Virus record (IMG/VR): IMGVR_UViG_3300033148_009015
Span: 1-58,747 of that record
Direction: 5' to 3' (one strand)
Source of the DNA: a virus
DNA: 58,747 nucleotides
Shown: piece after piece, positions 1 through 58,747 of the stretch
Position numbering within the stretch: position 1 is the stretch's first letter
How the letters are laid out: each line of letters starts with the position of its first letter
The notes under the pieces: generated by a model
What the model saw: the letters and a program-made list of their open reading frames with translations, nothing else
What the model was told of the DNA's origin: nothing
Databases searched by the model: none
Made by a program: the position numbers and the translations under genes

Positions 1-93
1 CTCAATATTGTGGACCGCCTCCTGAATGTCTATCAGGCTGCGCCCTCGAAACCCGCACACAATTCGCTCTCTGTCATCTCGGTCAACATACAT
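1..93 (-). CDS. 5' part of the hypothetical protein gene at 58427-58726 (wrap-around copy)
   Basis: The first 31 codons of the gene at 58427-58726 appear again here because of the terminal overlap. The ATG is at 93, preceded on the minus strand by GGAAAGGAGCGAAAA, a strong SD 7 bases from the start. The reading frame leaves the window at base 1 and is complete only in the copy at the right end. It overlaps the end of the next upstream gene (stop at 83) by 11 bases, consistent with a continuous leftward operon across the junction. Confidence 0.85.
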   Translation of the reverse strand, partial: MYVDRDDRERIVCGFRGRSLIDIQEAVHNIE

Positions 94-114
94 TTTTCGC
101 TCCTTTCCGTTTTG
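1..114. repeat. Terminal direct repeat, left copy (circular contig overlap)
   Basis: Bases 1-114 are identical to 58634-58747. The repeat lies inside a coding region and its RBS rather than at a packaging site. It therefore most likely marks a circular assembly of a circularly permuted or circular genome, not a defined terminal repeat. Confidence 0.95.
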
Positions 115-469
115 TGTCGAGTTCCACGAGCTTCGCGTAGAAGGCCACTGGCTTTTCATCCCAGGCATATTCCGGGCGACAGCACTGGAAGTGCGCATCG
201 ACCAGTCGTCCGGGGCAGTATTCACACGCACAACCATCAACAGCAGGACCCTCCTGGAGGTCGTAGGCACAGAAGAAACAGCTGTCTTCGCCAATCTCGA
301 CCCCGTGGTCTTTCACCCATTGAGCCTTGAGCCGCGCCACCACAACCGCTGGGTGGGCTGTTTTGCCTTGCCTCTCGTACCGCTGATACTGTTCGGAGAC
401 CCACTTCCATTGCTCCAGGCACAGCCGCCAAACCTCGTCAAGCGTCCATATCTTCATCTTCTCGCTCAT
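83..469 (-). CDS. Hypothetical cysteine-rich protein (128 aa)
   Basis: The function is not recognised. The N-terminal half is Trp- and charge-rich. The middle, about residues 63-95, holds a cluster of eight cysteines and a histidine (CFFC, CACEYC, CC), which suggests a small metal-binding (zinc) module. The ATG at 469 is preceded by GGAAAGGAGCGAAAA, identical over 19 bases to the leader of the next gene at 93, so these two RBS regions are a small direct repeat. It overlaps the upstream gene (438-656) by 32 bases, typical of tight phage operons. Confidence 0.7.
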   Translation of the reverse strand: MSEKMKIWTLDEVWRLCLEQWKWVSEQYQRYERQGKTAHPAVVVARLKAQWVKDHGVEIGEDSCFFCAYDLQEGPAVDGCACEYCPGRLVDAHFQCCRPEYAWDEKPVAFYAKLVELDTKRKGAKNVC

Positions 470-656
470 TTTTCGCTCCTTTCCGCCGAAAATGCTCGCG
501 CAAAATATCGCTCGCTTCGTCGGCCAGGCGCACCGCCTCGGCCTCGACCGCCGCCCATTCCGTTGAGGCGACCGCCGCTATCAACGTCACCTTGCGACGC
601 TCATCAACCGTCACCGTCTTGAGCGCCTTGGCCCTGTGCCTGTACATAGAACCCAT
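438..656 (-). CDS. Hypothetical small charged protein (72 aa)
   Basis: A short acidic/basic protein with a helical middle rich in Ala and Glu and a charged tail. No family is recognised. Its end overlaps the next gene, whose SD lies inside this coding sequence. Two ATGs (656 and 647) are possible. Neither has a good SD, so translation may be coupled to the gene ending at 604. The same frame stays open further upstream without a plausible start signal. Confidence 0.45.
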   Translation of the reverse strand: MGSMYRHRAKALKTVTVDERRKVTLIAAVASTEWAAVEAEAVRLADEASDILREHFRRKGAKNEREDEDMDA

Positions 657-915
657 AACACTCGCTCGATTCCAGCCGCCCGGTCCCGCCAGATAACTGC
701 TCCGGCGTCCGCGTGTCGCAAAACCAACCAGACCACTCGACCGACTCGACCATACACGACGGGCAACCCTCGTGCCCGCAATACAGGCAACGAGGCCGGC
801 AGGCCACGTGCATCCGTGACGCAGCACAACCGACCTCGTCGCACTCCACGCTCCGCTCGCCTGCCTCAATCGGCTCGCGGCATACACTACATATCACCAC
901 AACCTGCTGCTCCAT
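604..915 (-). CDS. Zinc-finger-like protein (103 aa)
   Basis: Residues about 8-55 carry a dense Cys/His pattern (CSVC, then C, C, H, C, then C-x2-C, C-x2-C), arranged like a RING, B-box or double zinc-ribbon fold. No catalytic motif is visible. The chosen ATG (915) opens just before the first CxxC pair. The upstream signal is weak, with only AGGGCAGGCAAGGCG before it. Function unknown. Zinc modules of this kind in phage early regions often bind DNA or host proteins, but that is inference here. Confidence 0.55.
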   Translation of the reverse strand: MEQQVVVICSVCREPIEAGERSVECDEVGCAASRMHVACRPRCLYCGHEGCPSCMVESVEWSGWFCDTRTPEQLSGGTGRLESSECYGFYVQAQGQGAQDGDG

Positions 916-938
916 CGCCTTGCCTGCCCTTACGTTGC

Positions 939-1184
939 CTATGCAATGCAATCCTTGGCTCTACTCCACTTTGCCGGAGCTATACTGAGCTCTGCAACGC
1001 TGTGGCACTGCCCCGCCCCGCGTCGCGCCGCCTTGCGCTGCCCGTGCCACGCAACACCCTGCTTTGCACCGCTCCACTTTGCCTGGCCGTTGCGGTTGCA
1101 GTGCAACGAAGCGCCGCTGCAACACATTGCCAACCGACGCATCGCCCAGGCTTTACGTTGCCGTGCGCAACTACGCCATTCCAT
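939..1184 (-). CDS. Possible low-complexity small protein (81 aa)
   Basis: This open frame exactly fills the gap between the genes ending at 1188 and starting at 915, on the same strand. Its ATG (1184) follows GAGAGCATAGGCT, a weak SD. The product is Gln-, Lys-, Ala- and Trp-rich, with two copies of a seven-residue unit (AKWSGAK and AKWSRAK) and many short GCAA-type repeats in the DNA. It may be a real repetitive protein or a non-coding repeat-rich spacer. Nothing in it resembles a known family. Confidence 0.3.
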   Translation of the reverse strand: MEWRSCARQRKAWAMRRLAMCCSGASLHCNRNGQAKWSGAKQGVAWHGQRKAARRGAGQCHSVAELSIAPAKWSRAKDCIA

Positions 1185-1187
1185 AGC

Positions 1188-1904
1188 CTATGCTCTCGCT
1201 TTTCTCCGCCGAGCCTTCGGCTTGACCGCCTTCGGCGCCTTGGCCGCCGAGTCCCACCACTCGAACCGCCCGAACGAGGCGTTCCGCCATTGGCCCAGAC
1301 CACGCACCGCACCATAATTCAGCCACTCGCGGACAAAATCCCACAAGTCGGGCCGAAACACCTCTATCTCGACCGCGATTCGCGTGCCAGCTGGAGCCTG
1401 CTCAGACCGACTCAACGCAACCCGCTCGCCCTGCCGCGTCTCGCAACGTATCGGACGCTCGCACCACTCGATTACGCCCTTGGCCGGCAGCTCCAACAAA
1501 ATCCGACGAGGATAAACAAACACCAGACTGTCTATCGTCCGCCGGTACAGATACCGCGTCAGCCGTGCCGCCTTGTAACGCGACGCCTGCTCCGTGTCCG
1601 CCGCGTCCAAGGCAGTCCGGCAAACCTCCTTGAAAAACCCCTTCACCTGATAGTCCCAGATGAACGGCTGCTTTTTCGCCGTCCGAGGAAAAATCGTGCT
1701 GGCCTTGCGCAACTCATCATCCAAATCGCCCGAAACGCTGTGCTCGAGCGCGGCTTCCTCATCTGCCGCCCTGCTCAAAATGAACTCCCTGGCAACGTTC
1801 GGGTCCCCGGCCAGCGTCGCAAGCAGCGGCTCGGTAAACTCGATTCCAACACTGTATCGCTCTGGCCGCCAGCCGGCCAACCTCTCCTTCGCTTTTGTCG
1901 CCAT
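1188..1904 (-). CDS. RAMP-like phage protein of unknown function (238 aa)
   Basis: The protein has an N-terminal strand with the phrase IEFTEPLLATLAGDP, a central segment FPRTAKKQPFIWDYQVKGFF, and a C-terminal glycine-rich loop GLGQWRNASFGRFEW. The phrases ERPIRCETRQGERVALSRSE and PAGTRI resemble a family I recall in Clostridia phages and prophages, and the loop pattern recalls Cas5/Cas7-type RAMP RNA-binding proteins. The RAMP assignment is an inference. ATG 1904 has a good SD (GAAAGGAG, spaced 8). The same frame is open upstream to ATG 2042, which has a near-perfect SD, so a 46-residue N-terminal extension is possible. That extension is encoded by the structured leader at 1935-2056. Confidence 0.6.
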   Translation of the reverse strand: MATKAKERLAGWRPERYSVGIEFTEPLLATLAGDPNVAREFILSRAADEEAALEHSVSGDLDDELRKASTIFPRTAKKQPFIWDYQVKGFFKEVCRTALDAADTEQASRYKAARLTRYLYRRTIDSLVFVYPRRILLELPAKGVIEWCERPIRCETRQGERVALSRSEQAPAGTRIAVEIEVFRPDLWDFVREWLNYGAVRGLGQWRNASFGRFEWWDSAAKAPKAVKPKARRRKARA

Positions 1905-1934
1905 CGTGTCGCTCTCCTTTCTCGTCTCAATCAA

Positions 1935-2056
1935 TAATACGGGGCGCCGACGCCTGTCGCATCGAGGATTGAAGGTAACAGCATCATCAAATATCACACG
2001 CCGGCGCCCCACGTCGCTACTGTAGCTGGTTAGTCGCGGCATCACCTCCTTTCGTT
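1935..2056 (-). promoter_or_regulatory. Structured leader element, copy A (upstream of the RAMP-like gene)
   Basis: On the minus strand this reads: a perfect SD (AAAGGAGGTGAT) directly joined to ATG; a conserved 44-base block; a 46-base variable region; and a second conserved block. The segments at 1999-2010 and 1941-1952 form a 12-bp stem (GGGGCGCCGGCG with CGTCGGCGCCCC, one G-U). A small hairpin GCTA-CAG-TAGC lies at 2016-2026. The copy at 3728-3853 shares both blocks. Its small hairpin differs by one compensatory pair, and its second block is read in another frame, which points to RNA structure rather than protein conservation. The gene's own SD follows about 25 bases after the stem. Confidence 0.6.
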
Positions 2057-2233
2057 ATCTGTCCCTGCTCGACGCGCAGCATAGGCGAACGCCGCCAACG
2101 CCTTGCGCCGACTGTTGCCTTGATACACTATCTTGCGAACAAGATTCGCCGGCAACCGCGCCGGCCCAGAACGCTCGATACAACGAACCTCCACGACATA
2201 CTTTTCCCTTTTCGTCAGCGCGTCAACGTCCAT
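2042..2233 (-). CDS. Hypothetical small basic protein (63 aa)
   Basis: A short basic protein with a Lys/Arg-rich C-terminal half and no recognised family. The start ATG overlaps the stop of the upstream gene (TGATG at 2233), and the SD-like GGAGG lies 8 bases upstream. Its own stop overlaps the ATG of the structured leader's reading frame (TGATG at 2042), so its translation is probably coupled both ways. The last codons coincide with the near-perfect SD of copy A of the leader element. Confidence 0.55.
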   Translation of the reverse strand: MDVDALTKREKYVVEVRCIERSGPARLPANLVRKIVYQGNSRRKALAAFAYAARRAGTDNERR

Positions 2234-2679
2234 CAGCCAGCCTCCGCTAACGCCGCATCGAATGACGCCGCCGGACCCTCGTAAAGGATTCGACTCGGCT
2301 CCAGCTGGCATACCCGTAACGCCACAGCCTGTGGACCGCAATCCTTGCCGCCAGGAATCACGTCGTATACATACTCGGCGCAAACCTCAGCCGCCGAAAC
2401 CCCTGTCGGCATAAGATAAATCTCCTCCGGTAACCGAGAAGCAAACTCCTTCACAACGTGCGCGGCCAAAGAATCCGCACCATTGAAGACCGCTACGCCC
2501 TCCTTGGCGTAGCGGCGCATCGCGTCATCCGACGGCCAGCCGTTCACGAGCAGACAATCAGTCAAATACCGCGCTAACTCGACGCCGTGCCCGCTCGGAT
2601 AACCGTCGTAATGACGGTACATCCTCGCTATCAGGCGCGAGTCGTAATCAAATAACCGGGTTACACATCGTGTCGCCAT
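2233..2679 (-). CDS. Conserved phage protein of unknown function (148 aa)
   Basis: The N-terminus carries the phrase MYRHYDGYPSGHGVELARYL. A RHYDGYP.G.G signature recurs in phage hypothetical proteins I recall, all of unknown function. The second half has no recognisable motif. ATG 2679 follows GAAAGGAGAACGACA, the same leader as the gene at 3699. It overlaps the end of the upstream clamp-like gene by 32 bases and is joined to the downstream gene by a TGATG overlap. Confidence 0.65.
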   Translation of the reverse strand: MATRCVTRLFDYDSRLIARMYRHYDGYPSGHGVELARYLTDCLLVNGWPSDDAMRRYAKEGVAVFNGADSLAAHVVKEFASRLPEEIYLMPTGVSAAEVCAEYVYDVIPGGKDCGPQAVALRVCQLEPSRILYEGPAASFDAALAEAG

Positions 2680-3382
2680 TGTCGTTCTCCTTTCTCTGCT
2701 GTTCTGCCTGTACTTGGTCTTCCGCCGACTCGCCAGCAACGTCGCCGCCGAGACGGTCACTGTCGCTCTGGTCGCTACACTCACGCCACGCAACGTCGTA
2801 GTCCACCACGCGCGGCATCACCATCGCAAAAAAACCCGCACCACCATCAAAAACAACCGGACCTGCGCCCGGGTCGGCCTGCACTTTGACCGTCCAACGC
2901 GACACAGTCTCGCTCGCGAATAAATCAGCCAGATACGCTGGCTCGACAAATATCCCCCGACGCGCTAACGCCATCGACGCAACAGCAGCATCGCCTATCT
3001 GCGCCATCGCCGCATAGCTCGTCGGAACAATCTCGTGCCAATTCGGGAAGATGTTCGCGTCCCCCTCGTGGCATAACTCCACCACGATATAATTCGTCGT
3101 CCGCCGCGCAATCCGGTAGAATCCCTCAGGAAGCTGCAAGGCATCGCCGCGATATGCGTGCAGCCGCCTGCCGTCCGTCGCCGCTATCCATCCGTCGGCT
3201 ACACGTAACTTGTCCAGAGAATACCGCATCTTGACTTCGCCACGACGGTCCGCCGCACCAGATACCCACCAAGCCACGCGGAAGGCGCCCTCGGAGCCGC
3301 AGCGGCTGAAGGAATACTTGCTGGGCGCGGCGCTCGATGCGCCCGCGCCCGAACTCGTCGTCTGTCTATGTGTTGTACTCAT
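2648..3382 (-). CDS. Beta-sliding-clamp-like protein (244 aa)
   Basis: Several phrases match bacterial DnaN domains: IAATDGRRLHAY in the first third, LPEGFYRI, FPNWHEIVPTS in the middle (DnaN has FPDYxxVIP), AYLADLF, and near the C-terminus VVFDGGAGFFAMVMPRV (DnaN ends in ..VVMPM). The protein is about two thirds the length of DnaN (about 366 aa), so one domain is missing or reduced. A clamp-like protein could recruit host replication or repair proteins to phage DNA, or compete with the host clamp. ATG 3382 has SD GAGGAG spaced 7. The low-complexity first 30 residues are unlike DnaN. Confidence 0.6.
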   Translation of the reverse strand: MSTTHRQTTSSGAGASSAAPSKYSFSRCGSEGAFRVAWWVSGAADRRGEVKMRYSLDKLRVADGWIAATDGRRLHAYRGDALQLPEGFYRIARRTTNYIVVELCHEGDANIFPNWHEIVPTSYAAMAQIGDAAVASMALARRGIFVEPAYLADLFASETVSRWTVKVQADPGAGPVVFDGGAGFFAMVMPRVVDYDVAWRECSDQSDSDRLGGDVAGESAEDQVQAEQQRKENDNGDTMCNPVI

Positions 3383-3393
3383 CTCATTGCTCC

Positions 3394-3699
3394 TCAGTAT
3401 TCGTACCCATCGTCGTCCAACGCACTCCACTCGCTGCCCCACGTCGCAGCACGGTCCGCACACTGCGGCGCAGCAAACTTGTACCACATCTTCCCTCTCC
3501 GGTCGATGCGGCACATCGCTATCGCGCCCGGACGCACGTGGTCGCGCCCGCAAATGCACCAGGGCACACTTCGGCCCAGCGCCTCTAACACGTCGTCATC
3601 TTGCCCGTCGAGCTCGCAGTCAATCTCCGTTGCAACCTCGCGATAGTACGCCGCTGCCTGCTCCGGGTCCGTCATCGTGTAATTCGCTTTGTCCGCCAT
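3394..3699 (-). CDS. Hypothetical protein (101 aa)
   Basis: An acidic protein with one CxC pair (WCIC) and a distal Cys. No family is recognised. ATG 3699 follows GGAAAGGAGAACGACA, a strong SD with spacing 7. The gene lies immediately downstream of copy B of the structured leader element, and the 39-residue leader frame stops at 3720, 21 bases before this start. This suggests translational or structural control of this gene by the leader. Confidence 0.65.
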   Translation of the reverse strand: MADKANYTMTDPEQAAAYYREVATEIDCELDGQDDDVLEALGRSVPWCICGRDHVRPGAIAMCRIDRRGKMWYKFAAPQCADRAATWGSEWSALDDDGYEY

Positions 3700-3719
3700 T
3701 GTCGTTCTCCTTTCCTGTT

Positions 3720-3839
3720 TCATTGGATAATACGGGGCGCCGACGCCTGTCGCATCGAGGGGTTGAAGGTGGCAGCTTGGCCAGCTTCTTCTCTACGCCG
3801 GCGCCCCACGTCACTACTGTAGTTGATTAGCCGTGGCAT
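3720..3839 (-). CDS. Putative leader peptide in structured element B (39 aa)
   Basis: A small frame starting at ATG 3839 directly follows the near-perfect SD AAAGGAGGTG. The first 15 residues (MPRLINYSSDVGRRR) match the leader frame of copy A except at two positions. After that the two copies differ by an indel, so this one ends with a TGA just before the SD of the next gene, while copy A stays open into its downstream gene. It may be a regulatory leader peptide or only the visible face of an RNA element. Confidence 0.4.
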   Translation of the reverse strand: MPRLINYSSDVGRRRREEAGQAATFNPSMRQASAPRIIQ

Positions 3840-3853
3840 CACCTCCTTTCGTT
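3728..3853 (-). promoter_or_regulatory. Structured leader element, copy B
   Basis: This is the second copy of the element at 1935-2056. The 12-bp stem pairs 3796-3807 with 3734-3745, enclosing 50 bases. The small hairpin at 3813-3823 is ACTA-CAG-TAGT, where copy A has GCTA-CAG-TAGC, an A-U for G-C compensatory change. The first 44-base block has five differences from copy A, all transitions. The second block (about 30 bases) is identical but sits in another reading frame. Confidence 0.6.
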
Positions 3854-3887
3854 GCGCTACCGTTTACGTCTTCTGTGCAAATTGCGG

Positions 3888-4052
3888 TCACTGCCGCAAG
3901 CTCAGCCGCTCGCGCATCTGTATCTGGCGCCGCAGCCGCCGCCGGGCCTTCTCGTACTGGCTCTTGTACGGCTCGTCGAGCCGCTCGATGAGGTTGCGGA
4001 TTGTCACGTCCTTGGCCTTCAAGGCCGCCAATGTCGGTCTCCTATACGTCAT
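3888..4052 (-). CDS. Hypothetical small basic protein (54 aa)
   Basis: A short, strongly basic, probably helical protein (Arg-rich C-terminal half) with no recognised family. ATG 4052 has a weak GAGG signal 9 bases upstream. An alternative start at 4094 adds 14 residues. About 117 bases without an evident gene separate it from the upstream gene ending at 4170, and 34 bases separate it from structured element B. Confidence 0.45.
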   Translation of the reverse strand: MTYRRPTLAALKAKDVTIRNLIERLDEPYKSQYEKARRRLRRQIQMRERLSLRQ

Positions 4053-4169
4053 CGTCCTGTCCCTCGCATTGAGAGTGCCTGCATGGCGAGACAAGCCCGG
4101 CCGGGCGCCAACGCAGCGCCCGACCGAACCCAGGAAAGGAATGGGGAGGATGATGCTGTCTCGTGCCTG

Positions 4170-4385
4170 CTACTCATTTCGATTCGATATCTCGGCAATG
4201 GCACCGCGGCCCAAGCGGGTAGGGTATACTTCCCATGTTTGGCGGTCGTATTCTAATTCGCCGCGATTGCCGCATTCATAGCACTCATAGAGTGCGATAT
4301 TGGCTCCATTGAAGCCAATTTCAGTTTTGGCGTGGAACATCTCCGCCCCGCACTCGCATGTCACTACCAGTTCATTCAGGTCCAT
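4170..4385 (-). CDS. Zinc-ribbon-like small protein (71 aa)
   Basis: Residues 9-35 contain CECG followed by CYECG, giving a four-cysteine arrangement typical of a zinc ribbon. The remainder is acidic and unrecognised. ATG 4385 follows GACAAGGAGTCAAGCA, a strong SD with spacing about 8. The gene overlaps the upstream winged-helix gene by 10 bases. A nucleic-acid or protein-binding adaptor role is plausible but not shown. Confidence 0.65.
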   Translation of the reverse strand: MDLNELVVTCECGAEMFHAKTEIGFNGANIALYECYECGNRGELEYDRQTWEVYPTRLGRGAIAEISNRNE

Positions 4386-4762
4386 TGCTTGACTCCTTGT
4401 CTGTCTCGCGGCCACCAGCACATGGCCGGACGGCCTGTCGGCCCGACGGCCTTCACGGCCCGCTCGCACCAGGCGAATTCGCCCTTGCAGCGCCCTGTAC
4501 AGCCCGGCGCGCCGCAGTGCTGCACCAGGCCCAGCCTGCGCAGCTCCGGCAGGCGCCGGGCGACCTCGTGGTATGTGTCGTTCGGTATCGCGCCCTCGGC
4601 CGCAGCGGCTATCTCAGCGCTTGTGCGGCCGGGCCGCCTGCGCACGGCGGCCAGAACGACGCCCAGATGACTGTTGCGCACGCGCGCGGCCGCCTCGTAG
4701 CTCGTCGCGGGGTCGCTTGCGTGCGCCCTCGGCAGGCTGTCGAATAGGGTCCTCGTTCGCAT
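4376..4762 (-). CDS. Winged-helix-type phage protein (128 aa)
   Basis: Residues 17-85 follow a pattern I recall in phage DNA-binding proteins (SDPATSYEAAARV, then VLAAVRRRPGRTSAEIAAA, then RRLPELRRLGLV), that is, helix, helix, recognition helix, wing. A four-cysteine stretch follows (HCGAPGCTGRCKGEFAWC), which could bind zinc. ATG 4762 overlaps the end of the upstream gene within 2 bases and has GAGAACTGAG before it. Its likely role is a transcription or replication regulator of the early region, but the target is unknown. Confidence 0.6.
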   Translation of the reverse strand: MRTRTLFDSLPRAHASDPATSYEAAARVRNSHLGVVLAAVRRRPGRTSAEIAAAAEGAIPNDTYHEVARRLPELRRLGLVQHCGAPGCTGRCKGEFAWCERAVKAVGPTGRPAMCWWPRDRQGVKQWT

Positions 4763-4763
4763 C

Positions 4764-5018
4764 TCAGTTCTCCGGTTCGCTGTCGTCGCGGATGACCGTG
4801 ACTATGAGCTTCCGCCGGCGGTCGTACACCAGGCGGAGCTCGTCCACGCGGAAAATCGATACGCGACGCGACGGCCGCTCGATGAACTCGGCGAGCCCGG
4901 CCTGTATCGCCCGGACGAGCTCGTCATGCCGCTGAGGCGTGAGCGTCTCGCCCACCCTCTGTCGGAAGCGGCGTCTCGCGTGCCGCCTGACTCTATCGAC
5001 CTTGCGCAGTCTCGGCAT
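4764..5018 (-). CDS. Hypothetical basic protein (84 aa)
   Basis: An Arg-rich N-terminal third is followed by a segment with the pattern VSIFRVDELRLVYDRRRKLIVTVI, two strands resembling the C-terminal sheet of RelE/ParE-like or related small folds. No active-site set is visible, so no toxin function is assigned. ATG 5018 has SD GGAG spaced 7. It overlaps the upstream nuclease gene by 26 bases. Confidence 0.5.
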   Translation of the reverse strand: MPRLRKVDRVRRHARRRFRQRVGETLTPQRHDELVRAIQAGLAEFIERPSRRVSIFRVDELRLVYDRRRKLIVTVIRDDSEPEN

Positions 5019-5757
5019 TCGGCGTCTCCTTCGGCGCCCGTTGCGCCGCAATCGTCCTAATGAAAAGGTGGTTCTCGAACAGGGCGGCCGCCTTGTAAGG
5101 CTCCAGGCATGTCTCCGAGCCATGCAGTAGGTGCACCTCGCGGCAGCGCCGCAGGTCGCAGCGGTCGCGCACATATCGCAGCGCGACGGACTGCTCCATG
5201 TGGCTCGTCAGCATGCGGCGCGCCACAAGCTCCGGCACATACCCGCCTTCGACCATTTCGTTCAGCAGCTTCGCGTCGTAGCTGCACTCGACGGCGATGA
5301 TGTCGAATGCGGTTGCGAACCGCTCGCTGATGTGCGAGGTGTCCGTGGCGAACAGCAGCGACTCGTCGGCCTCGCGGTCGTGCACAATGAAACCCAGCGC
5401 CCCGTCTACGTCGTGGTGCACGGCGAACGGAAACACGCCGAATGCCGGCGACAGCGTGAACCATTGCCGCGGCCGCAGAATCGAGGCGCCCCGGCGGCCC
5501 AGCAGGCCGCGCAGTCCGAGCGTCTCTTTGCTGGCCCAGACCGGGACGCCGGCGCGCAGGACATCGGCCGCAGCGCGGCTGTGGTCGTTGTGGGCATGGC
5601 TCAGGCAGCACGCCCGCACGCCGGAGAGGTCGAACCGGACGGCCTGCTGAATCCGGCGCCATGGCACGCCTGCCTCGAGCCAAAGCTGCTCACCGGACAG
5701 GCTCGTCACAACGTAGAAGTTGCCGGCGCTCGAGCTGTAGTGCGCGTCGAATCTCAT
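4993..5757 (-). CDS. Metallo-beta-lactamase-fold nuclease, YycJ/WalJ-like (254 aa)
   Basis: Residues 53-59 carry the metal-binding HxHxDH motif (SHAHNDH), and a later ATDTSH supplies the bridging Asp. The N-terminal strand resembles the start of YycJ-type single-strand DNA exonucleases (SSSAGNFYVV). Its ATG overlaps the stop of the RecT gene (ATGA at 5757-5754). Pairing with RecT and a Rad50-like ATPase suggests it supplies the exonuclease of a phage recombination system in place of RecE or lambda Exo. The C-terminal 20 residues are low-complexity and overlap the next gene. Confidence 0.75.
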   Translation of the reverse strand: MRFDAHYSSSAGNFYVVTSLSGEQLWLEAGVPWRRIQQAVRFDLSGVRACCLSHAHNDHSRAAADVLRAGVPVWASKETLGLRGLLGRRGASILRPRQWFTLSPAFGVFPFAVHHDVDGALGFIVHDREADESLLFATDTSHISERFATAFDIIAVECSYDAKLLNEMVEGGYVPELVARRMLTSHMEQSVALRYVRDRCDLRRCREVHLLHGSETCLEPYKAAALFENHLFIRTIAAQRAPKETPNAETAQGR

Positions 5758-6773
5758 TGCGCCGCCTCGTACACTTGCAGGCTGCCGCACTCCGGGCAGG
5801 TACGAACATCATTCTTCGGGCCGGTCATCTTCGGCTCGGCGAATCGCGCGTCGCACTTGCCGCAGATATACGGCTCCGTCGCGGCCGCTTCCTCGGACGG
5901 CTCTCCGGTCGTGGGCGCAGCGCCCTGCTCGTCTTCCGTCGTTTTGGCCTCGACCTTCTTCCGCCGGCGCCGCTTCGGGCTCGGCTGCTCGGCTTCCGCA
6001 GGGAACGGGTCCACCGCCTCGGCCCCGGACTCTTCGTTCACGGCGGTAACGGCCTCCTGGGCGGCGTCCGCGAGGTCGGCCTGCTCGTCCATCGCGGCAG
6101 CCCTGCTCAGGTCGGACATCACGCTCTTGGGCAGGAACTTCGCCAGCTGCCGGATGGCCGTCTTCATGGCCATCTGCGGGTAGAAGTTCGTCCATGCCGG
6201 GCTGTTCGGGGCCTTGCTGAGCCTGCGGAACCGCTCTATCTCGTCGGCGCGGAGTACGACGGTCTGCGGCCCCAGCCCTTCGATTTCGGCCGTCGCATAG
6301 GCGGCGATGATTTTGCCTTTCGGCGGCTCGAAGCTGAACGGATGCTGCACGACATACCGCCCGTTCACCCGCCGGATAGTCACCTTGTCGCGCTCGCTCT
6401 CGTAGATGCAGTTCGCCGTGATGGACTTGACCTTCTCCGAGCGGTAGGCCAGCTCCATCAGGCCTAGGTAGCCGATTTGGAACTGCGCCTCCATCGTACC
6501 CTTGTTCTTGTACGGCACCAGGTACGCCAGTCCGCGCGCATCTATCTCCAGGTCGAGGCTGGCCGCCTGGCTCGCCGCCCGTATCAGGCTCGCGACGCTG
6601 CACTGTTGCAGCGCCGCATTCTGGCTGATATAGCCGTAGAGCATCTTGACATACCGCCGGGCCAGGTCCTTGCCGCGCGAGCCCATCGCGCTCGGCAGGT
6701 AGTCAACGAACAGCTGCACCGCCCTGTCGCTCAGCAGCTCCTTCTTGATTGTCGTCAATGCCGTCTTCGCCAT
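5754..6773 (-). CDS. recT: RecT-family single-strand annealing protein with C-terminal zinc ribbon (339 aa)
   Basis: Residues about 25-220 match the RecT core (ASLIRAASQAASLDLEID, YLVPYKNKG, QFQIGYLGLMELAYRS, and near the end of the core PQMAMKTAIRQLAKFLP). It anneals single-stranded DNA during recombination-dependent replication and repair. After an acidic/basic linker the C-terminus adds a CGKC...CPECG zinc ribbon, not part of the canonical family. ATG 6773 has SD CAGGAGG spaced 7. The gene starts 71 bases inside the upstream Rad50-like gene, an unusually long overlap, but the SD and the conserved N-terminus support it. Confidence 0.9.
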   Translation of the reverse strand: MAKTALTTIKKELLSDRAVQLFVDYLPSAMGSRGKDLARRYVKMLYGYISQNAALQQCSVASLIRAASQAASLDLEIDARGLAYLVPYKNKGTMEAQFQIGYLGLMELAYRSEKVKSITANCIYESERDKVTIRRVNGRYVVQHPFSFEPPKGKIIAAYATAEIEGLGPQTVVLRADEIERFRRLSKAPNSPAWTNFYPQMAMKTAIRQLAKFLPKSVMSDLSRAAAMDEQADLADAAQEAVTAVNEESGAEAVDPFPAEAEQPSPKRRRRKKVEAKTTEDEQGAAPTTGEPSEEAAATEPYICGKCDARFAEPKMTGPKNDVRTCPECGSLQVYEAAQ

Positions 6774-8688
6774 TGCGCACCTCCTGTCTGATGGTTAGTG
6801 TTTTCAGTCCCGCGACTGCGCGCAAGCCTATCACCTGCGAATCGGTGCGCGGCCGCGCAGTCAGGCTCTCGTAGTGGTCGATGAACAGTGGCGCCCGTCG
6901 CCCGTAGTGCGCGGCGAGCGTATTGATGATGTCGATTCCGGCGACAATCTGCTGGCCGTGCGACAGGTCCGGGTACGGCACGCCGTCGAGCATCGCCTCG
7001 CACGTCGGCTCGATGCCGCCGTTGAGCAGGCGGTTGAACAGCCGGAACGTTACGCGGTCGAACTTCGCGTTCACGGCCCGCTCGACGCGCTGCGCCTCGG
7101 CCTGGCGAAGCCGCCCGAGCTCGGCCAGCAGTCCGTCCACTTCGGTCACCTGCCGCGCGAGCTCCCGTTCGCGGGCCTCGAGCTCGCCTATGCGCCGCCG
7201 GTCGCGCTCGGCTCTGTCCCTCTGCGCGAGGGCCCGGTTCAGCTCGTCCAGCTCCGCCCTTGCCCGGCCGAGGCAATCCTCGATTTGCCGCAGCTGCTCG
7301 GTCACGGGCGCGCCGAGCTCCCTCTCGCGCACCTCGATGGCGCGGGTCAAGTCCTGCCAGCTCGCGTCCTTCGACGGGTCCGGCGTCGGCCGGGCGCGGA
7401 TGGCCTGTTCTATCTCGGCCAGCCGGACGGCGGCGGCCTTGCCGAGCACGTCCGCCTCGCGGGCTGCGGCGGCGGCTCGCTCCCGCGCGGTGCGCAAGTC
7501 CTTGTTGCCGGCGTCGACCTCGGCCTGGAGCCGCTCGACCTCGGCGCGGCACCGCTCGGCCTGCTCGACGGCCTGGACCTTCTCGGCCTGGGCCTTCTCG
7601 GTCTGGGCCTTCAGACGGCTGGCCGGCCACTTGCGTCCGCAGGTCGGGCATCTCTCACTGGCCGGCTCGTCCAACTCCTTTACCCGGCACCTGGCGTCGT
7701 CCAGGGCGCGCCGGGCCTCTGCCAGGGCGTATCTGCGTTCGTTGAGCACCGCCTCCATTTCCAGCGCGGCCCTGTCGGCCTCGGCATGCTCGGCCTTCTT
7801 CTGCGCCAGCTGCTCGTGCAGCCGCGCCTGCTCGTCCAGGAGCTCCTGGCAGGCGCCCATGTCGGCGCGCAGCTCGCTCTCGCGCTGCGTCCGCCGTGCC
7901 CGCAGGTCGTTGAGCTCGTCGATTCGTGCCTGCCGCTGCTGCTCCTGTTCAAGGAGCGCCCTCCGGCGCTGCTCAAGCTCGGCCATCGTCTTACGAACGG
8001 CCTCGCGGCCCTTCTCGGCCTGCGGTTCGTCCATGGGCTCGGCAGGCAGGCCGCGCAGCAGCTCGTCGATTCGCGGGTTGATTTCTCTTCGCTCGTCGTC
8101 CAGGCGCTTGCGCTCGGCGCGGAGCATCCTCTCGTAGTCGTCGGCGGACCTGCCAGCCATCTTCACCAGCAGCGCATCGAAGCCGGGCGGCGGCCCGACC
8201 GCCCCGGCCAGCTCCAGCAGCACCTTGCGCCGGTCCGTCCAGTGCAGCGCGCAGAACGCGCGGACATCGCTGAGTAGCCGGAAGGTGTCCCCGCCGAGAA
8301 GCCCGGCGACGAACCGGTCGTATTCGCCCTTTCTGCGCGGCACGTCGTCCACCCAGCAGAGGGTCTCATAGCCGCGCAGCTGGCCCTTGACGGTTCGCTC
8401 GCGCTGCTCCTTGCGGAGCGTCACCGGCGGGCCGTCGTCCGGTTCGATGTTGGCCTCGACGCGCACCACGGCGCCCTTGACCGGCTCGCCGCTTGTGTCC
8501 AACGGCCGGACGTGGAAATCCGCCCGGCCGCCGCTGTTGCGGTCGAACAGCAGCCACAGCCACCCGTCGTAGACGCTGGTCTTGCCGATGCCGTTGGCCG
8601 CCTCGATGACGGCATTGCGCCCATCCAGCTCGAGCGCGAAAGACTTGATGCCCTTGAAGTTCTCCAGGGCGATTCGCTTGATTTTCAT
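6703..8688 (-). CDS. Rad50/SbcC-like AAA ATPase with zinc hook (661 aa)
   Basis: The N-terminal ATPase half has Walker A AANGIGKTS (residues 30-38). Long coiled coil (about 180-530) is interrupted by a CPTC zinc hook at 347-350. The C-terminal half holds the ABC signature SHGQQI (576-581) and Walker B LFIDHYESL (601-609). Rad50/SbcC ATPases organise DNA ends with a nuclease partner. Here the partner is probably the MBL nuclease two genes downstream rather than SbcD, since no SbcD gene is visible. It is shorter than SbcC (about 1050 aa), with a compact coil. ATG 8688 follows GAAAGGAGCCTGCA. The last 23 codons overlap recT. Confidence 0.8.
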   Translation of the reverse strand: MKIKRIALENFKGIKSFALELDGRNAVIEAANGIGKTSVYDGWLWLLFDRNSGGRADFHVRPLDTSGEPVKGAVVRVEANIEPDDGPPVTLRKEQRERTVKGQLRGYETLCWVDDVPRRKGEYDRFVAGLLGGDTFRLLSDVRAFCALHWTDRRKVLLELAGAVGPPPGFDALLVKMAGRSADDYERMLRAERKRLDDERREINPRIDELLRGLPAEPMDEPQAEKGREAVRKTMAELEQRRRALLEQEQQRQARIDELNDLRARRTQRESELRADMGACQELLDEQARLHEQLAQKKAEHAEADRAALEMEAVLNERRYALAEARRALDDARCRVKELDEPASERCPTCGRKWPASRLKAQTEKAQAEKVQAVEQAERCRAEVERLQAEVDAGNKDLRTARERAAAAAREADVLGKAAAVRLAEIEQAIRARPTPDPSKDASWQDLTRAIEVRERELGAPVTEQLRQIEDCLGRARAELDELNRALAQRDRAERDRRRIGELEARERELARQVTEVDGLLAELGRLRQAEAQRVERAVNAKFDRVTFRLFNRLLNGGIEPTCEAMLDGVPYPDLSHGQQIVAGIDIINTLAAHYGRRAPLFIDHYESLTARPRTDSQVIGLRAVAGLKTLTIRQEVRNGEDGIDDNQEGAAERQGGAAVR

Positions 8689-8776
8689 TGCAGGCTCCTT
8701 TCCTGTATTCCGGGCACGCAAGCGGATTGCTCGGCGGCTATTATATCCATCCTGACCGTACCGGCTGCACCGCGGC

Positions 8777-8968
8777 TCAGCGAATCCGGCCGCGGTCCAC
8801 TGCGGCCTTCATCATCGCCCGCACCGCCGTGGCGTAGGTCGGAAGGCTCTCTCTCTCCATTACCCGCCGGAACTCCGCCCAGAGGCTCTTGTGGGCCCGC
8901 ACGGCAATGCTGTGTACTTCCTGGTTCTTATTTGGTTTCTTCGTCGTCATGGACTGTGATGCTACCAT
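8777..8968 (-). CDS. Hypothetical small protein (63 aa)
   Basis: A short protein with a Lys/Asn-rich start and a helical, basic C-terminal half (VRAHKSLWAEFRRVM...AVRAMMKAAVDRG). It could be a ribbon-helix-helix-like DNA binder, but the evidence is weak. ATG 8968 follows GGGAG spaced 8. A second ATG at 8950 is possible. An 88-base gap without a recognisable element separates it from the Rad50-like gene. Confidence 0.45.
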   Translation of the reverse strand: MVASQSMTTKKPNKNQEVHSIAVRAHKSLWAEFRRVMERESLPTYATAVRAMMKAAVDRGRIR

Positions 8969-8997
8969 ATCGCTGGCTCCCAAAGAAAGGAAAAAAT

Positions 8998-9219
8998 CTA
9001 TTTTTTTCGCGTCTTTTTTCGGCGCTCCGCCTCCACGTGGGCGCGGACTGCCATCGCGAAGCACGTCTCGGTCGTCAGGCAGTATTCCTTGCGGCAGCCC
9101 TGCGCCCGCAGGGCGATGACGTTCGGCGGCCGCAGCGTCACGACAATGCGCCGCGCACGGCCGGCCTCGTACACCTCGCCGGCTGATACGCGACTAACCG
9201 GCCTCTTCAACTCAGTCAT
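8998..9219 (-). CDS. Hypothetical small basic protein (73 aa)
   Basis: A strand-rich N-terminal half (GRARRIVVTLRPPNVIALR) with two cysteines and a Lys/Arg-rich tail. No family is recognised. ATG 9219 follows AGAAAGGAGCAGACA, a strong SD with spacing 7, and overlaps the stop of the upstream gene (ATGA). The basic character suggests nucleic-acid binding, but this is inference. Confidence 0.55.
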   Translation of the reverse strand: MTELKRPVSRVSAGEVYEAGRARRIVVTLRPPNVIALRAQGCRKEYCLTTETCFAMAVRAHVEAERRKKTRKK

Positions 9220-9974
9220 TGTCTGCTCCTTTCTGCGACAACCGCTTCTGAGATTGCCCGCCCCAGAGGCCCTTCTTGCCGGCGCCGTGCCAGCGTAGTC
9301 ACTCGGATTCCGTCGCGGCAGCGCGATTCGTGCAACCAGGCATGGGCGGCCTCAGGATCAGCCATCTGCCTGGCGCGCTGGACTTCCGGCAGCGTCTTCC
9401 GGTCGCCGAACAGCCAGGCGGTCAGCTGGCGGTAGTATCTGCCGCAAAGGCGGTAGTTCATCACGGAAATTGAGGGGTCGGCCACAGCCAGCCACAGCCA
9501 CGGGCGCCTACGCCAGTCGATGACGGCGTAGCGAGTGATGAGCTCGGGCGGGATTCGCCCACGAAAGCAGCAGTTGCCCATCGCCTTCAGGCTCGCGGCC
9601 CATAGCGGCCGCCAACGGTCGGGGTCGGCGCTATCGTCCGTGAGTACCTCGCGGATAAAGTCCTCGTCGGGATATAGCCTGGTGCGGTCGAGTTCGCGCG
9701 CATCGATTTCCAGAATGGCGCCGATCGTATCGTCCATATTCTCGCACGCGGCCACGGCGAAGTAGGGCGCGTATGCCGTGCTCAAATAAATCATATCCGG
9801 GTGGCTTGGCAGCTTCGCCCAATTGCCCTGCCCGTGACCGCGCGGCCGGATTCCATCCTGTTCAATTCCTGGGATGTTTATTGCGGCCGTTCCATGATAG
9901 AGATACCGCGGCCTCGTCCGCCGCGCGAGCTCGCCGAGGGCCTTCAGCGTTCTCTCGTCGATGGTCATTTCCAT
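9216..9974 (-). CDS. Predicted ADP-ribosyltransferase-fold protein (252 aa)
   Basis: Residues 24-40 (YLYHGTAAINIPGIEQDG) resemble the first conserved motif of PARP/DarT/KptA-type enzymes, where a His binds NAD. Residues 62-75 (IYLSTAYAPYFAVAA) resemble the second Tyr-containing motif. A third catalytic residue is not certain, so activity is inferred rather than seen. Known phage ARTs (T4 Alt, ModA) modify host proteins, while DarT-type enzymes modify DNA. ATG 9974 follows AAAAGGAGACTG. The in-frame ATG at 9968 has better SD spacing and could be the true start. Confidence 0.55.
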   Translation of the reverse strand: MEMTIDERTLKALGELARRTRPRYLYHGTAAINIPGIEQDGIRPRGHGQGNWAKLPSHPDMIYLSTAYAPYFAVAACENMDDTIGAILEIDARELDRTRLYPDEDFIREVLTDDSADPDRWRPLWAASLKAMGNCCFRGRIPPELITRYAVIDWRRRPWLWLAVADPSISVMNYRLCGRYYRQLTAWLFGDRKTLPEVQRARQMADPEAAHAWLHESRCRDGIRVTTLARRRQEGPLGRAISEAVVAERSRQ

Positions 9975-10053
9975 CAGTCTCCTTTTGCGCCCTTTCTCTG
10001 AAGGGGCCCGGCCGGGCGAAAGGGCAACAAACTCCCGACCAGGCCCACTACGC

Positions 10054-11262
10054 TCAATATCTGATGACCTCGCCGAACGGCGGTGGCCCGGCACACGAGT
10101 CCCTGTTCACGACCCAGAGCACCGGATAGTCCGGGGGCCGCTCAGGGAACCGCCCATGCAGGTCGGTCAGGTATATCAGGCAGGCCGGCTCGAGTCCGTG
10201 CTCATCCACATGGTCGAACACCGGGCGGAAGTCCGTGCCCCCGCCGCCTATCGGCTCGAGCCGCAACGGCAGGTCCGCCCGCGTGAGCTCCTCGACCTTG
10301 CGGACGGCCGTGTCGCAGTGCAGCACGGTGGCCGTCGTATCGAACGAGCCGAGAATGTCACTTATCGCCCCGGCGAACTCCTGCATCTGTCGGTCGCTGA
10401 TGCTGCCGGACGTATCGTTGGCCACGACGACCTGCGGCAGCTCGTCGCTCACCAAACTCGGTAGGACCACGCCGCGACCGAACCACTTGCGGTTCGGCCG
10501 CATCCAGTCATAGTCATTCCGGGCCGTCCGCGTGACGAAGTCCCGCAGCAACGTCTGCCACGGGACCGGCGGGCTCACGAGCTCGTCAACCAGCCGCTTC
10601 AGTCCGCCGGGCAGCGAGCCGCGGCTCATCCGCGCCGCCTGGACGACCGCCGCCTTCCATTCGGCTTCGGCCTGCTCGGCGTCGCCGGTGCAGTCCATCA
10701 CGCCGCCACAGCCGCCGGGGTCCGACGGACTGGGCTTGTCCGCGCCGCCGCCCCCGCCCTTGTCCCCGTCGGTCGGCTGTTCGCCCGAATCGCCCTGGCC
10801 CGCGCCGCCTTCGCCGAGTCCGTCTGCGCCGGACTCATCGCCCTGCTGCCGCAGCACGTCGTAGATTTCCTCGGCGCCGAGGCCCTTGAACCGGTCGTCC
10901 ACCAGGTGGTTCGCCGGCAGCCGGAATCCAGCCTCCAGGAGAATCGGGTTAATCGCGTAGTCCGTCGCGACGTTCCACAGCTCGGGGTCGCGGTCACCGC
11001 GCCGGAACTGGTGGCCGTTCGCCGCGTGCAGCACCTCATGGGCCAGCACGCCGACGCGCTCGTCGTGCGTGAGCCGCTCGACGAACTCCGGGCTGAACAC
11101 GAGCCGCTCGCCGTCGGTGGCCATCGTCTCGATACCGGCGCCTTGGGCCTGCTCCAGCTTGAGCCGTAGCGCCAGGGCGCCCCAGAAGGGCGCCGCGTCC
11201 AGTATGAGCGACCTGCGGGCCCGCACCAACAGGTCGCGTGCGTTCCTCGTAGTGATGCTCAT
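10054..11262 (-). CDS. VWA-domain metallopeptidase-like protein, DUF2201 type (402 aa)
   Basis: Residues 75-79 (HEVLH, followed by AANGH) form a zinc-peptidase HExxH motif. A Gly/Gln/Asp-rich linker (about 155-205) follows, then a VWA-like domain with a MIDAS-type DTSGSIS motif and a TDLHG phrase near the C-terminus. Proteins of this architecture usually sit beside a MoxR-type AAA ATPase, as here (gene at 11277-12263, 14 bases upstream). Such pairs are thought to remodel or mature metal-containing complexes. The target in this phage is unknown. ATG 11262 follows GAAAGGAGCACACG. Confidence 0.75.
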   Translation of the reverse strand: MSITTRNARDLLVRARRSLILDAAPFWGALALRLKLEQAQGAGIETMATDGERLVFSPEFVERLTHDERVGVLAHEVLHAANGHQFRRGDRDPELWNVATDYAINPILLEAGFRLPANHLVDDRFKGLGAEEIYDVLRQQGDESGADGLGEGGAGQGDSGEQPTDGDKGGGGGADKPSPSDPGGCGGVMDCTGDAEQAEAEWKAAVVQAARMSRGSLPGGLKRLVDELVSPPVPWQTLLRDFVTRTARNDYDWMRPNRKWFGRGVVLPSLVSDELPQVVVANDTSGSISDRQMQEFAGAISDILGSFDTTATVLHCDTAVRKVEELTRADLPLRLEPIGGGGTDFRPVFDHVDEHGLEPACLIYLTDLHGRFPERPPDYPVLWVVNRDSCAGPPPFGEVIRY

Positions 11263-11276
11263 CGTGTGCTCCTTTC

Positions 11277-12263
11277 TCAGCCCAGCAGGGCTGTCTTGTG
11301 CTTCGCGGCCCACTCGACGAAGGCCGCGGTCTCGGCCAGCTCCGCCTTGCGCCGCAGCGCGTCCCGCACGAGCAGGATTGCGAAGTCGCCGTCCAGCCGG
11401 TCCGCGTACTGGAGTATCCGGCCGAAGTTCTCGGCATCGGCCCTGTCCACCAGGGCCGAGACGGTCGCCCAGATGGCGCTCGGCTCGGTCGGCACCTTCG
11501 CCTCGGTCGGGTCCATGAGGACCCGCTCGATGTTCGGCAGCTGCCGGTATGTCCGCACGAAACCGGCGAACTTCGCCGCGTAACCCTCGCCCACGCGGCC
11601 GGCGAAGTCCTCAACGTCGTCATTGCCGGCCTCCATCATCGCGCTTACCGCCGCCCAGTTGCGCGGCGACGGCGAATTCACGATGTCCGCCGTGGGCGCC
11701 GGCACGTGCAGGTCGCCCGGCTGGAAGTGGATATAGCCGATGACCTCCGGCCGGATGCCGTGGTCGAACGCCCAGACAATCCACTCGTCCGGGTCCGGCT
11801 CGAGATGATAGATGGTGAACCGGCCCTTGAGCGGCTCCAGTATGCCGCTCACGCCAGCCCGGTCCTCGCGGCGGTTGGTCGCCGCCACAAAGACGACCTC
11901 GTCGCTGAGGACATGCCCGTTTATCCGCCGGCCGAGCACCAGCTGCATGAACGCCGCCTGCACCCCAGCGGGCGCCTGGCCGAGGTCGTCGAGGAACCAG
12001 ACCGTCGGCCCCTTGGCCTCGATTGCCCGGCGCAGGTCGCCGAACGGCAGCCACGCCGCCTGCCCGTCCACGACGGCCGGCATGCCCTTGGCGTCCGTCG
12101 GGTCCGAGACCACCGGATGCGACACTATCGTATCGCATCCGAGCTCCGCCGCCGCCTGGTGGACGACGTCGGTCTTGCCGATGCCCGGAGGCCCCACGAG
12201 GAGCACGGGCATCTTCGCTTTGATGCAGTTGACCAACTTCGCCTTGAGTTTCTTCGCCTTCAT
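11277..12263 (-). CDS. MoxR-type AAA+ ATPase (328 aa)
   Basis: Walker A is GPPGIGKT at residues 24-31, Walker B is VWFLDD about 60 residues later, and sensor-type ATNRRED follows, giving the MoxR/RavA arrangement. It hydrolyses ATP to remodel a protein partner, most likely the VWA/HExxH protein encoded next. Translation starts at ATG 12263 after CGAAAGGGCAATCAG. The same frame is open upstream through the tRNA-like segment, but no start signal is there. MoxR-VWA pairs occur in several phages, with no settled role. Confidence 0.8.
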   Translation of the reverse strand: MKAKKLKAKLVNCIKAKMPVLLVGPPGIGKTDVVHQAAAELGCDTIVSHPVVSDPTDAKGMPAVVDGQAAWLPFGDLRRAIEAKGPTVWFLDDLGQAPAGVQAAFMQLVLGRRINGHVLSDEVVFVAATNRREDRAGVSGILEPLKGRFTIYHLEPDPDEWIVWAFDHGIRPEVIGYIHFQPGDLHVPAPTADIVNSPSPRNWAAVSAMMEAGNDDVEDFAGRVGEGYAAKFAGFVRTYRQLPNIERVLMDPTEAKVPTEPSAIWATVSALVDRADAENFGRILQYADRLDGDFAILLVRDALRRKAELAETAAFVEWAAKHKTALLG

Positions 12264-12315
12264 CTGATTGCCCTTTCGATTTGGCCCGGCCACGCGCCGG
12301 GCGGTTGATATTGAA

Positions 12316-12382
12316 CGGCGAGGGCGGGAGTCGAACCCGCCCACGCGGCCTGTCCGCTCGCCTACAGGGCCTTGTAGCCCTG
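12316..12382 (-). other. tRNA-like 3' half (T-arm plus hairpins), possibly a degenerate tRNA
   Basis: On the minus strand the spacer between the genes ending at 12386 and starting at 12263 contains a near-perfect T-arm: stem GCGGG, loop TTCGACT, stem CCCGC (12324-12340). It is followed by CCTCGCC and a G, like a 3' acceptor strand and discriminator. GGCGAG, able to pair with that acceptor, lies at 12357-12362. A 13-base hairpin (GCGG-ACAGG-CCGC) lies between, and a 6-bp hairpin with loop TACAAG lies at 12365-12382. I cannot fold a canonical tRNA: no D-arm and no full 5' acceptor strand are found. Confidence 0.4.
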
Positions 12383-12385
12383 GAG

Positions 12386-13141
12386 TTAGGTCTCCTTTCT
12401 GAGCTTGGCAGCCAGTGCCCGCGGGTTGCCGCAGACGAGCCGCAACAGCTCCAACATCTCCTCTCTGGTCAGTAGCGCGTCTATCTGATATATCTCGTAC
12501 ATCGGTTCGTCGTAGCCCCAGGCCCGGCGGAACTCCACGCGGTAACGGCCGCCCCCACAGGCCATGTCACCGTACTGCTTGAAGCCCGGGATGCTCCGGA
12601 TGGAGCTGATGACCTCCTGTAGGGCGGTCAGGTCCTCGTGCCTGGCGACGATCAGGGCCTGCGCCCTCTCGCGCTCGGCCTGCTTGCGCTCGAGGTATGC
12701 CCGTGCGGCGGCGACGCCCTGGGCGCACGCCTCGCTGATTAGTTCAACGGCGCGCTCATAGCTGTTCGTCGTGCGGGATTTGCCGCCCTGGGGCGCCGCC
12801 AGGCGAATGGCGAGCCGCCCTGATTGCGGCCGCCACCGGACGGTCACGACGTAGGCCTTCCTGTCGCCGTCCGTATCCGCCGGCCAATATCCGACGATGC
12901 GCATGCTGGTCTGCCCATAGTAGTTGGGCGGGAAAAACCACGCCCACGACTGGCCGTGCATATCGGCCGTCTTCCACGCCGCGTCGAACTGTTTCTTGCC
13001 GATATTGAAGTCGACACGGCAGCCCGCGAACCAGGGCTGAGGTTCGAGCATCCGCAGGAGCCGCACCAGCGGCAGCGACTCCCACTCCCGTATGCGGCAG
13101 GGACTGTCACACTGTAGTTCAGTGTTCTTCGTTCTCTTCAT
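12386..13141 (-). CDS. Hypothetical protein (251 aa)
   Basis: No family is recognised. The N-terminal half is Trp/Phe-rich with predicted strands (WAWFFPPNYYGQTSM, then YVVTVRWRPQSGRLAIRL). The middle (about 135-175) is a charged helix rich in Ala, Glu and Arg. The C-terminal part has a GGGRYRVEFRRAWGYDEP segment. ATG 13141 follows CGAAAGGGCAAGAAA. A 58-base gap precedes it. It sits upstream of the tRNA-like element and the MoxR gene in the leftward operon. Confidence 0.6.
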   Translation of the reverse strand: MKRTKNTELQCDSPCRIREWESLPLVRLLRMLEPQPWFAGCRVDFNIGKKQFDAAWKTADMHGQSWAWFFPPNYYGQTSMRIVGYWPADTDGDRKAYVVTVRWRPQSGRLAIRLAAPQGGKSRTTNSYERAVELISEACAQGVAAARAYLERKQAERERAQALIVARHEDLTALQEVISSIRSIPGFKQYGDMACGGGRYRVEFRRAWGYDEPMYEIYQIDALLTREEMLELLRLVCGNPRALAAKLRKET

Positions 13142-13199
13142 TTTCTTGCCCTTTCTTGGCGGGCCAGTATCATTTCGGCGCGGCCCGCAATGCGCCACA

Positions 13200-13664
13200 T
13201 CACCAGATGCAGCCTGCCGAGCTGAGCTTGAGGCTGCGTGGCACCGTCAGCAGGCGAAAACCAGCGAACCTGAATTCGCTGATTTTCTTGCCCTCTTCCT
13301 CGCGGACGAGCCGTTCCGTGCAGCTCACCACCACGCGGAAGCCGCGCGACAGCAAGCGGCAAGTCAGCGCAAAGCAAAACGACTGCTCGCCCATCAAATG
13401 GACAACCGTCGGCGGCCACGACGGGTCGTTCGTCAACGCCGGCTCGATGGCGTTGACAATCTCGCGGAACAGTGTCTCGGCCATCGCATGGACTTGCGCG
13501 GCCGAGGCACTGGGCGGGATGTTCGGGAAGGGCAAGTTGATGACCTCGCCCTCGGCGACGATCTCATCCTCGCTCGTTCGCGCGGCGGCCAGCTCTTTGG
13601 CCGCCGCGACCTGCTGAGACGTGAGCGTGTGGTTGCTCACGTTGATGAAGATATTCGATCTCAT
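13200..13664 (-). CDS. Csx20-like small CRISPR-associated-type protein (154 aa)
   Basis: The pattern NIFINVSNHTLTSQQ (start), INLPFPNIPP (about 45-55), VVHLMGEQSFCFAL (about 88-101) and CTERLVREEEGKK...FRFAGFR (about 115-138) resembles small proteins annotated as CRISPR-associated (Csx20 and relatives), which have a Rossmann-type, CARF-like core. In a phage, a cyclic-oligonucleotide-binding or -degrading decoy of type III CRISPR immunity is one possible role. It might also be an unrelated Rossmann protein. ATG 13664 follows AAAGGAGATTGAAA, spaced 7. It is the second gene of the leftward operon, where counter-defence genes are often found. Confidence 0.5.
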   Translation of the reverse strand: MRSNIFINVSNHTLTSQQVAAAKELAAARTSEDEIVAEGEVINLPFPNIPPSASAAQVHAMAETLFREIVNAIEPALTNDPSWPPTVVHLMGEQSFCFALTCRLLSRGFRVVVSCTERLVREEEGKKISEFRFAGFRLLTVPRSLKLSSAGCIW

Positions 13665-13676
13665 TTTCAATCTCCT

Positions 13677-13976
13677 TTACTTCTTGTGCTTCCTGATCCG
13701 AATCTGGCCCAGATCGCGGGCCACACATTCCAGGCCCGGCGCGTCGCCCAATTCTTCATAGGCCCGCGCCAAGGCCTGGCGCGCAGCGACAAGACCTTGG
13801 CGCACACGAACCGAGCGCGGCTCAGCCTTGTCGCCGAGCTCCGCCAACCAGTCGCGGAGCCAGCGGCTGTCGTGCGGCATCCGCGCCTGGTATAGGGAGC
13901 CGGGCCGACGGGCTATCAGCCGCCAACACCCGTCAGCCTGCTCCCAATATAATTTTTCGGCATTCGACATTGCCAT
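13677..13976 (-). CDS. Hypothetical protein, first gene of the leftward operon (99 aa)
   Basis: A helical protein rich in Arg, Ala and Trp with a Lys/His tail. No family is recognised. It is the first gene after the leftward promoter (14007-14035). Two starts are possible: ATG 13976 lies too close to the SD (AAAGGAG, 1-2 bases), while ATG 13970 is spaced 8 and is the more likely start, giving 97 residues. First genes of phage early operons often encode host-takeover proteins, but nothing here shows that. Confidence 0.6.
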   Translation of the reverse strand: MAMSNAEKLYWEQADGCWRLIARRPGSLYQARMPHDSRWLRDWLAELGDKAEPRSVRVRQGLVAARQALARAYEELGDAPGLECVARDLGQIRIRKHKK

Positions 13977-14006
13977 TCTCCTTTCTTTCTTGTTTCATCT
14001 ATGTAT

Positions 14007-14035
14007 ATTATCGTCAGTCTGCCGCGAAAAGTCAA
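14007..14035 (-). promoter_or_regulatory. Sigma70-like promoter for the leftward operon
   Basis: On the minus strand, -35 TTGACT (14035-14030) and -10 GATAAT (14012-14007) are separated by exactly 17 bases. Transcription would start near 14000, about 24 bases before the first start codon, leaving room for the SD AAAGGAG. This is the best consensus promoter on the minus strand and sits where the operon should begin. Confidence 0.65.
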
Positions 14036-14191
14036 GCGTTTTTTTAGGATTTTGAGAAAAAAATCGTATCTACTAACATAACCCCCACGGCGGTAAGGAC
14101 TTAGGCGCGATAAAAAATTGGCGAAATGCTACGTTTTTTCGCCCGCCCGGCGCCCCCCGGAAGATTTTCCGGTGATTTTACCGAAACGCGC

Positions 14192-14220
14192 TTGGCGCGA
14201 CCGCGCGAGCGCGCCATAAT
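14192..14220 (+). promoter_or_regulatory. Sigma70-like promoter for the rightward operon
   Basis: The -35 TTGGCG (14192-14197) and -10 CATAAT (14215-14220) have 17-base spacing. A GGCGCG/CGCGCC inverted repeat covers the spacer, a possible operator. Transcription would begin at about 14227, exactly where the interleaved stems of the leader RNA begin. Confidence 0.5.
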
Positions 14221-14226
14221 CCAAGC

Positions 14227-14330
14227 ATGAGTGGACGATGGTTAGTCAAGCAGAATCAAAGAACCGAGCCGGAAGCCCCTCGTCTTCGCAGTCCATGCGA
14301 GTCCACTCATCTTTCGGCTCGGTCTTTTTT
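14227..14330 (+). promoter_or_regulatory. 5' leader with interleaved stems and U-tract (candidate attenuator or antiterminator)
   Basis: ATGAGTGGAC (14227-14236) pairs perfectly with GTCCACTCAT (14301-14310). A 13-base segment at 14263-14275 pairs with 14311-14323 (one G-U), directly followed by CTTTTTT. The order is A-B-A'-B', so both stems together form a pseudoknot; otherwise they compete. The second stem plus U-tract looks like an intrinsic terminator, placed 23 bases before the initiator gene. The first stem starts at the presumed transcript 5' end. A leaderless frame from ATG 14227 exists but shows no coding character. Confidence 0.55.
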
Positions 14331-14345
14331 GCTGGAGGCCATGCA

Positions 14346-15206
14346 ATGGCAGTGGGACGCATCATTCGCAAGGATATATCGGAGAGCCGCAGGGTCGCCG
14401 CGCTTAAGACCGACAGCGCCCGCCTGCTGTACACTTGGCTCATCGCGCACGCGGACGTGAACGGCAACTTCAGTGCCGACCCGCACGTCGTAAACGGTCG
14501 CGTTCTCACGCGCCTCAGCAAGACGGCTGAGGAGGTGCAGGACTACCTGGATGACCTGGAGTCAACAGGCTTGATAATGCGCTACGAGGCCGACGGGGAC
14601 ATGTATTTGCACATCAGGAAGTTCGCGGAAAAGCAGCCCTGTCTCAACCCGAAGCGCGAGGCCAAACCGCGCATTCCTCTACCTGCAACAGACGAAGGTG
14701 AGACCAACTCCAGACCAACTCCAGACAAACTCCAGACCAACTCCAGACAAACTCCAGACAAACTCCAGACCAACTCCAGACCAACTCCAGACCAACTCCA
14801 GACAAACTCCAGACCTGCGCAGGCACAAATTAAAATTAAAAGTAAAAGTAAAATTAAAACTAAAGACCCCCCCCCATATACCCCCCCCCTACACCGCGAC
14901 AAGCGCCGGCATCTTGAGCACGTATTCCTGACTGACGATGAATACGACAAACTCTGTGCCCGCTTGGGCGAAACTGCCGCCCGCGATTATATCGAGCGGC
15001 TCAACGACTACATCGGCAGCCGTGGGTGCCGATACAAGTCCCACTATCACACGATTCTGACCTGGTGGCGAAACGACAACCCCAATGGCAATCAGCGAGG
15101 CACGATTTCAGGCGCTCAACGAGCGGCTTCGGCAGCGGCAAGCGGCGGCCGCCCGCGAATCAACCAGCAGGATTTCGGCGACCTGCCCTCCGTTGCGCGA
15201 GCATAG
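14346..15206 (+). CDS. Phage replication initiator / replisome organiser (286 aa)
   Basis: The first 105 residues resemble the winged-helix domain of phage replisome organisers (SARLLYTWLIAHADVNGNFSADP, then YLDDLESTGLIMRYEADGD). Residues about 119-157 are an 11-residue repeat (RPTPDKLQTNS type) encoded by 11-bp DNA repeats. The C-terminal part matches the initiator ending LTDDEYDKL...YIERLNDYIGSRGCRYKSHYHTILTW. It probably binds its own internal repeats and recruits the helicase loader encoded next. ATG 14346 follows GGAGG spaced 7. Its end overlaps the loader gene by 122 bases, which is long and leaves the C-terminal 35 residues uncertain. Confidence 0.75.
   Translation: MAVGRIIRKDISESRRVAALKTDSARLLYTWLIAHADVNGNFSADPHVVNGRVLTRLSKTAEEVQDYLDDLESTGLIMRYEADGDMYLHIRKFAEKQPCLNPKREAKPRIPLPATDEGETNSRPTPDKLQTNSRQTPDKLQTNSRPTPDQLQTNSRPAQAQIKIKSKSKIKTKDPPPYTPPLHRDKRRHLEHVFLTDDEYDKLCARLGETAARDYIERLNDYIGSRGCRYKSHYHTILTWWRNDNPNGNQRGTISGAQRAASAAASGGRPRINQQDFGDLPSVARA
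14701..14815 (+). repeat. Ten 11-bp tandem repeats (candidate origin iterons)
   Basis: Ten copies of AGACCAACTCC or AGACAAACTCC run head to tail, plus a partial eleventh. The 11-bp period is close to one helical turn, so all copies face the same side of the helix. Because 11 is not a multiple of 3, the protein repeat has an 11-residue period. An AT-rich stretch follows immediately. The arrangement resembles origins inside initiator genes (as in lambda O). Confidence 0.85.
14827..14866. other. AT-rich segment beside the iterons (candidate DNA-unwinding element)
   Basis: About 40 bases contain almost only A and T (AAATTAAAATTAAAAGTAAA type 6-bp near-repeats) in otherwise GC-rich DNA, directly after the iterons. 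It encodes a Lys/Ile/Ser run. Two runs of nine C separated by ATATA follow (14867-14889). Location and composition fit an origin melting region. Confidence 0.6.
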
Positions 15207-15882
15207 ATGCTCGGACTGTGGCTGTGTGCTGTCCGAGGAGCGAACGACGCCGGTGGTGCATGCCTACTGCAGACCCTGCCAGGCCCGGCGCGACCATCGT
15301 GCCGCAGTTGCCCGCCGGCGCCGGACGCGGGCCCAGCGAGTTGCCGCCCTGGACCAGCTGATTCCGCCGCTGTACGCCGGTGCCCGCCTGCGCCATTTTC
15401 GGCCCGAGTTCCGGCACGAGCTCGTCCGGCATTGGCGCCAGGGCATAGTGTTGTACGGCCCGACCGGCACCGGGAAGTCCTATGCCCTGTGCGCCCTGCT
15501 GCGGGCGCTGACCCTGGCTGGACACTGCTGCACACGCACCAGCTGGATTCGGATGTGCCTGGAGACGCGGGAGGCCTTCGTCCGCGACGCGACCGTTACG
15601 GAGCTGGCTGTGGTGCGGCGCTACAGCCAGGCGCCCGTGCTCTGTATCGAGGACCTCGGCAGCGACAGGCCCGTCGGCCACGAGGAGTCGGCGTTCGCGC
15701 TGCGGCTGTTCTACGCCGTGCTGGACCAGCGCCAGGAGCGGCTTCTCCCGACGCTGATAAGCACAAACAAGACCTTCGGCAACATCGCCAGGAGCTTCGA
15801 CGACCGCATCGCCAGCCGGCTGCGACTGTTCCGGTGGCTGGGCGTCGGCGGCCCCGACCGCCGCAAAGGGGGCCCGCAATGA
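15085..15882 (+). CDS. DnaC/IstB-type AAA+ helicase loader (265 aa)
   Basis: Walker A is GPTGTGKS (residues 125-132) and Walker B is LCIEDLGS. An ISTNKTF sensor and the terminal SRLRLF arginine region follow the DnaC/DnaI pattern. The N-terminus has a CxxCxC...CRPC zinc-binding cluster (42-65), as in DnaI-type loaders. It loads the host replicative helicase at the origin next to the initiator. ATG 15085 lies inside the initiator gene without an obvious SD, so a later start is possible. Its stop overlaps the next ATG (ATGA). Confidence 0.8.
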   Translation: MAISEARFQALNERLRQRQAAAARESTSRISATCPPLREHRCSDCGCVLSEERTTPVVHAYCRPCQARRDHRAAVARRRRTRAQRVAALDQLIPPLYAGARLRHFRPEFRHELVRHWRQGIVLYGPTGTGKSYALCALLRALTLAGHCCTRTSWIRMCLETREAFVRDATVTELAVVRRYSQAPVLCIEDLGSDRPVGHEESAFALRLFYAVLDQRQERLLPTLISTNKTFGNIARSFDDRIASRLRLFRWLGVGGPDRRKGGPQ

Positions 15883-16346
15883 GCGCGCCGTTGCGAGCGA
15901 GCTTCCTACAGGACAAGGGCATCTGGCCCGAGTCGGCCGGACCGCCCTGCCGCGTGGCCCTGGCGGACCTGCGTACTGCCCTGGCCGAGGCGGGCGCGGT
16001 GGAGGTCCTGGTGGACGTGCCGGTCACGCCGGACGAGCAGCTGTCGCTGGCGGAGGTCCTGCGGGACCTGGGGGCCAGGGATGTAGTGCTGCACTACGCG
16101 GACATGGCAGCTCCTCAGACCGAGGCGGCCGACTCGGCGGGCACGCCGCGCGGCCTGTGCACGGCGGAGCAGGCCGCCCGTGCCCTCGAGATGCTCGATG
16201 AGGTCCTCGCCAGCGCCCGCGCCAGCAGGTCCGTTGCGGCAAGGCTCGCCGGGCTGAAGGCCTGCCGCCGGGCCTTTACCGCCGCCGAGCTGGCGGACAT
16301 CGCGTCGTTGCACGCGAATCTTGTGGGCGACGAGGCAGTCGAATGA
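15879..16346 (+). CDS. Hypothetical protein (155 aa)
   Basis: Unrecognised. Largely helical and Ala/Leu/Glu-rich, with a strand-like segment VEVLVDVPVTPDEQLSLAEV early on. The ATG overlaps the stop of the helicase loader, so translation is coupled and a role in replication is plausible by position only. It is the last gene before the 400-base control region. Confidence 0.6.
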   Translation: MSAPLRASFLQDKGIWPESAGPPCRVALADLRTALAEAGAVEVLVDVPVTPDEQLSLAEVLRDLGARDVVLHYADMAAPQTEAADSAGTPRGLCTAEQAARALEMLDEVLASARASRSVAARLAGLKACRRAFTAAELADIASLHANLVGDEAVE

Positions 16347-16508
16347 GCCTTCGGGACTGCGCGCCTGTGCGGGCATCGTATTGCCCCGAATCGTTGCGCC
16401 AGACCGCGCAGGAGGGCCAAACGCAAGGACATAGGCGGTTTTCTGCCTTGGGATAGAGTTTTTCGATTCTGCGCAATCCTCGTGCGTTTTTCGGGCAAGT
16501 GTGTGGTA
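16347..16508. other. Gene-free stretch upstream of the 32-bp repeats
   Basis: No convincing gene is seen. It contains the AAGGACATAG copy of the shared intergenic motif (16425-16434), an inverted repeat around GGCGGTTTTCTGCC, and two TTTTTCG runs, but no clear intrinsic terminator for the upstream operon. Confidence 0.5.
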
Positions 16509-16668
16509 ACTATGTATATTGTTACGTCTCTGCTGAGAAGTATGCGCATCGTGTTACTGGTCGGGTTGAAAATATGCGCACCGTGCTACCGATTAGGTTG
16601 TGGGTATGCGCATCGTGTTACGTAATGGCTCGCAAGTATGCGCACTTTTGCAGGCCGTGGCCGAAAAA
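16509..16668 (+). repeat. Array of 32-bp-periodic direct repeats (candidate binding array)
   Basis: The core TATGCGCAtcGTGTTAC starts at 16541, 16573 and 16605, with a shorter version (TATGCGCAC) at 16637, all exactly 32 bp apart. A diverged copy (TATGTATATTGTTAC) lies at 16511, two bases out of phase. Each core is 17 bp with about 15 bp between. Each starts with a TGCGCA palindrome. A 32-bp period is three helical turns. The array is directly upstream of the ParB-like, methyltransferase and terminase genes, so it may be a ParB operator, a centromere-like site or a packaging (pac) site. Confidence 0.8.
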
Positions 16669-16715
16669 TACGTACTTACCACAATGTGGAAACTACGTAG
16701 ATTTTGCGGTGGTCC

Positions 16716-16743
16716 TTGACAGCCGGGCATTGCCGGCTATAGA
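16716..16743 (+). promoter_or_regulatory. Promoter with palindromic operator for the ParB/terminase operon
   Basis: A consensus -35 TTGACA (16716-16721) and -10 TATAGA (16738-16743) have a 16-base spacer. A perfect palindrome AGCCGG-GCATTG-CCGGCT (16721-16738) fills the spacer and overlaps both hexamers. Transcription would start around 16750, only about five bases before the ATG at 16755, so the mRNA would be nearly leaderless. Confidence 0.7.
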
Positions 16744-16754
16744 CTGGGGCCGCC

Positions 16755-17345
16755 ATGAGCGCTGAAGCCGGAACAAATAGAGTCTTGCCACAGGACCTCG
16801 ATGTCCAGTGGATGCCCATCGGCAAGGTGAAGCCCTACCCCAGGAACCCGCGCGCGAATGACGCGGCCGTGGACAGTGTCGCACGCAGCATAAGCGAATT
16901 CGGTTGGCGGCAGCCCATCGTCGTTGACCGCGACATGGTCGTCGTCGCAGGACATACGCGGCTGAAGGCGGCGAAGAAGCTCCGCCTGAAGGTTGTGCCG
17001 GTCCACGTGGCGGCGAATCTCACGCCCGAACAAGCAAGGGCGTATCGCCTGATGGATAATCGCTCACATGACTTTTCGGGCTGGGACATGCCTGTTCTCC
17101 AGGAGGAACTGGCGGAGCTGGAGCTTGCCGGCTACGACCTCTCACTTACGGGCTGGTCACAATTGGAAGTTGCCTCCGCCGAACTTGCGGGCGTCCAGGA
17201 CGAGGACGCCGAGCCGCCAGAGCTGCCGGACTATATCAGTTTCGTCGTGACGCCGGAAGAACGCCGGGAAATCGAGGACGCCCTGGCTCAGCAACGCGGC
17301 GCGAATCCAACGGAGCGATTGCTATGGCTGATAAGGAGCAGATAG
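16755..17345 (+). CDS. ParB/Srx-fold nuclease-like DNA-binding protein (196 aa)
   Basis: Residues 20-90 match the ParB N-terminal domain: KVKPYPRNPR, SISEFGWRQPIVVD, and the GHxR-like box VVAGHTRLKAA (63-73). The C-terminal half lacks a methyltransferase and is acidic. ParB-like proteins of phages often precede terminase and DNA methyltransferases. It could bind the 32-bp repeats just upstream or act in DNA modification. Only GGGG spaced 5 precedes the ATG, consistent with a near-leaderless transcript. It overlaps the next gene by 22 bases. Confidence 0.75.
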   Translation: MSAEAGTNRVLPQDLDVQWMPIGKVKPYPRNPRANDAAVDSVARSISEFGWRQPIVVDRDMVVVAGHTRLKAAKKLRLKVVPVHVAANLTPEQARAYRLMDNRSHDFSGWDMPVLQEELAELELAGYDLSLTGWSQLEVASAELAGVQDEDAEPPELPDYISFVVTPEERREIEDALAQQRGANPTERLLWLIRSR

Positions 17346-17776
17346 TTTACCGCCGAGCCACCATGAGGGACCTGCCGCGAATCTGCGAATTCGTGGACTG
17401 GTGGCTCGCCGGGCGCGCCAAGGCAAGAGGGGTTAAGAACGCCGGAGACGATTATTTTGTCACCCCGTCGCAGCACCGCGCATACCTAAAGGGCTGCCAT
17501 GTACTCTTGGCCGAGGCTGGCGATAGAATCGTCGGCTGGGCCGTAAAGGAGCCCACTAACGTCCTGATACATCTGCTCGTCGCGGCGGATTGGCGGGGCC
17601 GCGGCATCGGCAAGAAGATGCTCCACATCTTGGACCCGGACATCATCCGCAGCAAGAGCGACCAGACGACAGGCGACCCGGCCCGGTTCTACGAGGCACA
17701 AGGATATATGAGAATGGGGCACGTGAAGGTCGGCCGCAAGCGAAACATAGACCTCATGGCCAAACGGATGTCGTAA
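17324..17776 (+). CDS. GNAT-family N-acyltransferase (150 aa)
   Basis: The acetyl-CoA-binding motif A is seen as LLVAADWRGRGIGKKML (about 83-99), and FYEAQGYMRMG gives the typical C-terminal turn. It transfers an acyl group from CoA to an amine. Phage GNAT proteins include Mom, which modifies adenine in Mu DNA. A GNAT between two ParB-domain genes and a methyltransferase, just before terminase, raises the idea of DNA modification, though a protein or small-molecule target is equally possible. ATG 17324 lies inside the ParB-like gene, with GGAGCG-type signal weak. Confidence 0.75.
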   Translation: MADKEQIVYRRATMRDLPRICEFVDWWLAGRAKARGVKNAGDDYFVTPSQHRAYLKGCHVLLAEAGDRIVGWAVKEPTNVLIHLLVAADWRGRGIGKKMLHILDPDIIRSKSDQTTGDPARFYEAQGYMRMGHVKVGRKRNIDLMAKRMS

Positions 17777-17780
17777 TCCA

Positions 17781-19190
17781 GTGGCAAAAACAACTACAAA
17801 ATCGAAACTGAAACCGAAAATGCAACCAGCGGCGCCCGCCCCGACAATCCACTGCAACTACGACGAGCTGCTGCCGGTCAAGGACTTCAGGCCGCATCCA
17901 GCGAACCCCGCCAGGCACCCCGAGCACCAGGTGGAGTTGCTGGCAAAGATAATCGCCGCCCACGGCATCCGGCACCCGATAACCGTGAGCAAGCGGTCGG
18001 GCTTTGTCGTTAGCGGCCACTGCCGGCTGCTGGCCGCCAAAGAGCTTGGCCTCGAGCGCTTCCCGGCCGACATGCAGGACTTCGCCAGCGAGGCCGAGGA
18101 GCTGGCCGTCCTCGTGGCCGACAACCAGGTGGCGGAGCTGGCCGAGACCGACGGGCAAATAATGGCCGACGTGCTCGTCGAACTCGACCAGGCGAACTAT
18201 CCGCTGGAGCTGACGGCGCTAACAGAAGAAGAGATTGTCGATTATATCGAAGGTCCTATTGACGACATGGCGGGCCTGACCGACCCCGATGCGGTGCCGG
18301 AGCCTCCCGACGAGGCCGTCACGCAGCCGGGCGACCTGTGGTCGCTCGGCAACCATCGCCTCCTCTGCGGCGATTCCGGCAAGGCCGAGGACGTGGACCG
18401 GCTGCTCGACGGGGCGACCGTGCAGCTGGTGAACACCGACCCGCCGTACAACGTCGGCGTCGCCCCCCGTAGCGGCAACGCCATCGCAGCCTCGGGCGAC
18501 CGTCCCGTCGGCCAGCAGGGCATTGACATCGCCATCCGGGGCAAGAAGCCCATACATGGGACGAAATACGCTCAGACAAAGAAGCTCCGCCCTAAGGACC
18601 GGCCGCTCGTCAACGACTCCGTCTCGGACGAGGAGTTCGCGCGGCTCCTGCGGGCGTGGTTTAGGAACATCCAGGGCGTGCTCGAACCCGGGCGGTCGTT
18701 CTACATCTGGGGCGGTCACTCGAATGTGTGCAATTATCCGGCTGTCCTCAAAGAATGTGGACTCTACTTCTCGCAGACAATAGTCTGGGTCAAGGAACAT
18801 CCGGGTCTCGCGGGCAAGGACTTCCTCGCGAATCACGAGTGGTGCTTCTATGGTTGGAGGGAGGGCGCAGCCCACTGGTTCAACGCGGAGATTACCAGCG
18901 CGACTGATGTTTGGAGTGTCAAGAAGGTCCCGCCGCAATCAAAGGTGCATTTGACCGAGAAGCCCGTGGAACTGGCGGTGCGTGCCATGACCTACAGCAG
19001 CAAGCCGGGGGAGAACGTGCTGGACCTGTTCGGCGGCTCGGGCAGCACTCTCATCGCGGCCGAGAAGATGGGCCGCCGGGCGTTCCTCATGGAAATCGAC
19101 CCGCTCTACTGCGACGTCATCGTCAAAAGGTGGGAGGAGTTTACGGGAAGGAAGGCCGAGAGGACATCGGCCGCATTTGATGGCGAGTGA
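17781..19190 (+). CDS. ParB-domain fused to N4/N6 DNA methyltransferase (469 aa)
   Basis: Residues 30-120 form a ParB domain (VKDFRPHPANPARH; VVSGHCRLLAAKEL at 76-89). After a linker, residues 185-460 form an amino-methyltransferase with DPPY (220-223) first and FGGSGSTL later, the beta-class order. It methylates adenine N6 or cytosine N4. The ParB part may read a nearby site or bind nucleotide. It probably protects phage DNA from host restriction. Translation starts at GTG 17781 with no clear SD, so coupling to the GNAT gene four bases upstream is likely. Confidence 0.85.
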   Translation: MAKTTTKSKLKPKMQPAAPAPTIHCNYDELLPVKDFRPHPANPARHPEHQVELLAKIIAAHGIRHPITVSKRSGFVVSGHCRLLAAKELGLERFPADMQDFASEAEELAVLVADNQVAELAETDGQIMADVLVELDQANYPLELTALTEEEIVDYIEGPIDDMAGLTDPDAVPEPPDEAVTQPGDLWSLGNHRLLCGDSGKAEDVDRLLDGATVQLVNTDPPYNVGVAPRSGNAIAASGDRPVGQQGIDIAIRGKKPIHGTKYAQTKKLRPKDRPLVNDSVSDEEFARLLRAWFRNIQGVLEPGRSFYIWGGHSNVCNYPAVLKECGLYFSQTIVWVKEHPGLAGKDFLANHEWCFYGWREGAAHWFNAEITSATDVWSVKKVPPQSKVHLTEKPVELAVRAMTYSSKPGENVLDLFGGSGSTLIAAEKMGRRAFLMEIDPLYCDVIVKRWEEFTGRKAERTSAAFDGE

Positions 19191-19196
19191 GCCGAC

Positions 19197-19961
19197 ATGC
19201 CGGGCAAGAAAAAGACCAAGTCCGCCAAGCGCTACAAGCCCGACGAGGTCAAGCGAATGAAGCGCGCCTATATGCGGACGCAGAGCTATGCCATGGCCGC
19301 CAAGGTCGTCGGCTGTCACCCGACCACCATCCGGCGGTTCGCCAAGCGCCTGGGCTGGACCGAGCCCATCGACCGCAACGCGCTTAAGGGGCGAGAGACC
19401 ACCCTCACCGCCGACATTGCCGTCCGCCTGGCAATCGGCTGGCGGGAGAACATCGGCGACGAGACGCTGGCGGCGCTGGTCGGCGTTAGCCATGGGCAGC
19501 TCCGCTGGTGGCTCGAGAACAATACACAGGTGACAATCGTCCGCCGGGTGCACAAACTTGGCCCCGATGGAAAGCCGCTGACGGACGCCAACGGCAACGA
19601 GGTTGTCGAGCGGCGGGCCGAGGAGATTGGACTGCACGACTTACGGGTGAAGGCGCGCGCCGAACTCGAGTTCGATTACCTGGCCAAGCACGCGCGAGCA
19701 ATCGAGCGTGCCCTGGCGGCCGGCGACCTGCGCACCGCGATGCATGGCATCGAATGGCGCCTAACTGTGCACAATAGACCCAAATATGCGGGGACCGCCC
19801 CCGTGCAGGTGAATGTGAGCCAGCAGCTCCAGAATCTCGTGAACATCGAGGAGCTGAACCTGCCGCTCGAGGTGCGCAAGCAGATACTCTTCGAGATTCG
19901 CAGGCGGCGCGCCGCAGAGGCCGACCCCCGCGGGAAGGGGGCGCGGCATGCCGGGGAATGA
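19197..19961 (+). CDS. terS: Terminase small subunit-like DNA-binding protein (254 aa)
   Basis: The N-terminal region has a helix-turn-helix (MAAKVVGCHPTTIRRFAKRLGW) and a second HTH-like segment (ALVGVSHGQLRWWLENN). The rest is helical. Position immediately before the large terminase (4-base gap) supports the small subunit, which recognises the packaging site. The 32-bp repeats 2.5 kb upstream are one candidate target. ATG 19197 follows GAGTGAGCCGAC. Small subunits are poorly conserved, so the call rests mainly on context plus the HTH. Confidence 0.65.
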   Translation: MPGKKKTKSAKRYKPDEVKRMKRAYMRTQSYAMAAKVVGCHPTTIRRFAKRLGWTEPIDRNALKGRETTLTADIAVRLAIGWRENIGDETLAALVGVSHGQLRWWLENNTQVTIVRRVHKLGPDGKPLTDANGNEVVERRAEEIGLHDLRVKARAELEFDYLAKHARAIERALAAGDLRTAMHGIEWRLTVHNRPKYAGTAPVQVNVSQQLQNLVNIEELNLPLEVRKQILFEIRRRRAAEADPRGKGARHAGE

Positions 19962-19964
19962 ACG

Positions 19965-21401
19965 ATGGCGAGCGGCAAGTCGACACTACTACTGGACGAG
20001 CTCGACGTGATGGCCAGCGTCGTCAAGGACAGCCTGTACGAGTTCCTGCTGGAGTTCTGGCCGGATGTCTGCGCCGAGCCGTACATCGACAACTGGCATA
20101 TCCCCTACCTGTGCGGTGAGCTCGAACGCATCGCGCGGCGCGCGGCCAGCGGCCTGCCCCGCGAGCACGACCTGGTCGTCAACATCAGCCCCGGCAGCAC
20201 AAAGAGCCTGCTGGTGAGCGTGATGTTCCCCGCCTGGGTCTGGACGTGGTGGCCGAGCGCGAGCTTCATCGCGGCCAGCTACACCTACAGCCTGGCCGTC
20301 CGCCTGAGCCGAATGAACCGCATGTTGGTGCGCTGCGAGCGGTACGCGGCGGCCTTCCCGGCCACGCACATCATCGAGGACCAGGACACGAAGGGCTACT
20401 TCGTCAACCTGTCGAAGGGCGAGCGAATGTGCGCCGGAATTGACGGGGACGTGGTCGGCCGGCATGCGGATTTCATCCTCATCGACGACCCGCTCAAACC
20501 CAAGGGCGCCCGCAGCGAGGCCGAGCTGGCCAGCGCGAACATCTTCATCCGCGAGACGCTCTGGAGCCGCAAAAAGGACAAGGCCGTGACGCCGACGATA
20601 CTCATCATGCAGCGGCTCCACGAGGACGACCCGACCGGCATGATGCTGCGCGAGTTCGGCGGCGCGGTCCGGCACATCTGCCTGCCGGCGGAGCTGACCG
20701 ACGCGGTCAAGCCGCGCGAGCTGCGGCGCCGCTATATTGACGGCCTTATGGACCCCAGGCGGCTCGGCCGCGCGGTGCTCGACGAGGAGCGGCGCGTCGG
20801 CGAGTTCTACTACTCCGGCCAGTTCCTCCAGAGCCCCGTGCCCCCGTCGGGCGGCATGTTCAAGGCCGAGCGCCTGCGCATCGACACGCCGACTGGCCCG
20901 TGGACGCAGCGCGTGCGGTACTGGGACAAGGGCGGCACCAGGGACGGCGGGGCGTACACCGTCGGTGTGCTGATGGGCCGCAACTGCGATGGGCGATTCT
21001 GGGTGCTGGACGTTGTGCGCGGCCAGTGGGATGCCGCCGAGCGCGAGGCCAGAATCCAGCAGACCGCGGCGGTGGACGGCAAGGCCGTGATAATCGGCAT
21101 CGAGCAGGAGCCCGGCAGCGGCGGCAAGGAGTCCGCCGAGGCCACAGCCCGGCGGCTGGCCGGCTACCGCGTCCGTCTGGACCGGCCGACCGGGGACAAG
21201 GCGGCCAGGGCCGACCCGTTCGCCGCGCAGGTGAACGCCGGCAACGTCTGCCTTGCGCGCGGCGAATGGAACTCCGAGTACATAAGCGAGTTGACATTCT
21301 TCCCCGAGAGCCGGTATAAGGACCAGGTGGACGCCAGCAGCGGCGCGTTCAAGCTGCTTACGCGGCCGACAATCCGCGTCGGCGGCGGATTCATAACCTG
21401 A
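19965..21401 (+). CDS. terL: Terminase large subunit (478 aa)
   Basis: The ATPase domain has a deviant Walker A (ISPGSTKS, 74-81), Walker B (FILIDDP, 170-176) and coupling region. The C-terminal nuclease domain shows YWDKGGT (first catalytic Asp) and KDQVDASSG near the end. It cuts concatemeric DNA and powers packaging into the prohead. Length is typical of this family. ATG 19965 follows the small subunit with a weak SD. The WDKGGT-type nuclease motif is the form seen in many siphophages with headful packaging, but the packaging type is not proven. Confidence 0.92.
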   Translation: MASGKSTLLLDELDVMASVVKDSLYEFLLEFWPDVCAEPYIDNWHIPYLCGELERIARRAASGLPREHDLVVNISPGSTKSLLVSVMFPAWVWTWWPSASFIAASYTYSLAVRLSRMNRMLVRCERYAAAFPATHIIEDQDTKGYFVNLSKGERMCAGIDGDVVGRHADFILIDDPLKPKGARSEAELASANIFIRETLWSRKKDKAVTPTILIMQRLHEDDPTGMMLREFGGAVRHICLPAELTDAVKPRELRRRYIDGLMDPRRLGRAVLDEERRVGEFYYSGQFLQSPVPPSGGMFKAERLRIDTPTGPWTQRVRYWDKGGTRDGGAYTVGVLMGRNCDGRFWVLDVVRGQWDAAEREARIQQTAAVDGKAVIIGIEQEPGSGGKESAEATARRLAGYRVRLDRPTGDKAARADPFAAQVNAGNVCLARGEWNSEYISELTFFPESRYKDQVDASSGAFKLLTRPTIRVGGGFIT

Positions 21402-21417
21402 GTTGGAGCACAACCCA

Positions 21418-22857
21418 ATGGCCACCAAACGCACCCAAGCAACGAAGGCCGCAAGTGGGTTCAGCGGGCGCAGGACGCTCACCAAGGCCCAGTTCGAGCA
21501 GCTGCGCACGCTCCTGGCGAACCAGGCGTATACCCTGCGGCGCGAGACCATAGAGGCACTGCTCAACACCACGCGCGACGTGGACCAGGAGTGCCAGTAC
21601 CCGGCGACAATCGCCGTGAGCGACTACCAGGCCATGTATGAGCGAATGGGCCTGGCGGCACGGATAGTCTCGCTCTGGCCCGACGAGTGCTGGAAGCAGC
21701 CGCCGGAGATATACGAGACGGAGGAGTCGGACACCACGCCGTTCGAGGAGGCCTGGCGGCGGCTCTGCGAATCGGTCCCCGTCTGGGACGCGATGCACCG
21801 CGCTGACATTCTCAGCGGCATCGGTCGGTACGGTGTGCTACTACTGGGTCTCGACGACGGCAAGGAACTGTCGGAGCCGGCCGACGGGCTGGACGAGCGG
21901 GGCGAGCGGACCGCTGCCGGCGACCGGTCACTGCTGTACCTCAAGCCGGTCTCGGAGAACTCGGCCACCATCGAGACGCCGAAGCAGACCGACAAGACGA
22001 ACCCGCGCTATGGGCTGCCGCTTTACTACAGAATAACCTTCGAGAACGAGGCCGGCTCCGAGACGACGACCGAGGTGAAGGTGCACTGGACGCGGTGCAT
22101 CCACCTGGCGGACAACAGGGCCGACAGCGACGTGTACGGCGTGCCGCGCCTGCGCGACGTATACAACGACCTGCTCGACCTCAAGAAGGTCTCCGGCGGG
22201 GCCAGCGAGATGTTCTGGAAGGGCGGATTCCCGGGCTACTCGTTCGAGCTCACGCCGGAGGCGCAGAAGGCCGGGACCGAGGGGCTGACCGTGGACCTCG
22301 ACAGCATCAAGGAGCAGATGCTCCTGTACAGCGAGGGCCTCCAGCGCTGGATGTATCTGACCGGCATCACGATGAAGGACCATGCCCCGCAGATAGCCGA
22401 CCCGAGCGGCAATCTCGAATGGAAGGTCAAGCTGATAGCGATGGCCAAGGGCGTGCCGTACCGCCTGCTTCTCGGCACCGAGGAGGCGCGGCTGGCCGGC
22501 GCACAGGATAAGCGGGCGTGGAATGAGCGCGTCCAGCGCAGGCGCAACGGCTACCTGACCGCGATGGTCGTGCGGCCATGCATCGACCGGCTCATCGCCC
22601 TGGGCGTGCTGCCGGAGCCCGAGCGCTACACCGTCGCCTGGCCGGACATAGAGGCCACGACCGAGGCGGAGGTCGCAAGCGTGGCCAAGGACATGACCGA
22701 GGCCCTGGCTAAGTACGTAGTGGGCGGCGTGGACGCCCTCGTGCCGCCCCGGCAATACCTGACCACGGTGCTCAAGATGACCGATGAGCAGGCCGACGCT
22801 ATCCTGGCGGCGGTCGAGCAGGCCGAGGCCGAGATGGACGCAGACGAGCAAGAGTGA
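21418..22857 (+). CDS. Portal protein, DUF1073 type (479 aa)
   Basis: The N-terminal region (YERMGLAARIVSLWPDECWKQPP, then DILSGIGRYGVLLLG) matches DUF1073-type portals, and the second half (MAKGVPYRLLLGTEEARLAG) is the portal core. It forms the dodecameric DNA-entry ring. ATG 21418 is preceded by TTGGAG spaced 9. An in-frame TTG at 21403 is less likely. It sits directly after terminase, as in most tailed phages. Confidence 0.88.
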   Translation: MATKRTQATKAASGFSGRRTLTKAQFEQLRTLLANQAYTLRRETIEALLNTTRDVDQECQYPATIAVSDYQAMYERMGLAARIVSLWPDECWKQPPEIYETEESDTTPFEEAWRRLCESVPVWDAMHRADILSGIGRYGVLLLGLDDGKELSEPADGLDERGERTAAGDRSLLYLKPVSENSATIETPKQTDKTNPRYGLPLYYRITFENEAGSETTTEVKVHWTRCIHLADNRADSDVYGVPRLRDVYNDLLDLKKVSGGASEMFWKGGFPGYSFELTPEAQKAGTEGLTVDLDSIKEQMLLYSEGLQRWMYLTGITMKDHAPQIADPSGNLEWKVKLIAMAKGVPYRLLLGTEEARLAGAQDKRAWNERVQRRRNGYLTAMVVRPCIDRLIALGVLPEPERYTVAWPDIEATTEAEVASVAKDMTEALAKYVVGGVDALVPPRQYLTTVLKMTDEQADAILAAVEQAEAEMDADEQE

Positions 22858-22945
22858 CAACCACAGGGCTGGGCAGGTCCGCGCTTGGCCGACTCTCACT
22901 GCCCCCGCCATAGCCGGGCCTGCCCTCGAATGAAAGGCGAGACTG
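22858..22945 (+). other. Short intergenic stretch with inverted repeat
   Basis: GGGCAGG (22871-22877) pairs with CCTGCCC (22919-22925). The intervening bases are C-rich. The function is unknown. It is not followed by a T-run, so it is not a standard terminator. Confidence 0.3.
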
Positions 22946-23803
22946 TTGGCCCGTCGAACTATAGACCCGACCCGTACAGCGCTGCTGCGGCGCAAGTTCC
23001 TGGCGGACATAAACCGCCGACTGCGGTTACTCGCCAGGGAAATCACGCAGTTCATAGTGGACGAGGACGCCTTCGGTCTGGCCGAGCCGCAGGACCGCAG
23101 GCAGGCGCGGGCCGCAGGGCTCGTCGTACTACAGCACCGCGCATTCGCCTTCAGGACGAACCCGCGGAAGGTCGCGGGCTTCCGCCAGTGGCTCCAGGAC
23201 CGCATAAACCAGGGCATTCTCAGCACGACAGCCACCGGCCAGCCCTGGACACAGCCGTACATCGAGTCCGCCTACCGCAAGGGCGTCGTGAGGGCCTACA
23301 TTGACGCGCACAAGGCGGACCTGCTCCGCACACCGACATGGTATCAGGCCAGCCGGGAGGTGTTCCTGCGGACCGCCTTCAGCCAGCCGGAGACCACGAG
23401 CAAGCTGGAGCTCCTCGGCACACGCGCATTCGAGCAGCTGCGCGGCATAAGCGCAACGATGAGCCAGCAGATGAGCCGGGTGCTGGCCGACGGCCTGGCG
23501 GCGGGCCTTCACCCGCGGCAGATAGCGCGGGGCATGCGCAAGGTCATCACAGCGATGTCACGGACGCGGGCGCGAATGATTGCGCGGACGGAAATCGTAC
23601 ATGCCCACGCCGAGGGGCAACTCGACGCCTTCAGTCTGCTGCGCGTGCCCAGGCTGCGCATCAAAGCCGAGTGGAGCACCGCCGGCGACGAGCGCGTCTG
23701 CGCCCAATGTGGCGCGATGGAAGGCCGGGTGTTCACCATCGAGAAGGCGCGCGGCATGATTCCTCTTCATCCGAACTGCCGATGCGCGTGGATACCAGCG
23801 TAG
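22946..23803 (+). CDS. MuF / SPP1 gp7-like minor head protein (285 aa)
   Basis: The C-terminal 110 residues match the MuF domain: ARMIARTEIVHAHAEGQL, then WSTAGDERVCAQCGAMEG, ending in HPNCRCAW. These proteins associate with the portal and may enter the host with DNA. Translation starts at TTG 22946, after the SD AAAGG (GAAAGGCGAGACTG). No toxin domain is fused to it. Confidence 0.85.
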   Translation: MARRTIDPTRTALLRRKFLADINRRLRLLAREITQFIVDEDAFGLAEPQDRRQARAAGLVVLQHRAFAFRTNPRKVAGFRQWLQDRINQGILSTTATGQPWTQPYIESAYRKGVVRAYIDAHKADLLRTPTWYQASREVFLRTAFSQPETTSKLELLGTRAFEQLRGISATMSQQMSRVLADGLAAGLHPRQIARGMRKVITAMSRTRARMIARTEIVHAHAEGQLDAFSLLRVPRLRIKAEWSTAGDERVCAQCGAMEGRVFTIEKARGMIPLHPNCRCAWIPA

Positions 23804-23997
23804 CGGCCGAAAATACGCGACATTTTTGCGGCGCGCAAAGCCTTGTGCCTCAAGGACTTAGCAGCCAGAGCACAGTTTTTTTGCGACTACTGGCGAAAAA
23901 TCGCTTTGTACGGCCTTTGCCGCTGCGGCATAAATAGTGACATACTACACAGTGTGGGGGCGGCTGCTGGACAAGCAATCAACGAAAGGACCGAGCA
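23804..23997 (+). promoter_or_regulatory. Intergenic region with candidate promoter before the head-assembly genes
   Basis: About 190 bases hold the shared motif AAGGACTTAG (23852-23861), a T7 run, and a possible promoter with -35 TTGTAC (23906-23911), 17-base spacer and -10 CATAAA (23929-23934). Transcription would begin about 60 bases before the next ATG. No gene is seen here. Confidence 0.45.
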
Positions 23998-25881
23998 ATG
24001 TTCGCCTACGTCACCACGAACGTCAAGCCGCTCGTCCGGGTGGACTCGATGGAGGGCCGCGACTGGCTCGTCGGCCCGATGGTCATGATAACCGAGGGCG
24101 TGCACAGCGGCAGTGACGGCCCGATATACTATCCTGCCGATGAGCTGGAGAAGGCCGCACCGACATGGAACTACCGGCCAGTCGTGGTGTACCACCCCTC
24201 GGCGAACGGCTCGGCGGCGACCGCCTGTGACCCGACCGAGTTGACCAGGCGCAAAATCGGCGTCACGCTGCGCACGCAGTTCGACGCCGAGAAGAAGCGC
24301 GTCCGCGCCGAGGCGTGGATGGAGCCGGAGCGCCTGGCGAAGGTTGACGGTCGCGTCGCCGAGGCCGTGGAGAACCAGAAGATGATGGAGGTCTCGACCG
24401 GCGTGTTCATGGACCTCGAGCGCAAGGAGGGCGAATGGAACGGCGAGAAGTTCGTCGGCATCGCGCGCAACATCGCCCTCGACCACCTGGCCGTGCTGCC
24501 GGATGCCAAGGGCGCCTGCTCTATCGAGGACGGCGCTGGGCTGCTGCGCCTGAACGAGGCGGGCGACGACACGCTCATCTTCGAGGACAACGTCGAGACG
24601 ACCGACCGCTATGTGCACGTCCCGGTCAAGGACGCCTCGCTGTTCGAGGATGGCTCGCTGCGGACCATCTGGATTTCGCGCAGTAAGGGCATAAAGGCGG
24701 TCGTCGGCAAGCTCAAGACCGATGGCGAGGGCACGACCATACAGAAATACCTGTTCGTGAAGGAGCAGTGGTCCACCGAGGATGCCGTCGCCTGGGCGAA
24801 GCGCCACAAGACCACAGACAACGCCTGGCAGGTGATTCTCAACGAGCTGTCCTATTCGGCAGTCGAGCGGTTGCTCGCCCAGGCACTACGCCAGAGGAAG
24901 GGCAATGACAACTACATAGCGGAGGTGCATGAGGATTACCTGATTTACGAGAACGACGGAATCCTGTACCGGCAATCGTACACGCTGGATGCAGAGACCG
25001 AAGAGGTCGAGTTCACCGGCGAGCCCGTCCGTGTGCGCCGGCAGGTGACATATATCACAGAGAACGCCGTGGAGAACGCCGAGTGGACGGCTCGTTACAT
25101 CAACGACCTCCCGGACTCGGCGTTCTTGTACATCGAGCCAGGCGGCAAGAAGGACGAGGAAGGCAAGACCACGCCCCGGCGGCTGCGTCACTTCCCGTAC
25201 AAGGACGCCAGCGGTAAAATCGATTTGCCGCACCTGCGGAACGCCCTGGCGAGGATTCCCCAGAGCAAACTGTCGAAGGCTATCAAGGAGCGCCTCGCCG
25301 CCAAGGCGCGCCGACTACTGGAAAAGGCAAAGACACAGAACCAGCGAATGAAAGGAAGTCTGATGGACAGGGACGAAATCATCAACTCACTCATCGAGTC
25401 GGAGCACACCGACTGGACCGAGGACGACCGTGACGAGTTGGCCGCCATGAGCGAGAAGGCGCTCACGGCGCTCGCGGCGGCAGCCAACGAGGACGACGCT
25501 GAAGCGGCCGAGCAGAGGCCCGCGGAAGGCTCGAGCCAGCAGCAGGAAGGCCAGCAGCCTGCCGATGACCCGACGGTAAACGCCCTCGAGCGCGCCGAGG
25601 CATTCGTAGCCAATGCCCCGCCCGAGGTGCGCGAGCTCCTTCAGGACGGCGTAAATCGCCTGCGCGAGGAGCGCGAATCGCTCGTCCGCGTCATAATGGC
25701 GAACGAGCGCAACATGTTCGACCGCGAGCAGCTCGATGGCAAGCCGATTCACGAGCTGCGGGCGATTGCGAAGCTGGCCGAGCCGAAGCGCATCGCACTC
25801 TACAGCGGCCAGGCGGACGTCCGCAACGAGACGCTGCCCGAGCCGCTGCCGCTGCCGTCAACGGCGCCCAAGGCCAGCTAA
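23998..25881 (+). CDS. Prohead protease fused to scaffold-like domain, DUF2213 type (627 aa)
   Basis: The N-terminal 180 residues (VRVDSMEGRDWLVGPMVMITEGV, WNYRPVVVYHP, EVSTGVFMD, IALDHLAVLP) match DUF2213-type phage proteases. Residues 200-440 hold a module with FPYKDASGKIDLPHLRNAL. Residues 456-627 are acidic and helical like a scaffold. An in-frame internal start at 25363 with SD AAAGGAAG would produce the scaffold alone. ATG 23998 follows GAAAGGACCGAGCA. Confidence 0.75.
   Translation: MFAYVTTNVKPLVRVDSMEGRDWLVGPMVMITEGVHSGSDGPIYYPADELEKAAPTWNYRPVVVYHPSANGSAATACDPTELTRRKIGVTLRTQFDAEKKRVRAEAWMEPERLAKVDGRVAEAVENQKMMEVSTGVFMDLERKEGEWNGEKFVGIARNIALDHLAVLPDAKGACSIEDGAGLLRLNEAGDDTLIFEDNVETTDRYVHVPVKDASLFEDGSLRTIWISRSKGIKAVVGKLKTDGEGTTIQKYLFVKEQWSTEDAVAWAKRHKTTDNAWQVILNELSYSAVERLLAQALRQRKGNDNYIAEVHEDYLIYENDGILYRQSYTLDAETEEVEFTGEPVRVRRQVTYITENAVENAEWTARYINDLPDSAFLYIEPGGKKDEEGKTTPRRLRHFPYKDASGKIDLPHLRNALARIPQSKLSKAIKERLAAKARRLLEKAKTQNQRMKGSLMDRDEIINSLIESEHTDWTEDDRDELAAMSEKALTALAAAANEDDAEAAEQRPAEGSSQQQEGQQPADDPTVNALERAEAFVANAPPEVRELLQDGVNRLREERESLVRVIMANERNMFDREQLDGKPIHELRAIAKLAEPKRIALYSGQADVRNETLPEPLPLPSTAPKAS
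25363..25881 (+). CDS. Nested in-frame start: separate scaffold protein (172 aa)
   Basis: ATG 25363 lies in frame with the protease gene and has its own SD (GAAAGGAAGTCTG, spacing about 5). The product begins MDRDEIINSLIE and is acidic, Ala/Glu/Gln-rich and helical, as expected for a scaffold. Nested scaffold genes in a protease gene are known from lambda (C/Nu3). Here it is inferred from the SD and composition. Confidence 0.5.
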   Translation: MDRDEIINSLIESEHTDWTEDDRDELAAMSEKALTALAAAANEDDAEAAEQRPAEGSSQQQEGQQPADDPTVNALERAEAFVANAPPEVRELLQDGVNRLREERESLVRVIMANERNMFDREQLDGKPIHELRAIAKLAEPKRIALYSGQADVRNETLPEPLPLPSTAPKAS

Positions 25882-25937
25882 GGCGACAAAACAGCGAAAC
25901 ATAGACTCATTGATTGCACTTGAAAGGACGAAGAAAG

Positions 25938-26372
25938 ATGGCCTACAGGACAATCCACTCGAAGGGCGACTACCGCACCGAGGAGGTGGCCGCGGCCGGA
26001 ACGATTACGCCCGGCATGCTGTGCGAGATGACCAGTGCCGCCACGGTGCAGGCCCACTCGACCGAGGGCGGCCGCGCCGAACGTCTCGTGGCGATGGAGG
26101 ACGCGCTGCAGGGCCGCGCCGTCAGCACCAACTACTCGGCGAGCGAAATAGTGACGCTCGGCCTGCCGGTTCCTGGCACGGAGATGGCGATGCTCATCGC
26201 CTCCGGCGAGTCGGCCAACATCGGCGACGAGCTGGTCAGCGCCGGCGACGGCACGCTTAAGAACGCGAGCAACCTCGCCAGCGCCAGTATGAACGAGCAG
26301 GTGATTGCAATCGCGGTCGAATCGTTCACGACGCTCAGCGAGAACACGCTGAAGCTCGTGCGCATCGTATAG
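25938..26372 (+). CDS. Head decoration protein-like (144 aa)
   Basis: A small beta-rich protein located between the scaffold and the major capsid gene, the classic position of a decoration (gpD-type) protein. The phrase GTITPGMLCEMTSAATVQAHS and the ending ENTLKLVRIV resemble capsid-stabilising proteins of the phage lambda/head-fibre type. It probably binds the outer surface of expanded capsids. ATG 25938 follows GAAAGGACGAAGAAAG. An earlier ATG at 25914 lacks an SD. Confidence 0.65.
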   Translation: MAYRTIHSKGDYRTEEVAAAGTITPGMLCEMTSAATVQAHSTEGGRAERLVAMEDALQGRAVSTNYSASEIVTLGLPVPGTEMAMLIASGESANIGDELVSAGDGTLKNASNLASASMNEQVIAIAVESFTTLSENTLKLVRIV

Positions 26373-26426
26373 CGCCCGCGGAGAAGAACCAGGCATTCGA
26401 CACTCGCAAATGAAAGGAAATCACAA

Positions 26427-27512
26427 ATGCGTTCAACCGACGAAAATGCCAGCATAGCTTTCGGCCTTCAGCAGATGGCCGGCGGCTCTTCGATAGCGGA
26501 CCGTCTCTTGTCCGCGAACATGGACGTCGGCGTCCTGCGGCCGTGGTACGACCCGCAGACGCGCCGGTCGTACTGGACGCGGCGCGACGCCAGCGGACGA
26601 CAGCAGACGGTTGTGTGCAACGCGAACACCGTCCTCACCAAGGAAGCCTGGATGCAGCTGGATACGGCCATTATGAAGGCCGCGCTGCAGCGCCTCCGCG
26701 TCGTCCAGGACCTCCGCAACGCGGGCCTGAGCTTCAACCTGCCGAACGGACTCGGTACGACCGTGCTCGAGTACCAGCGGATGAGCGACATCAACGACGC
26801 GACCGTCAGCATGGACGGCCTGCGGTTCGGCGCCGCGGACCGGCCGGAGTTCGACCTCCAATACCTGCCGCTGCCGATAGTACATAAGGACTTCACGTTC
26901 AGCGCCCGGCAGATTCAGGCGTCGCGCAACGGCATGGCGCCGCTGGACACGACGATGGGCGAGCAGGCCGCCCGCAAGGTCGCCGAGATGGTCGAGAAGC
27001 TCACGCTCGGCGTGGCCTCGACGTACTCGTTCGGCGGTGGGACCGTGTACGGCATGGCGAACTTCACCAACCGGCTCACCCGGACGCTCACCGACCCGAC
27101 ATCCAGCGGCTGGACGGCCGCCACGACCCTCGACGAGGTGCTGGCGATGAAGCAGCAGAGCCAGGACGCCTACCACTTCGGGCCGTGGATGCTGTACGTC
27201 GCCACCGCCTGGGACCGCTACATCGACAACGACATGAGCAGCTCGTACCCGAACAAGACGCTGCGAATGCGGCTGCGGGAAATCGACGGAATCCAGGACG
27301 TCCGCACGGCGGACTTCTTGAGCGACTACGACATGGTTCTCGTCGAGCTCAACCCGGAGGTCATCCGCATCGTCATCGGGCTGGACATCACTACGGTTCA
27401 GTGGGACAGTGAGGGCGGCCTGCGGAAGAACTTCAAGGTCATGACCATTATGGTCCCGCAGGTGCGGGCCGACATCAACGATAACACCGGCATCGTGCAC
27501 GGCAGCGTGTAG
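26427..27512 (+). CDS. Major capsid protein (361 aa)
   Basis: Position after protease, scaffold and decoration protein, length and composition fit the HK97-fold major capsid protein. It has the family features LSFNLPNGLGTTVLEYQRMSD (E-loop region) and the C-terminal DITTVQWDSEGG...MVPQV. It assembles the icosahedral shell. ATG 26427 follows GAAAGGAAATCACAA, a strong SD. No N-terminal delta-like region is evident, in agreement with a separate scaffold. Confidence 0.85.
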   Translation: MRSTDENASIAFGLQQMAGGSSIADRLLSANMDVGVLRPWYDPQTRRSYWTRRDASGRQQTVVCNANTVLTKEAWMQLDTAIMKAALQRLRVVQDLRNAGLSFNLPNGLGTTVLEYQRMSDINDATVSMDGLRFGAADRPEFDLQYLPLPIVHKDFTFSARQIQASRNGMAPLDTTMGEQAARKVAEMVEKLTLGVASTYSFGGGTVYGMANFTNRLTRTLTDPTSSGWTAATTLDEVLAMKQQSQDAYHFGPWMLYVATAWDRYIDNDMSSSYPNKTLRMRLREIDGIQDVRTADFLSDYDMVLVELNPEVIRIVIGLDITTVQWDSEGGLRKNFKVMTIMVPQVRADINDNTGIVHGSV

Positions 27513-27567
27513 CAGCGGCGGTAGCTGCCGCAGCTGAAACCTTGGTCCACGGACAAGGAGACTACGG

Positions 27568-28005
27568 ATGTACTTTCAGTTACTTCGCGGCGTACACGTC
27601 GAGCGCGGCGGCAGGACGTATCAGGCCGTCCGCAAGACGGACAAGGCCGGCAGGATAATCTCGGAGAAGCTGCCGGTCGTCGAATCAGACACCGACCTGG
27701 TCCGGGCGTTCGGGCCGGAAAAGTTCCGGGCGCTTGCGCCCGACGAGGCACGCATCCTCCTGGCCGGCGGTAAAGCGCCGGAGGCGGCACCCAGCGCCTC
27801 CGGCGCGCCGGTTGAAGCCGGCGGCACGGACCAGGACGTTACGGCCCGCTTCCCGAAGGCGGCGGCGGCCGGACTATCCGTGACGCACCTGGCCGCCGGC
27901 GGCTACATTGTAGCGGACGCCGAGACCGGCGAAGCGCTCTGCGACGAGCCGCTGAAGAGCCGCATCAAGGTGCACCAGTTCGTCAAGGCGTACACGGAGC
28001 AATGA
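27568..28005 (+). CDS. Hypothetical head-region protein (145 aa)
   Basis: The N-terminus (FQLLRGVHVERGGRTYQA) resembles small phage head or connector proteins, followed by an Ala/Pro-rich linker and a compact C-terminal domain. Not otherwise recognised. SD AAGGAG spaced 8 precedes ATG 27568, but it lies in a potential hairpin (CCTTGGTCC at 27540-27548 with GGACAAGG at 27551-27558), which could reduce translation. Confidence 0.6.
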   Translation: MYFQLLRGVHVERGGRTYQAVRKTDKAGRIISEKLPVVESDTDLVRAFGPEKFRALAPDEARILLAGGKAPEAAPSASGAPVEAGGTDQDVTARFPKAAAAGLSVTHLAAGGYIVADAETGEALCDEPLKSRIKVHQFVKAYTEQ

Positions 28006-28006
28006 G

Positions 28007-28684
28007 ATGCCCCGGTGGGAACCGAAGCCGATTTGGGCCGGCCGCGACTGCTTCATCGTCGGCGGCGGGCCGTCTCTGCGGGGATTCGACTTCTCTCTGC
28101 TGCGCGCCGAGCGGGCGATAGGCTGCAACAACGCCTTCCGGCTCGGACCGGAGGTCTGCGACTACTGCGTGTTCGTGGACCGCAAGTTCATCATCGGCCC
28201 CGACGGCAAGCCCCGCAGCGGCTTCTACGACGGGCTGGCCGAGTTCGGCAATCCGGTCATAACGTCGGAGCCACGCCTGCGCGACCGGCCGGAGAGATGG
28301 CTCTACTGGTATCCGCGCAAGGCGCAGGGTCTGCACCGGGACGCGCTGGGCTACAACTACAATTGCGGCGCGACCACCATAAACGCCGCGCTGCTGTTGG
28401 GAGCGACCACGGTCTACCTGCTCGGCTTCGACATGCACCTAGGCGACAGGGGCGAGCCGAACTGGCATTCGCATCTTATCGACAGGCCGAGCCCGAACGT
28501 GTACTTCCGCATGCTGGCGGCGTTCGCACACGTCAAGCGCGACCTGGCGGAGAAGTTCCCCGGCTGCCGCGTCGTCAACGTCAACGACGATTCGGCGCTG
28601 AAGTGCTTCCCGACGGTCGGAACCGCGCAGTTCTGGGCCGAGCGGGCGCGCGGGAGAAAGGAGGCGGCCGCCTGTGGCAGTTAG
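28007..28684 (+). CDS. DUF115/GT42-like Rossmann-fold protein (225 aa)
   Basis: The N-terminal motif FIVGGGPSLRGFDFSLL (16-32) and the central GATTINAALLLGATTVYLLGFDMHLG are shared by DUF115 (MptE/Maf-like) and GT42 sialyltransferase-like proteins, which bind a nucleotide-sugar or pterin. The gene is inserted between head genes, while a paralog lies in the late cassette (45660-46259). It may modify a sugar or structural protein. ATG 28007 follows the previous stop within 2 bases. Function is inferred. Confidence 0.6.
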   Translation: MPRWEPKPIWAGRDCFIVGGGPSLRGFDFSLLRAERAIGCNNAFRLGPEVCDYCVFVDRKFIIGPDGKPRSGFYDGLAEFGNPVITSEPRLRDRPERWLYWYPRKAQGLHRDALGYNYNCGATTINAALLLGATTVYLLGFDMHLGDRGEPNWHSHLIDRPSPNVYFRMLAAFAHVKRDLAEKFPGCRVVNVNDDSALKCFPTVGTAQFWAERARGRKEAAACGS

Positions 28685-29078
28685 AACGACCGAGTCCGCC
28701 GTGCAGGGCATAATCGAGCACGACAGCGGCATATCGCTGGCCCCGTTTATCGAGGCGGCCAGTGCCGTAGTTACCAAGCACTGCACGGACACTGGCTTCA
28801 CCGCGACCGAGCTCGAGCTCATCGAGCGGTGGCTTGCGGCGCACTTCTACGCCGTGCGCGACCCGCGGAGCGTCTCGGAAAAGGCCGGCAGCGTGAGCGA
28901 GACCAGGCAGAACAAGGTGGACCTCGGCTTCGACGTGACGCACTACGGGCAGATGGCGATGCGCCTGGACTGGTCCGGCGCGCTGGCGTCGCTGAACCAG
29001 CAGGCCAAGCAGGGCGGCCGCGTGGCCGTCTCGCTCGACTGGATGGGCACCAAATACGAGGACATGGACGACGATTAG
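28674..29078 (+). CDS. Head-tail connector-like protein (134 aa)
   Basis: A small helical-then-strand protein with ELELIERWLAAHFYAVRDPRS and LDWSGALASLNQQA, matching adaptor proteins that bind under the portal ring. Start is GTG 28674, with SD AAAGGAGG about 10 bases upstream inside the previous gene. Followed 11 bases later by candidate lysis genes, an unusual insertion inside the connector module. Confidence 0.6.
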   Translation: MAVRTTESAVQGIIEHDSGISLAPFIEAASAVVTKHCTDTGFTATELELIERWLAAHFYAVRDPRSVSEKAGSVSETRQNKVDLGFDVTHYGQMAMRLDWSGALASLNQQAKQGGRVAVSLDWMGTKYEDMDDD

Positions 29079-29089
29079 GAGACGTGGCG

Positions 29090-29635
29090 ATGGTTGACTG
29101 GATTGTGGCACATTACGTGGAGATATTCGCACTGCTTGGTGCGGTTTATACGGCTGCGCGAATAATCGTGGCGCTCACGCCGACACCGAAGGACGACGAG
29201 GTGGTCGGCGCGCTCTGGAGGGTCGTACAGGCGCTTGCGAAGCTTGTTGGGCTCGACCCGCAACAGGGCCTGCGCTCGGGCAAGGGCGGCGTTCCACCCC
29301 CGCCGCCCGCCGGCGTCGCCGCGTTCATTGCGCTGTCGCTGCTGCTCGGCGGCTGCGGCGCAGAATGGCGCGAGGACCCCAAGGCGGAGCTGCTCGTCGC
29401 GCAGAAGACGTTCTCCGCCGTCGTCAACGCGATGACGGACCTGCGCCGGGCCGGCAAGCTGGACGACGCCGAGACGGACGAGGTGGCGAAGCTGATTCTC
29501 GCGGCGCAGGAGGAGCTGCACCGCTGGCAGGCCGCCGTCGAGGCGGGCCAGCCCCCGCCCACGACGCTTGAGGGCTTCCGCGCGGTCCTTGCCCGGCTGA
29601 TACAAATCGAGCTCGACAAAGGAGGTGCACCATGA
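29090..29635 (+). CDS. Membrane protein with internal lipobox (181 aa), possible lysis gene
   Basis: Residues 8-29 form a transmembrane segment. Residues 75-89 form a second hydrophobic stretch ending in LLLGGC (Cys89), a lipoprotein-type box preceded by a Pro-rich linker rather than the N-terminus. The remaining 90 residues are charged and helical. The first 70 residues resemble small phage membrane proteins (VALTPTPKDDEVVGALW). It could be a fused holin-like and outer-membrane lipoprotein (spanin-like). SD GGAG spaced 8 before ATG 29090. Confidence 0.5.
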   Translation: MVDWIVAHYVEIFALLGAVYTAARIIVALTPTPKDDEVVGALWRVVQALAKLVGLDPQQGLRSGKGGVPPPPPAGVAAFIALSLLLGGCGAEWREDPKAELLVAQKTFSAVVNAMTDLRRAGKLDDAETDEVAKLILAAQEELHRWQAAVEAGQPPPTTLEGFRAVLARLIQIELDKGGAP

Positions 29636-29829
29636 CCGACATAACGTCGATACTACTCATCGTCAAGCTCGTTGCGGACGGCGTCGGCGTAAGCCGCGAA
29701 ATCGCCGAGCTCGCAAGGCGCGTACTGGCCGGCGAGGAAATCACCGAGGACGAAATCGAGCGCGCCCGCCAGGAAATGGACGCGGCAGTCGAAAGGTTCA
29801 GGCAGGCCGCAGCAGACAGACAGCAGTAG
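29632..29829 (+). CDS. Small helical protein (65 aa)
   Basis: A hydrophobic first 20 residues (ITSILLIVKLVADGVGV) is followed by an acidic helix. No family is recognised. SD AAAGGAGG spaced 6 precedes ATG 29632, and it overlaps the previous stop by four bases. By position it may be part of the candidate lysis set (29090-30141). Confidence 0.5.
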   Translation: MTDITSILLIVKLVADGVGVSREIAELARRVLAGEEITEDEIERARQEMDAAVERFRQAAADRQQ

Positions 29830-29841
29830 GAGCAGACAGGC

Positions 29842-30141
29842 ATGACGACTTTACTGGCTCAGCAGGCGCCGCTCACCGAGATAGGCATCGGCGGAATTCT
29901 CGCCATTCTCCTCATACGGGAGGCCTTCGGCTTCGTTTCGCGGCGCAACGGCACCAAGGGCAGCGCGGTTACGCGCGAGGAGTTGACCGAGCAGCTGCGA
30001 ATGGTCCAGTTCAAGGACAACTGCGAGCAAATCGTCAAGCGAATCGACGAGCGGCTCGATTCAATCCAGCAGAGCCAGGGGACGTTGTCAAGCAGCCTGG
30101 ACGAGCTCAAGGAGATGGTCCGTAGCGGGCAACGACAATGA
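29842..30141 (+). CDS. Transmembrane plus coiled-coil protein (99 aa), spanin or hemolysin-like
   Basis: An N-terminal membrane segment (IGIGGILAILLIREAFGFV) is followed by a charged coiled coil (REELTEQLRMVQFKDNCEQIVKR...). This layout is typical of inner-membrane spanins (Rz) or XhlA-type lysis proteins. No holin or endolysin is adjacent, while a lysozyme-like protein is encoded on the minus strand (53572-54162). SD AGGAG spaced 9. Confidence 0.5.
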   Translation: MTTLLAQQAPLTEIGIGGILAILLIREAFGFVSRRNGTKGSAVTREELTEQLRMVQFKDNCEQIVKRIDERLDSIQQSQGTLSSSLDELKEMVRSGQRQ

Positions 30142-30503
30142 GCATCATATCGCGCATGTTGAAGCAGACGGCCGTGTACTGGGCGCCGGCGGAGAACGAC
30201 ACTGGCGGCGTCGCTGTGGACGACTACGGCCAGCCGCTCTACGCCGACCCGGCGGAGCTTTCCTGCCGATGGGAGGACGCAAACGAGGAGTTCCTCTCAC
30301 CGGACGGGCAGCGGCGCCTCTCCAGGGCCGTCGTGTACGTAGAGAGCGACGTGCGTGTTGGCGGACTGCTGATGCTCGGCGAGTTGGCGGACGTGACCGA
30401 CTCGGACAATCCGAGAAACAACATGGACGCCCACGAGATACGCGCATTTTTCAAGGCGCCGAACCTCCGGGCGACCGAGTACCTGCGAAAGGCGGTTCTC
30501 TGA
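30138..30503 (+). CDS. Head-tail joining protein-like (121 aa)
   Basis: A strand-rich neck protein: CRWEDANEEFLSPDGQRRLSRAVVYVESDVRVGGLLML resembles phage head closure or minor tail proteins of the gp9/gp16 type. The ATG overlaps the previous stop (ATGA), and its stop overlaps the next ATG. Position after the portal-side connectors and before the tail-completion genes supports a neck role. Confidence 0.6.
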   Translation: MSIISRMLKQTAVYWAPAENDTGGVAVDDYGQPLYADPAELSCRWEDANEEFLSPDGQRRLSRAVVYVESDVRVGGLLMLGELADVTDSDNPRNNMDAHEIRAFFKAPNLRATEYLRKAVL

Positions 30504-30970
30504 TGGCTGCACTGCTCGAGATACGGGGCGTTCAAAGCGTGCTGTCGTCGCTGGCGGCGGCACGCCCGCGCTACGGCGCGGCAATCGAGCGCGGCCTCAA
30601 GAAGGCCGGGCTGTTCCTCCAGCGCGAGAGCCAGAAGATTGTGCCGGTGCAGACCGGCAACCTGAAGAACTCGGCGTTCACGCGCAATGTCGGCGGCAGG
30701 GGCGCGGCCGCCGATGTCGTCGTCGGCTACACCGCCGCCTATGCGGTCTATGTGCACGAGGACCTATCAAAGGCGCACGGCCGCGCGTTCAACGTCAAGC
30801 ACGCGGCCGAAATCGAGCGGGCCAGGGCGCTCGGGCTCAAGGCCGCCACGGCCGAGGGCGGCATGTTCCCGCGCGGCGAGAACCAACAGGCGAAATTCCT
30901 CGAGGCACCGGCGCGGACCAAGCGCCGCGAAATAATGGCAATCATAAGTCGGGAGGCGCGCAAACCTTGA
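30503..30970 (+). CDS. HK97 gp10-like neck / tail-completion protein (155 aa)
   Basis: The phrases IERGLKKAGLFLQRESQKIVPVQTGNLKNSAF and VVVGYTAAYAVYVHED are the signature of the HK97-gp10-like family, which forms part of the neck or tail terminator. Starts at the TGATG overlap with the previous gene. The C-terminus is basic and matches family length. Confidence 0.75.
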   Translation: MAALLEIRGVQSVLSSLAAARPRYGAAIERGLKKAGLFLQRESQKIVPVQTGNLKNSAFTRNVGGRGAAADVVVGYTAAYAVYVHEDLSKAHGRAFNVKHAAEIERARALGLKAATAEGGMFPRGENQQAKFLEAPARTKRREIMAIISREARKP

Positions 30971-30989
30971 CGCTTGCGCGGCGACACTC

Positions 30990-31385
30990 ATGGCCGACCT
31001 GCTCATCTACAACAAGGTGCACTGGATTGAGCGGACCGATGCGAAACGCCTCGACATGCTCAAGGCCAAGTACGAGACAAAAAAGGACGCGTTGATTGCG
31101 ATGCACCGAAAGTTCGAGGGCCACTGGCGCAAAGGCGATGTCGTTGATGTCAAGCCGGACGGCTGGTTCGACAAGCACCCGACAGCCGGGCCATTCATCG
31201 TCGTCAAGGCGCCCCAAATGAGCCTTAAGGCCGCTCGGGCGCAACTTCTCCAGGAGGGCGAAATCCATCGGCGAAAGCTGCGCATCAGCAATCTGCCGGA
31301 TGTGACACACACCGGCGGTAAAATGCCGACCGTCGAAGTCGGCCGCGAAATCGCTACTCTTACGTTGACGGATAAGGAGCCGTAG
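30990..31385 (+). CDS. Hypothetical tail-region protein (131 aa)
   Basis: Not recognised. The N-terminal third is Lys-rich, then FEGHWRKGDVVDVKPDGWFDKHPTAGPFIVVKAP, which looks like a small beta domain. No good SD precedes ATG 30990. It lies between neck genes and the beta-helix protein and may be a structural accessory. Confidence 0.5.
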   Translation: MADLLIYNKVHWIERTDAKRLDMLKAKYETKKDALIAMHRKFEGHWRKGDVVDVKPDGWFDKHPTAGPFIVVKAPQMSLKAARAQLLQEGEIHRRKLRISNLPDVTHTGGKMPTVEVGREIATLTLTDKEP

Positions 31386-31387
31386 CG

Positions 31388-33574
31388 ATGGCGACCAAGT
31401 TCACAGCGACCGTCAATACGGCCGGTGGCGGGACATCGTATAACTCGCTCAGCGCTGCCGAGGCAGGCTTGCAGTGCGACTTGACAGCCGCGACGACTAA
31501 AGTATTCTCGCACGGCGGCATTACCGGTACGATAAACGACAATGCCAGCGTCACCGGCAAGACTTCCGGCGCGACGGCTACAGTGGTGCACTGTACGAGC
31601 AGCCAGATTCTCCTGGAGAACATCTCCGGCACGTTCCAGTCCGGTGAGCAGGTCTATGTCACTCAGGATACGGATTACGTCGTCATAAGCGACGCTGGTG
31701 ACAGCGCCTACGTCTCCATCGAATGTCAGGGCGGAGTGGATTCGACGTACGTGGTTGTGGATGGCTGGACGACCGATTCAAGCCATTACGTTGAGATTAC
31801 CGTAGTAGCGGGTGAGCGGCACAGCGGAACATATCCGACATCAGGTTATCGTTTGGAGGTTGCGGACCCAGGTGCTATCAGAATCAACAACGATTATGTC
31901 AAAATCTTTTGGCTGCCGATAACAGCGACGAACAACGGCGCGGCATCTCGTGGCATCAGAGTCTATTACGCCGATACAATCACAATAGGCTATTGTATCG
32001 TACGGGGCACGCGAGGAGCATCGCCGAGCGATGCGCACTATGGTATTTCCGTATTCGAGGGTTCGGCGTCTGTATTTAACTGCATTGTCTATGACTTTCC
32101 TAACGGCGGTGTAAGTGGGATAGGCCTTAGCAGTCGTGGAACATTGGACGCCTACAATTGCACGGTGCACAATTGCGAGATGGGTTTTTCGTCGTCCTAC
32201 GGCAGAGGCTCCTGCACCAACTGTGTTATCTTCGAGTGTGATGATGATTTCGATGGCGGCACGATTGTGAACTGCGCCTCCGACGACGGCGATGGGACGA
32301 ACGCGCAAACGCTCGATTCATCGGACGGCTACGCCAACGAGTTCGCCGACGCGGCCAATCACGACTACAGCCTGGTAAGTGGCAGCGTATGCATCGACAA
32401 CGGGACCAGTGACCCTGGCAGCGGCCTCTATTCCGACGACATCGTCGGCACGAGCCGCCCGCAGGGCAGCGGATGGGACATAGGAGCGTTCGAGAAATCG
32501 GCCGGCCTCAGCGAGACCGGCCTTGCCGCCTCAGCGAGCGCATCGGCGGTTTCCGGTGACACGGCGGTGCTTGCCGACTCTGGGCTTGGCGCCCAGGCCT
32601 CCGGGGCGGCCAGCGCGGCGGACGCGGCAACGCGCATCGAGTTGGCCCGCACCGCTCAGGCAATGGCGCAGTCCACAGGGGCGGATTACCTGGCCGCAAG
32701 CGAGTCCGCCATGCCGGTCCAGGCCATAGCGAGCGCATCGGCAGCAGACGCACTCGCTTTTGGCGAGCCGAACCTTGCCATTCAGGCGACGGCGCAGGCG
32801 TCGGCAACAGATACGCTGCCATTCAGCGAACTCGGCCTTGCCGCCCAGGCGTCGGCCCAAGCATCCGCCGCGGACGCGGCAAGCGCAAGCGAGGCAACGA
32901 GCGCATCTGCTGTGGCATCGGCAACTGCTGCCTATGAGTCGTTCGGGCTCATTGAGACGGGCCTCCAGGCCCAGGCGGCAGCACAGGTGGCCGTGACCGA
33001 GGCGGCTGCCATGAAAGACCTTACCCTTGGCATTTCGGGGTCTGCCCAGTCGGCAAGCAGCGACGCGGCCGTGATGGGTGAGGCGCAATTGCCCGCGCAG
33101 GCCGCCGCAAGCGTCGTCACGGCCTCGGAGTTGTTCGGGCTCATCGAGGCAGGTCTGCAAGCCCACGCAAGCGCGCAGGCAGCCGCAAGCGATATGGCGG
33201 CATTGGTCGAGTCCTCGCGAGCCGTCTCGGCATCCGGCCAGGCCGCCGCCAGCGACGCCGCGATTGCAAGCGAGACGCAGCTGTCCGCACAGGCCGCCGC
33301 CAATATCTCCGTCGCCTACCAGCTGTTCGGCATCATCGAGACCGGCCTCGGCGTTTCGGCGTTGGCATCGGTTTCCGGCAGCGGCACGGCGGCATTCGTC
33401 GAGCCGGCACCGGCTGCCTCGGCGTCGGCATCTACAGTGTCGGCCGATACTATCTCCGCCCAGGACCTCGGCCTTGCCGCATCGGCGTCCGCGCGGACCG
33501 GCGCGACAGATAGTTTGGCCAGCGGGGTTGCCGCGATTGCGGCATACTGTATAATGCGGCAGGTTACGAGCTGA
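31388..33574 (+). CDS. Beta-helix protein with Ala/Ser repeat tail (728 aa)
   Basis: Residues about 90-370 have right-handed beta-helix character (repeated short strands with VFNCIVYDFPN, YNCTVHNCEMGF, TNCVIFECDDDF) and end in WDIGAFE, a choice-of-anchor-Q type phrase. From about 375 the protein is an Ala/Ser-rich set of roughly 30-residue units (ASASAxxxDxxxxxExGLxAQA), likely a long helical or collagen-like stalk. It could be a receptor-binding or capsid/neck fibre. Composition of the repeat half differs sharply from its neighbours. No chaperone gene is evident. Confidence 0.6.
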   Translation: MATKFTATVNTAGGGTSYNSLSAAEAGLQCDLTAATTKVFSHGGITGTINDNASVTGKTSGATATVVHCTSSQILLENISGTFQSGEQVYVTQDTDYVVISDAGDSAYVSIECQGGVDSTYVVVDGWTTDSSHYVEITVVAGERHSGTYPTSGYRLEVADPGAIRINNDYVKIFWLPITATNNGAASRGIRVYYADTITIGYCIVRGTRGASPSDAHYGISVFEGSASVFNCIVYDFPNGGVSGIGLSSRGTLDAYNCTVHNCEMGFSSSYGRGSCTNCVIFECDDDFDGGTIVNCASDDGDGTNAQTLDSSDGYANEFADAANHDYSLVSGSVCIDNGTSDPGSGLYSDDIVGTSRPQGSGWDIGAFEKSAGLSETGLAASASASAVSGDTAVLADSGLGAQASGAASAADAATRIELARTAQAMAQSTGADYLAASESAMPVQAIASASAADALAFGEPNLAIQATAQASATDTLPFSELGLAAQASAQASAADAASASEATSASAVASATAAYESFGLIETGLQAQAAAQVAVTEAAAMKDLTLGISGSAQSASSDAAVMGEAQLPAQAAASVVTASELFGLIEAGLQAHASAQAAASDMAALVESSRAVSASGQAAASDAAIASETQLSAQAAANISVAYQLFGIIETGLGVSALASVSGSGTAAFVEPAPAASASASTVSADTISAQDLGLAASASARTGATDSLASGVAAIAAYCIMRQVTS

Positions 33575-33593
33575 GCAAAAACGGACACGGACA

Positions 33594-33725
33594 ATGAAAA
33601 CGAAGAACAGCAAGCCGGGCGAGGAGCATCGAAGGCCGAGAATGCCGTTCCGCGCCAAGTGCACCGACAGGCTTATCGCGCGAGAGTCGCTCAAGCTCCG
33701 CGCGAAATCGGGGACGGCGAAGTAG
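33594..33725 (+). CDS. Small basic protein (43 aa)
   Basis: A Lys/Arg-rich peptide (MKTKNSKPGEEHRRPRMPFR start) fills the gap between two tail-region genes. Weak GGACACGGAC signal before the ATG. No family is recognised. It may be a minor structural or DNA-binding peptide, or spurious. Confidence 0.4.
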   Translation: MKTKNSKPGEEHRRPRMPFRAKCTDRLIARESLKLRAKSGTAK

Positions 33726-33740
33726 CAAGGAGAAATTATC

Positions 33741-34157
33741 ATGTCGAATGAAATCTGTACCGAGGGATTGCAATACATCTTGGAGACGGCCTTCAGCGAG
33801 GAGCAGAGCGTCCCAGTGAACTTCTATATGGGTCTGTGCACCGACGCCAGCGTCGCCGAGGGCGCGGGGCTCACGGACTTGACCGAAGTCACCGGCTCCG
33901 GCTACGCGCGCCAGACCGTCCCCAGCGATACGAACGGCTTCACGTCGGCCAGCACAGGGACGGGCGATTGGAAGGTCACGACTTCGACCGAGACGTTCAG
34001 CGCCACGGGTACGTGGACCGGCGCGACGCACGCCTTCCTGGCCACCACCAACGACAACAGCGGCAAGCTCATCGCCGTCGCGGAGCTCTCGACCACGCGG
34101 ACGCTCCAGAACGGCGACTCGCTCCAGGTCTCGATGGAGCTCACATTGGCAGGCTAA
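33741..34157 (+). CDS. Tail-associated structural protein, unknown subtype (138 aa)
   Basis: A beta-rich protein with NFYMGLCTDASVAEGAGLTDLTEV and ELSTTRTLQNGDSLQVSMELTLA, a pattern I recall in phage structural proteins of unknown function between the neck and tail tube. SD AAGGAG spaced 8. It may be a decoration or tail-tip-like fibre. Confidence 0.55.
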   Translation: MSNEICTEGLQYILETAFSEEQSVPVNFYMGLCTDASVAEGAGLTDLTEVTGSGYARQTVPSDTNGFTSASTGTGDWKVTTSTETFSATGTWTGATHAFLATTNDNSGKLIAVAELSTTRTLQNGDSLQVSMELTLAG

Positions 34158-34161
34158 GACA

Positions 34162-34701
34162 ATGCAGACTGCCTTAGTAGGACAGGCGAACGTGGTCGGC
34201 TTGCCCGTAGTGGCCAAGGCGACCGGCGGCCCCATCACATCGGGGACGGTCAACTTCTACCTCATGGCGAGAGATGGCGACAACGCCGGCAAGTGGTATC
34301 GCGGCTCGGACCAGACCTGGCAGTCCAGCGAGTCCATAGCGGGCGCGGCCACGCACGACGCCGACGGCCAGTGGCGGCTGAGCCTGCCGTCGGCCGTCTG
34401 GACCGATGGCGTGCGATACCGGCTGTACGCGAAGGAGTCCGGCGACTTGCACATCCCCGTCGGCGAGGATATACTCGCCGAGACGCCAGTGCTAAGCCAG
34501 ATTGGCGCGACCGTCGGCGAGACGTGGACGACCGCCAAGCTGCTGAAGGTCGTTGGTGCGTTCCTGGCCGGCAAATGGCAGCTCAAGACCGGCGAGACGG
34601 ACGTGTACGAGATTCTCGACCCGGACGACGGCACGACGGTCGTCCTCGAGGTGACGCTCTCGCAGACGACGCCCTACAAGACGGTGACGGTGAAGATATG
34701 A
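34162..34701 (+). CDS. Hypothetical tail-region protein (179 aa)
   Basis: A beta-rich protein with GGPITSGTVNFYLMARDGDNAGKWYRG, an immunoglobulin- or fibre-like pattern. The C-terminus DGTTVVLEVTLSQTTPYKTVTV is strand-rich. Overlaps the next gene start (ATGA). Possibly a minor tail fibre component; function unknown. Confidence 0.5.
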   Translation: MQTALVGQANVVGLPVVAKATGGPITSGTVNFYLMARDGDNAGKWYRGSDQTWQSSESIAGAATHDADGQWRLSLPSAVWTDGVRYRLYAKESGDLHIPVGEDILAETPVLSQIGATVGETWTTAKLLKVVGAFLAGKWQLKTGETDVYEILDPDDGTTVVLEVTLSQTTPYKTVTVKI

Positions 34702-35249
34702 GCCTTGCGATAATCGGTGACAACCTGATTGCGGCCGCCACGTGCGGCACGCTGCACCTCAAGGCGCTGGCCCGGACGACCAGCGGCAGCGACGTGCTGC
34801 TGAACAGCCCGGCGCGGATTCTGATGCTCTACATCACCGGCGAGCTCGGGCTGATGAGCGACCCGTCCGACTATGCCGACTGGCCGCTGTACGTCGGGTT
34901 CCTGCCGGACGCCCCGGACGCCAAGACGAACGCCGGCTGCGTATACAACACCGTCGGCACGCAGGACGAGAGGCTGATGAGCGGCCCGGTGCCGCAACAC
35001 TTCGGTGTACAGCTGCGAATCCGCTCGACCGACCACAACACGGGCTGGCGCAAAATCGAGGAGGTCGCCAACGCGCTCGACGCCGTCATTAACGCGACGC
35101 TCGCCACGGCCGGCGAGGAGTACGAGATACAGAACCTCAGCCGCATGTCGCCCATACTGGACCTCGGCCTAGAGGTCGGGGCGCGCGAGCGGCGATTCGT
35201 GTTCACGGTCAACTATACGATGACCGTGCGGGAACTACTGAATAATTAG
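34698..35249 (+). CDS. Tail terminator / minor tail protein-like (183 aa)
   Basis: Length and the sequence pattern (an early IIGDNLIAAATC, a central HFGVQLRIRS, a final FVFTVNYTMTVRELL) resemble phage tail-terminator or completion proteins. It directly precedes the tail tube gene, the usual place of the terminator. ATG 34698 overlaps the previous stop. Confidence 0.6.
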   Translation: MSLAIIGDNLIAAATCGTLHLKALARTTSGSDVLLNSPARILMLYITGELGLMSDPSDYADWPLYVGFLPDAPDAKTNAGCVYNTVGTQDERLMSGPVPQHFGVQLRIRSTDHNTGWRKIEEVANALDAVINATLATAGEEYEIQNLSRMSPILDLGLEVGARERRFVFTVNYTMTVRELLNN

Positions 35250-35269
35250 CGATTATAGGAGCTCGAAAG

Positions 35270-35707
35270 ATGTCTATTCTAGGGGACGGCCACGGCATGA
35301 GTATCACCTTCGGGAGCCCGCCGTCGGGCGTGACGATTGCCAACATCATGAAGGAGAAGACCGTCACACCGATGTCGATGGAGGGCGGCGGCCCGAACGA
35401 CACGACCACGATGCGGAATACGACGTACCGTACGCGGCAGCCAAAGAATCTCATCACGATGGGCAACGCCACGCTGGTGTGCGCGTATGACCCGCAGCTC
35501 TTCCAGGAGCTCGTGGATATGCTGAACGTGAACCAGGAGATAACGTTCACGTTCCCGGACAATGCCACGCTCGTGGTGTGGGGCTGGATTGACGCCGTCA
35601 CGCCCGCCCCGTGTGCCGAGGGCGAGCAACCGACATGCGAGGTCACCATCGTGGCGAGCAACCAGAACGACGCCGGTGAGGAAACCGCCCCGGTGTACAG
35701 TCCGTAG
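35270..35707 (+). CDS. Major tail tube protein (145 aa)
   Basis: Position before the chaperone pair, strong SD (AGGAG spaced 8), and beta-rich sequence with QELVDMLNVNQEITFTFPDNATLVVWGWIDAVTP fit a tail tube protein of the short siphovirus type. It polymerises around the tape-measure protein. Confidence 0.75.
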   Translation: MSILGDGHGMSITFGSPPSGVTIANIMKEKTVTPMSMEGGGPNDTTTMRNTTYRTRQPKNLITMGNATLVCAYDPQLFQELVDMLNVNQEITFTFPDNATLVVWGWIDAVTPAPCAEGEQPTCEVTIVASNQNDAGEETAPVYSP

Positions 35708-35731
35708 TCCAACGATTCAAGGAGGTGCACA

Positions 35732-36091
35732 GTGCAGGACGTTATGAAGCTGAAGGCCGCCTTCAAGTCGCGGCCCGTCGAAATAACGGACGAGCAGGGA
35801 CAGGTGCGCAGATATACCCTGCGCGAGCTCGACGGCAAGCAGCGGGACCAGTGGTTCTCGCTGATGGGCGACCGCGTGCAAATCGAGGACGGCCGGGTCG
35901 TAGGCGTGCGCAACTTCGACGGCTTTCAGGCCGCGCTGGTAAGCCACTGCCTGTATGACGAGAAGGGCCAGGCGGTGCCAATCGATGAAATCCAGGCGCT
36001 GCCCGCCCGCGTGCAGGACGCGCTGTTCCGCGCCGCGCAGGAGCTCAGCGCCCTGACTGAGCAGTCCGTCGCAGACGCAAAAAACGACTAA
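35732..36091 (+). CDS. Tail assembly chaperone gpG-like (119 aa)
   Basis: A small protein between the tail tube and tape measure genes, starting at GTG 35732 after SD AAGGAGG spaced 6. Its last codons hold the slippery heptamer A AAA AAC (36079-36085) in the correct phase. A -1 shift joins it to the frame ending at 36453, giving gpGT, as in lambda. The family call rests mainly on position and on this signal. Confidence 0.85.
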   Translation: MQDVMKLKAAFKSRPVEITDEQGQVRRYTLRELDGKQRDQWFSLMGDRVQIEDGRVVGVRNFDGFQAALVSHCLYDEKGQAVPIDEIQALPARVQDALFRAAQELSALTEQSVADAKND

Positions 36092-36130
36092 AGGGTGAGA
36101 CGCTGGCGTGGTTCCGTCTGGCGTCTCACC
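36079..36130 (+). promoter_or_regulatory. Programmed -1 ribosomal frameshift signal (G/GT)
   Basis: The slippery heptamer AAAAAAC is followed by 8 bases and then a 9-bp perfect stem (36094-36102 with 36122-36130, loop 19 bases). The zero frame stops six bases after the heptamer. This is a complete canonical signal. Confidence 0.85.
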
Positions 36131-36453
36131 TGCGAATGCCGGTGGCCGAGTGCCAACGGCGCATGTCGTCGAGCGAATTCGTTATGTGGCAGCATTATCT
36201 GGCGATGGAATACAACATGCCGAGCCGGTCGGACCTGTATGCCGCGCAGACGGCGATGGTCACGGCCCAGGCGCTCGCGGGCAGCAGGGGCCGCCCGTTC
36301 CGCCTGTCGGACTTCGTGCTGCGGTTCCGCGAACCGGCGGGCGGCGGCGACTCGCTATCGCAGCAGCAGCGCGAGGCGCGGTTCAAGGCGTCCATTCTCG
36401 CGGCGTTCGGCGTAAGGCCGACGCGCAAGGAGCGCAAAAATGCCCAACCTTGA
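36092..36453 (+). CDS. gpT-like extension, translated only as G-T frameshift fusion
   Basis: The -1 frame is open from the slippery site to 36453. Its first ATG (36136) has no SD. The whole -1-frame segment encodes a helical domain (SEFVMWQHYLAMEYNMPSRS). It is expected to appear as a GT fusion starting at 35732. The T part binds the tail tube protein in lambda. Its end overlaps the tape measure start by 14 bases. Confidence 0.8.
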
Positions 36454-39043
36454 CCTCGGCAACCTGGTGGTCCACCTGAGGCTCGACGACGGCGCCTTTC
36501 GCCTGGGAATGGGCGCCGTCCGCGGTTCGCTCAACGCCATCAAGGGCGGGCTGGGCCAGGTCGAGCGCGTCCTGCGCCGCGCCAGCCAGGCGGCGCTGGC
36601 CTACGGCGCGGTCTCGGTCAAGGCGTTCGCATCGTTCGAGAAGCAGCTCGCGTCCGTATCGACGATGCTGGACGAGCAGACGATGCGATACCTGCCGGGC
36701 TACGAGCGGGCGCTCAAGGCCATGGCGATAGAGTTCGGCGAGGGGACCGAGACACTGTCCAAGGGTCTCTACGACATCCTGTCGGCCAGCATTCCTGCAA
36801 GCAAGGCGATAAACGTCCTGCGGACGTCCGTCGTGGCGGCGACCGCCGGCATGACCACCACGGCCAAGGCCGCCGACGCGATAACGACAATCCTCAACGC
36901 CTACGCCCTCAGCGCCGACCAGGCCGAGTACGTGAGTGACATTTTGTTCGCCACGGTCAAGCGCGGCAAGATTACCTTCGACGAGTTGGCCAGCGGAATC
37001 GGGCGCGCAGCAAGCATTTCCGCCGTGGCGGGGCTCAGCTTGGAGGAGGTCGGCGCGGCGATAGCGACGATGACGCGCTCCGGCCTGCGGGCCGAGATTG
37101 CAATGACGGCCCTGCGCGCAATCGTCACGTCGTTCATGCGGCCCACGGAGGACGCGGCGGCCGCCGCCGAGGCGCTCGGACTCCACCTGAACACGGCGAC
37201 GCTGCGCGCCATGGGTCTGACGGGCGTGCTCCAGCGGCTCCGCACCGCCAGCGCCGAGCAGGTCGCGGCGCTGATGCCGAACGTCCGAGGCCTGACCGGC
37301 ATCGCCTCCGCGCTGAAGCAGGTCGAGGCCAACGCCGACGACCTCCAGTTCATGTACGAGTCGCTGGGCCGGACGCAGGAGGCCTACGGCAAGATGGCCG
37401 GCACGCTGTCGTTCGCGATATCACGGTTGTGGCAGTCGCTCAAGATAACGGCCGTCGGCGTCGGGGAGCGCCTGGCGCCGGTGATGAGGGCGATAGCCGA
37501 CTTCTTCGTCGAGAACCAGCGGACCATCGAGAGCTGGGCCGTCGCCCTGGCCGACCGCGTCGTCTTCGTCGGGCAGGTGCTCATGGACCTCGTCCGGCTA
37601 CTGCGGACGAACTTCCGCGCCGGCATGGAGGGCGCGTTCACGCTGCTGCTCAACATGTTCGAGGCCGCGGCGCGGCTGGCAATCGACCTGGCCGTGCGCA
37701 CGGGCAAGGGCATCTGGAAGGGCATCCGCGAGGGGATATTCGGCAGTACGGAGCGGCAAATCGAGGAGAAGGCCCTGCAATGGTACAAGTCCGGCGGCCA
37801 CCCGATGAAGAAGGTGCCGGGCTTCGGCTATGTTTACGGCTTTGGCGGCGGCTACATGGACACGACGCGCGAAGTGCCCGCCGACGAGGAGCTGATGGAA
37901 CGATATCGCAAGAAGGCGCGCGAGGTCATCGAGAAGCCGTTCTTCGAGGACGTGCTCGAGGGCTTCCCCGAGAAGGTCCGCCAGGTCTTCCGCGACCTGC
38001 AGAAGGACGTGAGCACCGGCAGCGAGCAGGTCGGACAAATCATCGAGCGGCGCCTGTCCGAGCTGCGCTTCAAGGACGCCGCCCGCAAGGCCCGCGACGC
38101 CTGGGAGGGCGTCAAGGAGGGCCTGGAGCCGGTGCTCGGCGTCCTCGGCAAGGTCAAGGACGCGACGCTGGCCTACTTCGGCGCTCAGAAGGCCGCCGAG
38201 CCGATGCAGCGTCTCGCCGCCGAAGACATGGAGGCGTTCGACGAGGCGCTCACGCAGGGGCGCGGCAAGGTGGCCCTGATGATTCGGGAGCTCCAGCACG
38301 AATACAGGTGGCTGGGCATGATTTCCGAGGAGCGCGAGCGCGGCGTCCGGTTGGCACAGTTCGAGCTGGCCGTCCAGGAGGAGCTCGCCGGCCAGCCGCT
38401 CGAGGCGGCGCGGGCGCTGCAGAGGTACAACGAGCTGCTCGAGCGAATCTCCGAGGGCAAGACCGGCCCGGCCGCGATGACCACGGCCCTGAAGCGCTGG
38501 GCCTATGACGCCGGCAATATCTGGCGCAACCTCGGTGACGCCGTGGCCAGCGCCTTCGACCGCATGTCCCGCAGCCTGACCGACATGGTGATGACCGGCA
38601 AGGCGCAGTTCCGCGACTTCGCCCGCGCAGTCGTGGCGGACATCCTCCAAATAATGATACGCTGGCAGATGGTCGCGGGCCTCCAGGCGGTGTTCCCGGC
38701 GATGTTCGCTGCGCGGCCGAGCTATGCCCCGCAGGTGACCATTGGCGAAGCATGGCTCGCCGAGCCGCTGCCGGTACACCATTCCGGCAAGGCGGCGGGC
38801 TGGCATCCGGCCTTCCCGCGCCTGCAGGTGGACGAGTATCCCGCCGTCATCAAGCGCGGCGAGACGATTCTACCTGAGGGGGCCGGCGTCGTGCCGCCAA
38901 CGGTCGTGATAAACAACAACACGGGCCTGCCGCTCGACCAGGCCGGGCCGCCGCGCTTCGACGGCGACCAGTGGGTCGTCAACGTCGTTGTCCGGGACCT
39001 GAACGAGCGAGGACCGATACGCAAGGCGATGGAGGCGATGTAG
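36440..39043 (+). CDS. Tape measure protein (867 aa)
   Basis: The N-terminal 400 residues match the TP901-type tape measure core (ASVSTMLDEQTMRYLPGYERA..., TTAKAADAITTILNAY, AIATMTRSGLRAEIAMTALRA). Hydrophobic and coiled-coil stretches follow, with a C-terminal membrane-active-looking part. By the usual scale of about 0.15 nm per residue, the tail would be near 130 nm. ATG 36440 is preceded by GGAG within the GT frame. No lysozyme domain is fused. Confidence 0.9.
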   Translation: MPNLDLGNLVVHLRLDDGAFRLGMGAVRGSLNAIKGGLGQVERVLRRASQAALAYGAVSVKAFASFEKQLASVSTMLDEQTMRYLPGYERALKAMAIEFGEGTETLSKGLYDILSASIPASKAINVLRTSVVAATAGMTTTAKAADAITTILNAYALSADQAEYVSDILFATVKRGKITFDELASGIGRAASISAVAGLSLEEVGAAIATMTRSGLRAEIAMTALRAIVTSFMRPTEDAAAAAEALGLHLNTATLRAMGLTGVLQRLRTASAEQVAALMPNVRGLTGIASALKQVEANADDLQFMYESLGRTQEAYGKMAGTLSFAISRLWQSLKITAVGVGERLAPVMRAIADFFVENQRTIESWAVALADRVVFVGQVLMDLVRLLRTNFRAGMEGAFTLLLNMFEAAARLAIDLAVRTGKGIWKGIREGIFGSTERQIEEKALQWYKSGGHPMKKVPGFGYVYGFGGGYMDTTREVPADEELMERYRKKAREVIEKPFFEDVLEGFPEKVRQVFRDLQKDVSTGSEQVGQIIERRLSELRFKDAARKARDAWEGVKEGLEPVLGVLGKVKDATLAYFGAQKAAEPMQRLAAEDMEAFDEALTQGRGKVALMIRELQHEYRWLGMISEERERGVRLAQFELAVQEELAGQPLEAARALQRYNELLERISEGKTGPAAMTTALKRWAYDAGNIWRNLGDAVASAFDRMSRSLTDMVMTGKAQFRDFARAVVADILQIMIRWQMVAGLQAVFPAMFAARPSYAPQVTIGEAWLAEPLPVHHSGKAAGWHPAFPRLQVDEYPAVIKRGETILPEGAGVVPPTVVINNNTGLPLDQAGPPRFDGDQWVVNVVVRDLNERGPIRKAMEAM

Positions 39044-39044
39044 C

Positions 39045-39404
39045 ATGTCCGTTACGTTCCCGACGCTGTCGCGCCACCCGAAGGAGAGGGGCGGCCTGAC
39101 CGAGACGAAGGACTTCGACCCGTCGCTGCGGACGCGGCCGGAGGACGGCAAGGTCATCAGCCGCGCCCGGCAGACCGCCGTCAAGCGGCGCTGGCGCGTC
39201 GCCTTCAGCAACATGACGGACGCGGACAAGTCCGCCCTGGAGAGCATGGAGTCCGATGCGCTCATCGGTGCCGACACGATTGCGTGGACGCACCCCAAGA
39301 CTGACGAGCCCATCACAGTGAGGCTGGCCGGGCCAATCGAGTACCGCGTCCAGCCGACGAACGCGGACCTTTGGGAAATTGAGTTCGAGGTGGTCGAGGC
39401 TTGA
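39045..39404 (+). CDS. gpM-like minor tail protein (119 aa)
   Basis: A small beta-rich protein directly after the tape measure gene, the position of lambda gpM. The phrase FSNMTDADKSALESME and the ending ADLWEIEFEVVEA fit this group. The stop overlaps the TTG start of the gpL-like gene. Confidence 0.65.
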   Translation: MSVTFPTLSRHPKERGGLTETKDFDPSLRTRPEDGKVISRARQTAVKRRWRVAFSNMTDADKSALESMESDALIGADTIAWTHPKTDEPITVRLAGPIEYRVQPTNADLWEIEFEVVEA

Positions 39405-41380
39405 AGAACCTGCCGGCAAATCTCGTTCTGGAGAAGCACAAAGTGGCCACGTCGAGCGCGTGGCTGGTGCTGCTGCGCATCGAGTTGACCAATGGCACCA
39501 AGTTCCGCCTAGCGCGCAACAACGAGGACGTGGTGCTCAGGCGCGGCACGTTCGCGGCAGACCCGACGCTTTTCCTCAAGCTCAACGACAACGCCAGCAG
39601 CGCCACCGTGGCGGACTCGTCCGGCAACGGCAACGACGGGACCGCCCAGCGCTCGACCTCGGCGATGGCGACGCCGGGCAAGATTTCCTCGGCACTGTAC
39701 TTCGACGGCGACACCGACTACGTGACGGTTCCAACGTCCGCGACCCTCGGCGCCGACTTCTTCAAGGGCGACGAGTGGACCATCGCATTCTGGATGAAGG
39801 CGGACCTCTCCGGCGATGCGGACCAGGACATCTTCAGCGGCACCACGTACAATCCGCGAATCCTGCTCAACAGCGCCTATGGTGACCTATTGTTCGGTGC
39901 GTATGTCTCGTCCAGTTATGTCACGCTGCTCGGTGCCAGCGGCGCGATTTCTGACACCAACTGGCACCACGTGGTCATAACGGCCGACCCGGACAACTAT
40001 ACGATGTACATCGACGGCGTCCAGGCTGCGCAGGAGGCCTACCAGCAAATCGATGGCGGGGCCACGTCCTACCGGCTCGGCGATTCGGGTTGGGGCGGCG
40101 GCTCGATACGAGCATACAAGGGCGCGCTGGACTGCCTGCTCGTGTTCGACCGGACGCTTACGCGCGCCGACATAGACTACCTATATAACGCCGGTCGCGG
40201 CACCGAGACGCTGAGCCTGATAAGCGACGATGACTACTCGGACGCCGAGTGCGTCGGGCACTGGAAGCTCAACGACAACGCCGCCAGCACGACGGTATCC
40301 GACAGCTCCGGCAACTCCAATAACGGCACGGCCCAGCAGAACACCGCGAACATGAGCCAGCACGGCAAGCTGCACCGGGCACTGTACTTCGACGGGGCCT
40401 CGGACTACGTCGCCATTCCGACGAGCACGAGCCTGCCGGCGACGCTGTTTGGCGGCACGAACTGGACAGTGGCCCTCTGGCTCAAGCCGGACCTGGCCGG
40501 GGACGACGACCAGGACATATTCGCCACGACGACCTACCTGCCGCGGCTACGGCTCGAGAAGAACACCGGCAATATCACATTCTCCGGCTTTATCGGCGGC
40601 GCGCACACGAACCTTCTGACCGCCAGCGGCGCCGTAGCGGACGGCAACTGGCACCACGTGGTCGTCACGTCCGACGGCAGCTACTACCGCATGTACGTGG
40701 ACGGCGCCGAGGCCGACTCGACGCCCTATGTGCAGCTCGACTCCTCGGGCGCGACCGAATATCGCCTGGGCGATGCCGGCTTTGGCGGCGGCTCGGTCCG
40801 CGCCTACAGGGGGCTGCTGGACGACGTGCGAATCTTCACGCGCGCGTGGTCCGCCGCCGAGGTCTCCCACTACTACAACGGCGGCGACGGCACCGAGAGT
40901 CTGGGAATCCCGTACATCGCGTTCAACTTCGAGCTCGACCCGATGCGCAGCAGCGGCCGCGACGAGCTGCCCACCCTCGAGCTGCGCGTGGCCAATGTCA
41001 CGCGCCTGCTCGAGTCTGACCTGCAGGCGCTCGACGGCGGACTCGGCTCGACGGTGAACATTCTCGTGGTCAACTCGGACCTGCTCTACGAGGACTACAG
41101 CGAACTCGACATGGAGTTCGAGGTGCTCGCGTGCGACAGCACCGCCAAGTGGATTGTCTTCACGCTGGGCGCGCCGAGCCCGCTGCGCCAGCGGTTCCCG
41201 CGCGACACGTTTCTCGCCCTGCACTGCCGGTACGTGGCGAACTTCAAGGGCGCGGAGTGCGGCTACAGCGGCGCCGAGACCAGCTGCGACGGCACGCTGG
41301 CCACATGCAGAGAGTACGGCAACTCGGAGCGCTTCGGCGGATTCCCAGGAATGAGGTCGGGAAGTGTGCGCATCGCATGA
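39401..41380 (+). CDS. gpL-like tail-tip protein with two inserted LamG-like domains (659 aa)
   Basis: The C-terminal 150 residues match lambda gpL: ELPTLELRVANVTRLLESDL, and a four-Cys cluster (HCRY, ECGYSG, SCDG, TCREYGN) that binds a metal or iron-sulfur cluster. Residues about 55-265 and 280-500 are two related LamG/concanavalin-type domains (LKLNDNASSATVADSSGNGNDG and a near-copy), inserted after a short gpL N-terminus. LamG modules bind carbohydrate, so this tail tip may contact host glycans. gpL has no such domains. Translation starts at TTG 39401. Confidence 0.75.
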   Translation: MKNLPANLVLEKHKVATSSAWLVLLRIELTNGTKFRLARNNEDVVLRRGTFAADPTLFLKLNDNASSATVADSSGNGNDGTAQRSTSAMATPGKISSALYFDGDTDYVTVPTSATLGADFFKGDEWTIAFWMKADLSGDADQDIFSGTTYNPRILLNSAYGDLLFGAYVSSSYVTLLGASGAISDTNWHHVVITADPDNYTMYIDGVQAAQEAYQQIDGGATSYRLGDSGWGGGSIRAYKGALDCLLVFDRTLTRADIDYLYNAGRGTETLSLISDDDYSDAECVGHWKLNDNAASTTVSDSSGNSNNGTAQQNTANMSQHGKLHRALYFDGASDYVAIPTSTSLPATLFGGTNWTVALWLKPDLAGDDDQDIFATTTYLPRLRLEKNTGNITFSGFIGGAHTNLLTASGAVADGNWHHVVVTSDGSYYRMYVDGAEADSTPYVQLDSSGATEYRLGDAGFGGGSVRAYRGLLDDVRIFTRAWSAAEVSHYYNGGDGTESLGIPYIAFNFELDPMRSSGRDELPTLELRVANVTRLLESDLQALDGGLGSTVNILVVNSDLLYEDYSELDMEFEVLACDSTAKWIVFTLGAPSPLRQRFPRDTFLALHCRYVANFKGAECGYSGAETSCDGTLATCREYGNSERFGGFPGMRSGSVRIA

Positions 41381-41381
41381 T

Positions 41382-41780
41382 ATGGTGGACTACAGCGACC
41401 TGATGGACAAGCCGTTCCGGCTGGGCGCCCGGGGCCCGGACGCCTACGACTGCTGGGGCCTGTGCCTCGAGGTGGGCAGGCGCGCAGGCATCGAGTACCC
41501 GGCGGTCTTCACGCCGCCGAGCACGGCCGAGCAGAGCGCCGCCATCGCAAGGACCAGGGACGCCGAGTTCGAGCCAATCGAGCGCCCGGAGCCCTGGTGC
41601 ATAGCGGCGTTCTATGCGACGCCGCCATTCGTGGACCACTGCGGCATCGTGCTGCCGGACAGGCGCCGGTTCCTGCACATCACGGCGGGCGGGCGCGTGC
41701 GGCGCAGCCGCCTCGACTCGCAGTGGGCGACGCAGCGGCTCGCCGGCTTCTATCGGCTACGGGGGGACGCATGCAGATAG
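41382..41780 (+). CDS. gpK-like NlpC/P60 tail peptidase (132 aa)
   Basis: The catalytic Cys lies in AYDCWGLCLEVGRRAG, and the His in VDHCGIVLP. It cuts peptidoglycan stem peptides during DNA entry or helps tail-tip assembly, as in lambda gpK. Start choice is uncertain: a GTG at 41364 is possible, but ATG 41382 leaves the conserved region intact. It lacks the N-terminal Mov34/JAB domain of lambda gpK, so only the C-terminal half is present. Confidence 0.8.
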   Translation: MVDYSDLMDKPFRLGARGPDAYDCWGLCLEVGRRAGIEYPAVFTPPSTAEQSAAIARTRDAEFEPIERPEPWCIAAFYATPPFVDHCGIVLPDRRRFLHITAGGRVRRSRLDSQWATQRLAGFYRLRGDACR

Positions 41781-44700
41781 TGACCGTGGCCAACCCGTTC
41801 GAGCGCCGCGTCCGCGACGTGCGGACCGTGCAATACAAGGGCCAATCGCTCCTCGAGCTGCTGGACGAGCACTTCGCCCAGGTCGAGGAGCAGGCCGGCC
41901 TACACTTGCCGCGCGAGGGACTGTACGAGAGGATAGCATTGAGCGTGAACGGGCTCGTCGTCCCCCGCGCGTTCTGGGCGTCCACGCGCCCGCGCGAGGG
42001 CGACTGCGTCGTCATCATGCCGGTCGTCGGCAAAAAGAGCGAGACCAAGCAAATCCTGAACGCCGTGGCGATGATAGCCGCGATGGTCGTCGTCGGCCCG
42101 GCGGCGCCCGGCATGATAGAGGCGTTCGGCCGCATCGGCGCGTTCGTCCTCGGCACGGCGGCGGTCGTGGGCACCGGCGTGCTGCTCCAGTCGCTCACGC
42201 CCAGCCCGAAGCTCCGCAGCGCCGAGCCGGACTGGGACGCCTCGCCGACATACGGCTGGAGCCCGGCCACGGCGCAGCGCCAGGGTCTTGCCATTCCGCG
42301 CTTCTACGGGCGCAACAAGCTCTACGGCAACGTCGTGGCCGTGCACACCGAGGTGGACGGCTCGGACGACACGAAGCAGCGGCTCAAGATGCTCGTGGCC
42401 CTCGGCGAGGGGCCGGTCGAGGGCGTCGTCGCCGGCAGCATCAAGATAAACGGCCAGCCGGCGGCGAACTTCTCCGACGTTACGACCGAGGAGCGGCGCG
42501 GCACGCTGAACCAGACGGCGGTCTCGTTCTTCGACGAGACCAAGCCGGAGTACCGCCCGAACCGCGTCGTCACGAACACCGGCGGCTCCGTGACATATAC
42601 GACGCCCGATGATGACTTCGACGACCTGGAGATAGAGCTGGGCTTCACGCGCGGCCTGTACTATGCCAACGACCAGGGCGGCCTCTCGTCGCATTCGGTC
42701 GGCGTCAAGATAGAGCTCAGCGTGCACGAAGCCGACAGCTGGAGCACGCTGGTCGAGACGACCATCTCGGACGCTACCAACGCGCCGAAGCGGGCCAGCT
42801 ACCGCACAGGCACGTCGTATCCGGGCGGGAGCTCGCCGACCGTCACGCGGGGCAGCAAGTACGACATCCGCATCACGAAGACGACCAGCGACCAGAGCAG
42901 CGCCCGGTACGCCGACGAGCTGCGGCTGCTGGCCGTGCGCGAGGTGCTGGACGACGACTTCGCATATCCCGGCATCGCCCTGCTGGGCGTCTCGGCGCTT
43001 GCGACCGACCAGCTGTCCGGCTCGGTTACCGTCTCGTGCGTGCAGGACGGCCGCATCGTCAACACCTACGACGGCTCATCCTGGACGCTCCAGCACAGCG
43101 ATAACCCGGCCTGGGTTCTCTGGGACATCCTGACCCGGCCGGTCATCAGCGGCGACGGCAGCACCGGCTCGCCCTACGCAATCGAGCGGTACGACGGCAT
43201 ACCCCCCTCGCGGCTCGACTCGGCGGCGTTCTACGAGCTCGCCCAGTTCTGCGACCAGCTCGTGGACAACGGCAAGGGCGGCACGGAGAAGCGAATCACC
43301 TTCAATGGCGGCTGGGACGCCGGGACGACCGTGTGGCGCGCCGCGATGGACGTTTGCGCCGTCGCCCGCTGCTCGCTCGTCTGGAACGGGGCGAACCTCA
43401 CGGTCGCCATCGACAAGGCCGACACACCGGCCCAGATGTTCACCGTGGCCGACATAATCCAGGACTCCTACCGGCAGATGTATATGCCGCAATCGGAGCT
43501 CGCCTCCGAGATAGAGGTGCACTACAGGGACGCCGACCAGGACTACGAGCGGATCCCCTTCTCCGTCGTGGAGCCCGCCATCCCCTCGACAGCCTCCCGC
43601 ATCACGCTCGACCTGGTCGGCGTCACCAAGCAGTCCGAGGCGTGGCGCGCCGCCATGCACCGACTGGCGAAGAACCGCTACCTCAAGAGCACCGTCCAGA
43701 TAGACGCCGACATCGACGCAATCGCGTGCACCGTCGGCGACGTGGTGTACCTCCAGCACGACGTGCCCGAATGGGGCCAGGCGGCGCGCGTCGCCTCGGC
43801 GCCGGACGCAATGACCATCATCGCCGACAAGGACCTGACCTACGAGCCCGGCCAGAGCTATGAGGTCATGCTCCGCAAGCAGGACGGCGCGCTCAACCAG
43901 CGTAGCGTATCGAATCTCTACAGCGAGATAACCGGCGTGGATACGTCGGCCAGGACGTTCAGCATCGCCGGCGACTACTCGGCGCACTACAGGGACGGCG
44001 ACTCGATTCGCGTTGCGAACAGCACCGGCAACGACGGCACCTACACGGTGAGCGGCAACGCCACCGCCGCAACCGGCGAGACGGTCATAACGGTCGTCGA
44101 GGACATACCCGACTCGACGGCGGACGGCGGGCTGTTCAACCAGCGCCGTGTGGTGGTGACATTGCCCTTCACAGACGCCGACGGGCTCGCCGAGGCCGCC
44201 GCCGAGGACGACATGTTCTATTTCGGGCGGCAGAATATCGACCTCAAGAAGTACCGCGTGCTGCACCTGGCCCGCAGCAGCGAGCAGCGCGTCTCGCTGA
44301 CGCTCATCGAGTACAATGAGAACGTATACGGGCCGGACGGCCAGACGCCGACGATTCCCGTGGCGGACTACAGCCCGCCCGACTCGGACCTGACGGTGCT
44401 CGGCAGGCCCCGGAGCTTCGGCGAGCTGCGCGACCTGGTGCCGTTCAGCACCGTCGCCGGGCCGAAGATAGACGTGCCCCTGACGACGAACCTCGCCTGG
44501 TCCGGCTCGACGGCCGGCTCGGTCTACTGGAGTGCCGCCGACGGGACCAACCCGATTCTATTGCGCTACAAGGGTACGACGTACGAAATCACGCCCGGCA
44601 ACACGGCGAATGCCTACGTCTACTGGGACCTGGCCAGCCCGACGGCGTTCCAGAGCACGAACTCGCTGTCGTCCATCGACGCCAGTGCCGACCAGTGGAT

Positions 44701-45406
44701 TGTGTGCTACAACGACGGCGGGACCCCGAAGATCACAGCCCCGTTCCCGGTCATTAGCGGCGGCATCATCGAGGCCAATACCATCCTGGCCTCGCACATC
44801 AACGTCGCGTCGCTGTCGGCCATCTCGGCGGCGCTCGGGACGATAACCAGCGGCTCGATAACGCTGAGCCTCGGCGGCGATACGCGCCTGCGGCTCGACA
44901 GCAACGGACTGTACGTGAGCGACGACGCCGGGAGCAACTGGACCGAGGTCATCAAGAACGAAAGCGGCAGTGTAAAGATGTTCGCCGACGTGCTCAAAGC
45001 CGGCGAAATAGTCACCGAGAAGCTCGCGGACCTGGGAGTGACCACCGGCAAATTGGCCAATAATGCAGCCACATATACCGCCACATACTGGGCTTCTGGG
45101 TCAACGTCGCTGGGAACAGGCTATTCAACGATAGCGTCGGCAACTATTAGTGCAACCAACAAAACAGTTTTCATCCATGTCTCGTGTCGCATAACTACGG
45201 CTGCTGCGAGCATTCAGCTTTCCGGCGGTGGGTTGGGCACAGTGGAATGGCAAATGATTTCTGCAGGCCAGTTTTCGGCGGTAATTGGCGATACATCGCC
45301 TGGTTCGGGGAATGTAACGTACTACCTGAAGGCTATGCGGGCTAATCCGACGTTTGCGTGTGAGGCGGAGCGGCGTGCGATGTTGATTACTGAGTTTCGC
45401 AAATAA
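41771..45406 (+). CDS. gpJ-like central tail fibre / host specificity protein (1211 aa)
   Basis: Residues 1-120 resemble gpI/gpJ start elements (hydrophobic AVAMIAAMVVVGPAA). The central part follows the gpJ plan (TYGWSPATAQRQGLAIPRFYG, then LALGEGPVEGVV; AWVLWDILTR and ITFNGGWDAGTTVWRAAMDVC). The C-terminal 400 residues are beta-rich receptor-binding fibre. It is close in length to lambda gpJ (1132 aa). No separate gpI gene is present, and the first 120 residues may replace it. ATG 41771 follows GGGGGGACGC. The last 110 residues are AT-richer than the rest, like a transferred receptor-binding tip. Confidence 0.85.
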   Translation: MQIVTVANPFERRVRDVRTVQYKGQSLLELLDEHFAQVEEQAGLHLPREGLYERIALSVNGLVVPRAFWASTRPREGDCVVIMPVVGKKSETKQILNAVAMIAAMVVVGPAAPGMIEAFGRIGAFVLGTAAVVGTGVLLQSLTPSPKLRSAEPDWDASPTYGWSPATAQRQGLAIPRFYGRNKLYGNVVAVHTEVDGSDDTKQRLKMLVALGEGPVEGVVAGSIKINGQPAANFSDVTTEERRGTLNQTAVSFFDETKPEYRPNRVVTNTGGSVTYTTPDDDFDDLEIELGFTRGLYYANDQGGLSSHSVGVKIELSVHEADSWSTLVETTISDATNAPKRASYRTGTSYPGGSSPTVTRGSKYDIRITKTTSDQSSARYADELRLLAVREVLDDDFAYPGIALLGVSALATDQLSGSVTVSCVQDGRIVNTYDGSSWTLQHSDNPAWVLWDILTRPVISGDGSTGSPYAIERYDGIPPSRLDSAAFYELAQFCDQLVDNGKGGTEKRITFNGGWDAGTTVWRAAMDVCAVARCSLVWNGANLTVAIDKADTPAQMFTVADIIQDSYRQMYMPQSELASEIEVHYRDADQDYERIPFSVVEPAIPSTASRITLDLVGVTKQSEAWRAAMHRLAKNRYLKSTVQIDADIDAIACTVGDVVYLQHDVPEWGQAARVASAPDAMTIIADKDLTYEPGQSYEVMLRKQDGALNQRSVSNLYSEITGVDTSARTFSIAGDYSAHYRDGDSIRVANSTGNDGTYTVSGNATAATGETVITVVEDIPDSTADGGLFNQRRVVVTLPFTDADGLAEAAAEDDMFYFGRQNIDLKKYRVLHLARSSEQRVSLTLIEYNENVYGPDGQTPTIPVADYSPPDSDLTVLGRPRSFGELRDLVPFSTVAGPKIDVPLTTNLAWSGSTAGSVYWSAADGTNPILLRYKGTTYEITPGNTANAYVYWDLASPTAFQSTNSLSSIDASADQWIVCYNDGGTPKITAPFPVISGGIIEANTILASHINVASLSAISAALGTITSGSITLSLGGDTRLRLDSNGLYVSDDAGSNWTEVIKNESGSVKMFADVLKAGEIVTEKLADLGVTTGKLANNAATYTATYWASGSTSLGTGYSTIASATISATNKTVFIHVSCRITTAAASIQLSGGGLGTVEWQMISAGQFSAVIGDTSPGSGNVTYYLKAMRANPTFACEAERRAMLITEFRK

Positions 45407-45415
45407 GTTCAAGAA

Positions 45416-45676
45416 ATGATGGACACGAGAATGCGCATCATAGCCGCGCTGGCGCTGGCCCTTGCGGCCACGTTGGCGGCGATTGCCCTGAACCGAGGTG
45501 GTGGGGCGCCCGCTGCCGCCGAGCGGCGCTACGCGCTGGTGCGCGACGCCGACGGTTCAGCTGTCGTCGTGGACCTCCAAAGTGCCACGAGCCGGGTGGT
45601 GCGTCGGCAGTATTCGGACAAGCCGCTGGTGCTCGCCGAAGACCAGTGGAGCGCAGGCCATGGCTGGAGCAGATAA
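45416..45676 (+). CDS. Small membrane or secreted protein (86 aa)
   Basis: The N-terminal 25 residues form a hydrophobic Ala/Leu segment (MRIIAALALALAATLAAIA) like a signal or anchor, followed by a small soluble domain. It is first in the late cassette, overlapping the next gene by 17 bases. SD before ATG 45416 is weak. Function unknown. Confidence 0.5.
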   Translation: MMDTRMRIIAALALALAATLAAIALNRGGGAPAAAERRYALVRDADGSAVVVDLQSATSRVVRRQYSDKPLVLAEDQWSAGHGWSR

Positions 45677-46259
45677 GGAAATCTACGTCGTCGGCTGCGG
45701 GCCGTCGCTGAGGGACTTCGACTGGCGGGTTCTCGCCGGCAGGACCACGATTGCTGTCAACGGCGCCTTGCGCGACGTGCCCGGGCCGAGCTTCTTCATT
45801 ACCGGCGACAGTGGCTTCGCGGTCTCGGCCGCACAGAACGACTTCTGGGGCGTTGAGACGCGCAAGGTGCTCGTCATGCGCGAGGACCACCGCTATTGGC
45901 CGCGCGTCCGGCCGTACGCGCCCAAGTACGACCATCGAATCAGGCCGGCGCGGTTCGACGGCGAAATCGGACTGAGCGAGGCGGACTTCGCCACCGGGCG
46001 CAACAGCGGCTTCTGCGGAATGCAGTACGCCGCCATTCTCGGCGCGCGCGTGATACATCTGTTGGGCATGGACTTCGCCGACGGAGGCAGCCCGTCGCTC
46101 AACTATCACGGCCGTTACCGCTCCAACGGCTCGCGCTGGATCGAGTTCTTCGACAACTTCATCGTCGGCATTCATCGGCTCCAGCGCTGCGGCGTCCGCG
46201 TCGTCAACCACAGCCCGATAAGCAGGCTCAACGAAATCCTGGAGTGCGAGGAAATCTAA
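45660..46259 (+). CDS. DUF115/GT42-like protein, paralog of 28007-28684 (199 aa)
   Basis: The motif VVGCGPSLRDFDWRVLAGRTTIAVNGAL (9-36) and the central GFCGMQYAAILGARVIHLLGMDFADGG follow the same plan as the gene at 28007. This family includes sialyltransferase-like and pterin kinase-like enzymes, so a nucleotide-sugar role is plausible in this context. ATG 45660 follows GGAG spaced 8. Confidence 0.6.
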   Translation: MAGADKEIYVVGCGPSLRDFDWRVLAGRTTIAVNGALRDVPGPSFFITGDSGFAVSAAQNDFWGVETRKVLVMREDHRYWPRVRPYAPKYDHRIRPARFDGEIGLSEADFATGRNSGFCGMQYAAILGARVIHLLGMDFADGGSPSLNYHGRYRSNGSRWIEFFDNFIVGIHRLQRCGVRVVNHSPISRLNEILECEEI

Positions 46260-46865
46260 ATGGCGACGATGCCGATGATAGTGTCGCACTACACCATCGG
46301 GACCGGCTATGAGCAGGAGGTGCGCAACCTGCGCGAGTCGCTGCTCGCGCTGGGACTGGACCACGATATAGAGCCGGTCGCCTCGCTCGGCTCGTGGCGA
46401 GCCAACAGCAACTACTGCGCCGCCCAAGTGCGGAAAATGCTGGACAAATGGTCGCCGCGGCCCGTGCTCCGCGTGGATGCCGACGCGGTGTTCCGCAGCA
46501 GGCCGGACATCTTCGTCTCGCCCGGCTTCGACGGCGTGGACGTTGCCGCGTGCATCTGGGACAACTCGCGCCTGCGGCCGGCCGGGGAGCTGCTCGGCGG
46601 CACGCTGTACTTCGCCAATAGCCCCGCCGCCCGCCGACTCGTGGCCGAGTGGGTAGCCGAGTGCGCACGGAAGCCCACGCGGCGCAACGGCGACCTGCTC
46701 CAGGACATCCTCGGAAGGCACAAGGACGACATCGTCTTCAGGCGGCTGCCGCTCGCCTACTGCAAGATATTCGACCGCATGCCCGGCGACATCGTGCCCG
46801 TCATAGAGCACTTTCAGGCGTCGCGGCGCTTCAAGCGGCAGGTGAACGCAGGGGGAGGCCGCTGA
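46260..46865 (+). CDS. Predicted GT-A glycosyltransferase (201 aa)
   Basis: A small GT-A type domain: an N-terminal strand (PMIVSHYTIGTGYEQEV), a DxD-type RVDADAVFRSRPDIF, and GGTLYFANSPAARRLVAEW in the acceptor half. It probably transfers a sugar from a nucleotide donor. Starts immediately after the previous stop. The donor and acceptor cannot be read from sequence. Confidence 0.65.
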   Translation: MATMPMIVSHYTIGTGYEQEVRNLRESLLALGLDHDIEPVASLGSWRANSNYCAAQVRKMLDKWSPRPVLRVDADAVFRSRPDIFVSPGFDGVDVAACIWDNSRLRPAGELLGGTLYFANSPAARRLVAEWVAECARKPTRRNGDLLQDILGRHKDDIVFRRLPLAYCKIFDRMPGDIVPVIEHFQASRRFKRQVNAGGGR

Positions 46866-47665
46866 TGCATTGGACGTTCATGGCATATCACCGCGCCGAC
46901 GATAACATGCTGGAGACCTGCGTGCACAGCCTGCGCCGCGCGAACGGCCGGGCCGGCATCGTCATAGCCACGGACGGCGTGCCCGAGGGCGTCGAACGCA
47001 GCCTCGCGGAGGAGTGCGGCGTCCGCTGGGTGCACGTGCCCGCCGAGCAGATGCATAGGCGCCGCGCCACGTGCAAGATAGAGGCGCTGCGCGCCTTCGT
47101 CGCCGGGCTGCCGGATGGCGACATCGTCCTGGTCTCGGACGTGGACGTGTACTTCCGGGGCGACCCGTTCGTGCCCGCCTCGTCGAGCCCGGAGATGCAT
47201 CTGGCCGTGACGACGCGCGGATACGACTACCCGTTCCCCATCAATGGCGGGGTCTTCTATCTGAGGCTCGTCCCGCCGACCCGCGCCTGGCTGGACTGGC
47301 ACCTCCAGGAAATCTACCGGCCGGCCTGGCCGCCCTACGTCCAGCACCGCAAGCGGTTCAACCACGAGCGGTACGGCCTGGACTGGTCGGTCGGCCAGGA
47401 CTTTCTGGTGGTTACGTGGCAGCGGCGCGAGGAGCTCCTGAAGGAGCGGGGGCTGCGGGTCGTGGACTTCGGGCCGCGATATAACTACTGCCCGCCTACG
47501 GACGTGCACGGCCCCGCTGCCTTCGATATGGTCTGGGCCGCGCTCGAGGACGGCAGCGACGTAGTCGTCGTGCACCTCAAATCCGGCCTGAAGAAGATGA
47601 TTTACGACAGCCGGTTCCCGCACGCGATAATCCGGCATCCGAAAGGGAGGCTCTCATGGCTTTGA
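46865..47665 (+). CDS. Predicted GT-A glycosyltransferase with DxD (266 aa)
   Basis: VLVSDVDVYFRGDPF supplies the DxD metal motif, and NGGVFYLRLVPPTRAWLDWHLQEI the acceptor-side region typical of GT8/GT77-like enzymes. Next to two other glycosyltransferases and overlapping them by a few bases, it is part of a multi-step glycan assembly. ATG 46865 follows GGGGGAGGCCGCTG, SD spaced about 7. Confidence 0.7.
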   Translation: MHWTFMAYHRADDNMLETCVHSLRRANGRAGIVIATDGVPEGVERSLAEECGVRWVHVPAEQMHRRRATCKIEALRAFVAGLPDGDIVLVSDVDVYFRGDPFVPASSSPEMHLAVTTRGYDYPFPINGGVFYLRLVPPTRAWLDWHLQEIYRPAWPPYVQHRKRFNHERYGLDWSVGQDFLVVTWQRREELLKERGLRVVDFGPRYNYCPPTDVHGPAAFDMVWAALEDGSDVVVVHLKSGLKKMIYDSRFPHAIIRHPKGRLSWL

Positions 47666-48396
47666 AGCGAGCCGTCATCGTCGCCAGCTTCGGCGACAGG
47701 GACCGGCAAATACACGAGACCATAACGAACCTCATGGAGTACTGCGACCTGCCCATCCACCTGGTCACGGACCGCACGAGACAAGCGCCCCGGGACCGGG
47801 TCGTCCAGCGGGTGCTCCAGCCCGGCGAGCTGCGCTGGCGCGAGCACCGGCGCTGGGGGGTGCGCAACGCCAACATCTGGCTGGCCCGCGCAGCGCTCGA
47901 GGCGACGGACTATTCCTCGGTAATGTGCCTGAACGACGACATGCGCATAGTGCACCACGGCTTCCTGGACGGCTTCGCGCTCGCCGAGAAGTTCGGCGTC
48001 TGCGTGCCGTCCAACCCGCGAATCTATGTCCGTTATAACGCCATGGGCGCGGACGCCACGGACGCCGACCTGGAGCGGGCGATGCGGACCGCGCCATACG
48101 CGCCGGCCTGCAACGTGAGCCCGCTATTCGCGTCGCAGCTGCCGGCAGCCAGGACGCTGCTGCAAGCCTATCTGGACGAGCTGGAGACCTGTATGCGCGG
48201 GACCCTGGCGATATGGTTCGCCTCGTGGAGAACGGGCATTACGCCCGTGTACCTGCCGGAGTTCTGGTGCGTCTGCGAGGGCAACGCCAGGCACATCCGC
48301 GACTACCGGAAGAGGCTGCGGGGCAAGACGCACGACATTCCGCCCATGATGCTGCACGTCGGGCAGAAGGGCGTGCGGGAGGTATTCGATGCTTGA
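47656..48396 (+). CDS. Predicted glycosyltransferase (246 aa)
   Basis: The first 30 residues (RAVIVASFGDRDRQIHETITNL) form the first Rossmann strand, and YSSVMCLNDDMRIVHHGFL carries a DD metal motif. FWCVCEGNARHI is Cys-rich near the C-terminus. It fits a GT-A fold enzyme. It overlaps both neighbours. Substrate unknown. Confidence 0.6.
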   Translation: MALKRAVIVASFGDRDRQIHETITNLMEYCDLPIHLVTDRTRQAPRDRVVQRVLQPGELRWREHRRWGVRNANIWLARAALEATDYSSVMCLNDDMRIVHHGFLDGFALAEKFGVCVPSNPRIYVRYNAMGADATDADLERAMRTAPYAPACNVSPLFASQLPAARTLLQAYLDELETCMRGTLAIWFASWRTGITPVYLPEFWCVCEGNARHIRDYRKRLRGKTHDIPPMMLHVGQKGVREVFDA

Positions 48397-49531
48397 CGAG
48401 GCCGAGTTGAGCAGGCGCATCGAGGCCGCCGGCCGCATCCGCCGATGGTATCAGGCGGTGCCCTACGGCGACGTTAAATACGGACATCACTTCGACGACG
48501 GCCGGACGAACCCGCGCTCCTACGGCGACGGCCGTTGGGCGCACTACATTCGACCCGCGATAGCCCGCATAGAGGCGGAGCTCGACCCGCCCCGTTCGGC
48601 GCTCTGCGAGGTCGGCTGCAGCGCCGGGCTGTTCCTGCTGCGGGCCTGGGAGCAGTTCGGGTTCCGCCGGCTCATCGGCGTCGAGGCCGGGCGCGGTGCC
48701 TATGAGCAGCTGCGCATCACCGCGGACTACTACGACGCGATGCCCCTGCGGACGCATCTGAACCGCGTCGGCCGGGCCGAGCCGAACATCGCGGACGACC
48801 GGGTTCCGCCCCTGGACTTGGAGCGCTTCCCTATCGTGGACTTGACCCTGCTGAGCTGCGTGCACTATCACATGCAGGAGCAGGACCTGCGCGAATACCT
48901 CCGCGCCCTGAGTAGAAAGAGCCTGTTCCTGCTCGTCGTCACCGACGAAAACGCCGGCCATGTGACGCGCCCGGACGCGAAATTCGCGGCCGAGCTGGCG
49001 CAGAGCACCGGCCGCTGGCAGCTCGTCGCCGAGGACAAGACGCCCGCCGAGTGGCTGCGACCCCCACAGAAGCCGCCCTGCAAGGACCTCACGGCATTGA
49101 CATTCCGCAGCGCCAAACTGCGGCGCCTGCCGACAGAGGAGTGCTTCGAGCAGCAAATCGCCAACAGCGCCGTGAACAGGCGATTCTATACGAGGGTGTT
49201 CCCCGCGTTCATCGACGGCGTGCTGGCAGGCCGAATCAAGGCCGACGGCCTCAAGGGGACGCAGGTCTACAGGTGCCAAACGTGCGGCGGGGGCCGCTGC
49301 GACATCGGGGCCGAAGACGGGCAGCCGCCCTGCGAGACTACGGCCTGGCCGCCGGATGTTGCAGTGGAGCGGACGATGTCGTATTATCAGATGGTGCACT
49401 CGATGCACGACCACGGCCAAGAGCAGCCGATTAGGCTGCTCACATCCGCCAAGGCGAGCGACCCCTGGGACGGGCACCACCGCGTCGGCGTGGCGCATCA
49501 TCTGGGGCTGCCATACGTGTACGGAGCGTGA
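48389..49531 (+). CDS. SAM-methyltransferase fused to ParB-like domain (380 aa)
   Basis: Residues 70-90 (LCEVGCSAGLFLLRAWEQFG) form the SAM-binding motif I of a class I methyltransferase. The C-terminal 50 residues end in DPWDGHHRVGVAHHLGLPYVYG, a ParB/Srx-type DGHHR box, and a CQTCGGGRC zinc-like motif lies between. The fusion could methylate a sugar or small molecule and use a nucleotide-linked site, or tie this cassette to DNA. It overlaps the previous gene by 8 bases. Confidence 0.6.
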   Translation: MLDEAELSRRIEAAGRIRRWYQAVPYGDVKYGHHFDDGRTNPRSYGDGRWAHYIRPAIARIEAELDPPRSALCEVGCSAGLFLLRAWEQFGFRRLIGVEAGRGAYEQLRITADYYDAMPLRTHLNRVGRAEPNIADDRVPPLDLERFPIVDLTLLSCVHYHMQEQDLREYLRALSRKSLFLLVVTDENAGHVTRPDAKFAAELAQSTGRWQLVAEDKTPAEWLRPPQKPPCKDLTALTFRSAKLRRLPTEECFEQQIANSAVNRRFYTRVFPAFIDGVLAGRIKADGLKGTQVYRCQTCGGGRCDIGAEDGQPPCETTAWPPDVAVERTMSYYQMVHSMHDHGQEQPIRLLTSAKASDPWDGHHRVGVAHHLGLPYVYGA

Positions 49532-49535
49532 AGCG

Positions 49536-50426
49536 ATGTTCGGACCGAACGTAGTCGCCGACGGCACTGGCGCCTGCTACCATCACCGGGAGCCGGCGTT
49601 CCACCGGCTGCTCGATTCGCTCGAGCGCGAGATGGCCGAGAGGTTCGGACTGGACGACTACCGGTTCCTGTTCGTGGCCGGCAGCGGCACGACAGCGAAC
49701 GAGGCGGTCATCCACAGCTGGCGGCACCGGTTCCGATACCTGTTCGCCGACGCCGAGTTCGGGGTCCGGTTGCGGCGCATCGGCGAGGCGCATCCGAGGC
49801 CGGCCGCGCAGCCAAAGGAGCGGTTCGTAGCCTATCCGTACTATGAGACGAGCATCTCCCGCGTGAACCGCTGGACGCAGCCGGACGAGACCGAGGCGTG
49901 CCTCGTCGATATGGTCTCGGCGTTCCCCTACTATCGGCCGCCGGCCGGCACCGCCGTCTGGACGACGGTGAGCTCCAAGCAGCTGGGAGCGTACCCGGTG
50001 GTCGGCATAATCGCGGTGCACAGAGCCGCCGACATCGACGCCTACGTGCACGAGTCGCCGGCGCAGGGCTCGGCCCTGAGCCTGAGCAGCTATCTGCGGT
50101 TTGCCGCCCGGCATGAGACGCCGACCACGCCGCCCATTTTCCTGCTGCGCGACCTGCTCGAGCGCCTACAGCGGCTCGACCCGGCCGAACTGCGGACCAG
50201 GATAGACCAACGACGGCGCATCATCGAGCAGCTCGTGCCGCCCGAGGCCATGGTGGGCGAAGGCCCCGTCGTCACCCTGAAGCCGCTGCCGCCAATCACG
50301 GCAATAGCCGCGGCGTTCCGCCTGTATCGCGGCGCCTATGGCTACCAGATATTCTTGTGGTCCGGCACCGACGCCGATTACGAGATGCTCTACGATTCAT
50401 TGGAGAAATGCCATGCCAAACCTTGA
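49536..50426 (+). CDS. Predicted PLP-dependent aminotransferase-like protein (296 aa)
   Basis: FVAGSGTTANEAVIHS near residues 47-62 is the cofactor phosphate-binding turn of fold-type I enzymes of class V, and TTVSSKQLGAYPVVG (about 145-159) supplies the probable PLP Lys. It is shorter than full aminotransferases (about 360 aa). It may aminate a keto-sugar or bind the cofactor in a sugar pathway. ATG 49536 follows ACGGAGCGTGAAGCG. Confidence 0.6.
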   Translation: MFGPNVVADGTGACYHHREPAFHRLLDSLEREMAERFGLDDYRFLFVAGSGTTANEAVIHSWRHRFRYLFADAEFGVRLRRIGEAHPRPAAQPKERFVAYPYYETSISRVNRWTQPDETEACLVDMVSAFPYYRPPAGTAVWTTVSSKQLGAYPVVGIIAVHRAADIDAYVHESPAQGSALSLSSYLRFAARHETPTTPPIFLLRDLLERLQRLDPAELRTRIDQRRRIIEQLVPPEAMVGEGPVVTLKPLPPITAIAAAFRLYRGAYGYQIFLWSGTDADYEMLYDSLEKCHAKP

Positions 50427-51489
50427 CGACTGGACGCGCGAGGCCGACCAGCCCCGCGTACTCTGCGCGATGGCCAAGGGCGTGAGATGGCGCATCTATG
50501 AGCTCGAGCAGTGCCAGAGGCACCTCGGGCTCACCAGGGACATACCGCCCGAGAGCGTCACCCGGCTCAACGTGAGCCGCCCCGACGCCAGGATAATCTT
50601 CTGGAAGCTGCACACCGAGTCCACGACACCGGCGCAGCTCCAGGTCTGCACGCGGGCGGCCGACCGGCTGCCGCAGGTCCGGCACATAAACGACCCGCGC
50701 GGCTGGATGGCCTGCCACGCCAAGGAGGTCGCCTTCGCCATCTGGCAGCGGCACGACATACCCTGCCCCCAGTGGTTCGAGTTCCGCGACGAGCGGAGCT
50801 TCAATGCGAACCAGTCGTTCGACTTCCCGATGCTGGTGCGCATAAACAACAGCACGGGCGGGCGCTTCTCCTGGCTCGTCCGGTCGTTCGACGAGGTGCG
50901 CGGGCGCCTGCCGGCGCTCAGGCAGGGGATGGCCTACCATCACGACGGCTTTCCGAGCATCGGCGTCGGTCGCAAGATAATCGCCGTGCAGTACGTTCCG
51001 ACCGAGCGGCCGGAGGGCGTGAACCTGAGCTTCCGCATCATCGTCGCCGGCAACCGCGTAGTGACGGGCTACGCCCGCATCGGTCCGGCCCGCGACTGGA
51101 TTGCCATCACGAACAGGTTCGAGCCGTGGATGGAGGAGCCCTTCATCGCATATCAGCGGCTCTGCCAGCAGTTCTGCGAGCAGAACGAGCAGCTCGTCGT
51201 CAAGGCCGTCAAGGTGCTCGGGCTTAACTTTCAGGGTGTTGACGTGATTCTGGACCGGCAGAACCGCCCGTACTTCCTGGAGGTTCAGCCCGGCTTCTCT
51301 GTGGGCTACGCCGACCGCAAGGCGTGGCACCCGCCGTTCTACAACCCGACGCGCCCGGCATCGCTCGTGAAGTTCCTCATCGCGAACCGGGACCGAATCA
51401 AGGCCGAGGCGCCGCTCTACCACGACTACTGGCTTGACAAGCACGCCATGTTCGACCGGGCGTTCCGCGCCCTCGCGGAGGTGCTCTGA
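50413..51489 (+). CDS. ATP-grasp ligase (358 aa)
   Basis: The central part has the ATP-grasp pattern (FPMLVRINNSTGGRFSWLV, then QYVPTERPEGVNLSFRIIVAG), and the metal-binding end GLNFQGVDVILDRQNRPYFLEVQPGF. Such enzymes join a carboxylate to an amine using ATP. Overlap with the aminotransferase gene suggests joint use: the amine formed in one step may be linked to an acid in the next. Confidence 0.75.
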   Translation: MPNLDDWTREADQPRVLCAMAKGVRWRIYELEQCQRHLGLTRDIPPESVTRLNVSRPDARIIFWKLHTESTTPAQLQVCTRAADRLPQVRHINDPRGWMACHAKEVAFAIWQRHDIPCPQWFEFRDERSFNANQSFDFPMLVRINNSTGGRFSWLVRSFDEVRGRLPALRQGMAYHHDGFPSIGVGRKIIAVQYVPTERPEGVNLSFRIIVAGNRVVTGYARIGPARDWIAITNRFEPWMEEPFIAYQRLCQQFCEQNEQLVVKAVKVLGLNFQGVDVILDRQNRPYFLEVQPGFSVGYADRKAWHPPFYNPTRPASLVKFLIANRDRIKAEAPLYHDYWLDKHAMFDRAFRALAEVL

Positions 51490-51490
51490 A

Positions 51491-52009
51491 ATGCCCGCGG
51501 AAGCCCGCTACGTCGGCTGCGACATCGACAGCACCATGTGCGACCACTGGCGCCGGATTCGGCGGCACACGCTGCCGAGTTGGCCGGGCACGTCCATAGC
51601 GCCTACCGCCTGGTCGCGGGACGAGGTGCTCAAAGACAGGTTGCTGCCGTACTGCCTGGGCGTGCTGCGCAGCATCAAGGGCCTCGGCCTGCGAATCCGC
51701 TACGTGACGGCGCGCGGCTGGAAGGACGCCCACGAAGTCACTATCGAGCAGCTGCGTCGCTGGGGCGTGCCGGATGCCGACGACGTGATACTCGTGCCGA
51801 GGCTGGCCGAGAAGGTGGGGCTGCTGGAACCGAGCGTCTATCGCTTCTACATCGACGACTTCACGACCGGGCAGGAGAGCAACATAGGGACGTTCCACGC
51901 CGAGGTCGCCCATGCCATTCAGGCCAAGGGCGTAAGGGTCATGGTCTTCCGCGGCGACTGGCGGGATATCTGGGAGCAAATCCAGCTCTACGAGGCGCGA
52001 GACAGATGA
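51491..52009 (+). CDS. HAD-superfamily phosphatase-like protein (172 aa)
   Basis: GCDIDSTMCDHW (9-20) is motif I (DxDxT), YVTARGWKDA motif II, and YIDDFTTGQ the acidic motif. It removes a phosphate from a small molecule, e.g., a sugar phosphate. ATG 51491 lies one base after the previous stop. Its stop overlaps the last gene of the cassette. Confidence 0.7.
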   Translation: MPAEARYVGCDIDSTMCDHWRRIRRHTLPSWPGTSIAPTAWSRDEVLKDRLLPYCLGVLRSIKGLGLRIRYVTARGWKDAHEVTIEQLRRWGVPDADDVILVPRLAEKVGLLEPSVYRFYIDDFTTGQESNIGTFHAEVAHAIQAKGVRVMVFRGDWRDIWEQIQLYEARDR

Positions 52010-52623
52010 GAGTGCTGATGCTGATGGCACATCCTGACGACGAGACAATCTTCGGCTGGCCGATTCTCCAGAGAGGCGCCGACTATGAGGCTTCCGTCCT
52101 TGTGCTCGCCGACAACTCGGGCAAGCGGGGCGAAGGCCCGATACGCGCGTTGCACGAGGTCTGCCGGCGCAACAACGCATATCTCATCGACCTGCCGCGG
52201 CTGGACAACAACTTCTACCGCCTGCCGCCACGATATGCCGGGTTCTGTCTACCGGACGCCGTGGCAATGTTCCGGGCCAACATCGAGAAGGCGCTGGCGC
52301 TGAGCCGGGCCGAGGCCGTGTTCTCGCATAACTTCGTCGGCGAATACGGCCACGGCGACCATCGCATGGCCTGCGCGCTCGCGTCCGAGCTCGACGTGCC
52401 TATTCTGATGACGGACATTTGCCTGGCCAACCGCTGCCATCTGTCGCGCGATTCCATGCCGCCGTTGCTGCTCCGCCGCATCTACAGGCCGGCCAACATC
52501 ATTGCCGACTGCTCGCTCGACCGGGCCTGGTATGGCGAAATGCGGCGGGTCTACGAGCGGCACAAAGCCTGGTCATGGGGTGGGCACCAGCCGGTGACGA
52601 CCTGCAGGCTCTTCCGTCTCTGA
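52006..52623 (+). CDS. LmbE/PIG-L-type deacetylase (205 aa)
   Basis: The N-terminus AHPDDE (8-13) and the later EYGHGDHRMA are the metal-binding motifs of GlcNAc de-N-acetylases (LmbE, PIG-L, MshB type). It likely removes an acetyl group from an N-acetyl sugar, the first or last step of the pathway. ATGA overlap with the HAD gene. It is the last gene of the rightward operon, ending 7 bases before the convergent nuclease gene. Confidence 0.75.
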   Translation: MRVLMLMAHPDDETIFGWPILQRGADYEASVLVLADNSGKRGEGPIRALHEVCRRNNAYLIDLPRLDNNFYRLPPRYAGFCLPDAVAMFRANIEKALALSRAEAVFSHNFVGEYGHGDHRMACALASELDVPILMTDICLANRCHLSRDSMPPLLLRRIYRPANIIADCSLDRAWYGEMRRVYERHKAWSWGGHQPVTTCRLFRL

Positions 52624-52630
52624 GGCCCTG

Positions 52631-53077
52631 TCACCTGATGCCGACCCGCCTGAAAATCGCGGCCGAGTAGATTACGTCCGCCAGGTACTTGCGGGCGCGC
52701 TGCTCGAGCAACGCCCGCTTGACGCTGCGCCCAGGCGGACGAGAGATGACCAGAACCAGCCGCTCGCCGGGGTAGTCCAGCGACATCTGCCGGAACTTGT
52801 ACACGTCCTTCTGCCGCAGCGCCGTCTTGACCTCGTGCCACTCGACCGACGCGTCCGGCTTGACGATGCGGAAGTCCGGCGTATAGACGCCCCGCTTACG
52901 ATAGCGCTCCCGGAAGACGAACTGCCGCGGCTCGTACTGCCACTGGCGTATCTCGCCGCAGCGGCGCAGCATCTCCAGCCACGTGGCCCACTTGCGTTCT
53001 TCCTTGCTGCGGAAGGTCACGCCGAAGGCCGACTGCGGCTGATTGTGCCACTCGTATTCAATTCGCCGAGTTGCCAT
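52631..53077 (-). CDS. PD-(D/E)XK nuclease, DUF1064-like (148 aa)
   Basis: FRSKEERKWATWLEML, then VYTPDFRIV and WHEVKT supply the E, D and ExK residues of the PD-(D/E)XK fold, in the pattern of phage DUF1064 (T7 endonuclease I-like) proteins. It may resolve branched DNA for recombination or packaging. Last gene of the leftward operon. Overlaps the upstream gene by 20 bases. Confidence 0.8.
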   Translation of the reverse strand: MATRRIEYEWHNQPQSAFGVTFRSKEERKWATWLEMLRRCGEIRQWQYEPRQFVFRERYRKRGVYTPDFRIVKPDASVEWHEVKTALRQKDVYKFRQMSLDYPGERLVLVISRPPGRSVKRALLEQRARKYLADVIYSAAIFRRVGIR

Positions 53078-53306
53078 CTTCTGCGTCGGTGAACTGGAAA
53101 TCTCCGACCTTCCCGCTCGCTATCAGCAGCAGCAAATCCGCCATACCACAGGCGTAGTGGAGAAGCGCCTTACGGCCCCCTCCATGCTTGCGAAGATACT
53201 CGTAGCCCGGCGCATTGCTTTCTGCGGCCTCTTTCACGAGGGCAATTGAGGCCCCCGCCAATATCTCGTCCATAGGCCCTGTAAAGTTATACCACTGTGA
53301 TGTCAT
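53058..53306 (-). CDS. Hypothetical protein (82 aa)
   Basis: A small mostly helical protein with a Leu/Ala-rich segment (LLHYACGMADLLLLIASGKVG). Unrecognised. SD AAGGAGCACACA, spaced 7, precedes ATG 53306, which overlaps the upstream stop (ATGA). Confidence 0.55.
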   Translation of the reverse strand: MTSQWYNFTGPMDEILAGASIALVKEAAESNAPGYEYLRKHGGGRKALLHYACGMADLLLLIASGKVGDFQFTDAEDGNSAN

Positions 53307-53542
53307 TGTGTGCTCCTTGTTTCCGGTTCATGCTCGTCTCCCTGCAAGAGGCTGTCCGCGATTGCCGCCGGTACGCGCGTCGGGTCGAGCCCCATCTCAC
53401 GCAGGCGCCGCTCGACCTCGCGTATGCGGCGGGTGTGCGCCCGCAGCAGCGCCTCGCGCCGCGGGTCGTCCGGGCGCGGCACGTATCTGGCGCGGGTGCG
53501 GACCTTCTCGACCGTCCTGAGGCGAAAGTCGTATCGCATCAT
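53303..53542 (-). CDS. Hypothetical basic protein (79 aa)
   Basis: Arg-rich with a helical middle (LLRAHTRRIREVERRLREMG). No family is recognised. Two adjacent ATGs (53542, 53539); SD GGAG spaced 6 favours 53539. A 29-base gap separates it from the lysozyme-like gene upstream. Confidence 0.5.
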   Translation of the reverse strand: MMRYDFRLRTVEKVRTRARYVPRPDDPRREALLRAHTRRIREVERRLREMGLDPTRVPAAIADSLLQGDEHEPETRSTQ

Positions 53543-53571
53543 AGGCTCCGTCCTGGGCGCAGCGCCCGCAC

Positions 53572-54162
53572 TTAGTCCGAGGAACGCGCCGGCGGCGATA
53601 CGGCGCGGAGCGCCGCCATAAAGCGCCGCCCGTAGGTCTCCGTGGCGCGCTTGCGCCAGCCGTCCGGGCCACCGTTGTGTATTCGCGCCATGTCCTCCGC
53701 GGTCGGCTCCCTGCCGAGCCGCTTCCTGGTGGCGTAGTGCCGCAGGTAGATGCGCACCATCTCCTCGGCGCGCCTCGTGTCCCAGCGGTCATCCAGGCTG
53801 AACGCCTGGCGGCCGAGTATGCGGTTGACATCCCGCACGTAAATCGGCCGTATCTGGTACAGCCCGGCGGCGTCCTCACCCGCGTTGTAGGCCGCGGTGT
53901 CGCCGCCCGACTCGACCTGGGCCAGCGCGGCGAAGAACGCAGCGTCCGCGCCCTGCGGCTCTCTGGCGTCCGGCTGCACCATTGCTTTGTCTGCGGCCGA
54001 CTGCCCGCGCGCCGGCGGCGATTCGCCCATGCCCCGTATGGCCCAGCCGACATAACCCGCCAGCAGGCATATCATCGTCCACATGAGCGTGCTGCCGACG
54101 ATAGCCACGGCGTCCGCGCCGCCTACGGCGTCTATCGTTGTTTGTTTGCGCATTCTCGTCAT
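53572..54162 (-). CDS. Membrane-anchored lysozyme-like transglycosylase (196 aa)
   Basis: Residues 18-42 form a transmembrane segment (VAIVGSTLMWTMICLLAGYVGWAI). The second half has the SLT/lysozyme pattern: AQVESGGDTAAYNAGEDAAGLYQIRPIYVRDV, with the Glu of VESGG the probable catalytic acid. It cuts peptidoglycan. As a single anchored protein it may be a signal-anchor endolysin, or a wall-remodelling enzyme. ATG 54162 follows AACAAGGAGCACACA. Confidence 0.75.
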   Translation of the reverse strand: MTRMRKQTTIDAVGGADAVAIVGSTLMWTMICLLAGYVGWAIRGMGESPPARGQSAADKAMVQPDAREPQGADAAFFAALAQVESGGDTAAYNAGEDAAGLYQIRPIYVRDVNRILGRQAFSLDDRWDTRRAEEMVRIYLRHYATRKRLGREPTAEDMARIHNGGPDGWRKRATETYGRRFMAALRAVSPPARSSD

Positions 54163-54393
54163 TGTGTGCTCCTTGTTTCTATTCCGGCACGTGATGTCTG
54201 GTCGTTCCCACCGTGCTGCTGGCGGGGTCCACAGTGAAAATCGGCTCGCTCGGCCGGTCCTGCCCCGGCTGGATAGTCGCGGATGATTCGTAGTGCACGT
54301 ACTCATCATCGACTCGCACAATGGACTTCCGGCGGCATACGCTATCCCATAGCCGTTCTCTGGCGCGTCATCTCGCCACGCTGCGAGCGAGCC
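54163..54393 (-). other. 230-base gap between the lysozyme-like and Gp37/Gp68-like genes
   Basis: Apart from the possible small protein at 54179-54319, I see no RNA, repeat or promoter here. A short basic 23-residue frame overlaps the end of the upstream gene and is probably meaningless. Confidence 0.4.
54179..54319 (-). CDS. Possible small protein (46 aa)
   Basis: A frame starting at GTG 54319 (GGAAG 6 bases upstream) reads VRVDDEYVHYESSATIQPGQ and continues to FTVDPASSTVGTTRHHVPE, which looks protein-like (varied, non-repetitive, with acidic and aromatic residues). It lies in the 230-base gap between two minus-strand genes. A different frame over the same DNA is joined in frame to the lysozyme gene, so the real start of either is unsure. 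Confidence 0.35.
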   Translation of the reverse strand: MRVDDEYVHYESSATIQPGQDRPSEPIFTVDPASSTVGTTRHHVPE

Positions 54394-55197
54394 TTAATTC
54401 TTGCCTTTGCCTTCATCTTGTTTCGGGTACTCTCTTCTCCTGGCCCACAGAGGCCACTCTTCTGGATTCTTACTCACGCGCCAGTTGACTTCCAACTGCT
54501 TGACGAACACAGGCACATCCCGCTCGTCGGCCTGGTGAATCAGTGATTCGACCCACTCGCCTTTGCAGGGTCGTCGCCCCGGTCCGCTCTCGCAGCCGAT
54601 GATAATCCAATCGAGTGATTGCCATTGCTCCGGCGAAAGCTCGACCGGGCCAAGCAGCGGCTCGAACGAGACGAACCGCACCTGCGCAGGAACCCGTGCC
54701 AGCAGTTTTATCCTCGCGTTGGCCGAGGTTTGGTCCTCGCAAGTGACGCCGAACCATAAGTACCGGGGCAACTCCGCGTCCGGCGGCCCGTCTTCATTCA
54801 TCCATTCGTAGAACTCCAACAGGCGCTTTGGCCGCTTCGTGAGGAACTGGAAGATGCTCCCCGTCCGCCCGGCACACTTGGCCGCTGCATCAAAGACCCT
54901 GGCTATGATTCCGAAGGGAACATTCTCGTGAAAGAGGTCGCCCATCGAGCAGACGAACACGCGCCGCGGCGTCTTCCAGCGCCGAGGGGCGTCCAACTCA
55001 TACACATCCGCGTAGGCGGGCTTGCCGCTCCATCGACCGTCAGGGCCGATTGCGCCCTGGTACTTTTCGAGACCCATCGCCTTGAGCCGCCGGGCGAATC
55101 GCTCGGCGTAGCAGTTATCGCAGCCGGCGCTCACCTTCGAGCACCCGACAACCGGATTCCACACGAAATGAGTCCACTCAATCTTCGTCTTGTTCAT
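54394..55197 (-). CDS. Phage Gp37/Gp68-like protein, DUF5131 (267 aa)
   Basis: The N-terminus KIEWTHFVWNPVVGCSKVSA (5-24) and C19...C26...C29 (GCSK, GCDNCYAER) are the DUF5131 radical-SAM-like cysteine signature. FQFLTKRPKRLL, GCESGPGRRPC and PVFVKQLEV follow the family. The reaction is unknown, although the cluster is expected to bind Fe-S. ATG overlaps the upstream stop (ATGA). Confidence 0.8.
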   Translation of the reverse strand: MNKTKIEWTHFVWNPVVGCSKVSAGCDNCYAERFARRLKAMGLEKYQGAIGPDGRWSGKPAYADVYELDAPRRWKTPRRVFVCSMGDLFHENVPFGIIARVFDAAAKCAGRTGSIFQFLTKRPKRLLEFYEWMNEDGPPDAELPRYLWFGVTCEDQTSANARIKLLARVPAQVRFVSFEPLLGPVELSPEQWQSLDWIIIGCESGPGRRPCKGEWVESLIHQADERDVPVFVKQLEVNWRVSKNPEEWPLWARRREYPKQDEGKGKN

Positions 55198-55694
55198 CTG
55201 CTTCCCTTTCGTTCGAGAATAAGCAGGCCTCCTTTTGTAAAACCACAGCGGTTCCATCCCGCGCAAAGGAAACAATACCCCGGATTCCGAGACGCCACAG
55301 CCGACGCCCGAACGTAAGTGTAGTGCCTTTGACCAGGCCAGCAGAAATCAGCAATGGCGTCTGCCTCTCGGATAAGGTCCGAGGACAATACTGGCGATTC
55401 GTTACGGAAAACTGCACAATTTACACCTTTCTGTCCTGATTTATCAATGAACATTCTCCAGACGAACAGTGCATTTCGCTTCGGCGTCGTGAGCACGATA
55501 TGTTCGCCTGGGCCAACGAACTTTTTAGGGCGCCTTCCGTCAGCATATTTGTGGCAAGAATAATGGCGCTCATACATCGCACGCAATTCCGGTTCAGCGT
55601 CTTGCCCAACAATCCAGTGCGCCACTGCTAAGTTATCTCCTCGCTCTGCCAGCCCATCTCGACGAATATCTTCGCCAACAGAAAGGTGTCTCAT
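55194..55694 (-). CDS. Conserved phage protein of unknown function (166 aa)
   Basis: Family features: LRAMYERHYSCHKYADGR, KFVGPGEHIVLTT, CAVFRNESPVLSSDLIREA, WPGQRHYTYVRASAV, and NPGYCFLCAGWNRCGFTK. This set is one I recall in phage and bacterial hypothetical proteins. It resembles a GNAT-type fold in layout, but no activity can be assigned. It starts inside the DUF488 gene (62-base overlap). Confidence 0.6.
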   Translation of the reverse strand: MRHLSVGEDIRRDGLAERGDNLAVAHWIVGQDAEPELRAMYERHYSCHKYADGRRPKKFVGPGEHIVLTTPKRNALFVWRMFIDKSGQKGVNCAVFRNESPVLSSDLIREADAIADFCWPGQRHYTYVRASAVASRNPGYCFLCAGWNRCGFTKGGLLILERKGSR

Positions 55695-55971
55695 CAGCCA
55701 GCCACACGACTAACTCTTCGCAGCCCGCCTCCCACATCGTCCTCGTACACGTCCGGCCACCGAGCTTGTGCCCGGACCACCAGTATAGTATGCCGCTGCG
55801 ACCGAGGGCCTCGGCAAGAGGACGCAACGAGAAACCCTTCTTCGGGCTACGCGGATTCTCTCGCACATCTACCACTGCCTTCACGCCCTTGGCCTCGAGC
55901 GCACGGATAAAGTTCTCGACCGTCTGAAAGTTCAGATAGCCGACTGTGAAGATTATCTTACGGTTCGCCAT
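55633..55971 (-). CDS. DUF488-family protein (112 aa)
   Basis: FTVGYLNFQTVENFIRALEAKGVKAVVDVRENPRS, KKGFSLRPLAEALG, GILYWWSGHKLGGR match DUF488. The usual C-terminal CHR motif reads CWRR here, so the His is replaced by Trp. The function of DUF488 is unknown. It could be related to nucleic-acid processing. It is shorter than usual (about 140-180 aa). Weak SD (GAAAG, directly adjacent) before ATG 55971. Confidence 0.65.
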   Translation of the reverse strand: MANRKIIFTVGYLNFQTVENFIRALEAKGVKAVVDVRENPRSPKKGFSLRPLAEALGRSGILYWWSGHKLGGRTCTRTMWEAGCEELVVWLADETPFCWRRYSSRWAGRARR

Positions 55972-56182
55972 CTTTCGCGTCCTCAGTCTCGGATTGGCAA
56001 TGTTCCCGTACGGCCTCGATAGCCTTGTCCAGAAGCTCGAGCAAGGCTTTACTATCGACTACGGCGCCGAACAATTCGACGCCCACGGTAATCCGCATTC
56101 GGCCCCAGTTATCGACCGTAATCGTCTTCCAAGTCTCGGCTTGATATTCGCCGTTCATACCTTCGGTAAAGCGGGCCATCAT
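55958..56182 (-). CDS. Hypothetical protein (74 aa)
   Basis: An acidic protein with a short sheet (WGRMRITVGVELFGAVVDS) and a helix. Not recognised. Two adjacent ATGs (56182, 56179); a TTG at 56197 is also possible. Overlaps the DUF488 gene by 14 bases. Confidence 0.5.
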   Translation of the reverse strand: MMARFTEGMNGEYQAETWKTITVDNWGRMRITVGVELFGAVVDSKALLELLDKAIEAVREHCQSETEDAKDGEP

Positions 56183-56200
56183 TGACGTATCTCGCAAACT

Positions 56201-56659
56201 TTACCGGTCATCGAGGTTTGCCCCCGGACAAATAGCGATTATCTGTCTATCTGTGGCAACTAACTTGTCTTTGTCGATAATAATACGGCCCCAAACCTTT
56301 ACCTTCGTAAGCACCACATCACAGGCGCTCGGCCTGTATTTGCGAGCATCCTCAGGACTCAAACTCGCGTGCAAACCATATTCGCACAGAGCTATCTCGT
56401 CCTCGTGCAAATGCTCGCCTATGGCGGTTACCCTCTCAGTGCGCAACAACAATTGGCCGGCTGCATTACGCCGAACATAATGATATGCAGTCCACGCATC
56501 CTGCCGGCCAAGTATGATGTATTCTTGGCCATAGCCATAGCCATAGCCATAGCCATAGCCGTCGCCATAGCCGTCGCCAGAGCCAGAGCCATCACCAGAG
56601 CCATAGCCATAGCCAGAGCCAGAGCCGTCGCTATTTAGTCCCACGGTTGTTCTCGCCAT
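56201..56659 (-). CDS. Gly-Tyr/Gly-Asp/Gly-Ser repeat protein, DUF7666-like C-terminus (152 aa)
   Basis: Residues about 13-44 are a tandem of two-residue units (GS, GY, GD), encoded by a hexanucleotide repeat. The C-terminal 100 residues (EIALCEYGLHASLSPEDARKY, VWGRIIIDKDKLVATDRQIIAI) match a widespread phage domain (DUF7666 type). The repeat could be a flexible linker of variable length. SD AGGAGG spaced 10 before ATG 56659. Overlaps the upstream gene by 25 bases. Confidence 0.7.
   Translation of the reverse strand: MARTTVGLNSDGSGSGYGYGSGDGSGSGDGYGDGYGYGYGYGYGQEYIILGRQDAWTAYHYVRRNAAGQLLLRTERVTAIGEHLHEDEIALCEYGLHASLSPEDARKYRPSACDVVLTKVKVWGRIIIDKDKLVATDRQIIAICPGANLDDR
56527..56630 (-). repeat. 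Hexanucleotide tandem repeat in coding region
   Basis: On the plus strand CCATAG repeats about six times in a row, then mixed CCGTCG, CCAGAG and CCATAG units follow. All units are 6 bp, so copy-number change keeps the frame and changes the Gly-X count. A slippage hotspot. Confidence 0.85.
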
Positions 56660-56925
56660 TTTTCTGCTGCCTCCTGAGTGGTATCCATTACAGCTGTAAC
56701 CCCATTCAGTCTAATCCTGGGCACAATAGGAGTAATGCGGGACCCCTTTTGCGGCCCAATGCTCGCAAGGCCCAAGACTCCGCGCGTCTCAGCCGACCAA
56801 TACACAGCCATTTGAGCGTCCTTCAGTATGGCCGTGCTCTCATCCTCGCTGACCAACTCCCCGAAAAACACCCCGCGCCGGTCCTTATCCGTCGTGACCA
56901 CCACCAATCTTTTCTCGCTCATCAT
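56635..56925 (-). CDS. Conserved phage protein, DUF6948-like (96 aa)
   Basis: LVVVTTDKDRRGVFFGELVSE, LKDAQMAVYWSAETRGVLGLASIGPQKGSRI and a final RLNGVTAVMDTTQEAAEKW match a small phage family of unknown function. AGAAAGGAGAAA before ATG 56925, with a second ATG directly after. Confidence 0.7.
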   Translation of the reverse strand: MMSEKRLVVVTTDKDRRGVFFGELVSEDESTAILKDAQMAVYWSAETRGVLGLASIGPQKGSRITPIVPRIRLNGVTAVMDTTQEAAEKWREQPWD

Positions 56926-56968
56926 TTTCTCCTTTCTGTCTGCAACAATGATTCGTCACTATCAACTC

Positions 56969-57223
56969 TCAAGCAAAAAATCCCGCCTCTGCCACATACT
57001 CGCGGCATACATGCGGCCTCGTCTCATATATCGAACACTCGTTATTCTCGGTCAAGAATGGGCACGGTGTCGGCAATAGATATTGAGTTCCGCCCTTCAT
57101 TCGGCGAACCACAGTCCGCAAGCGCGGTTCTCGGCGCAAGTCCGCGTCGGTCAACGTATCGATAATCGCCTCGCGGCAGCACCTACCGCAGCGTCGGCAA
57201 CCTGCGCTCGCTCTCGCTTGCAT
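56969..57223 (-). CDS. YkgJ-type cysteine-cluster protein (84 aa)
   Basis: AGCRRCGRCCREA near the N-terminus and PCPFLTENNECSIYETRPHVCREY near the C-terminus form the eight-cysteine YkgJ (CxxCxxCC) pattern, which binds a zinc or iron-sulfur cluster. Role in phages unknown. ATG 57223 follows GGAGGTTATG; the ATG three bases earlier is too close. Confidence 0.75.
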   Translation of the reverse strand: MQARASAGCRRCGRCCREAIIDTLTDADLRREPRLRTVVRRMKGGTQYLLPTPCPFLTENNECSIYETRPHVCREYVAEAGFFA

Positions 57224-57242
57224 CATAACCTCCAAGGCCGCT

Positions 57243-58166
57243 TCATACGTCGCGCCATAGCGTGCACGACAAACAGTGCGGCGAAATGAACAGCCGCTCC
57301 CTGCGACGGTTCTTCTTGCCCTGCGTTTCTTGCTGCTGGCGCGCGGTGTGCGCATATCCCCCGGACGCAGTCCAACGCTCTACACGCCAACCGGTTTCGA
57401 TAAGGGCTTCGTGCTCGCCCTCGTAACCGGCCACCACTATCCTATATGTTGGCCTGCGGCCACGCTCCAACGCCCATTCGCAGACCTTCTCGGCGACCGT
57501 CGTATCCTCGACGTGATAGACATTCTGGTCCCGGTCCTCGACGGCATAAGGCGGGTCAAAGAACACACCGCAAGTGCCCTTATCGTCCTGCCAGTCCCCG
57601 CCGCAAACACGACTCCAATCGCCGCAAACAACCCGTACCCGGCGCAGCCGCTCCGAAAGAACCTTCATCCACTCGTAAATCGCCCCGACAACCCCCAACT
57701 TGTGGACGCCCATGCCTGCGCCCGCCAAATATGGCACTGCATTCGGGCGTGTCAATCCAGCAGCTATCCAACAGCTTGCTGCCCAGACCCAGTACCCGGC
57801 CAGCTTCGCGTCGTACCATTCGGGGTCCGCTACCAGATTCTCCAGGAGACGCGACTCGTTCGCCAGCAGAACTCTCCGCCGGGCCATCAAGTCCGCGTGG
57901 TTCACCGGCCAGGCACACCACTTGGCTACTTCGTCCGGGGCGAACTGTATCGCACGCCAGACGTTCGCCACGAATCCATCCTTGTCGCAGACGGTCTCGA
58001 TGTGCCGCCCAGGGTCATAGCCTGGACGCGCCAGCAGAACAGCGCCGGAGCCGAAGAACGGCTCGATATAGTGCTTTACGTCGCCGAGATATTCCCAGAC
58101 GAGCCGGGCTATCCGAGCCTTGCCGCCGAAATATGGGAATGGAGCCTGTAGGTAGTTCATCATCCC
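57243..58166 (-). CDS. Dam-type (D12 class) adenine-N6 DNA methyltransferase (307 aa)
   Basis: FPYFGGKARIARLV (9-22), EPFFGSGAVLL, GVFFDPPYA and a terminal TASGGYAHTA follow the D12 class Dam pattern (alpha order: SAM motif first, DPPY later). It methylates adenine N6 in DNA. Phage Dam enzymes protect against restriction and regulate packaging. The reading frame is open back to an ATG at 58211 that overlaps the upstream stop, but ATG 58166 (or 58163) at a GAGGGGGG sequence, before the conserved start, is preferred. Confidence 0.85.
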   Translation of the reverse strand, partial: GMMNYLQAPFPYFGGKARIARLVWEYLGDVKHYIEPFFGSGAVLLARPGYDPGRHIETVCDKDGFVANVWRAIQFAPDEVAKWCAWPVNHADLMARRRVLLANESRLLENLVADPEWYDAKLAGYWVWAASCWIAAGLTRPNAVPYLAGAGMGVHKLGVVGAIYEWMKVLSERLRRVRVVCGDWSRVCGGDWQDDKGTCGVFFDPPYAVEDRDQNVYHVEDTTVAEKVCEWALERGRRPTYRIVVAGYEGEHEALIETGWRVERWTASGGYAHTARQQQETQGKKNRRRERLFISPHCLSCTLWRDV

Positions 58167-58207
58167 CCCTCGTATCCCCTTGCTCTGCCAGCTTGTCGCC
58201 ATCTTCG

Positions 58208-58423
58208 TCATTGTTCGTGTCCATATCTTTGCACGACCGCCTCGAACGCGGCGTCACCAAGCTCCTTTGCCTTCGCGCGCAGCGCCCGCGTCCTGCCATA
58301 CGTCACCATCTCTATCGTGCCATACGCCTCGTCAATGGCCAGGACGATAATCTCGTCCTTGTTGCCCCACCGCCGGGCAAGCTCGCGGCAATCGGCCACC
58401 TTCGGCTTCGGATTCCACGCCAT
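58208..58423 (-). CDS. Hypothetical protein (71 aa)
   Basis: A small protein with a Lys/Pro start (MAWNPKPKVADCRELARRWG) and a mixed helix-strand pattern. Not recognised. Weak SD GGGATTGAG before ATG 58423. Its stop overlaps a possible start of the methyltransferase gene. Confidence 0.5.
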   Translation of the reverse strand: MAWNPKPKVADCRELARRWGNKDEIIVLAIDEAYGTIEMVTYGRTRALRAKAKELGDAAFEAVVQRYGHEQ

Positions 58424-58426
58424 CGC

Positions 58427-58726
58427 TCAATCCCCTGGAAAGCCTGGACGTATCTCGCCATTGTTCTCGCGGCCCTTGACCAGCCGTGCCCGCATCTCGG
58501 CCTGAAATAGCTCCAGCTTCACTGTTTCGAGCACTCCAAGCAGCTCCGCATCGAGCGAAGCAACAGGCAGGCGCATCACCCTGCGCTCGGTCCGAAACGC
58601 CTGGCACAAGAGCGCAATCGTGTAGCTCAGCGACTCAATATTGTGGACCGCCTCCTGAATGTCTATCAGGCTGCGCCCTCGAAACCCGCACACAATTCGC
58701 TCTCTGTCATCTCGGTCAACATACAT
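58427..58726 (-). CDS. Hypothetical protein across the circular junction (99 aa)
   Basis: Residues 1-40 are acidic/basic, then a helical region (AVHNIESLSYTIALLCQAFR) and a basic segment follow. No family is recognised. ATG 58726 follows GGAAAGGAGCGAAAA, spacing 7. Its first 31 codons are duplicated at 1-93 by the contig overlap. Confidence 0.65.
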   Translation of the reverse strand: MYVDRDDRERIVCGFRGRSLIDIQEAVHNIESLSYTIALLCQAFRTERRVMRLPVASLDAELLGVLETVKLELFQAEMRARLVKGRENNGEIRPGFPGD

Positions 58727-58747
58727 TTTTCGCTCCTTTCCGTTTTG
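58634..58747. repeat. Terminal direct repeat, right copy
   Basis: Exact repeat of 1-114. It covers the first 31 codons of the junction gene, its RBS and the last codons of the upstream gene, so it is an assembly overlap of a circular map. Confidence 0.95.

Follow-up and report, generated by a model that had tools for sequence, protein, structure and literature searches.

Two copies of a repeated unit of ~150 bp, each located ahead of one gene, are present on the minus strand of a viral genome, and they are tentatively explained here as a duplicated translation-leader cassette in a leftward early operon of a tailed phage. The window, i.e., the whole stretch of DNA analyzed, consists of 58,747 bases with a G+C content of 64% and corresponds to positions 1 to 58,747 of the IMG/VR virus record IMGVR_UViG_3300033148_009015. 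Since it carries portal, tape-measure and RecT-family genes, it derives from a tailed phage. In an earlier note, two copies of an undescribed structured leader RNA had been located at 1935-2056 and 3728-3853. The elements were found at these positions, on the minus strand (2056→1935 and 3853→3728), which is a detail absent from that note, and within a leftward row of genes (Table 1). The observation of two copies with the claimed features is confirmed; the interpretation given to them is, as a whole, partly supported.

Both copies have the same order, i.e., a first Shine-Dalgarno sequence (SD1), a short reading frame, a GC-rich 12-bp stem-loop, and a second Shine-Dalgarno sequence (SD2) plus start codon, and they precede two unrelated genes. 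In block 1, 54 of 59 positions are identical and the five differences are all transitions; counted over the first 45 bases from the ATG, there are likewise five differences, all transitions, which bears out the 44-base block described previously. The middle that follows is indeed variable, with 21 or 24 bases and identity at 9 of 19 aligned positions. Behind it lies block 2, the identical block of about 30 bases in the earlier description, which is an exact match of 34 bases within a stretch of 42 identical positions out of 45. A 31-base piece of block 2 occurs twice in the window where 0.00 occurrences were expected (100 shuffles), and thus the repeat is not attributable to chance. The repeat extends 3' past the identical block; it includes the downstream Shine-Dalgarno sequence and reaches the start codon (61 bases at 89%; repeat family D2). 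Thus, what has been repeated is everything from a ribosome-binding site up to the start of the following gene, not an isolated RNA element. By our own gene calls, the copies occupy gaps of 137 and 188 nt, compared with gaps of 75 nt or less elsewhere in the gene row from 1188 to 8688.

Table 1. Positions of the repeated units, their parts and the genes downstream.
Feature	Positions	Strand	Basis
Putative leader cassette, copy 1, SD1 to downstream start codon	1905..2056	-	repeat comparison; same DNA in IMG/VR contig G001
Putative leader cassette, copy 2	3700..3853	-	repeat comparison; absent from G001 (single match there is copy 1)
SD1 of copy 1, AAAGGAGGTGAT	2041..2052	-	sequence, ORF list
SD1 of copy 2, AAAGGAGGTGAT	3838..3849	-	sequence, ORF list
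Copy 1 homologous stretch, starts ATG, frame lost by 1 nt before block 2	1927..2042	-	ORF list, frame comparison
Copy 2 short ORF, 39 aa plus stop	3720..3839	-	ORF list, frame comparison
Copy 1 stem, 5' arm, GGGGCGCCGGCG	1999..2010	-	stem search
Copy 1 stem, 3' arm, CGTCGGCGCCCC	1941..1952	-	stem search
Copy 2 stem, 5' arm	3796..3807	-	stem search
Copy 2 stem, 3' arm	3734..3745	-	stem search
Start-associated motif (SD2) of 238-aa gene, AAAGGAGAGCGACA	1907..1920	-	motif scan
Start-associated motif (SD2) of 101-aa gene, AAAGGAGAACGACA	3700..3713	-	motif scan
Copy 1 downstream gene, 238 aa, no family found	1188..1904	-	family searches
Copy 2 downstream gene, 101 aa, no family found	3394..3699	-	family searches

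As had been stated, each copy precedes a different gene: the 238-aa and 101-aa products could not be aligned to each other. The 238-aa protein, which was searched partly as a fused 285-aa frame, matched no family in Pfam, PHROG or NCBIfam, and the best solved structure, with an E-value of 0.13, is not a convincing relative. Its C-terminal GLGQWRNASFGRFEW is, in our view, reminiscent of the glycine-rich loop of RAMP proteins. Elsewhere in the region, a metallo-beta-lactamase-fold protein is encoded next to the RecT gene (4993-5790, minus strand), and a DUF2201 metallopeptidase plus VWA-like protein is encoded in the leftward gene row at 10054-11262 (minus strand).

At the upstream end of the unit, the sequence AAAGGAGGTGATG, in which a Shine-Dalgarno sequence is joined to an ATG, is found in both copies, and its 12 bases AAAGGAGGTGAT, which we take to match the complement of the usual 3' end of 16S rRNA, occur exactly twice in the window. 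The "perfect SD joined to ATG" of the earlier note is therefore there as a sequence, but its spacing of 2 nt between core and ATG is atypical for this phage, in which the other listed genes with a Shine-Dalgarno sequence mostly show 6-9 nt (three starts in this list have no core or a distant one). The 2-nt distance was read directly from AAAGGAGGTGATG; the scripted measure ran, for both elements, to a GTG one codon earlier. In copy 1, the ATG overlaps the TGA stop codon of a 63-aa upstream gene (2042-2233) in the arrangement TGATG. The gene upstream of copy 2 stops earlier, at 3888, without such an overlap. At the downstream end, SD2 belongs to a start-associated motif, AAAGGAGARCGACA, that is present exactly before three genes, i.e., the two of Table 1 and one at 2680-2693 (minus strand); a fourth gene has it with two mismatches (4032-4045, minus strand). 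These four are neighboring early genes, two of which have the cassette. The scan yielded six hits in total, a number reached by none of 100 shuffles; the remaining two hits are at 13971 and 28712.

The 12-bp stem that was said to join the two blocks is exact in both copies, with one G-U pair, and its arms are 46 and 50 nt apart, i.e., the spacer differs by 4 nt between the copies. When up to one G-U pair and a loop of 25-75 were allowed, the minus strand of the window was found to contain six exact 12-bp stems, including the two of the elements, and the same search in four simulated sequences gave 5, 9, 5, and 8 stems. In stability, the isolated stem-loops surpassed all 1000 dinucleotide shuffles in one copy and 996 of 1000 in the other, in a fold window trimmed to the stem, which favors a high stability rank; ~2% of the minus-strand windows of equal length (60 of 2348 and 56 of 2347) fold as well. 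Hence, that the stem-loop goes beyond chance is less clear than for the repeat itself. The whole element of 131-133 nt is not unusually stable (z-scores of -1.66 and -1.17), and for the duplex of block 1 with block 2, 273 and 184 of 2000 shuffles did as well. The predicted consensus fold of the trimmed element is a three-way junction, which was dropped because its basal helix was lost when 15 to 90 flanking bases were added. The predicted stem of 12-13 bp persisted in both copies over the same range of flanks, and in the longer context the core of SD2 is predicted to be largely unpaired in copy 1 and partly paired in copy 2.

A compensatory change of G-C to A-U in a small hairpin had been put forward as a sign of conserved structure. 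However, two G/A bases are available as partners for the C/U base involved; as read from the sequence, the two pairings are mutually exclusive, and the consensus fold joins the C/U base to the upstream G/A rather than forming the hairpin drawn previously. Moreover, the covariation at this sole pair changed on both sides (columns 24-45) was reached by 265 of 500 shuffles, and the change was rejected as proof of structure. In the main stem, all 13 pairs are invariant between the two copies and thus offer no covariation evidence for or against RNA structure. A covariance model built from the two copies was proposed as a route to covarying homologs; it recovered only its training copies, copy 1 in one near-identical contig (G001), and weak hits of at most 11.3 bits, without any diverged homolog. 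The refuting outcome named in the earlier note, an absence of covarying homologs, thus applies insofar as there is nothing to compare. The description as a structured leader RNA therefore stands as regards the leader position, the duplication and the strong stem, but not as regards conservation as RNA, and the proposal of a new family of structured RNA is unproven. Within the limits of Rfam 15, the word "undescribed" is justified, with no match at the gathering score over 58747 bases on both strands. Near the copies, the sole Rfam family to give a match at all was RF01867, the CC2171 sRNA of Caulobacter, whose model opens with the same extended Shine-Dalgarno sequence, CGAAAGGAGGUGAU, and closes with a GC-rich hairpin. 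However, the matches scored 21.0 and 15.8 bits, below the gathering score of 75, and the distances between the parts differ.

Among the viral records and genomes scanned, the element is carried by G001 only, so that at least one relative bears it. This contig matches the region of copy 1 over 1983 bases at 99.95% and lacks copy 2; no other relatives of the copy region were found in the viral-record scans. Outside the shared parts, tblastx of G001 against the window gave mostly short noisy pieces. G001 (locus L009) contains tandem duplications of 40, roughly 30, and 23 nt at 766-845, 1050-1149, and about 3093-3130, respectively, which sit where the match to the window breaks and look like assembly joins. 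DNA searches of phages and plasmids returned only short chance pieces with E-values of 2 or more, and two contigs with related RecT genes (L007 and L008) contain no copy of the element. Three further loci from scans based on CTACAGTAG were rejected as chance matches. Two of these (L013 and L014) lie inside coding frames. The third (L012), on an unrelated, AT-rich viral contig, has 19 intergenic bases in common with block 1; it is probably also a chance match since similar matches arise in coding DNA and its model score is weak (11.3 bits, E = 1.3). At 2945-2970 of this contig (minus strand), CTACAGTAGTGACGTGGGG is followed immediately by a perfect 6-bp hairpin, GTGGGG-TA-CCCCAC, ~40 nt before an ATG.

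Alternatively, the copies might represent a promoter or operator with inverted repeats, acting at the DNA level and duplicated before two genes. We consider this rather unlikely. The closest known arrangement, the ESAS of cluster K mycobacteriophages, was later proposed to be of this kind (PMC3203893, PMC11373665), and block 2, which is the same in both copies, ends in TATTAT, five of the six letters of a -10 box. However, the nearest -35-like sequence, GCGACA, would leave a spacer of 15 bp, and a sigma-70 scan of 1000-5000 found no site in either element (one hit elsewhere, 1.1 expected). The spacing of the arms also differs by 4 bp between the copies, and a promoter would not account for a repeat that begins precisely with a Shine-Dalgarno sequence.

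The short frame itself might be the duplicated entity, i.e., a small gene for a peptide of ~39 aa (MPRL..YSSDVGRRR...TFNPSMRQASAPRII) that has been frameshifted in copy 1, with the stem as a by-product of GC-rich coding DNA. In copy 2, the frame of 39 codons ends in a TGA 20 nt ahead of the next start; in copy 1, the own frame contains no stop and reads on into the downstream gene. The one-base indel responsible is located just ahead of block 2, as described before, and it had been argued from the resulting difference in frame that the identity of block 2 cannot come from a shared protein. This main argument is wrong: when block 2 is read in the frame of copy 2, the residues are kept, with SMRQASAPRIID in copy 1 and SMRQASAPRIIQ in copy 2, and with the stop (the TGA at 1929-1927 of copy 1) at the same aligned column, and therefore a single frameshift in copy 1 suffices. 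Consistent with a small gene, the indel in the middle, of 3 nt, leaves TFNP in frame, and the five substitutions in the first 45 bases comprise three at third positions, all synonymous, and two at second positions. With AAT/AAC and ATT/ATC added, two cases chosen post hoc, 5 of 7 are at third positions (P = 0.045 against one third). On the other side, the distance between SD1 and the ATG is too short, the 7-8 residues in the middle are unrelated between the copies, and tblastn with the peptide gave no match at E-values up to 10 in 50,697 phage and 72,556 plasmid records, a search in which short queries are insensitive. Contrary to the earlier note, a peptide origin of the element is conceivable, albeit rather improbable. 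It is unlikely that the copies are a recombination linker at the boundary between exchangeable phage gene modules, or a plain recent duplication, without regulatory role, as might be thought of a region without other relatives. Between nearly identical flanks, 10 of 19 sites in the middle are different (Fisher P = 1.5e-5), a contrast that points to selection or gene conversion acting on the flanks, and the G001 junction, with its 23-nt tandem duplication, may be an assembly join.

The reading preferred here with modest confidence, a duplicated translation-leader cassette, is consistent with the exact limits of the repeat, SD1 on one side and the downstream start on the other, as expected of a unit that acts in already-transcribed mRNA. 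It also agrees with the filled intergenic gaps, the rank of the stem-loops among shuffles, the persistence of the stem in longer contexts and the largely unpaired SD2 core of copy 1, and a spacer difference of 4 nt would be tolerable for a stem-loop. SD1 would capture ribosomes by the fit of its 12 bases to the 16S rRNA 3' end; those of copy 1 may arrive from the preceding gene, the stop codon of which overlaps with the ATG. The ribosomes would then move or translate through the stem-loop and, at SD2, hand initiation over to the gene that follows. The short frame of copy 2 ends at a distance from the next start that would suit re-initiation, and the stem may adjust the ratio by masking or spacing the interval that separates the ribosome-binding sites. 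Against this reading speak the ordinary fold of the whole element, the block duplex matched by shuffles, the lost basal helix, the partial pairing of SD2 in copy 2, the poor start offered by an ATG 2 nt from the core, and the number of copies, just two, with which no covariation is possible. In copy 1, no stop codon precedes the downstream start, and the proposed re-initiation is therefore compatible with copy 2 alone. The overlap in copy 1, where TGA and ATG are joined after a strong Shine-Dalgarno sequence, resembles translational coupling at TGATG (review: PMC12548453); unlike that situation, there is no overlap in copy 2, and a stem-bearing cassette is repeated here.

The cassette is laid out like the SAS and ESAS of cluster K mycobacteriophages (PMC3203893, PMC11373665, PMC12699233), without being a member of them. 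In these phages, portable start-associated repeats with inverted-repeat extensions are already known (PMC11373665), and SAS and ESAS form a two-tier layout (PMC3203893). Similarly, a short start-associated motif, AAAGGAGARCGACA (three exact and one with two mismatches), stands here before several non-structural genes, about half of the motifs (2 of 4) have an upstream inverted-repeat extension, and both copies sit just upstream of the motif. In contrast, the SAS consensus GGGATAGGAGCCC has no match in the window at up to two mismatches. The arms are 12 bp with spacers of 46 and 50 nt, whereas ESAS are imperfect inverted repeats of 15-17 bp with a 4-14 bp spacer. Furthermore, the cassette has an additional Shine-Dalgarno sequence and reading frame, and no SigA-like -35/-10 pair with 17-18 bp spacing was found in it, whereas such promoters were placed inside ESAS in a later paper (PMC11373665). 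Differing in sequence, arm length, spacer, and promoter, the cassette therefore at most works like SAS/ESAS. The discoverers found little support for hairpins in the mRNA and favored DNA binding (PMC3203893), and the role is still called unclear (PMC11373665). The capsid protein of the window phage matched 14 phage records, the best being Brevundimonas phages at 35%; for this protein, no mycobacteriophage appeared among the 10 matches listed or in the organism tally. The published systems compared here come from a limited, word-based search of the literature.

Such a two-tier layout in an unrelated phage, with an additional ribosome-binding site at its far end, would suggest that the common theme is translation and not DNA binding. 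More specifically, and with only a slight probability in our estimate, the unit could be a phage ribosome-handover module, in which a 12-base trap complementary to 16S rRNA, an ATG too close to start well, a stem, and a second start signal are combined. If this were true, it would be a portable cassette that links new genes to the translation of the operon.

Follow-up and report, generated by a model that had tools for sequence, protein, structure and literature searches.

Why would a phage end its late operon with a run of genes for transferases and tailoring enzymes, and to what would their product be attached? The question is raised by a viral sequence from IMG/VR (the window, meaning the whole 58,747-nucleotide stretch analyzed), in which ten co-directional ORFs (45416–52623) lie at the end of the late operon, with gaps or overlaps between neighbors of −17 to +9 bases. 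An initial annotation had treated them as one ten-gene pathway behind a gpJ-like gene, making an amino-sugar or amide-linked group for either virion proteins or DNA.

Organization and conservation of the cassette

Ten ORFs are indeed present at this site, but the first of them, g1, falls outside the conserved unit.

41771..45406, + strand: gpJ-like central tail fibre/tail-tip gene, directly upstream of the cassette (phrog_31, E 2e-140)
45416..45676, + strand: g1, an 86 aa peptide with an N-terminal hydrophobic segment, absent from relatives

Because the relatives lack g1, which is probably a small membrane peptide and not a pathway member, the unit comprises nine genes rather than ten: tightly packed on one strand behind the gpJ gene, g2 to g10 span 45660–52623 and have coding-like GC3 values (0.83–0.91).

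Relatives of the cassette were located by a PIG-L motif pattern and then by alignments, single-protein scans (viral contigs with g8 or g7; genome contigs with g8) having been too strict to return any. All nine orthologs, with order and position kept, occur at 42–55% identity in three further IMG/VR contigs of two lineages, namely G001 (L061/L149) and the near-identical pair G002/G003 (L112/L133). In each of these three the cassette directly follows J, and one additional methyltransferase gene is inserted between g5 and g6. The GC content is 65% in this phage versus 41–45% in these relatives. That the same gene order is found in such distant relatives rules out a chance arrangement, and the expectation of a single pathway stands, its homologs not being scattered. 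In the 75-kb relative G001 the late operon is syntenic, and the divergence of the cassette is close to that of TerL, portal, and head genes (43–52% identity for the cassette versus 44% for the terminase). Since cassette and terminase identities are so similar, the cassette is old, constrained, and co-inherited with the late operon.

Beyond these carriers, tblastn of g4, g6, g7, g8, and g10 against 50,697 phage records gave no match; g2 alone was matched in such a search, in jumbo phages. No cassette genes were found downstream of J in 23 J relatives, several of whose loci end shortly past J. The J C-termini of the cassette carriers proved unrelated when compared, which gives no support to a target in J common to all of them.

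Transferases, methyltransferase, and deacetylase

The family assignments of the initial annotation were upheld by profiles, motifs, and folds, the ParB-like end of g6 being a motif-level call. Four consecutive transferase-like proteins open the unit, and a second GT42-like gene lies farther upstream in the window.

45660..46259, + strand: g2, GT42/DUF115(MptE)-like transferase (phrog_4603 "sialyltransferase", E 5e-12)
46260..46865, + strand: g3, GT-A-type glycosyltransferase, Nucleotid_trans-like, with invariant D73-A-D75
46865..47665, + strand: g4, GT-A glycosyltransferase with a predicted GT8-like fold and invariant SD92-x-D94
47656..48396, + strand: g5, the third of the GT-A-like transferases, related to g4 by profile, with a divergent NDD/DDD motif
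26427..27512, + strand: virion protein of major capsid type, preceding the second GT42-like gene (phrog_771, E 7e-26)
28007..28684, + strand: second GT42/DUF115-like gene, which follows the major capsid gene region (phrog_4603, E 3e-17)

The g2 family profile matches the GT42 enzyme CstII (E 2e-6), and g2 combines CstII/MptE/Maf profile similarity with a GxGxS..D..N motif; its orthologs in L148/L149 are 50–52% identical. The second GT42-like gene is a g2 paralog (blastp E 6e-7), and its ortholog in G001, at 41% identity, is also near the capsid gene. By sequence, the GT-A matches of g3, g4, and g5 are weak. The AF2 model of g4 (pLDDT 83) matched GT8 GlyE, LARGE1, and glycogenin as well as other GT-A folds in Foldseek (E about 1e-7), and also the PBCV-1 capsid glycosyltransferase 2p6w; from this model, g4 is predicted to be a GT-A enzyme. 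Alignments show that the donor-site DxD-type motifs are kept in g3 and g4.

48389..49531, + strand: g6, SAM methyltransferase (motif EVGCSAG) with a C-terminal DxxDGxHR (ParB/Srx-like motif) domain
52006..52623, + strand: g10, PIG-L/LmbE-type de-N-acylase (PF02585, E 6e-8, above cut-off)

Orthologs of g6 are 45–49% identical, and the C-terminal DxxDGxHR is invariant; no ParB family model passed for this region. In g10, the metal motifs AHPDDE and GEYGHGDH (downstream HxDH type) are conserved in the alignment.

The g7-g8-g9 triad

49536..50426, + strand: g7, short class-V PLP enzyme, aminotransferase-like (TIGR03301, E 5e-4)
50413..51489, + strand: g8, RimK-type ATP-grasp amide/peptide ligase (TIGR00768, E 1e-10, under the family's score cut-off)
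51491..52009, + strand: g9, small HAD phosphatase-like protein (D11, D13, T15, K108, D122-D123)

The catalytic motifs that the initial annotation had named are intact. The profile of g7 matches PDB 3f0h (E 7e-16), and its Schiff-base K148 is invariant in 17/17 homologs; Asp D125 is invariant too. Foldseek placed the AF2 model of g8 (pLDDT 85) with RimK, ArgX, and LysX (E 3e-14); at the position of the EVN metal/ATP motif, g8 has E-V-Q (E290, Q292), invariant in 7/7. The HAD motifs of g9 (DxDST, T/SAR, K, DD) are likewise kept in 7/7. Neither g8 nor g6, used as a single-sequence query, found a match in the PDB.

Homologs of g8 were found in 12 contig lineages, every one of which has an adjacent g7 homolog and a g9 homolog within about 1.5 kb. 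The triad therefore recurs as a linked set across many uncultured viruses, and in no cultured phage searched. It is often accompanied by nucleotide-sugar genes: the islands include glycosyltransferases, a truncated UDP-Glc/GDP-Man dehydrogenase, a GDP-Man dehydratase/epimerase, NeuB, and a CTP transferase. This company fits the proposal of an amide-linked sugar group. A UDP-Glc dehydrogenase is present in three other triad contigs and was found neither in the window nor in G001–G003, so these phages supply no carboxylate sugar of their own.

An unexpected observation concerned g7. Homologs of it, some of them close, also occur inside phage FolE-QueD-QueE-QueC (preQ0/7-deazaguanine) clusters, without any g8, and a restriction of the g7 family to glycan islands was rejected. 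These homologs keep alive the explanation that the cassette makes an amide-linked or glycosyl group and places it on a modified base in the phage's own DNA. Such chemistry has precedent, glycosylation of modified DNA being known from phages (Pyle et al., 2024, as cited in PMC12619734), and ThyX adjoins the cassette in G001–G003. Nevertheless, the window was found to hold no thymidylate synthase-like gene (PF00303, PF02511), neither QueC (PF06508) nor FolE (PF01227) was found in it or in G001–G003, the cassette closes the late structural operon apart from the replication genes, and the triad elsewhere accompanies nucleotide-sugar enzymes. We regard hypermodification of DNA as unlikely.

A proposed pathway and its target

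The reading that we prefer, and to which we give about an even chance, is that g2–g10 form a phage pathway building and decorating a short glycan, whose most likely carriers are virion proteins encoded in the same late operon. The virus particle would then most likely bear an unusual sugar that has an amide. We infer the following substrates and order of reactions. The GT42/Maf-like g2 and the GT-A enzymes g3–g5 would attach and then extend sugars drawn from host nucleotide-sugars, while g10 would take an N-acyl group off an amino sugar, the product being methylated by g6. By transamination, g7 would make an amine, probably a phosphorylated aminoalkyl compound, which g8 would join to a sugar carboxylate at the expense of ATP; alternatively, g8 may couple an acid to the amine that g10 exposes on the sugar. 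Phosphate would be removed by g9 after ligation. The virion is favored as target because of the position of the cassette and because of the second GT42-like gene beside the capsid gene. What speaks against the glycan model is that none of the virion proteins is known to carry a modification.

Position and gene content also bear on the possibility that the cassette alters the LPS or capsule of the host during infection, blocking adsorption of competitors. Surface polysaccharide loci typically hold such sets of glycosyltransferase, deacetylase, methyltransferase, and ligase genes, and morons follow J in lambda-type phages. However, g2–g10 show no likeness to a membrane protein, flippase, or polymerase, neither the window nor its relatives yielded an integrase, and genes for lysogenic conversion would be ill placed in a late lytic operon, all of which makes modification of the host surface rather improbable.

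RimK-type ATP-grasp, PLP, and PIG-L enzymes are also found in natural-product pathways, and across phages g7 and g8 are not bound to one fixed set of glycosyltransferases. The nine genes might thus make a small molecule or nucleotide derivative, for example an anti-defense metabolite, with the glycosyltransferase-like proteins using a small acceptor. Four consecutive transferase-like proteins, the GT42-like paralog near the capsid gene, and the nucleotide-sugar neighbors of the triad fit a glycan better, and PADLOC gave no match, on which ground membership in a defense system was rejected. A small-molecule product is, in our estimate, very improbable.

A broader scheme would cover the glycan islands and the 7-deazaguanine clusters alike. 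It envisages a virus-specific amide-installing module in which a phospho-amine from the class-V PLP enzyme is joined to a carboxylate by whatever ligase is at hand and then dephosphorylated by the HAD enzyme. Ligation in glycan islands would fall to g8, with a virion sugar as acceptor; elsewhere among phages, a QueC homolog would act on 7-carboxy-7-deazaguanine, yielding an undescribed DNA base. This generalization we consider doubtful.

Comparison with known systems

The closest parallel to the glycan pathway is one of logic. For the HS:2 capsule of C. jejuni, the PLP transaminase Cj1437, the ATP-dependent amidoligase Cj1438C, and the HAD phosphatase Cj1435 have been characterized; they form an aminoalkyl phosphate, couple it to the carboxylate of a sugar through an amide bond, and then remove the phosphate, giving the serinol amide (PMC11800397, PMC11800379). 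The same three activities, in the same logic, would be expected of g7-g8-g9. The likeness is nevertheless an analogy, because in Campylobacter the ligase is of the TupA-like ATP-grasp type and is fused to a GT2 enzyme (PMC11800379), whereas g8 is stand-alone and RimK-like. Furthermore, the HS:2 system serves a bacterial capsule rather than a virus, and it is linked to a UDP-sugar dehydrogenase and glycosyltransferases, the former lacking here.

Other systems share parts of the set. In Shewanella oneidensis, the sfmABCDE operon, with a SAM methyltransferase and an ATP-grasp ligase, decorates Ser of a surface filament, and Maf (DUF115-type) proteins are the likely transferases of its flagellin system; it differs in modifying a bacterial flagellin, in its NeuB-like enzyme and ATP-grasp_4 subfamily, and in having no class-V PLP or HAD enzyme (PMC3765264). 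Phage 7-deazaguanine DNA modification clusters (PMC6884629) include g7-type PLP enzymes in uncultured phages but lack a g8 homolog, and the window has neither FolE nor QueC. Among phages, glycosyltransferases of mycobacteriophages act on capsid and tail proteins (Freeman et al., 2023, cited in PMC12619734); as described there, that work concerns glycosyltransferases and glycans of capsid and tail-tube subunits, with no mention of a PLP/ATP-grasp/HAD/PIG-L set. The chlorovirus PBCV-1 also encodes glycosyltransferases for its own capsid (A64R structures 2p6w, 2p72, 2p73), but it is a eukaryotic algal virus, and the fold match of g4 to 2p6w is at only about 13% sequence identity. We know of no triad of the g7-g8-g9 kind in PBCV-1.

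Implications

To our knowledge, known cases of phage virion glycosylation involve few enzymes. If the glycan reading is true, some phages build elaborate, capsule-like decorations of their particles, and do so by a conserved pathway of nine genes that include a ligase, a PLP enzyme, a phosphatase, a deacetylase, and a methyltransferase of their own. No member of the g8 ligase family occurs in the records of phage isolates that were searched, and work on isolates would therefore not bring this family to light. The cassette would also be a source of new enzymes for amide-bearing sugars.

Genomic Setting and Conservation of the Cassette

The siphovirus-like window phage is represented by a single 58,747-base virus record, whose + strand carries terminase, portal, head, tail, and gpJ-type genes between about 19.2 and 45.4 kb. 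Ten + strand ORFs come immediately after gpJ, the junctions between neighbors ranging from a 17-base overlap to a 9-base gap; the genes beyond the end of g10 lie on the opposite strand. The features of the window referred to here are:

10054–12263, − strand: early region, gene pair for a DUF2201 putative metallopeptidase/VWA protein and an AAA ATPase
16812–17345: separate ParB-like protein, resembling the N-terminus of the following fusion (E 3e-16)
17820–19190: ParB-N6/N4 DNA methyltransferase fusion
28007–28684: GT42/DUF115-like paralogue of g2
41771–45406, + strand: J, the gpJ-type tail-tip gene
45416–45676, + strand: g1, 86 aa peptide with a single hydrophobic stretch and no family match
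45660–52623, + strand: g2–g10, the cassette
54394–55197, − strand: DUF5131 (PF07505) protein (E 7e-70)

The GC3 of g2–g10 (0.83–0.91) is similar to that of J (0.87), and that of g1 is lower at 0.77. Relatives were located by scanning for DNA that would encode the g10 motif HNxxGEYGHxxH; more than 100 viral loci matched. Three of these carry orthologues of all nine genes g2–g10 in unchanged order, at 42–55% identity to the window: L061, within the 75-kb record G001, and the near-identical L112 and L133, in G002 and G003. As in the window, a J homologue precedes the cassette and opposite-strand genes come after it in G001 and G003. The relatives have a GC content of 41–45% vs 65% for the window, and one extra methyltransferase (Methyltransf_11) is placed between g5 and g6. 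The initial annotation had described ten co-directional genes behind gpJ; the ten packed ORFs are present, but g1 was not found in G001–G003. The annotation's proposal of one linked pathway is supported by the collinearity of the nine genes in these phages, and the cassette is a real, conserved pathway. The late operon of G001 is syntenic with that of the window (TerL 44%, portal 40%, head morphogenesis 52%, and capsid 36% identity). As cassette identity (43–52%) compares with 36–52% for these head and terminase genes, the cassette has been retained about as well as the structural genes since the common ancestor.

Predicted Functions of the Cassette Proteins

Glycan synthesis and decoration is the probable function class of the cassette. 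For g2, a weak match to MptE-like proteins (E 8e-4) is accompanied by one to phrog_4603, annotated as sialyltransferase (E 5e-12), and in the PDB a profile built from seven family members picks up CstII, a GT42 enzyme (E 2e-6). The g3 family gives weak Nucleotid_trans matches in three of four members (best E 0.001) and retains a D-A-D motif. Of five g4 members, four have S-D-x-D and one has A-D-x-D; the AlphaFold model of g4 (pLDDT 83) resembles GT-A enzymes, GT8 included (E about 1e-7), with the PBCV-1 capsid glycosyltransferase among the structural matches. The g5 profile is related to that of g4 (hhalign probability 85). g6 combines a nucleotide-binding motif of the methyltransferase type with DxxDGxHR at its C-terminus, and the key residues of the latter are invariant across four members. 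The short class-V PLP enzyme g7 matches, by profile, aminotransferase 3f0h (E 7e-16), a SerC (3e-12), and the nucleotidyl transferase/aminotransferase 6pd1 (5e-11); all 17 homologues share K148 and D125. RimK-like by sequence, g8 yields a model (pLDDT 85) matching RimK, ArgX, and LysX (best E 3e-14). HAD residues are retained in all seven g9 members, and g10 is a PIG-L deacetylase scoring above the Pfam cut-off.

The g7–g8–g9 Triad and Its Proposed Chemistry

Searches with g8 and g7 alignments found further g8-bearing contigs (L150, L151, L152, L153, L170, L171, L189, L191, and L194); L154, grouped with L153, is a Flavobacteriales MAG contig, itself phage-like, and was the sole match in a scan of genome contigs. 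No g8-type protein was found among 50,697 phage records or in 394 other Bacteroidota genomes. Counting the window, G001, and G002/G003, there are 12 contig lineages, not fully independent since some share other neighbors; in all 12, a g7 homologue adjoins g8 and a g9 homologue lies within about 1.5 kb. In L194 (IMGVR_UViG_3300036940_000315, 5734–8148), a 21% GC phage contig with a code 4-like usage, all three genes are open only with TGA read as Trp.

Neighbors of the triad include glycosyltransferases, GDP-Man dehydratase, and epimerases, with a truncated UDP-Glc/GDP-Man dehydrogenase nearby in G005, G013, and G014. In L152 (4045–8460), NeuB, cytidylyltransferase, UDP-Glc/GDP-Man dehydrogenase, and an MptE-like gene adjoin it, possibly forming a phage nonulosonic acid pathway. 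Two distinct ATP-grasp paralogues lie close to one PLP gene in the islands of L170, L171, and L189. Such components recur in another combination, with no ATP-grasp, at L126:2002–11224 (g6-like, PIG-L, two g5-like, g4-like, g3-like, and a radical-SAM-looking protein).

The closest characterized scheme is that of the Campylobacter jejuni HS:2 capsule, in which serinol phosphate formed by Cj1437 is amide-linked to glucuronate by the Cj1438 C-terminal domain and then dephosphorylated by Cj1435, a HAD enzyme (PMC11800397). At family level, the triad offers the three corresponding activities; however, the Campylobacter ligase is a TupA-like ATP-grasp (PMC11800379) and g8 belongs to another, RimK-like branch, so the parallel is one of analogy. 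Because the window phage encodes no UDP-Glc dehydrogenase, the carboxylate sugar would have to be supplied by the host. Alternatively, g8 could couple an acid to an amine exposed by g10.

Homologues of g7 without g8 adjoin FolE, QueD, QueE, and QueC in IMG/VR phages (L158, L159/L160, L161/L162, L164, L165/L166, L173, and L175), mostly at 32–41% identity to the window g7, with L175 more distant. These are preQ0/7-deazaguanine clusters, and the PLP enzyme inside them would represent a step not yet assigned in such pathways. The two contexts are interleaved in the g7 tree, with at least two changes, and in both the PLP enzyme adjoins an enzyme that uses ATP to activate a carboxylate toward an amide. 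It is a reasonable idea that g7 may supply the amine in both. In L165, a small HAD-like-looking protein with no Pfam match follows the PLP enzyme.

Target of the Modification

DNA, the alternative target in the initial annotation, is disfavored, as the window lacks thymidylate synthase, ThyX, FolE, and QueC. Modification of the host surface is likewise disfavored: the cassette contains no membrane transport or polymerase genes, and no integrase was found. A J-specific target is also disfavored, the J C-termini of cassette carriers being unrelated. In Xanthomonas phage XacN1, ORF375–373 (L027:5956–8578) comprise a tandem g2-like pair and, after it, a 438 aa protein that by eye resembles a methyltransferase; large hypothetical proteins are encoded downstream.

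The virion is the favored target, because in both lineages the cassette follows J at the end of the structural operon, because a g2 paralogue adjoins the major capsid gene in the window and in G001 (41% identity between the two), and because the g2 homologue of a Brevundimonas jumbo phage lies between tail/lectin-like genes and lysis genes. That the virion is the target and that the amide logic also applies has, taken together, roughly an even chance of being correct.
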